Assembly (NCBI RefSeq): GCF_000003605.2
Contig: NW_003124893.1
Location: 336,487 to 363,790, forward strand
Reading direction: 5' to 3'
DNA length: 27,304 nt
From: Saccoglossus kowalevskii
Taxonomy: Eukaryota > Hemichordata > Enteropneusta > Harrimaniidae
Below, piece by piece: positions 1 through 27,304 of the stretch. Within the stretch, counting starts at the first letter, position 1; every line of letters begins with the position of its first letter. Below the pieces are notes generated by a model that had not been told where the DNA came from, ran no database searches, and worked only from the letters and a program-made list of their open reading frames with translations. A program made the translations under genes and the position numbers.

Positions 1-61
1 ACATCATCCATGGTATAGAAAACCTATCTACATCCATGGTATAGAAAACCCATCTACATCC
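1..61. repeat. 26-bp tandem repeat, about 2.3 copies, cut by the window edge
   Basis: The unit beginning CATCCATGGTATAGAAAAC at position 5 recurs at position 31 with one visible C/T difference, and a partial third unit follows before 61. It may extend to the left of the window. No coding role is evident. Confidence 0.8.
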
Positions 62-825
62 CGTAGCATTGTGGTAATATTATTTAATGGTCTAACTTCA
101 CTGAAAATGCAATTCTGGGTCACGGTGTCTCAACATAGCAATTCGTTACACAAACGTGACATAACTTGTCTTATAACGCCTGTAAGCACATACATATGTC
201 GTTGCGTTGGGTTTGATCCCCAGTACGTTCACCTACGTCACACTGCAACTGAAACTCAGTCTGTTGCAATGTGAAATTTAAGCAGTCGTCCTTTCTTTAA
301 CCACAATTAGTGCATACGCAGTGCCACGCATGCGTTCTGTAGAATAGATCGCATACCAGAACATGTACGTGAAGTCACGTTGTGTACGGTGATAGTAGCG
401 TTGGTGGTGGCGACGGCGGAGGAGCAGGATTTGAGGATGAATAATGATGATCGGTGTGGGGTACGTCAAATATCAAATCCCACGTCCTATCCACATACTT
501 TCTTATATGATACAAGCTTGTTTCAGGGGACGTAATTCAACGGATATCCGTGCGCGTATTTGTAATCACTTGTAATGTCCAGTTCAATGGCACGAAAACC
601 AAACATCCATAGACTGCCACATCAGTGTAGAAAATGAGCTGCGGCAGCTGAGAATCCTCAATCCGCATGGTTACCTTCGGTATGGCAAGTACACTCGACC
701 GGCATCAACTATGACGATACTGCAGCGAAATGTAACAACCAACTGTTTGAATGAACCCGTGAAAGGCGAGATTCGACAGCCTAGATTCTGAGCAAATACG
801 ATGTATTTGGTGATATGTAATTTAC
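62..825. other. Non-coding stretch, probably intron 1 of the minus-strand tetraspan gene
   Basis: This lies downstream, on the minus strand, of the donor that ends the claudin/CACNG-like exon, so it is most simply the start of that gene's first intron. I looked for a second tetraspan exon (membrane segments, second extracellular-loop Cys) and found none. Short open frames here have no recognisable features. Confidence 0.45.
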
Positions 826-1036
826 CTGAGTCTGCCGGTACAGTGTCCGGGTGGTAACAGTTCCTCCATAAGCCGTTGTGACTTTCAAGGTAGGTCCTCC
901 CAGTTGTGTTGGTGTGAGTAACAGTGGTCCAGTAATCAGTCCCCGAACCGACTCCCAGAAACAGAAACGCCGCGGTGCCAAGAACAGCTAAAACTATGAG
1001 GTATTTAGTATACGGGTGCCAGTCTTTCGATGACAT
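826..1036 (-). CDS. First coding exon of a claudin/CACNG (TARP)-like tetraspan membrane protein, partial
   Basis: The exon encodes 70 residues plus one base, ending at a CAG|GTAAAT donor (phase 1). Residues 1-11 are a short cytoplasmic N-terminus and about 12-30 a hydrophobic first membrane segment. The first extracellular loop then carries GTDYW (W36), an N-glycosylation sequon at N43, and GLWRNC with W57 and C60. The spacing W-x20-W-x2-C fits the PMP22/EMP/claudin signature; GTDYW followed by GLWR is most like voltage-gated calcium channel gamma/TARP subunits, which are tetraspan regulators of channels or AMPA receptors. The second loop Cys and membrane segments 2-4 must lie in exons beyond the left edge. 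The frame stays open past 826 to 671, but that part loses family character and I treat it as intron. The start has G at -3. Whether it is a gamma subunit, a claudin or another clan member cannot be decided from one exon. Confidence 0.72.
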
Positions 1037-3136
1037 CGCGGATACCGTAACGCAACCCCTTCGTTATAACCACAGGGATTCGCACAAACCGTGATACTCT
1101 CGCTGTTTCGTAGTGAAATGATTAATCGGTTTTCGCCGGGCATTCTGGGAAATAATTTACATAACAACACTGGTGCGTAGCACATACAGCTGCCATGCGC
1201 ACACTGAGTGAAAGTGAACCGAGGTCAACAGAGGTTATGTATAGGTGTGCTCCATTGTTGCTGCGTATTTCTGCATAGTCGACGCATAGACGAGTTGGTT
1301 TTCTTTTTATCGGTTGATTGTTCCTCGTCAACCTTTGGAGCAGATTCCCGGATGTAGCACAAAGGGTAATTCTACACTCCGTTATACAACCAGGACTAAA
1401 GGGTTGGTCATTAGAAACTCTGGATCGTCGATGGCAAAACAAAAACTATGCATCTTTTTAAAATCTTCCACTGCCAACACCGCAGAATTTCCATTAGGAA
1501 AGAGTTTATTTTGTTCAACCCCTAATCTTTACCCAAGCCCCCCTCCCGCACAATTCAATTGCAATTACATTCATTATGAGGGGCATATACAATTAAATTG
1601 GAGAGCGCTGGAGGGTAGGGATGGGTTTACTGTCATAATAAGTGGTGAAAGGGGTTTAAAAAAGGAACTCTTTCCATCCATGGTTCGAATAAATTGATGT
1701 TTTTTTAAAGCTTGAATAGCTTTTTCTTAGTTTTTTTAAAAGTATTTTTTTTTTTGTAGTTCAATGTTCAAATATGTCACGTGGTCAAGGGCTGTTCAAC
1801 AAAAATTATAAAATGAACAGTGTAATAACTATATTTCCAGTTACATTGTGAATAGAACATGAGTAAAACATTACTATTCATCTAGTTGTTTTTCATATCG
1901 ATTAATTACAATATAGTTGATTTGTGTTATGTTAATGTCCATAATAAAGGTTACGATGTCCACATTTCACATATAGAAATCAATTTAACACTGTTATTAG
2001 AAATACTTTCTAGTTGTTGTTTTCTTTTTAACAAATATGTAATCGGAAAATGTCTCCCTTTCCTTTGAAACATATTTTACGTTGAATCACCACAGTCGTC
2101 GTTCACATTTCTAAAAAGAAAATGTATTTTATATGTGTTGTACATATTCCATGTTACCCAGACCCTGGCAGGGTGTGACGACTCTGTCACTCCCAAAATT
2201 GCAAACCACGTTGAAAGTGATGCTAACAATTCATTGTTTATAATTTGCTAAAATACGCAACTGAATATAATGAGAGATTTAACATATTGACAGTCACGTG
2301 ATTAACAATATATGGCATAATTATCCACGAAAATATGTATTCTCAGAATTCATATTTATAAACGTTGCAACATAGTTTGGACTTTGGGCGGTGTTTACTT
2401 TTTATATCAACCTGTGGAAGTTCAATGCAGTTCGATCAAAAATATCTTGACGCCACTTTGAAGTCGCATTGAATCAAAACAAGTCTAATTAAACAGAAGA
2501 TTTAATACATATAAACAGGAATAATATTATGTAAAACGTTGAAAAAAAATCTTTAAAACCTTCCTCGCTGACATTAAATAATTGGGTGCATGCATGCCGT
2601 ATGTGATAATCGTTTTACAAGAAGTATATTTTCGCACGTTGATAACAATATCGAAACATCTTATCCTCCAAGTAAAGTACGTACTAAAATAACTTGAAGT
2701 TGCCAGGATTTCTTTTTCAATAAATTCCTACCATTCATTGTTGCAGAAATGCCATACGATAGCCTTTGACCTGTAAAAGAATCGCCAATGAACTTTCATA
2801 CATTAACTTTTCTTATTAACTAACAGACCGATGACCCACATTTGTTGACAATTTCTAAATATATTGTTGCACAGTGTATACATGCCAAATTTAATATAAA
2901 TTTTATAACTTACAAATCGGGAATCATTCTACCTTAACTCTTGATATGATTGCTGACCACTGATGCACTCAGTTTCGGAAAGGTCAAGTTGTTGCCCGCT
3001 GTTCCCACGGTGTTATTAGTTTTTAGAAGACAATGGCTGCTCTCGCTGAAGACGATTTGATTATTTCCGTTCGTATATTTTAATGTATTTTACAAACTTG
3101 AAATTTTACCTGGACCGCGGGATGAATTAAATTATT
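1037..3136. other. AT-rich intergenic DNA with no recognisable gene
   Basis: The left part presumably contains the promoter and 5'UTR of the minus-strand tetraspan gene, but no clear TATA box was found. Open frames at 1122-1442 and 1314-1697 show no membrane segment, domain motif or splice context. Homopolymer T tracts occur around 1700-1755. Confidence 0.5.
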
Positions 3137-3357
3137 ACACCATTGCTATTTATCGCGCCCTCTTTTGGCAGAACGTTACTGTGACGTCAAAATGAAGATG
3201 AAGGCAATGTCGTTGAATAGGAAACTGGATTTGGATGTATAGTCTTTCGCAATACGATCTTCTTTAATGTACGACTACAATACGAAACGATATCGACGCT
3301 TAAAGTGTTCACGTCCTGGAAGTCATTCGTTACTAGAGAGCGCAGTTCATGAAAAAA
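3137..3357. mobile_element. Small inverted-repeat DNA element, copy A of the GCGCCCTCT family
   Basis: The left part reads ACACC...TCGCGCCCTCT and the right part ...CTAGAGAGCGC, which are imperfect inverted repeats. The interior shares several words in the same order with 15688-15950: GTGACGTCAAAATGA, GG(C)(A/T)ATGTCGTT, ATATCGACG, and a 3' edge GCGCA..T..ATGAAAA. The two copies are clearly diverged. Length and structure suggest a non-autonomous DNA transposon; no transposase is present. Outer borders are approximate because no target-site duplication could be fixed. Confidence 0.6.
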
Positions 3358-4351
3358 AGTATGGACATCATTTTATCTGATTTATAATTTTCTCGAAAAA
3401 AAATAAAACGTATTGTCTTCAAACTAGATAAATAAAGTTGAATAATCGTAATTTGTCCTCCATAACATAGTATGGATTATATAATCCCATTTTAAAGACA
3501 TCTAGGCAACTTTTGAAGTGAACTTTGAAGTTATGAAAGTCAATTAATTTACTTAATCGTATATAATCCAGTATTTGAGTTTTTAATTGTTGTTTTTTTG
3601 GTCATCTTTACGGCTAATATGTTTGGATATTATAACTCATTCAATTGTCAGCCAAGGCACACATGATATTGGCAACATCTGGACATGGTCTATCTGTATT
3701 TCAATCCGTGTGCTATCATTGCTAGCATAGATATACGTAACTTAATTATGATCATTTGCACAAAGTCATGAGTAGTAAACAAAACAAAAAATAAGTGTAA
3801 AATGTTTAAAATCACTGATAAATATAATTTAATGTTTTCATATTGGGGCTCTGGCTTATATACTAATGTTGTTCTTTTCACCCACAATCAGTATACATGT
3901 TGTTATCCATAATCAGGGCAACCATTCTCAACGCAAAATTTGATAAACAGCCTTAGTATAAAATAAGAGAAGAGTTTTTTTATTGGAAATATGTCATACC
4001 ACAGATTTCTGTTATTGATTGATAACATTCCACTCCTTTGAAAATGTAAAATACAGGAAAAATAGTACAGGGGAAAGGTTTACTAAAGGATGGTTCTCTT
4101 AAAGAGCACCAAAGCAAACTCCTTTGGAATATAGGCAACATGCAACTGCCTACTCCACGCTCAAGCTCTCGGTAACGTGATATAATTCAAAGAAGTCAGA
4201 TAAATTGTACGTATGTACCTAACCTACCATATATTGGTGATAGAAATACAGGAACATTCACATCACACCACAGAACTATGTGGTCGAATGAATGGCTAAA
4301 CTGACACATGTATATTGGTAGAATAATTACCCATTATTATATTTAATGAGC
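3358..4351. other. AT-rich intergenic DNA, nothing recognised
   Basis: There is no convincing exon, domain or structured repeat. The minus-strand open frame at 3690-3887 is hydrophobic by composition but has no splice or family support. Confidence 0.5.
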
Positions 4352-4755
4352 GTCGGCAAGCGGTATTTTCGTAAGCTGAAATCAATTGTTTTTATTTCCG
4401 TAATAATGTAATTTAAATAAATAAAAAAATGTAAATTCGTAGACATGGGCAAGGTGTAAAATGTAATCAGTTATTTTATTCGTTCGTAATTTGTACAAAG
4501 ATCGTTTTTTGTAAGCGTGTGAAGCATTTTCCACATTAAATGTCGTAATTCGTATGCAATTTCCAATTTTGATTCTTAAACTCAAATTATGAAAAATATT
4601 ATAAAAATATAAAATGTAAATAGGAATTTGCTTTATCTGTAAAGTGTAAACCCCAATTTTTTACTGTAAATGGAACTTTCATTTTATTTCCTGTAAACAC
4701 GTAAAATGCTGTTTTTTCCCTATAACATGTACCAGATACCCCTTTGACCCCCTCT
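4352..4755. repeat. GTAA-word-rich repeat, copy A
   Basis: This ~400-bp unit matches 5295-5704 in the same orientation, starting at GTCGGCAA and ending near the C/T-rich end after TGTAC. The word GTAA, nearly always preceded by C or T, occurs about 15 times on the plus strand. Conserved blocks include AATTCGTAGACATGGGC, TAATTTGTACAAAGATC and AATGTCGTAATTCGTA. It carries no open frame of note. It could be a non-coding mobile element or a segment built from degenerate short repeats. Confidence 0.75.
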
Positions 4756-5294
4756 TTAATGTCCACGTGAGTACAATGTGGTAAACTGCTAATGAAGTCG
4801 GAATGAATATTCATCAAAACAAAACCATTGACAGTTTCAATGCTGAGAGTACATAAATAACAAAACGATCGAGAAATATCAAAATAATTTACTTGTGAAC
4901 ATGTAGATGTGCTTTTAAACATGAATTCAATAATAGTGATCACGCAAAAAAGATAAAACGGTCCACATATATCGTCTAGGTACGACGATAGTTAATAAAC
5001 ATTCGATTCAAGTTGACACATCTTAACAAGCACCACTGGATTACTGCCCTCTATTGATGACTTATGTCTCATCCACCGTTTACTACAGATGGCGCTGTTA
5101 GCTACACCTACATGGTAACTGGAAATTTGTTGACGCAAACCTCGTTCACTAAATTCACACTGGCCAATCAGAATGTAACATGGTAACGAGTCGTTGATCG
5201 CTGTGACTTCTGACGAATCACATATGTTGGTATGCAAATCAGTGACGACAACTTGCATCACATGAGATAACCAAAGGGGTTTCTTCACTTGAGG
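4756..5294. other. Unique spacer between the two GTAA repeats
   Basis: About 540 bases separate the copies. Minus-strand open frames at 4599-4943 and 4992-5288 have no recognisable motif. No terminal inverted repeats bracket the pair convincingly. Confidence 0.45.
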
Positions 5295-5704
5295 GTCGGC
5301 AAAGGATTATTTTCGTAATCTGTAATCAATTGTTTTTATTTTCGTAATAATGGTATTTAAATAAATAAAAAACGTAAATTCGTAGACATGGGCGAGTTGT
5401 AAAATGTAATTAGCTATTTTATTCGTCCGTAATTTGTACAAAGATCTTATTTTTGTGTAAATCAAAAGCATTTTCCAAATTAAATGTCGTAATTCGTACG
5501 CAATTTTCAATTTTGATTCTTAAACACAAATTATCAAGTATATTATAAAAATGTAATTAGGAATTTGCTTTGTTTGTAAAGTGTAAAAACCTATTTTTTA
5601 CTGTAAATGGAACTTTCAATTTGATATCCAGACCTGTAAAAAACGTAAAATGCATTTTTTTATTTCCTGTAACCTGTACTAGCTTTCCCCTTGCTCCCTT
5701 CTCA
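5295..5704. repeat. GTAA-word-rich repeat, copy B
   Basis: This is the second, diverged copy of the unit at 4352-4755, with about 16 GTAA words in some 400 bases. Differences are spread as point changes and small indels, so the duplication is not recent. A retroelement-like fragment begins about 100 bases to the right. Confidence 0.75.
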
Positions 5705-5802
5705 CTGAACATTGCGTAGTTCCTAGACACATTCTTTCATTGCCTCGAAAAGTTTTTTTTTTTAAATTGAACGGGTCTTAATTTATTTTTTCCAATAGAT
5801 TC

Positions 5803-6166
5803 CCATGTATTAACTACCGTGACGAAATCTACATACAGTAGTATCACGGGCGCGGAGGAGAACAGACACGAAAGACAGCGACAGAAGCGACTGAGGAGTA
5901 AAGCATCTACCAGCTCACTCGACAACTCAGTTTTCATCTGCGGGGACTGTGACAGTGACTATCACTCGAGGATCGGGCTCTACAGTACAGCCACCACAGA
6001 CGCTGCTCAAGTTCAACCATATCATGGCGCAACCCATCGTCTTCCTAGACGGACGGAGGCCGGCGATAGGAATATCACGTTCATCTATCGGTGATCTACA
6101 CCCCAGTATTTCCCATATGACTTTGTATAGAAATTAGCAATCTATTTGCAAAATGTAAAAAAAAAA
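5803..6166 (+). mobile_element. Degenerate 3' end of a probable non-LTR retroelement, frameshifted
   Basis: One plus frame is open to about 6094 and is richer in G+C than its surroundings. It encodes a basic Arg/Lys/Gln segment followed by FICGDC and HSRIGLYS. A Cys-x2-Cys finger with an SRIGLxSH...RRC tail is a pattern I associate with the C-terminal region of jockey-like non-LTR reverse transcriptases. The last part (SHHRRC) is readable only in another frame, from about 5980, so there is an indel within the finger. About 160 bases further on is a run of ten A at 6157-6166, which could be the insertion's poly(A) tail. The reverse transcriptase body is absent, so this would be a 5'-truncated dead copy. 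The alternative is an exon remnant of a host zinc-finger gene. Confidence 0.5.
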
Positions 6167-9100
6167 TCATAGACTTTCGTGCTACTTTAAACCAGGTCGC
6201 GTATTGGGGCTTCGTTTTTACGCTATTCTTTTAATTTATTTCTACTAAGCAAAACTTGTATATCTTTGCGTCTCCAATTGAATAACACATGGCGATATGC
6301 ATTATCACTTATAGTAATGATGATTATGGTTATTCAGTATAATAAAAATCGACCAAAATCGACCAAATATTAATTTTTCAATTGTAAAGTATTGATGTTG
6401 ATTTATCCACGTGTGTTCAAATGTCGCCCTTGCTCAATACATAATTAAAAAATAGGCTAAAAACGTATATCTTGTCTCTTTTCTTTATTTTTTATCTGAA
6501 TTTGCCAAATCCTCTTTTATTTATTGCAATGTCTTCATAGTACAGCCATCATGATACACAATATGGAATGCAACGTTAATTTTCTATTTAAATATGCGTC
6601 TTTGGTAACATTGTCAAAATTGTATCAGTGATTGTCATCGTCTCGGAGTTCTCTTATTTGATTGGTCTAGACAAATCACTGTGACGCGAAATGAAATCTG
6701 GCTACTTGTCTTGGGATTGCTGTCGTCGGCAGAGGGTGCAAATTATGTAACTACTTACTAGTAGTCTTACAAGTATAAATAGTCTTCGTCACACTTACGA
6801 CGGCAAACTAGTGGGGTCACGCACACGAATCAACTTTTCTTCGTTCATTTTATTCGTGTATACCGGAATACACCGATAGCTTGAAATATCGTTTCATTAA
6901 AAAAAATACATTATTATTCAACGGCCCACTGAGCCGTGATTTAAGGCACGGTCCATGATACATTGCATGGTAATTACATTTAAATCTACCTGGAATGCAT
7001 CACAGAAATAATATCATTTATTTCATACGTACTTGGCGATATTATTGAAGCGAAAACAAAAACTCATATAACGAGTAAGAAAAATTCCATTCCATTAACG
7101 GTTGTCCACCTGGCAAGCGTTAATAATTTCACTGAACTATGATACCATCATGGTGTACATACGATAACCATGTGTATGACTTCTAGATTATTTTATCGCG
7201 TGAATGGTTGTAGACACAAGTTAACTGATGCGATATTTTATTTATCATTACCGTTTTTTTTTTATTCAACATGTACTGAAGAATACCACGAGTGGATTTA
7301 TAGACATGCGCACTTGGCAGGAGTCGTGTCTGTGTGTTGAAATGGGCATCAGTACAATCAGTTTACAAGTTACGAATTATGCACGACTCTATAGAATCAA
7401 CCTGAATCAGATTTTTCACCTCCCTCTTCCAAATGGAATGATTTCTTAGTTTACAAACAGTTGAACATTACAGCAAAAATTCGGTATATTACCGGGAATC
7501 ATTGCTGTTAAAAGGCTCGGTACCCCCATCCCCATCCAAGTGTCAGGGTGTATTATGTGAGGTCTGAAGTTCATGGCGATGTCACGACGATATGTCTCCT
7601 ATGTCGGACTTGAGCAACTTCTTGGACTTATTTTAAATAACTCTTTATCGTGGACGAAATATATAAATTCTCTGATTAGTAAATTATCATTATTTAGACG
7701 TATGTTTTTTTCTTTTACATGTCTGTACTCATGACACTTTAATATTCATTTTACCCACTGTTGATTATTTTGCGGTGGTTCTGGGTCAGTGTGACCTTGA
7801 AAAAAGTTGAGTACTGTTACCATAGCACTATATATATGTGAACATATTTTTTTTCTAGGTTGCATCAGCACGTTCAATCATGGCATGATAAATGAATTCA
7901 GAAAAGTTTTTAGTATATATGAGTACACTTGTTGGGTTCATTAATGATATAAATTTGTCAAATGTTAAAAACGTTGTTAATGCGCGCGTGTCTGATAAAA
8001 AAAGGCAACCCATACAAACATAGAATTTATCCTGGCTTTGATTTGCCTGTTGTGGAGATGTCTGTAAATTGTGGGATGAAATTCGAATTCTAGTTTATTC
8101 GACAAGAAACATTGCAATTATATTTAAATAATTTTCTTGACCAAAAGTTTTAAACTTAAAGAGAGTGGACAATTTTGGAGATTGTGTTAAATTATTCTGT
8201 CATTCTTGCATGTCAATATCTCCAACGTCATAAACCGATCAATAATACTTCTAACTTTACGTATACCTACTGTAAATAACAAATGTTTTACGTTCATATC
8301 ACTTGCGACGGAGATCCTTGCGCAAAATATTGGTGAGTTGGAGAAGACTTTTGAACGAAACGACGAAATTTATTTTATATTTCAATTTCGTTATCTAAAA
8401 AGAATTCCCAAAATTTCGCTTCCGTAAATCAAAGCTTTAACATAATATGAATCAAATATTGATCATAAAGTTATATCACCAAATCCTGAAATTGCTTGCT
8501 TTACTGGAAATAATAAAATATGATCATCATACCCAACTAAATTCAAAACAATATATGGTTACCGTTAACGAGTGTTTATGCGTTATATTGATTATGGTGT
8601 TACGAAATGTCTTTGACTGGAGCTTACATTCAATAATTTCTTGCTCGAAACACAGTTTTCACTTGTGAAGAATAAGGGCAGAATTTGATAGGAGTCTTCT
8701 GTGTTCAATGATCTAACAACAGACAAGCTGCCCTCCTGAACAGTTTTAAAACTCGTTTTTATAACCATGTGTTAGAGAACAAATTTGGATTAAATACGCC
8801 GACACTTCGAAAGATCGAAATTCGACTTCAAGGTCGAACAAATTGTCTACTTGAAATAAAGTTAAGTATTATTACTAAAAAAAATAACCGTCACGTTAAA
8901 ATTAGTAAAAAAAGACAAATTTACAGAATTGTAATTTAGTCAATGCCTAAGAACATGCTATCAAGGTATTCAATGATGGAAACTATATCATACCATTATA
9001 CCCCACGCCATAGACGGAGAACGCGACCAAACCGAGAAGAGGTTGCGATTTACGATTTTCGCGTGTGTACATAAGGGTGATTGGAAGGGAGGGTTCAGAT

Positions 9101-9585
9101 AAAAGTGACACTATGTCTTTGAAATTGAGTTAATGACTCCACGTACGAATCACAAAGCAGTAATCTTCTATCACAATCGCGAAACTGCTAATAAAATGAT
9201 GTTGTCGTCGTTATTTCCAAAAGGTGGATTTTCTGTACGTTGAACCTATTATTCCAAGTCTTTTCTTTATTGCCTGTCGTCGTTGTTACTTTACCCTTAA
9301 CACATACGCGTACAAAGTTGTAAAATTATATTGCCCGAAAATTGTTCCTACCCAGTCACCTTGAATGAATCGTATTACAATAAAATGTAGGAATATAATT
9401 AGATTTTTTTTCTTGGCTGTCTCCATTATACTCTTATCCTGGTATGGTACGTTTTTACAGTCTCTCGTCTCATCTGATTGCTCACCGTGTTAGTCTTCCC
9501 ACGCACGCAATTAGCCGACAAAGCTTTTTGAGTTATACGCATGCTCAGTAACTATTGGCGACGACGCCTAGTCCAGATTGCGTAA
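6167..9585. other. AT-rich intergenic DNA, nothing recognised apart from short ORFs
   Basis: Open frames at 7228-7449, 8206-8427 and 8447-8668 lack domain motifs, codon character and splice context. The segment from about 9430 to 9585 is less AT-rich and lies just upstream of the TATA boxes, so it is the likely proximal promoter of the pseudoprotease gene. Confidence 0.5.
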
Positions 9586-9609
9586 TATATAGGTATATAG
9601 GTATATAGG
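9586..9609 (+). promoter_or_regulatory. Three tandem TATATAGG boxes, likely core promoter
   Basis: TATATAGG occurs three times head to tail (9586, 9594, 9602). The last box starts 46 bases before the ATG at 9648. With the usual spacing of about 30 bases from TATA to start site, transcription would begin around 9616-9632, giving a very short 5' leader. The position directly before a signal-peptide exon supports a core promoter. Confidence 0.55.
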
Positions 9610-9647
9610 CAAGTTGTCGGTAACCTCGTCTCTGAAAAGTCGGTGCA

Positions 9648-9720
9648 ATGATGAACACCGTGTCACTGTTGTTTGGATTTTTGTTGGTCGTACTTTTACC
9701 ACCGTACACGGAACAACAAG
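9648..9720 (+). CDS. Exon 1: signal peptide of the pseudoprotease
   Basis: Two adjacent ATGs (9648 and 9651) open a frame of 24 residues with a short polar start, a hydrophobic core (LLFGFLLVVLL) and a polar end (PPYTEQQ), as in a secretory signal. It ends at CAAG|GTAAGA, a strong donor in phase 1. The first ATG has G at -3 and the second has A at -3, so either could be used. The link to the protease exons is inferred from strand, signal peptide, promoter and lack of another gene between them. Confidence 0.7.
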
Positions 9721-12700
9721 GTAAGACTACACCGCATTCGCATCGGATTCTCGGATTATTAGAACTTGAAGTTTAGTGTACACAAATATGTATTTTGGTT
9801 AAAATGCTTTGTGCAAACACACAGATCCGTCTTTCATACAAAGTTTGATCGTAAATGTCAGTTTAGTGTATAGCATTATAGACAACGGAGTTGTTAATTA
9901 TATGAAATTGAAGAGCGGTGACTGTCACGTGACGTTCGACATGGGTCCCACGCGACGTTTAGAACGCATGTCAAATAAATTGTTTGTTTACTCAAAATTC
10001 TAACAAATCAATGTACGTAAACATAACGGTTAGATAGCAAAACTACAAATCTACGAAACAGTGTTCAAAGTTACCATGTTTACGCAATAGAATGAGTGTT
10101 ATGCCATGCACCAGCGCTAATAGTATGTATTATGTTAAGGTAGAAAAGTCTACTCATGATTTCACAAACCCAGAATTTATTCATTTCCCAATAAATTGTG
10201 CATCCGGGCAATATAAGGATATTGACCAGCTTAATTTTCCCGAAAATGATGATTTTGTTTTAGTGAATAATGGCCATTTTGGCAGCATTATAGTGCTTTT
10301 ACCATGGGTCCCGATGGCAGAGATATTATGCCATATCTCAAATTGTAGCATGGTGACGTAGGCTGAAAAAATTATATATTGTCATATATTATATATTTAA
10401 AAATTCTGGGTTTTAAAAAGTGTCAAAAAATGCAATTTTTTTAACACTGTATTCTATGGTACTAGTTCTAAAAATAGCATTTTTTGCAAAATAATAGGAC
10501 AAGTTTCTCAAAATACGTCACTGTAAAACACGAAAAAATGTTATTTCATGTTGCCATGGGCCAATAGTTCCGTGTTTTTACATAATAAACAAGAAAACAT
10601 TGTCATGCGATTTATGACCAATTTTCTCAAAAATTATGATTAGGCTTCTACCTTAAACTGTATACGTTATCAGCTCTTAAGTTACAAACGCATTGTAATA
10701 AGTTTGTTTCTGTTTCATCCTTTCGCTTTGATATTTGTTCGTTTTGGTATAATGTTTCATCTTTTTTTTTACCCATTCCTTGTAATCGGTTATGTAGTTG
10801 CGTATTTACATGATGCTTCGTCATTTTGTTTTATAAAACGCCAGCCTCGTTTTAAACGTTTTTTTTAATGCTTGAATGGCAGTTTTATATATTCCTAGTA
10901 TCATATTTTGAAAGGTATTACAACAACATGTTATGTTTCATTTAAATCTGGCATTTACTGTCACTTTAAAACTTCACAAATTGCGTGAACAAGTTACAGA
11001 TGACCTGGAATGACACCAAAAACGTAATCAACGTAACTTCCCGGTGTGAAAAGAAGCTTCAGATGTCGCGCGGAAGGCCGTGGTTCATGTAAGATTTGTT
11101 AGTGACTTCTGTTATTGATAATAGTGTTGCAACCTGTTTCAAATGTACAATAATAATCAAGCTACAAAACGCTTTGAATGAGTTCTTGGTGTTCACGTCA
11201 CGGTAACGACTAAATTAAGTTTACTCACCGCATCTCCTTTAATGTGTCGCCACGCCTATCACATGATGCCGGCAAATCCGTTCTTTTGGTTTCTCGCATG
11301 GATGTAGTGTTTCGCACCAAATCTTATTTGAAAAACTTCACTACCCCGCCTTATTTTCAAGAACTCTGCGAATATACACGGCAACATTCGGAAGTTTTAT
11401 TATTTTTCTCATCTCAGTTGATCGACAATTGTGTTATGGATGTGGCACAAGTAAACTTTCAATTTATTTACACGTTATTAAATCAGTCAATCGAATAACT
11501 CGTATTTTCATTTTTTTTTTGAATAAGAATTCATGTGCCCTGACAATGTGAAAACTTGTGTTCTTTGTTGCATCATTTACAATAATAGGTGATTTTCCGT
11601 ACAATTGCGAGATCTCGCGAGATGCATGAAAGACGCGCGTCGAACGTCTGCCGCAAAAATCGAACGATTTGATTTTGAACTAGAATTTCTTTATTTCGTA
11701 GCTTACATTGACCGGCCGATCTTCGACAGAGGAATATTGCTTCCGAATAACCTTACTTAATCGAAATTGCCTATCATCAAATGTGGACAGCACATTATTA
11801 AGCATGGAAATGTCCCCCAAAATACTTTCGCGTTTGTCGAATCCCACGCGATGTTTGACGCCACTACGACGCTATGACCTTTGTTTGTCCTGTTGTTACG
11901 TTCGATTTCACGCATAACGCGTGATTTTCGCAGTGTACGGAAAATGGTCTATTGAGCTACTAGTATCTCAAACAATTGTTGGTCTAGCAACTTGAATGTG
12001 TTACCACACAAGTAACTGCTGTAAAATCATTTATTTTTGCTATTTTATAAAGGATGATTGAGGAAAATAAAATCCAGTGAAAATACTGTTTTCCTATATT
12101 TACATTCAACTGATGAACAAACACTGAAAATGAACTTCAAAAATGGCCAAACTGCAAGTGTCGTTTTTGCAACAAATAAAATAATTCCAGAAAACACAGT
12201 GTTGTACAGTATTATTAGATCACCTGGTTCTTTTCCCTAGTTCATAAATGCTTCCGTGTACTGAACGAATAATACTCACAGTATAACATACGATTGCGTC
12301 AGTGCAGAATGTGGAATTGATCACATGCACACGAGTAGTTACGCGAGATGAGAACACATCTATCCGTGTCCACGTACTGTACTCACCATCATAGGTCGGG
12401 CGAGGACGTCGCAATATGTTAAACTGTGAAAATAAATTAAGAATTTTCAGCAATTTAAAACAAATTTGTTATGAGACATGTCCTCAGTAAACATAGTAGT
12501 TCAAATCATACAGGTATCTAACATACTACTCCCAAAGCAAATGTAATGTATTCCTGGTGGGAAAATGCAGCAGAAAATAAAACGTACTTTCATATACTTT
12601 CTTTACATCTGTCGAATATGACGAATTAGTATAAAAAACCCTGTTTGATAAAACCAATGCTAGTCGGTTTCCAATCACTAAAATGACGCTTATATCTATA

Positions 12701-14631
12701 TAATGAAATAATTCGTGTCTTGGCAAAACTTTGTATCGAGTGTATTATCTAGTGTAAGTATTTTTAGTATCTATTACTCTGCGCATGTCTTTATCAAGTG
12801 TTACACTGATTTGTATGATCCATGATCCATGTCTGTAATTATTTTGTTTTTCCACCCCTTTGGATTAGTGACGGTTTCCCCGAGGAATGGAAATAATAAA
12901 TATAATTTAATAATGCTGTCTCATACTGCATGTTGATGAATACATTGGACACGAAAAAAAAAACGTGTCTTTTGTGACACGCAGTTGAGTATTCCTCCCA
13001 TGAAACAATGACATTTCGTATTGCGCTGATTGTTTTAATACGTGCAAAAAACATTTCTTGCATATGTGTGCCAGTGTTATTAATTTTTCATCGAACGAAT
13101 ATTATACAGTGAGCTGCAAAACAATATTCATATTTTAGGATAAATTATAATTTAATGTGGTCTTTACAGCAAGCGCAAAAAGGATTCGTACAGTTGGCGA
13201 ACTCCCTTGGAAAGTAACTATGAATATTGCAATATAGGGAGGGACTTTGTTATTGACGCTATCCAATGATCTAATGTTATAAAAACGATTTTCTAATTTT
13301 TGTGAAAATCTCACTTCCCTTGGCGCCACTTGTTTAATTAATTTTGTCTAGGTACGTAATATGGACATGTTAAGATCTGTTTTCATATTACAATATTGTT
13401 GTATCTAAACAAAGGCGTACAAATATTATTTGCAGTCGTATTGCCGTCTGGGGGAAGTCGATGCGGTTATACATTGATAAGGACCCCAGGGAAGTTACAA
13501 GATACCCGTACGGAAATTCGATTGCGTCCGCTATAAACATGTCATATCAAACAACAATATATTCATCCATATTGCATCTTTAATTGCACAAGGGCAGTAA
13601 ACCAGTAATTTAAACAGAAAAACAATATGTGTTCTCCAAACAAAATGGCGACCGATTGGCAGCTACATCAATCATTGAAACGTATAGCTACATTTCTGGC
13701 TATTAATCAAATAAATAACATGCTCGTAGAATGTGTAAACACAATTCGGTCACAATGCAGACATGCGGGCAACTCTGAGTTGTTAAGCTCACAGTATAGT
13801 TTACATAATTATGTTACCATGGAAACCAAATGATTTTTGTTATCTGCGTCGCATATAGCGGCAGCAGTGAATATAACTAAATAACAAGCGTGAACGTAGC
13901 TAGCAACTCCTGAACACACAGTGGTGGAAATCTGATGATTTAAAAATTGAATAGTCAATGTTATTAAAATTATTGTAAATTATTCGCGTTCTTATGGCAA
14001 CTTAAGATTTGTGACCATTTGAATTTGAGGGGGGGGGGAGTGGCTTAGAACTTTTCAAAAAGCCTTGAAGTTTTGAAAAAGTAGATCCTGCACAGTGAGT
14101 ATGCATATCTTATCTTACAGATTTACAAGTTATGAATTAATGAACTGAATAAAATATCCCGCCGTAATCGACCATGCGCCCCCTCCCTGGGTATAATTAG
14201 GCTTTTTTGTTTTAATTATCCCCTTATTGATGCGTTTGTTTTTTTAGTTATTTTTATAATTTTATTTACAGCCATGGTTGGACATAATCGCTGTATTCAT
14301 GCCTTCTCTGATTAGTTGACTAATCTGTTTAGACCTTTTAGCGTTCGTTGTCAGAAAAGTAAAAAATAGAATTAAGAAGAAAGATTTGAAAATATAAAAT
14401 AAAATAATNNNNNNNNNNNNNNNNNNNNNNNNNNNNNNNNNNNNNNNNNNNNNNNNNNGGGCAAAGCATTTCGAAGCGTGTTGTTGGTGGAAGTGCAGTA
14501 TCAGATGTACATAAATGGTCATGGAGTGGAATTCTACAATATAATGGTGCAGATCTATGCGGAGTTACCTTGGTAGCAGATAGATGGGCTGTTACCAGCG
14601 TGCTGTGCATGTAAGTACAATAATCTTACAA

Positions 14632-14682
<51 letters not shown>

Positions 14683-14695
14683 ACAAACAAACAAA

Positions 14696-14786
<91 letters not shown>

Positions 14787-17700
14787 ATATACAAAGGTAA
14801 AAGGGGGTTTATTCCAACAGCAATCCGATACCCGAATATTAATATCATCTTCCATTGAATCATATAGATTACCATTAGCATAAGAATGGTCAAATATGTG
14901 AATTGAACTAAACCATTCACAACTAGGCTAGACCAAACCAGACCAGACTAGACCAGACAGGGCAGAACAACAGGACATATCACATACAAGTCAACATAAA
15001 GACCAGAATATATCAGACTAAACCAGATAGAGCAAAAGAAGACACACCCCATACAAGACCACACACCAGACCAGACCAGACCAGACTAGACCAGACCACA
15101 CTCGATATACTAGTATATTAAAATGTTGGATAAGAATAGACCATTAGATCAGTTTTGACTAAATTGGGCTAGACTAGACTAGATATACTGTGAGAGAGTT
15201 TACTGGACTAGGATAGGTGACTTGAAATAGAATAGAACACATTAGACTATATTAGATCTGTGCACAAATGCTCAATCACAGCTACTCTCATTATATAAAC
15301 CCTTATACTATACACAAATTACTGTATGAATACAGGGTGAATTGGAAGGACACGAGCGCGTTCTCTGTTGTATTCGGCAAGGGGGACGACACAGTAATGA
15401 GATCTTTCACCGTGGATGAAATACGAATCCATCCTAACTACGATGCCACGACATATGCCTACGACGCATGTCTACTAAAATTGTCGGCGTCAACAAGTGG
15501 TGACTTCACGCCGGTATGTTTGGTGGAGGATGACGTTGATTACGACAGTTTCAAAGAATGTTGGCTCACGGGATATGGCAGTACGTCTCCAAATAGAGGT
15601 GAGACATGCGTAGTACTGATTTATAGGCACTGATCTAAAGCTATCAGTTTTTATAATTACGAATAATATACCAGCCAGTGACGCAAAACACCGTTCCTAT
15701 AGCTTGCGCCCTCTAGTGACGGAGCGCTTTCGTGACGTCAAAATGACGTTATTGATTAAAGGCTATGTCGTTCAAATCGTCAACTGTGTTTAGTTGTGTA
15801 ACCATCGAGAATATAGTGAAATCTCTCGAACACGTGACCTTCATTGATGGGTGACTAAAGATTAAAGTTATATCGACGTTCTTAACGGTTCTCATATCAA
15901 CCGTTTACGTCATAGAGTGCCTCGTCACCAGAGGGCGCATTTATGAAAAGGGTCACGTGTATTCCATTTTGGCTCAAAAGTCCCTTGCATACAAACACCT
16001 AATTACACTGAGAACATAGAACACTTTCCCGAAGTTGTTGAAACCGAAATTGTCATCTAACTTTAAGACCACCGTATATTGGCTACTGAGTTGGATGACG
16101 TGAACATTTGTTAATTTGTAGAATGGCGGATGGCGGCCTTCATATAGTAAATATCGGTACTTATTTTATTATCACGTGCACGCCAGCAGACTATGATCTG
16201 CGTCACATGCTCATTATATCTACTGAAAACCTTTTAGCTCTAGTTCTCTAGAAAATCCTTGATTTAACTTAGACTTAGTGAATGGTATTAATACAAAACT
16301 AAAATTTTTCATTAAAAATTGTATCATACATACAATGATGAAGGATCCTGACAATGTTTATTTGGAATGCCTCGTAAATTACGTTATAGTGCCATCAAGA
16401 TTTGGAAAAAATAATCAGCCATTTTCATAGAAACAATAAACGTGTATTTACGACTTTACTGTAATATGGATTATTTATACACGAATTCACATATAACTAA
16501 CATAGTACTATGACCTGGTTAATTCTTATCCTATCAAGGTTACTATGGCAATCGACCTGAGCAGATTCACGAAATATTGTTATCGTTTGTTAGCAACAGC
16601 GAGTGCAGTAGCAGGTACGCACAGACGACTACGAGAATCACAGAACAGCACGTGTGTGTAGGAGGAGAACGAAGCAAAGGATATTGTTTTGTAAGTATTA
16701 ATAGTGTAATTTTGTTTTTGCTTTTTTGATTTGTTGAAATTACGTGGTTTTTGTGTATAATGCGTTGTATTGTGTTTGTATGCTGTGTATTTGCACTTGA
16801 GATAGTGATGCGAGAACCAGCAATTATGTTTACACTTGTTTTTTAATGATGATGAACTTTAACCAACATACTATTTTTAATTTATCGCATGATCTATGTG
16901 TCATGAATTAGTTTTCGCGTATCTGTTGTCCGACTTATTTAGCTGGTTACCAGTGAATGGCTGCGTTATATCTGTCATCATTTAGGCTCATGCCAGGTCC
17001 TGGACGGAACTTGACTCAGTGATTTGGAACTAATTACGATATAACCGTCGCCAACCGGACTAATTTCTGACGTTTGATATTTGCAGTTATTAATATAGTG
17101 AACGATTAATCAAAAGATATGACGTATCCAGTACTTAGTGTGATTGGCAAGTTGAATGTGTGAAGGTTACGCCTTAAGTCTTTAAACTTCTTTGTAATTG
17201 GTTAAGTTTTGATACGTAATAAATGGTCTAAGTCCTTGGTCCCGAAGAGAGCTCCACGAGGCGAGAGAGTCTTGGTCAGTCCGGGGCAGAGACCCCGACG
17301 AGGCAGTTTGCCTTGAGGACTTCTCGATGTGGCTAAAGACTAGCTATTGAAACGTATTTCGTTGTGTGCGTCTATTGACTTTCCCGGTTCGGTACCACAA
17401 GCAGACGTGATATAGAGACATATAAATTCCCCCTGACATATGACTGAACTATTTAAATACAACAACCTATTTCAGTTATATTTTCATAATTATATTGATA
17501 TCGCTGCAGACAAATTTCCCATTTATACCATCCTGAATGATAACAGTTTATGTATAGTTTAATCATTAAACCAAGGGATTTCAAGACCGTAGAATTCATG
17601 CACGTGTTACGAATATGCCTTTTTTGGTAGATGTAATGAGCTCGTTAAATAAGATCGCACTCTTATACAGATGACGTCATTGTCACTTTTCTGGTGTAAT

Positions 17701-20700
17701 GACTATAAATAAGGTTAATTTTTTAACATGTTTATGTTCTTAAAGATATATGTTTTTATCTCTTTTCACCTGACACTGGCTGTTATCACACCCGCCCCCC
17801 CCCCTCAGGATCCATAGGGGGCCGCATGCGCGTTCCCATATTCTCGGGAAAGAGGGTACTGTTTGAGATCTGTCTCGGGAACATTTTCCCGAGAAAATCG
17901 TAGAAAAGTGGGTGCATTTCAAAACACTTCTCGAGATATACAAAAAGGGGGATTTAAAAGGAGTTCTAGACTGAAAAGTTCCTAAATAGGGGTGAAATTC
18001 ATCGGAAAAGCCTGTGAAAGGGGGGGTGGTAAATTTTCTTATTTTCCCTAGATAGGGGGGGGGGTAAAAAAAAATGAGGGAACAAGCATAGACCCCCCTT
18101 AAATATAGGGAGTGGGGGGCCGGGTTATCACACTACTGATAAATGTTATCTGTATTGTATGAGAAGGTTAGGAAAATAAATATGTGTACGTCATATCCGT
18201 TTTGAGTTTCAAACATTTTCTTTATGAATTATGCTATTTTTCGGTTTTAGTTGTTTAACAATTGTGCATGAATTACAGCAGTTAAACGTAGTCGAGACGT
18301 AGTTGAACACAATGAGATTGAAATAATAGGAAACAAAAATGACGTTTTACAGACGGCCATCATGTGCTAACGTCGAAAGTAATAGTAAACTCTGTTCATT
18401 CAACAGGGGGACAGAGGTTCGCCACTCAGTTGTAAAACAGATGATAGCGGTCCATGGTTTCTCGCTGGCATTTTCAGCTTCGGATTCGGCTGCGGTTCTG
18501 GGTATCCCGATATTCTTACAAAAACATCTTCTGTTTATAGTGGGTTTCTCGAAAACGTTATTAATGGCGAGGATCCGGAATCAAGTATGTAAACATGTTC
18601 AGAATATCATCAAAAAACGTTTTGATTTTGATGAAACATATGTTTAGTCTCATTAACATTTAAATCTGGTATCCTGACAACAGATAGTTAATACCACATA
18701 CACATATCGTTAATCCTCCTGTCTGTTATTTATTACACAGTACAACATTCACGTTATAACATCATTTGTGCTTGACTTTTACAATGCGGCTTTATGTTAT
18801 GTTGTTGTTCAAAAATTAAAGTATGGTCACCAAACTACTTTTCAAGAAAATGGACCAAATTGCGATTTGACCGGGATATGAATACTATGTTAAAGATATT
18901 CATAAACATTGTGCTTTGTGACATGTGTTGATGATGGGTACTTATAATTGTCATAAATGTTTCGGAAATTCTGACGAATACTATTAATGTTTTATTCAAC
19001 GAGTATTTCTATGAAAATAATTCTAAAATACCAATACTATAATTATAAGCTGTTATACCTCCTTCCCAATTGCGAAACTTTTTAAAAACCTGTGTTAGAC
19101 ATCTAATTTATTAAAATATGTGCCAAGTACGCATGGTGGTTAGAAGCTATCCTTATTTCAGGAACTCTGGATTGCTATGATATGGAGGAATTCGCCTGCC
19201 AAAGTACACAGTGTATCTCTTCTGAATTTCGATGTAGTTCTACTATACCGTACTGTACTGATGGAGCCGACACCAAGTTCTGTGGTGAGTTGAATGTCTC
19301 TACCTTATCATGTTCAAAAGATCCCATGCATATGGTACATTATATAACACATTCGTACATCTATAATTAGAAGCAACCAAACGTAAATAAACGATTCTAC
19401 GCAACGCACTATTTTGTCTTTAGAAGCACCGACTTAAAATTAATCCAACCTAGGAAGATACGAGTACACATTTGAGAATATGTGCCTTTCGCTTGTACAA
19501 TCCGTGAATATTCGTATTTTGCGAGTGAATATTGAAGCACGTGTCACACCTATGAATAAAGTTGTGTTTGATTAAATAAAAGACTTGTTTAATCAAAGAC
19601 AATAGAAAGAGATCTTTCTATTGCCGTTGGTTTAATTGTCAGTTTGGATCTTTATAGTCGAAATGCATGGGCGTGGGAATTATCCTGTTAGATGCGTATT
19701 TACTCATTATACACTAATACGATCCACCAGCAATGATTGGATGGCCGTAGAAAACGGTGAAACTTTAGCCAGCCAAAAGACAAACTTTTGTTTTCTCACA
19801 TTAATGCAACGAGGGTTTATCCGTCAAATATAAGCAACCGAAAAATCAACGAATTTCAGGATTATACTGGTGTTTACCACTTTCTGGCAAAAAACACTTA
19901 AGTGATATGATCTTAAATCGATTGGTTAATGTATTGACAAACGTGTGAATTTAAACACAAACACACTTATTCTTATGCATAACAGCTCAAATTATGTATT
20001 TTACATTGAGTGAATTCCACCATACTAAGTTTCGGTTCATAGTTCATAAGTACCCTTACACCCCTTACCCTTACCACATTTACAGGTGACTCTGTAGAGC
20101 TGTTCAATCCTATCTATGGCAGCTCGTTTGATGATGTACCACGTGACATTTATTCACCAATCACGCTGGACAAATGTGCTGAAACGTGCCTGACATCTGA
20201 AGGCTTTATCTGTCACCACTTTGACTACAACCATGACACATCTACATGCAGACTGAGAGCTGAGAACTTTCTCGACGTCACACTCTCTGCGACCACAAGG
20301 ACCGACTTTCTCAGTTTGAAAAATTGTGGTGGTATGTATATTCTGCTTAGGTATTTATTTATTTACCTTTGGATTTCAGCGACAGATAAAATATGATGGA
20401 ACGGATTGTTTACACTTTGTTTTAGATCTTGTTATTGTTCTGAATAACGATGTGACGATTTCATCCTAAATGCCTATGTACTACTTCGTTGTCAGGTTGT
20501 AACCAAGTGATCGAAGGATGTCGAGATGGCATGGGATTGGGACTGTTTTCTAGTCCCAGATACTTTCTGTCTAACACACGGAGAAAACGGTGTTCTTTTA
20601 CTTTGAAAACCCCTGCCGGATCTAATATGGAGATTGAATTCAAACACATGTTTGATGACACAGATCAACCACAGTGTAAGTTCAACTGCAAATCACAGCT

Positions 20701-20866
20701 TTCAATCCGTCACCCGGGAAGCACCTCCAATCTGTTGGAATTCTGTCTGAATGGAACAAACATCCTCCCGACTACATTTGTAGTTCCCGCGAACGAGGTC
20801 GAAGTTGAATGGTTTACACAACGCCCTCAGATGTCGGGATTCATTGGGACGTTCAAAGCGATTTAA
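9648..20866 (+). CDS. Multi-exon gene for a secreted pseudoprotease: signal peptide, inactive trypsin-fold domain, LDLa, PAN/Apple, CUB
   Basis: The supported exons are 9648-9720, then (after a gap that may hide exons) 14459-14610, 15336-15598, 16539-16690, 18407-18584, 19162-19284, 20086-20331 and 20496-20866. From 14459 the phases join without a break into 494 residues. In order there is an activation site KR|VVGG (R7), a chymotrypsin-fold domain (residues 8 to about 243), an LDL-receptor class A repeat (253-289), a PAN/Apple domain (about 290-370) and a CUB domain (373-494). The family's His57 is Leu49 and Ser195 is Arg192; only the Asp (Asp94) remains. The cysteines expected for four protease-domain disulfides are present. 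I infer a secreted, non-catalytic binding protein. Plasma HGF is a known parallel, combining a PAN domain with a dead protease domain in the opposite order. The ligand and pathway are unknown. A poly(A) signal follows at 20951. Confidence 0.85.
9721..10134. other. Start of intron 1, nothing recognised
   Basis: The first 414 bases after the exon 1 donor contain only a 64-codon open frame (9809-10003) with no motif or splice support. Confidence 0.5.
10135..10656. mobile_element. 522-bp inverted-repeat element (MITE-like) flanked by TTAA, intron 1
   Basis: The left end TTAAGGTAGAAAAGTCTACT and the right end, whose complement reads TTAAGGTAGAAGCCTAATCA, are imperfect inverted repeats both beginning TTAAGGTAGAA. 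TTAA at both borders could be the target duplication of a piggyBac-type element, or TA with a longer TIR for a Tc1/mariner-type one. A diverged copy in reverse orientation lies at about 21298-21700, sharing AATTYTGGGTTTTAAAAA-like, CATGTT and GTGATTTATGG-like blocks. The 89-codon open frame inside (10092-10361) crosses the left border and is not a gene. Confidence 0.65.
11613..11622. promoter_or_regulatory. TCTCGCGAGA palindrome
   Basis: The exact 10-bp palindrome TCTCGCGAGA overlaps a second palindrome, CGAGATCTCG. In vertebrates TCTCGCGAGA is a known promoter motif. The next ~50 bases are rich in CpG (ACGCGCGTCGAACG). A regulatory role inside this intron is conjecture. Confidence 0.25.
12387..12422 (-). 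other. Possible 36-nt minus-strand microexon inside intron 1
   Basis: On the minus strand, TTTATTTTCACAG, a good acceptor with a pyrimidine-rich tract, ends at 12423. Exactly 36 bases follow, then ATG|GTGAGTAC, a near-consensus donor. Two of the three frames are open through it. No neighbouring minus-strand exon was recognised, so this may be a chance pair of splice-like sites. Confidence 0.2.
13436..13507 (+). CDS. Candidate exon 2: activation-peptide segment (tentative)
   Basis: A good acceptor (TTATTTGCAG) precedes a frame that continues phase 1 from exon 1 and reads VLPSGGSRCGYTLIRTPGK. A Cys followed by Gly upstream of the activation site is expected, because the protease domain keeps C112 (family C122), which normally pairs with a propeptide Cys. 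The 3' border is uncertain: the nearby GT sites at 13494 and 13508 are weak donors, and the frame stops at about 13534. It could instead be a pseudo-exon. Confidence 0.28.
13508..14408. other. Intron sequence before the assembly gap
   Basis: The stretch is AT-rich. It holds a run of about ten G near 14029-14038, and a good acceptor (TTTTATTTACAG) at 14271 followed by a frame with one Cys that stops after 14 codons and has no donor. No supported exon is present. Confidence 0.45.
14409..14458. other. Assembly gap of 50 N
   Basis: Exactly 50 undetermined bases lie immediately before the first protease-domain codons. The round number suggests a placeholder whose true length is unknown. The 5' splice border of the next exon, and possibly whole exons, may be hidden here. 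Confidence 0.98.
14459..14610 (+). CDS. Protease-domain exon with activation site and mutated His position
   Basis: Reading from GGG at 14459, residues 5-11 are SKRVVGG, a trypsin-like activation site with cleavage after R7. The core block LCGVTLVADRWAVTSVLC follows (C34 and C50). It aligns with the family pattern CGGSLI..RW.LTAAHC, and the catalytic His is replaced by Leu49 (codon CTG, two changes away from a His codon). The exon ends at TGCAT|GTAAGT in phase 2. Its left border lies in or before the N gap. The W-S-W-S segment after the activation site fits the usual WP.....L strand region. Confidence 0.88.
14631..14789. repeat. (AAAT)n microsatellite
   Basis: About 159 bases of AAAT/ATAA repeat, interrupted once by AAAC units around 14681-14695, begin 20 bases after the exon donor. 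Its reverse strand gives artificial Leu/Phe/Ile/Tyr repeat frames that are not proteins. Confidence 0.97.
14921..15190. repeat. Degenerate CCAGA/CTAGA pentanucleotide repeat
   Basis: The stretch is built largely of GACCA and GACTA words, densest at 14931-14960 and 15060-15100, with drifted spacer sequence and a tail of CTAGA words near 15170-15185. It looks like an old simple-sequence array eroded by mutation. Confidence 0.75.
15336..15598 (+). CDS. Protease-domain exon with the retained catalytic Asp
   Basis: The acceptor AATACAG|GGTG joins phase 2 from the previous exon and the donor AGAG|GTGAGA ends it in phase 1. It encodes residues 51-139, including IHPNYD and YDACLLKL, where Asp94 is the family's Asp102. 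C112 (family C122) and ECWLTGYG (C126, family C136) follow. An extra Cys, C96, sits two residues after the Asp and has no standard partner. The open frame upstream of 15336 is intron. Confidence 0.9.
15688..15950. mobile_element. Small inverted-repeat DNA element, copy B of the GCGCCCTCT family
   Basis: Inverted ends GCGCCCTCTAGTGACGGAG (15705) and, on the complement of 15921-15938, GCGCCCTCTGGTGACGAG lie about 230 bases apart. The same left-flank (ACACCRTTSCTAT) and right-flank (ATGAAAA) words occur in the copy at 3137-3357. It sits in the intron after the Asp exon. No coding capacity is seen. Confidence 0.7.
15951..16538. other. Rest of the intron before the third protease exon
   Basis: This is AT-rich intron with no recognised feature up to the acceptor CTATCAAG at 16538, which has a usable but weak pyrimidine tract. 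Confidence 0.5.
16539..16690 (+). CDS. Protease-domain exon ending at the edge of the active-site loop
   Basis: It joins in phase 1 and ends in phase 0 at TGTTTT|GTAAGT. It encodes residues 140-189 with VSNSECSSRY (C161, family C168) and ITEQHVCVGG (C178, family C182), both standard landmarks, then SKGYCF (C188, family C191). The specificity position equivalent to 189 is Gly186, not the Asp of trypsins, so the pocket would not select Lys/Arg even if the triad worked. Confidence 0.88.
16691..17229. other. Intron sequence, left part
   Basis: Nothing recognised. T-rich after the donor. Confidence 0.5.
17230..17322. other. GC-rich segment able to fold into a long hairpin
   Basis: AAGTCCT at 17230-17236 pairs with AGGACTT at 17316-17322. 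Inside, CGGGG pairs with CCCCG around a CAGAGA loop (17282-17297). The segment is notably richer in G+C than the intron around it. It lacks a recognisable tRNA B box and does not match a tRNA fold. It could be a small structured RNA or part of a mobile element. Confidence 0.4.
17792..18123. mobile_element. 332-bp G/C-tract-ended element flanked by 10-bp direct repeats
   Basis: GTTATCACAC occurs at 17782-17791 and again at 18124-18133, immediately bordering the segment, as a target-site duplication would. The ends are imperfect inverted repeats: CCGCCCCCCCCCTC on the left, and the complement of the right end starts CCGGCCCCCCACTC. The interior holds a perfect hairpin and several G runs but no open frame of note. 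A 9-10 bp duplication fits Mutator-like elements better than hAT (8 bp) or TTAA elements; the class is inference. Confidence 0.6.
17873..17894. other. Perfect 9-bp stem hairpin inside the 332-bp element
   Basis: TCTCGGGAA (17873-17881), a CATT loop and TTCCCGAGA (17886-17894) form a perfect stem. A further half-site TTCTCGGGAAA lies near 17841. Confidence 0.7.
18407..18584 (+). CDS. Last protease-domain exon; catalytic Ser replaced by Arg
   Basis: The acceptor TTCATTCAACAG opens the exon in phase 0 with GDRGSPLSC (residues 190-198), where the family has GDSGGPL.C. Ser195 is Arg192 (AGA) and Gly197 is Ser194. Landmarks that confirm the fold are C198 (family C201), WFLAGI, SFGFGCG (C218, family C220), YPDILTKTS and the C-terminal helix YSGFLENVI. 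The donor is TCAA|GTATGT in phase 1. A longer plus-strand frame at 18339-18647 is out of register and is a shadow. Confidence 0.9.
18585..19161. other. Intron between the protease and LDLa exons
   Basis: AT-rich sequence of 577 bases with nothing recognised; it ends in a clean acceptor (CCTTATTTCAG). Confidence 0.6.
19162..19284 (+). CDS. LDL-receptor class A exon
   Basis: A 123-base exon in phase 1 at both ends encodes one complete LDLa repeat with six cysteines (C253, C261, C266, C273, C280, C289) in the spacing C-x7-C-x4-C-x6-C-x6-C-x8-C. EEFAC, QCI and CTDGADTKFC match the family. Of the acidic calcium ligands, D282 and D285 are present, but the Asp after the fourth Cys is Ser and the Glu of SDE is Thr, so calcium binding may be weakened. 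LDLa repeats usually mediate protein binding outside the cell. Confidence 0.9.
19285..20085. other. Intron between the LDLa and PAN exons
   Basis: An 801-base intron. Apart from the hairpin at 19600-19623 there is nothing recognised; the open frame 19636-19833 has no motif. A C-rich tract (CCCTTACACCCCTTACCCTT) precedes the acceptor. Confidence 0.6.
19600..19623. other. 10-bp perfect stem hairpin in the intron
   Basis: CAATAGAAAG, loop AGAT, CTTTCTATTG. A shorter inverted pair, GATTAAA/TTTAATC, lies just upstream at about 19570-19594. It may be a remnant of an inverted-repeat element or a chance structure. Confidence 0.5.
20086..20331 (+). CDS. PAN/Apple-domain exon
   Basis: A 246-base exon in phase 1 at both ends, with acceptor ACATTTACAG and donor GGTG|GTATGT. 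The domain core is KCAETC, then FICHHFDYN, then STCRL, the four-Cys PAN pattern C-x3-C ... F-x-C-x2-F-x-Y ... C-x-L. A further Cys occurs near the end (KNCG). PAN/Apple domains bind proteins or glycans in plasma kallikrein, factor XI, plasminogen and HGF. The exon is exactly one module long. Confidence 0.85.
20332..20495. other. Intron between the PAN and CUB exons
   Basis: This is the shortest intron of the gene, 164 bases, with donor GTATGT and acceptor CGTTGTCAG. Confidence 0.8.
20496..20866 (+). CDS. Terminal CUB-domain exon with stop codon
   Basis: The exon joins in phase 1 and reads to TAA at 20864-20866, adding residues 373-494. CUB landmarks appear in order: a leading Cys and a glycine-containing segment, SSPRYF (the family's SP.YP), RCSFTLKTPAG, EIEFKHMF, then LLEFCLNG, VEVEWFT and the terminal SGFIGTFKAI, which matches GF.A.Y-type endings. 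One sequon (NGT) lies at about residue 460. CUB domains are extracellular beta-sandwiches used in protein recognition. Cys number and spacing depart from the four-Cys standard, so it is a divergent member. Confidence 0.85.
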
Positions 20867-21198
20867 GAACGGCCATTTGCAATCTGATTTACATGAGACA
20901 CGTTGTCTATTTATTTAATTATACATTTAAATTTTAACAAACGAGTGTTCAATAAACTATTAACATACATATTAATTTCTCAGCCGATTACGCTCATCGA
21001 TATTACACTGCGGATTGGAACGCCGTATAAAAGATAGAAGGTGATCATGCTCATAAGCATACACGTGGCGAGAGTATGTCGATATTTTCATTTCCTTATT
21101 CACGTTTAAAAAAAAAATACATCGACACTTTAATCGATGTTTTACCGTCCATAATTTAGATTATGTAATTGTAGAATAGACACCATCACCATGCATAT

Positions 21199-21200
<2 letters not shown>
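20867..21200. other. 3'UTR and intergenic DNA
   Basis: Apart from the poly(A) signal nothing was recognised up to the (AT)n tract. Confidence 0.5.
20951..20956 (+). terminator. Poly(A) signal AATAAA of the pseudoprotease gene
   Basis: A canonical AATAAA lies 85 bases after the stop codon, giving a short 3'UTR of roughly 100 bases. Confidence 0.65.

Positions 21201-21268
<68 letters not shown>
21201..21268. repeat. (AT)n microsatellite, about 34 units
   Basis: An uninterrupted AT dinucleotide run of about 68 bases. Confidence 0.98.
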
Positions 21269-21272
<4 letters not shown>

Positions 21273-21297
21273 CTATCCACAAAGGGGTGTCATGTTT

Positions 21298-21700
21298 ATT
21301 GACAAAGTCTACTCATAATGATTACCAAATTTGACCATAAATCACACGACAGTATTCATTGGTGCAATTATGTACAATCATGGAGCTGTAGTAACATGCA
21401 ACATCATTCTTTTGTGTGTTACAGTACTGTATTTAGACAAAATTTGGCCAAATATTATTCAATTTTTTTTATTTTGAGAACATATCCATGAAACTAAATG
21501 TATTGTTCATCTATTTTTAAAACCCAGATTTTAAAATTATTCAGGATAACAAAAAGTATCTCGTCACTGACGACATATAATTTTTTACATTATGTCACCA
21601 CTCAACAATTTGACATATCAGTCGGAACCCTTGTTACAAGCATTATAACTGACAAAAGTACCCTCTTTTTCTAAAATCTAATCACGAGTTTCTTGAAATG
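21298..21700 (-). mobile_element. Diverged, inverted copy of the 522-bp TTAA element
   Basis: Read on the minus strand, this follows the same order of blocks as 10250-10650: GATTAGATTTTAG, TTTTGTCAG..TATAATGCTT, GTGGTGAC..AAAAAATTATAT, AAAATCTGGGTTTTAAAAA, CTGTAACACAC, GTGATTTATGGTCAAATTT and a TIR-like AATCATTATGAGTAGACTTT. It is much mutated, and its far (right) end could not be placed, so the right border is approximate. Confidence 0.55.
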
Positions 21701-22981
21701 AAAACTGGTAACCCCAAACTTTTGAAATGTACAATTCATCTTTATATATATTTATTCGTATTTATACTTTAAAAATGACCATTGTTCATTCATTACTACT
21801 AAGCGTGTGCATACTCAAATGTATACCCAATATAAATGCCGCCACTTGAAAACAACTTAAAAACGATGTCGACCACTGGTTCATAAAACAGATGGTATTG
21901 CTATGAATATCATACAGATAAACAGTCATATATTTATAGAAATCCAGATATATAAACTTTATTAATATATTAGTATGTAAATCGCATTGTATGGTGATGT
22001 ACCGCTGATAAATGAATCATGGAGTTTGGCAAGATTTAACCGTAATTCTCATCTACAAGTTCCCCAATGACTGTCAAATCAAAGGTGTATTAAAGTCTTA
22101 ATCCAAAATATTAGCAACAATACGGCCTTTCATGGCAGACAATGGTGCACATAATATTAACACCTCTGATAACGGTTTTATACGTAGAAAACGATGAACA
22201 GGTCATTCAAATTACGTTTTCCATGGCGCACTAGTGAAATTCCGTGGTGATTTGCGGAGTTGCGCTTTAACATATACGGTAGTCATGACATAACTAGGTG
22301 TACTTATATGCATATATGCACTCATGGTATAGCTAATCACTGAAATGGGTTAATTCCTATATATTTAAGATATTTGTCAGTCGAAGTCATTTCCTATTTG
22401 TCTTTCAAGGTCGTATTTGTTGTAATTGTTTTTATCATTGTATTCATGCAATCATATTGTGCAACCAGGCGACCAACGCATTTCATGATAGCATACAGTA
22501 ACATGGTAAGCCAGAAATGAGAAGTGCTTATATATTCACTAAAGATTTGAAGAAACACGTTTACAGTGATGTTTTTTTTTTCAATTTCGCTTTGTTGTGA
22601 TACTGTTAATGATTGTACATGCGTTGCTTGGGTAACTAATGCATTATTGCGATCTCTCTAGGTGTTCAAAAGTCTGTTGCTGTTATATCGAATAAAATAA
22701 TATTTCTATGATTTAACTTGATACTAAATTTAAATGTTTATTCATTTCATCATTAGTTTCACCATGATAATCGGACGATATTATGTTATAAGATCAGACG
22801 ATTCAAGTTGTCCTAAGTATGGAATTCACTACTGTGTTAGGATAAACTTGGTGTCTTATATTATGTAATTAAAAATATCATATCATACTTTAAGGGGACA
22901 TATGTAAGAACAGTCATTATTCACTCTGCTGAACCAACTGGATTTAGCCCTAATATAGTGAACTTAAAACTCGACATAGAT
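21701..22981. other. Intergenic DNA, nothing recognised
   Basis: AT-rich sequence with no open frame or motif of note between the two convergent genes. Confidence 0.5.
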
Positions 22982-22987
22982 TTTATT
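22982..22987 (-). terminator. Possible poly(A) signal of the SGNH-hydrolase gene
   Basis: TTTATT on the plus strand (AATAAA on the coding strand) lies 136 bases beyond the stop at 23123. Other AATAAA words occur further out, so the choice is not certain. Confidence 0.4.
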
Positions 22988-23122
22988 AATATTATTACTA
23001 TTATTCAAACCACGTATATAATGTTTCTATGACATCCACACACACAAAAAAACATCCTGTGATCAGTGGCAATTCTTGAAGACTATCAATACAATATTAG
23101 TTACAAATTCGTCTAATGAGTA

Positions 23123-24532
23123 CTAGGTTACAAATGCAACAATACTGTCAATCTTAACAAAACAATCACCGAGGTTCGTTATGCTTAGCGTGTGATGACC
23201 AGCAGAAACGTTTTCATCAATATGCACTTTTGATCTTTTCACTGATAACTTATTGTCTAACTTAAAACTTAAAAGACAAGGGGAAGCTTGTGATAAGAAT
23301 ACCGCAAATGAAAAATTTGAACGTCTATAGGACTGAATATCAAACTGGAATTCAATTGAAGCATTTGCTTTCTTGCAAACCCAGAATCCCTTAACATCTC
23401 TTCGCTGAATGCCTGACATGTGTACTTCTCCATACTTCCAGTCTTTTATGCTTGACGGTTTTAGATCGTGATCTGCACTGTTGCTGAGTATGGGTGTATA
23501 AGAAGATTTCAATGTGGACCAACACTGCGAATGTAAAATTGTTACAGATTCAAACAATGGTGGAGTATGTAATAATTTGGAGGAAACGTTTCTTCGCTCA
23601 CTCGGCGTGCGTCGATTTGAAATTGTTAGATTTTGTAATGCATCAACGAGAAGGTACCGAACAAAGACGGCCACCATGTCGTGTGCCTTTGTGGATGGAT
23701 GTTTTCGAGTGTCACTATGAACCCATAAGTCACTAGCATTGTTCATTTTTATAAGAGGACACACGGCTTGTGTCTCACTGATGGATGGAATGTCATAGTA
23801 TTCACTTAATGGAACACTGCCACTTTGTTCATTTGTCCGACAGTATTGTGCATTAATCATGTCGCCTTTGATAAAATTAATGTAAATTAGCTGTGGGGTA
23901 TTCGGAAGTGACATCACATATCGCGTCAGATCTTCCTGTCCATTTGGACTTTCACCATTGTCATTGACTGCAAACTCCCAGAAGAAAATATCAACATTGT
24001 TTGTATCAATAAATCTATTTAAACATAGAAGACACATCTTGCTATTCAGTGCCCCTACTGCCCCATTTCTGACATTGACTTTGATCCTCAACAGCCTTTG
24101 CAATGATTTTGCAATGTCGTATACATAAACGTCTTTCCATTTATCCAACCCACCGCCAGCAGAGATAGATCCTCCAAGTACACCAAGTGTTAATGCTCTG
24201 CCTGTGAGTAAGACGTCTTGAAAAATATCAACCATTCTTTCTGTTGACGTTTTGTGAGCCAGTCCCATATAAAGCATTTCATCTGTTATTCCAAGTTCTT
24301 TTCTCTTGACTTCCAACATCGAATGTTCCGCGGAAAGAACCAATTCCAGCTGCGTGAGTTGTTCTTCAATTGTTGTGTGCACACCCTTGGCTCCATTATC
24401 GTCAAATTCTTTGGGAGGTACCCATACTGTGTGTTTCAATTCAACACTGACTTGCAATTGAATAGCAACATATAACATTGCAGACGTGCATGTTACTAAG
24501 AATATAACAATCTTGAAACAGTCAGACATCAT
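23123..24532 (-). CDS. Type II membrane SGNH/GDSL-like hydrolase, 469 residues, uninterrupted coding exon
   Basis: A short N-terminus and a hydrophobic segment (about residues 6-24) suggest a signal anchor with the body in the Golgi lumen or outside. The SGNH blocks are visible: block I TLGVLGGSISAG with Ser122 as nucleophile, a block II-like NGAVG (156-160), block III EFAVND with N190, and block V DTRKHPS with D274 and H278. The spacing D-x3-H is one residue longer than the usual D-x2-H. Residues 320-469 form a Cys-containing, beta-rich-looking tail of unknown role. There are six N-glycosylation sequons (N265, N301, N315, N390, N406, N441). By family it would cleave an ester, such as an acetyl group on a glycan or lipid, but the substrate is unknown. 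The coding part has no intron although the neighbouring gene is finely split. Two ATGs open the frame; I took the outer one. Confidence 0.82.
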   Translation of the reverse strand: MMSDCFKIVIFLVTCTSAMLYVAIQLQVSVELKHTVWVPPKEFDDNGAKGVHTTIEEQLTQLELVLSAEHSMLEVKRKELGITDEMLYMGLAHKTSTERMVDIFQDVLLTGRALTLGVLGGSISAGGGLDKWKDVYVYDIAKSLQRLLRIKVNVRNGAVGALNSKMCLLCLNRFIDTNNVDIFFWEFAVNDNGESPNGQEDLTRYVMSLPNTPQLIYINFIKGDMINAQYCRTNEQSGSVPLSEYYDIPSISETQAVCPLIKMNNASDLWVHSDTRKHPSTKAHDMVAVFVRYLLVDALQNLTISNRRTPSERRNVSSKLLHTPPLFESVTILHSQCWSTLKSSYTPILSNSADHDLKPSSIKDWKYGEVHMSGIQRRDVKGFWVCKKANASIEFQFDIQSYRRSNFSFAVFLSQASPCLLSFKLDNKLSVKRSKVHIDENVSAGHHTLSITNLGDCFVKIDSIVAFVT

Positions 24533-24534
24533 GG

Positions 24535-24983
24535 CTGAAATAAATAATGACGTTGTTTAGCCCACAATCAAGTAATTGATAAAAGATTACTATATTAAAG
24601 GGCGGTGGCCGGCGCACCGCGTTCTGTCGGATATGGGACTCATAGCGACGTGCAAACACGTGTAATATACATTGTTTGTTTACTTGAAATTTGAACACGT
24701 CCTTTAAAATCTGTTTATTGCATTGTCTTACGGATTCAACCGGAGTACTACAACTAATCTGGCTTTAATCTGGAGCATAAATTTCTACATCCAGTTTCAA
24801 TATCCCGATTTCATAGTTCAACACCTCATTAGTCAATATTATAAATACATCTTGAAAATCCATATTTTACTTTAATTTTGGACTTAATAATAACATCCAA
24901 TGCGGAGGTATAGCAAAACATGCATGAAACAATACATTTTCTTATTCATGTGTATGGCAAATAGGCATTTGGCAAGGACTCAC
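24535..24983 (-). other. Predicted 5'UTR intron of the SGNH-hydrolase gene
   Basis: On the minus strand, TTATTTCAG|CC ends two bases before the start codon, a good 3' splice site. Upstream, CTCCAG|GTGAGTCC at 24984/24983 is a near-perfect 5' splice site, giving a 449-base intron. A second perfect donor, AACAG|GTGAGTGG, lies at 25386/25385. The intron would contain the TTAA-flanked element at 24595-24707. Confidence 0.5.
24595..24707. mobile_element. 113-bp TTAA-flanked element, internally deleted copy
   Basis: The left end TTAAAGGGCGGTGGCCGG and the interior ATGGGACTCATA...GTGTAA.ATACATTGTTT and GAACACG match the element at 25579-25712. The right inverted repeat is mostly missing, and the copy closes with CCTTTAA. 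It is flanked by TTAA on both sides. Confidence 0.6.
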
Positions 24984-25578
24984 CTGGAGGAAAACAAATG
25001 TAACTATCGGTGACATTGCCCTGGATCGCTTCAAATGAATGAATGTATTGTTGGACTATATGGTAAGATCAACTATATACATTAGGCATGTGATCTCACG
25101 GCAGCTGGTGCAATTGGAGTGAATTTAAACACTTTTAAAATAAAAAAATAATTAATCGTGCAACATGAGTGTATAATCTCATTGGAATTATGTACACACA
25201 CCTTCGCAGTATGTTGGTATTATATTTTCATATACCATCAGTAAAAAGTCAAACGTTCTTGTGTGCATGGTATTTGATCCGTAAGCACATGTGATTCAAA
25301 GCATTTCCCTGTAGAAAGTGTGACTTTCTTGCCTATATGTATTGAACTGGTGTTAATACAAAGAGTAACATACAACGCCACTCACCTGTTGACAACCACA
25401 GTGCAACTGTGCACCTTGTTACGATTTAATTAACCAATAGGTTTAGTCGCTCCAGTTGTTTTGGTAGACGTGTGGTATTATATTACCATATTGCGTGTGT
25501 TTAATAGCCATCATACTATAGAACTGAATATACAATAAACATATTAGACAGGGACAAAAATCAACAATCACGGCAACA
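24984..25578. other. Upstream region of the SGNH gene, possible noncoding first exons
   Basis: No open frame of note. The two minus-strand donors (24983 and 25385) imply untranslated first exons here. No TATA box was fixed. A short palindromic word (ACAGTGCAACTGT) lies near 25400. Confidence 0.35.
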
Positions 25579-25712
25579 TTAAAGGGTGGTAGTCGTCACG
25601 CCGCGTCCAGTTCCTGTATGGGACTCATAACGAAGTATACAACGCGTGTAAAATACATTGTTTATTGACATGAAATTCGAACACGCGCTGTGCGACGACC
25701 ACCGCCCTTTAA
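25579..25712. mobile_element. 134-bp TTAA-flanked MITE-like element
   Basis: The ends are TTAAAGGGTGGTAGTCGTC on the left and, on the complement of the right, TTAAAGGGCGGTGGTCGTCG, an inverted repeat of about 20 bases. TTAA at both borders suggests a piggyBac-type target; TA with a longer TIR is the alternative. The interior is shared with 24595-24707. Confidence 0.75.
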
Positions 25713-25871
25713 AGCGGGAGGGTCGTCACCTGCACACGCGCGGGAATTGAGTCCCAGGCGACGATAACAACACACGCTAAAACGCAAAGGCTCATGGGTA
25801 GACGCTTGTTGTAAACAATGACACGCTATGGCCATCTGACGCATGCACATGTGACGACTCCCCCGCTTTAA
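25709..25871. mobile_element. 163-bp TTAA-flanked MITE-like element abutting the previous one
   Basis: The left end is TTAAAGCGGGAGGGTCGTCA, and the complement of the right end is TTAAAGCGGGGGAGTCGTCA. The inverted repeats run about 30 bases with few mismatches and include CACACGCG/CATGTGCATGC-like continuations. The first TTAA (25709-25712) is also the last TTAA of the neighbouring element. The 62-codon minus frame across both is incidental. Confidence 0.75.
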
Positions 25872-26916
25872 TTAACACTCTTAAGTTCTTTGGAGCCGAT
25901 ATGAACTTTTAAACGTAGTTAACAAGAGTAAATTACGTGTTTTTAGCGTTCAAATTATTAATTGAAATAAGGTCTCATATACGTAAATTCACAACAACAA
26001 ACGTTCAAAGTAAGCAAACAGAGTACCAAGCAGAAATATTCTGCTGACATCCCGAATTATACTCTACTATCTTCTTTGCATATACGTTTCTAGTATTTTA
26101 AGAAATAAAATTTGAATTGCAAAGCCCGATTTGTGGCGTCAATTGGCGTTTGATATATAAAGCAAGAATCTTCCACCAGGGGAAATTAATACATCAAAAT
26201 GAACTAATGATGAATAAAAACACATCACAAAATGTTTTGGAATTGTTGGCGCTTCAGCACGTGTAAAATAAACTAATTTGCAATTTCCGTTTTGACCATT
26301 CACGTTGACTAAGCTGATGTTTGGAGAAGAAAACACGTTCATATGGACATAAGCTAAATGTTAAAGTTTTGTCATTTGAATATATCATTTGCAGGGAATT
26401 TTGTGGAGTTTCAAATGTACTTGCCATGCAGTGGTGTGATAGATGCCTAATTCGAGAACAATGTTAGTGATGATTGTACGACGGGGTACAAGTATGTGAC
26501 AAAGTTATAGCACAGCGATCTAATGGTTATTTAGTGGTGTTATAAGGATGTTGTATTTTCAAATATCCATAACAATAGGAAGAATTTAAAAGAGCTACAC
26601 TGAAGAAAAACAAATTTGTTATATGATGAAATTTATTTGTCTAACGACGTGTTCGTTGGGCAGACCCAAATCATCTGTAGATGTATAGTTTTTTTTTCAT
26701 GGGGGGGGGGGGGTCTTTTGAGGGCATTTAGAAAGTCCTGTCAACAATTCTCAGCACAAAAGTTGAACTGGTAAAAGGGCAATCATTTCCTTATTTTTAA
26801 ATGGAATATGATATGAAACCTTATGAATATCAAAAACATCATATAACCAAAAAATCTAATGACAGACACCGTGTTCCAGAAACATAAATGAACAGTATGT
26901 TTATTTTCACTTTTTA
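25872..26916. other. AT-rich DNA, nothing recognised
   Basis: Includes a run of 13 G at 26701-26713 preceded by a T run. The small open frame at 26139-26342 has no motif. Confidence 0.5.
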
Positions 26917-27304
26917 TTTGATCCTTTAGCCGAACCCAACCATGCTGTTTTACTAGCACGGCCATAACGCATATTGGGATCTTTCCTTTTGCCCTGATAA
27001 GATAACCATGTCCAAACACATCGAGACGTGTGCCAAGTTTGAAGGGGCTGGCTATTTTTCCATTGTTGTTATATTGCGAAAATTTACAGCGTTGCCATGA
27101 CATATGACCTGGAAATATAATCAACCGTGCCACATTGGGAACATGTGTGTCAAGTTTGAAGGGGCCGGCTATTTTTCCATTGTTGTTATATTGCGAAAAT
27201 TTACAGCGTTGCCATGACATATGACCTGGAAATATAATCAACCGTGCCACATTGGGAACATGTGTGTCAAGTTTGACAATGCTGGCCATTATTACCAAAC
27301 GCTT
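26917..27304. repeat. 117-bp tandem repeat reaching the window edge
   Basis: CAAGTTTGA starts at 27034, 27151 and 27268, a period of 117 bases. The first two full units are nearly identical, differing at about one or two sites, and the third is cut off by the edge and already diverging. The 117 bases before 27034 look like a more diverged unit (shared ACATNNTGGGA, GTGTG-like words). Because 117 is a multiple of three, the minus-strand frame stays open and yields a repeated 39-residue pattern; this alone does not show it is coding. Confidence 0.85.

Follow-up and report, generated by a model that had tools for sequence, protein, structure and literature searches.

Animal proteins with a dead trypsin-fold domain can act as cofactors or ligands, and this domain usually stands last in the protein. 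In the locus described here such a domain stands first, with the recognition modules behind it. We analyzed the whole stretch of DNA presented above (hereafter the window, 27,304 nt), in which exons of the forward strand had been predicted to encode one protein with a signal peptide, an inactive S1 domain and LDLa, PAN/Apple and CUB modules. We refer to this candidate as gene A.

Structure and module content of gene A

The features of gene A are as follows (a slash marks an exon border or a cleavage site).

9648..9720, + strand: E1, probable signal-peptide exon, MMNTVSLLFGFLLVVLLPPYTEQQ, phase-1 donor AAG/GTAAGA
14409..14458, no strand: assembly gap of 50 N, covering the E2 acceptor and a predicted propeptide Cys
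14459..14610, + strand: E2, propeptide end GQSISKR, activation site R/VVGG, Cys42, Cys58, Leu at position 57
15336..15598, + strand: E3, S1, Asp102 retained, Cys104, Cys122, Cys136
16539..16690, + strand: E4, S1, Cys168, Cys182, Gly189, Cys191
18407..18584, + strand: E5, S1, GDRGSPL (Ser195 to Arg, Gly197 to Ser, Asp194 retained), Asp226, phase-1 donor
19162..19284, + strand: E6, LDL receptor class A module, six Cys, one of four acidic Ca2+ ligands (alignment to 2m0p)
20086..20331, + strand: E7, PAN/Apple module, PAN_1 at 33.8 bits alone, also recovered by the genome-wide family search
20496..20866, + strand: E8, CUB module and stop codon, CUB at 24.5 bits alone, none of three acidic Ca2+ ligands (alignment to C1r CUB)
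20951..20956, + strand: AATAAA, probable polyadenylation signal 3' of the gene A stop

As originally predicted, the exons from 14459 to 20866 join in frame without a stop codon into 494 residues with the order S1-LDLa-PAN-CUB, and GT or AG was found at every readable exon border. When this product was searched whole against Pfam, two of the four predicted modules passed their cut-offs: Trypsin (E = 4e-35, 122.1 bits, profile positions 6-216 of 220) and PAN_1 (E = 1.6e-6, 28.3 bits against a cut-off of 21.4). The other two fell below them, CUB with 20.9 bits (cut-off 21.4, passed by the module alone) and LDLa with 16.2 bits (23.1 alone, cut-off 24.1). LDLa is the weakest module call in gene A, yet its six cysteines are kept. 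No kringle was present among the Pfam matches of the product. NCBIfam gave no match for the S1-LDLa part of gene A or for its neighbour, and the Rfam and tRNA scans of the window gave no matches.

The E1 exon was recognized from an ATG, a hydrophobic stretch and its phase-1 donor. Counting two in-frame ATGs as one exon, it is the only candidate signal exon of the + strand in the window at the thresholds set, and the - strand has one. By chance, 0.003 such candidates are expected per sequence (300 Markov sequences for the 5.4 kb upstream of E2). The acceptor of E2 falls in the gap at 14409-14458, and the E1-E2 join is therefore unreadable. E1 is probably the signal-peptide exon. We also predicted a cysteine opposite Cys122 in the propeptide hidden by the gap, and this cysteine was then found in a second gene of the same genome, gene B (DCGTQ...). 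Between positions 5000 and 14400, the + strand contains 67 reading frames of 35 aa or more, from which ten were picked by eye for a Pfam scan. None of these ten presented an additional N-terminal module at the curated cut-off, nor an LDLa ahead of S1; two gave chance-level matches of 13.7 and 12.9 bits. A hidden N-terminal module in the intron or the gap is unlikely.

A second gene with the same order

Gene B lies on another contig (C2596) of the same 572-Mb genome and comprises seven exons with the order and strand of those of gene A. Identity between the two genes amounts to 112/233 residues for S1, 18/41 for LDLa, 30/82 for PAN and 51/119 for CUB (37-48% per module), and all six intron phases are identical. 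Because gene B repeats both module order and intron phases, gene A is supported as one gene rather than two, as had been proposed. Gene B is free of gaps, and its candidate signal exon (phase 1, 1.05 kb upstream of E2) joins S1 directly, yielding DCGTQTGYSETRKR/VAGG; looser thresholds gave four distinct candidates across 20 kb, of which this exon lies closest. On Pfam profiles, gene B presented Trypsin (109 bits, profile positions 10-218), LDLa above its cut-off (27.6 bits), CUB at 14.2 bits only and a weak DUF1986 (17.2 bits against a cut-off of 25.2), a domain linked to nudel. A PAN exon at C2596:431404-431601 was considered as part of gene B and set aside, being located about 15 kb upstream of the gene B signal exon. 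That PAN exon has its own candidate signal exon (433126) and a hydrophobic stretch behind it.

Both proteins are kept by selection. Across 482 codon pairs, A and B differ at 0.386, 0.351 and 0.651 of first, second and third codon positions, and pN/pS is 0.46 (bootstrap 0.40-0.52), with pN of 0.37 and a saturated pS of 0.80. The constraint extends over all four modules, whose pN ranges from 0.345 to 0.422, and part of it may be older than the inactivation of the protease domain. Together with open frames of 494 (A) and 496 (B) codons, this pN/pS leads us to reject a decayed pseudogene. The S1-LDLa-PAN-CUB family has two or more members in the genome. The presence of a diverged copy with the same order shows that the unusual order is real and maintained by selection, so that the product is probably a binding or regulatory protein, not an enzyme.

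The dead S1 domain

The protease domain had been called dead, and this was confirmed by alignments to plasma kallikrein and TMPRSS6. Gene A carries H57L, S195R and G197S, and gene B carries H57Q, S195A and G197A; positions 57/102/195 are Leu, Asp and Arg in the former and Gln, Asp and Ala in the latter. Neither gene thus possesses the His57, Asp102 and Ser195 of an active S1 peptidase, and both present what defines a serine protease homologue (SPH), namely an S1 fold with a replaced triad in an open frame. Since the residues at 57 and 195 differ between A and B, the loss of activity could have been independent. The pocket of gene A is altered as well (Gly at 189, Asp at 226).

Two features went unmentioned in the original prediction. 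The sequence elements of zymogen activation are kept, i.e., the Arg15-Val16 site and Asp194, with KR/VVGG as the cleavage site in gene A and KR/VAGG in gene B. The eight cysteines that commonly form the S1 disulfides are also present. The retention of Asp194 and R/VVGG could reflect an inherited requirement of the fold instead of a working switch. Most acidic Ca2+ ligands of the LDLa and CUB modules are gone in A. In alignments read by eye, with the usual LDLa ligand residues and CUB ligand positions as reference, LDLa keeps one of four acidic ligands in gene A, which therefore lacks the Ca2+-binding acidic cluster, and three of four in gene B. The residues opposite the C1r Ca2+ ligands in the CUB module are Thr, Ser and Gln in gene A and Pro, Ala and Glu in gene B, such that the Glu-Asp-Asp set of a Ca2+-binding CUB, a motif named in PMC10850435, is absent from both.

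Module order within the genome

We identified nine S1 loci with a CUB on the same strand within 30 kb, taking the nearest same-strand CUB in each case. This count covers the 150 of 402 CUB candidates that were scored and listed, plus A and B; the CUBs of A and B were absent from these 150 and were therefore added from a separate genome search. One CUB lying between two S1 loci (contig C2182) was assigned to the nearer locus, as CUB-before. CUB came first in seven loci and last only in A and B. Within the sensitivity of this search, an S1-before-CUB order is thus rare among the loci of the genome (2/9), in line with the prediction that the modules follow S1 in the reverse of the usual mosaic order. 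PAN_1 matched 33 contigs and Trypsin 27, with the contig of the window alone in both lists; gene B is missing from the Trypsin list, so diverged copies can escape such a search.

The S1 exons of gene A are cut on the Trypsin profile as in other S1 genes of the genome (e.g., profile positions 1-46, 48-133, 137-177 and 177-220 in C2601). Another contig, C2346, presents an active-looking S1 with GDSGGP and a phase-1 donor. Behind it, LDLa-like frames extend between 279.8 and 268.8 kb, and at 266.6-264.8 kb these give way to another S1 that also carries GDSGGP. This locus may be a single gene of the nudel kind or a pair of neighbours. It makes S1 before LDLa less odd, whereas S1 before PAN and CUB is still odd. 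Altered triad motifs were also observed in other S1 exons of the genome (GDNGGP at L018, DTGSS at L019).

Proposed function and alternatives

We propose, with a probability of roughly 45%, that gene A encodes a secreted, non-catalytic serine protease homologue ordered signal peptide-propeptide-S1-LDLa-PAN-CUB, perhaps switched by cleavage at KR/VVGG. Such a gene probably originated when a four-exon S1 cassette bounded by phase-1 introns was placed ahead of phase-1 LDLa, PAN and CUB exons, a possible source being a nudel-kind S1-LDLa gene of the same genome. The protein would be secreted in a zymogen-like form and cleaved at KR/VVGG (A) or KR/VAGG (B) by another trypsin-like or dibasic-cleaving protease. 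The new N-terminus would pack on Asp194 and order the loops surrounding the inactive site, allowing this site to bind a partner without cutting it; the partner could be a receptor, an inhibitor or another protease that is active. A Cys1-Cys122 disulfide would tether the propeptide, and the LDLa-PAN-CUB tail may anchor the protein to a surface or complex. The likeliest use would be to assist an extracellular protease cascade (defence, clotting or egg coat) as a cofactor without catalysis of its own, although cofactor, ligand and binding protein are indistinguishable by sequence.

A more specific version is possible, if rather doubtful: A and B would form a protease-first pseudoprotease family in which the dead S1 is still a cleavage switch, the cut at KR/V(V or A)GG by a cascade protease placing the new N-terminus next to Asp194 and turning on partner binding, while the tail, which in A has lost most of its Ca2+ ligands, keeps the protein anchored. 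If this is true, the module order would be opposite to that of HGF and the logic similar. A conserved pair of genes in which the dead domain comes first and the cleavage site is intact offers a clean test of whether a zymogen switch outlasts catalysis, and a phase-1-bounded cassette illustrates how S1 can reach the front of a mosaic. Practical value is modest at present.

Other explanations share parts of this evidence. A false join of neighbouring genes, one for an S1-only homologue and the other for an LDLa-PAN-CUB protein, would agree with the stop codon found two residues past the E5 donor of gene A on read-through and soon after E5 in gene B; the stop in A also means that intron retention or early termination would yield an S1-only form. 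AATAAA is nevertheless absent between 18584 and 19162 in intron 5 of gene A, where ATTAAA occurs twice (18815 and 19110), and intron 5 of gene B spans only 211 bp with neither hexamer. The whole order and intron phases recur in gene B elsewhere in the genome at 37-48% identity, on which ground we reject a false join as very improbable. Descent from an inactivated ovochymase- or proacrosin-like S1-CUB protease, giving a binding protein of the reproductive tract or egg coat, is unlikely. Precedents for S1 followed by CUB exist in mouse OVCH2, described in PMC10850435 as having C-terminal CUBs, and in two ascidian proteins outlined in PMC9265791, HrProacrosin, where a pair of CUBs follows S1, and HrOvochymase, which has three protease domains of which one lacks the typical triad. 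However, LDLa and PAN intervene and the CUB is single in A, and the S1-then-LDLa locus of C2346 suggests another possible source.

Two further readings each have a low probability. A non-enzymatic ligand of the HGF/MSP type, in which the cleaved dead S1 binds a receptor and the modules have been reordered, is suggested by a dead S1 with KR/VVGG and Asp194 and by the PAN module, but the Pfam matches include no kringle, the order is opposite, and LDLa and CUB are foreign to HGF. It is equally improbable that the protein binds pathogens through its modules or serves as a decoy that sequesters serpins or inhibitors of foreign origin on its S1 fold. Its secreted-type mosaic of binding modules and the other altered-triad S1 exons of the genome would suit this role; the acidic Ca2+ ligands are mostly lost from LDLa (A) and CUB (A, B), and covalent trapping of serpins is not expected given the altered pocket and the replacement of Ser195 by Arg (A) or Ala (B). 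A covalent serpin decoy is accordingly disfavoured.

Comparison with known systems

The order had not been matched to a described family. We did not find the exact S1-LDLa-PAN-CUB protein in a literature search of titles and abstract openings; protease-first arrangements as such have precedents in ovochymase, proacrosin and nudel. Ovochymase, oviductin and ascidian proacrosin share with A a front S1, a CUB behind it and secretion. In the descriptions consulted, these have working protease domains with at least two CUBs and no LDLa or PAN named in between, whereas A has both of these modules, one CUB and no active first protease. Honey bee SP20/nudel (3LDLA-SP-3LDLA-pSP in PMC1761132) resembles A in having LDLa after S1 and a degenerate S1. 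Its domain string contains many LDLa, on both sides of S1, and neither CUB nor PAN, in contrast to the one LDLa of A, after S1. The planthopper nudel-like protein is described with LDLa first and the protease last (PMC4085338). Within the same genome, C2346 also has LDLa after S1, its S1 carrying GDSGGP.

HGF and MSP combine N-terminal PAN and kringles with a C-terminal dead S1 whose activation cleavage site is kept. Gene A likewise encodes PAN and a dead S1 with KR/VVGG and Asp194 in its sequence, but its order is reversed, kringles are missing, and LDLa and CUB are added. In C1r and the MASPs, CUB modules stand before S1; this holds for C1r/C1s/MASP and the CUB-S1 proteases of this genome, whose CUB and S1 share a locus as in A, whereas CUB does not precede S1 in A. 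SPHs share with A the S1 fold and an altered triad. In Tenebrio, where SPHs account for 125 of 269 S1 sequences, the regulatory domains are described as lying in the propeptide, before S1 (PMC11172050), while those of A lie after it.

Gene structure in the window

The window maps to C1728:336487-363790 among the contigs of the searched genome (4830 contigs, 572,110,611 bases). Seven exons of gene A, E2 to E8, join in frame into a 494-residue product, and the S1, LDLa, PAN and CUB order of the original prediction holds at this level.

Exons of gene A (window coordinates)
(14459-)14610, + strand, E2, S1
15336-15598, + strand, E3, S1
16539-16690, + strand, E4, S1
18407-18584, + strand, E5, S1
19162-19284, + strand, E6, LDLa
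20086-20331, + strand, E7, PAN
20496-20866, + strand, E8, CUB, including the stop

The introns following E2 to E7 have phases 2, 1, 0, 1, 1 and 1. Pfam searches with the whole product supported the predicted modules in part: Trypsin (4e-35) and PAN_1 (1.6e-6) were matched, CUB scored 20.9 bits in the product and 24.5 alone (cut-off 21.4), and LDLa remained below its curated score of 24.1 both in the product (16.2 bits) and, just barely, alone (23.1 bits), yet it has six cysteines. It also aligned to LDL receptor family modules of solved structures, with weak E-values (0.054 and up). An AATAAA lies at 20951, 3' of the stop, and none was found between E5 and E6. Two simple repeats are also present: (AATA)40 in intron 2 (14630-14789), about 20 bases past the exon that adjoins the assembly gap, and (AT)34 at 21201-21268.

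This gap of 50 N (14409-14458) abuts E2. The predicted first exon, E1 (9648-9720), is, at the thresholds set, the sole + strand candidate in the window in which a good phase-1 donor accompanies a hydrophobic stretch and an ATG; the - strand has one. Because such candidates arise by chance at only 0.003 per sequence (300 Markov sequences, 5.4 kb upstream of E2) and none of the ten scanned of 67 reading frames in 5000-14400 matched a family above cut-off, E1 is likely the signal exon, as predicted, with its join to E2 falling in the unreadable gap. Cys122 of S1 domains is usually paired with a propeptide cysteine. Neither E1 nor as much of E2 as can be read shows such a partner, and one is therefore predicted inside the gap; the corresponding cysteine was found in the propeptide of gene B.

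A second gene with the same module order

The 494-residue query gave 23 genome matches: seven in the window, six on the minus strand of contig C2596 and ten elsewhere. Five of the six fall in gene B and the other is an upstream PAN exon. Local tblastn over 50 kb, which placed the E4 and LDLa exons that were not among the genome-wide matches, located all seven exon pieces of gene A on C2596 in the same order and strand.

Exons of gene B (C2596; limits by splice sites, tblastn match in brackets)
415507-415336 (415472-415335), - strand, E2
415025-414772 (415024-414782), - strand, E3
413945-413797 (413943-413827), - strand, E4
412609-412429 (412609-412430), - strand, E5
412217-412098 (412215-412096), - strand, LDLa
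410337-410092 (410329-410090), - strand, PAN
409050-408683 (409021-408692), - strand, CUB

All six intron phases are identical in A and B, and no N runs occur within gene B. This repetition of exons, order, strand and phases upholds the claim of one gene with one module order. The closest candidate for a signal exon on the 5' side, MRYILSLVGGLCLFLTPTTA (416621-416561), has a phase-1 donor 1.05 kb 5' of E2 and is one of four distinct candidates over 20 kb at looser thresholds; the predicted mature start is DCGTQTGYSETRKR|VAGG. Identity between A and B is 112/233 in S1, 18/41 in LDLa, 30/82 in PAN and 51/119 in CUB. In gene B, LDLa reached 27.6 bits (above cut-off), PAN 26.4 and CUB only 14.2, despite 44% identity to the CUB of gene A in tblastn. 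Further 5' on the same strand (427167 and 431404-433126; loci L011-L012) are two candidate signal exons and the upstream PAN exon (39.5 bits), behind which lies a hydrophobic stretch. These exons perhaps encode membrane PAN proteins adjoining a PAN-bearing pseudoprotease.

Across 482 aligned codons, A and B differ by 0.386, 0.351 and 0.651 at positions 1, 2 and 3. With pN at 0.37 and pS saturated at 0.80, pN/pS is 0.46 (bootstrap 0.40-0.52), and pN is 0.345 in S1, 0.364 in LDLa, 0.422 in PAN and 0.367 in CUB. All four modules, the dead S1 included, have therefore changed relatively more at silent sites; part of this constraint may predate the loss of activity, because A and B differ at 57 and 195.

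Inactive S1 domain, cysteines and calcium ligands

Residues of the S1 domain are given in chymotrypsin numbering. Alignments to plasma kallikrein and TMPRSS6 indicated His57 to Leu, Ser195 to Arg and Gly197 to Ser, with Asp102 retained. In gene B, position 57 is Gln, Asp102 is again present and both 195 and 197 are Ala, so the prediction of an inactive protease domain applies to both. Gene A retains the KR|VVGG activation site, Asp194, Cys122 and all eight cysteines that form the standard S1 disulfides. Both genes share the odd Cys104 and a pocket with Gly189 and Asp226, a pair also present in honey bee protease SP36, where it is tabulated as GGD (PMC1761132).

Gene A has 27 visible cysteines (28 with the predicted propeptide one) and mature gene B has 24 (25 minus one in the signal peptide). 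Four cysteines of gene A, three in KNCGGCNQVIEGC and one in KRC, are missing from gene B, which fits two disulfides gained or lost together. An extra CUB cysteine is common to both genes (CKFNC in A, CPLC in B). Neither this residue nor Cys104 has a known partner in standard disulfide patterns, and the two could form an interdomain or intermolecular bond. At the presumed Ca2+ ligand positions, read by eye, acidic residues are kept at 1/4 in LDLa of gene A and 3/4 in gene B, and at 0/3 in CUB of either.

Altered triad motifs (GDNGGP, DTGSS, LTEALC, SSAKC) were also seen in other S1 exons (L018 4653-5782 on C2174; L019 2641-5354 on C1270), and there seem to be more serine protease homologues in this genome.

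Module order across the genome

Genome-wide searches listed 106 Trypsin, 52 PAN_1 and 150 CUB matches (150 of 402 CUB candidates scored). The comparison took in loci on contigs with listed matches of both CUB and Trypsin, with A and B added from the 494-residue query; these counts are lower bounds since the Trypsin list misses gene B. The nearest same-strand CUB within 30 kb precedes S1 at seven of nine S1 loci and follows it in A and B alone; three further S1 loci of the compared contigs have no CUB in range. Among the matches listed, the window's contig is the only one with both PAN and Trypsin.

The relation of LDLa to S1 is mixed among the loci read. On C1652 (L022), two LDLa precede an S1 with GDSGGP. 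On C2346 (264763-282728, - strand; L024-L026), a phase-1 donor closes an S1 with GDSGGP; behind it on that strand come about nine LDLa-like frames, spanning 279.8 to 268.8 kb, and then another GDSGGP-bearing S1. This is perhaps a nudel-like S1-LDLa-S1 gene, a polyprotease outside arthropods, or two neighbours; S1 before LDLa may therefore not be unique to A and B. The front half of A and B may have come from a gene of this type.

Other features of the window

An intronless 477-aa frame (23123-24556, - strand) had no Pfam or NCBIfam match and weakly matched a solved GDSL-like protein (1.1e-5). Counting the frame itself, the genome has 34 matches, many of them within long open frames, with two more (62% and 58%) on the window's contig; together they make up an expanded SGNH/GDSL-like family. 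A tetraspan gene probably has its first coding exon in a claudin/PMP22-like frame (671-1063, - strand; Claudin_2 29.1 bits, at cut-off). A 117-bp unit (2.1 copies at 98%, 27028-27276) falls in a - strand frame (26783-27304) that remains open past the window's end and is probably non-coding.

Proposed function and known systems

As read from the two loci, A and B show a predicted secreted-type family of at least two genes in which S1 is dead and first, zymogen elements are retained and the protein is under selection. The product may act as a non-catalytic cofactor, the reading we favour at a probability of 0.45. A cut at KR|V would free an N-terminus that inserts beside Asp194; loops would then become ordered, and the ordered dead S1 could bind a partner while the LDLa-PAN-CUB tail anchors or assembles.

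The same protein might instead bind the egg coat, which we regard as unlikely. Somewhat less probable still, and about equally so, are an HGF-like ligand and a recognition or decoy protein. That the exons were falsely joined is very improbable, given their recurrence in gene B.

The arrangement of A and B is real, conserved and unusual, and its component parts are known. The exact S1-LDLa-PAN-CUB order was not found among the titles and abstract openings returned by searches of the open-access literature, and databases may well contain predicted proteins so arranged that have drawn no comment. The order does have partial precedents, one perhaps within the same genome. Dead S1 proteins are common, as in Tenebrio (125 of 269 S1 sequences), where regulatory domains are described in the propeptide (PMC11172050). 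S1 precedes CUB, as it does in A and B, in mouse OVCH2 (PMC10850435) and in ascidian HrProacrosin and HrOvochymase, the latter with one protease domain lacking the typical triad (PMC9265791). LDLa lies behind S1 in A and B as in honey bee nudel (PMC1761132), unlike in the planthopper nudel-like protein, where LDLa comes first and the protease last (PMC4085338).
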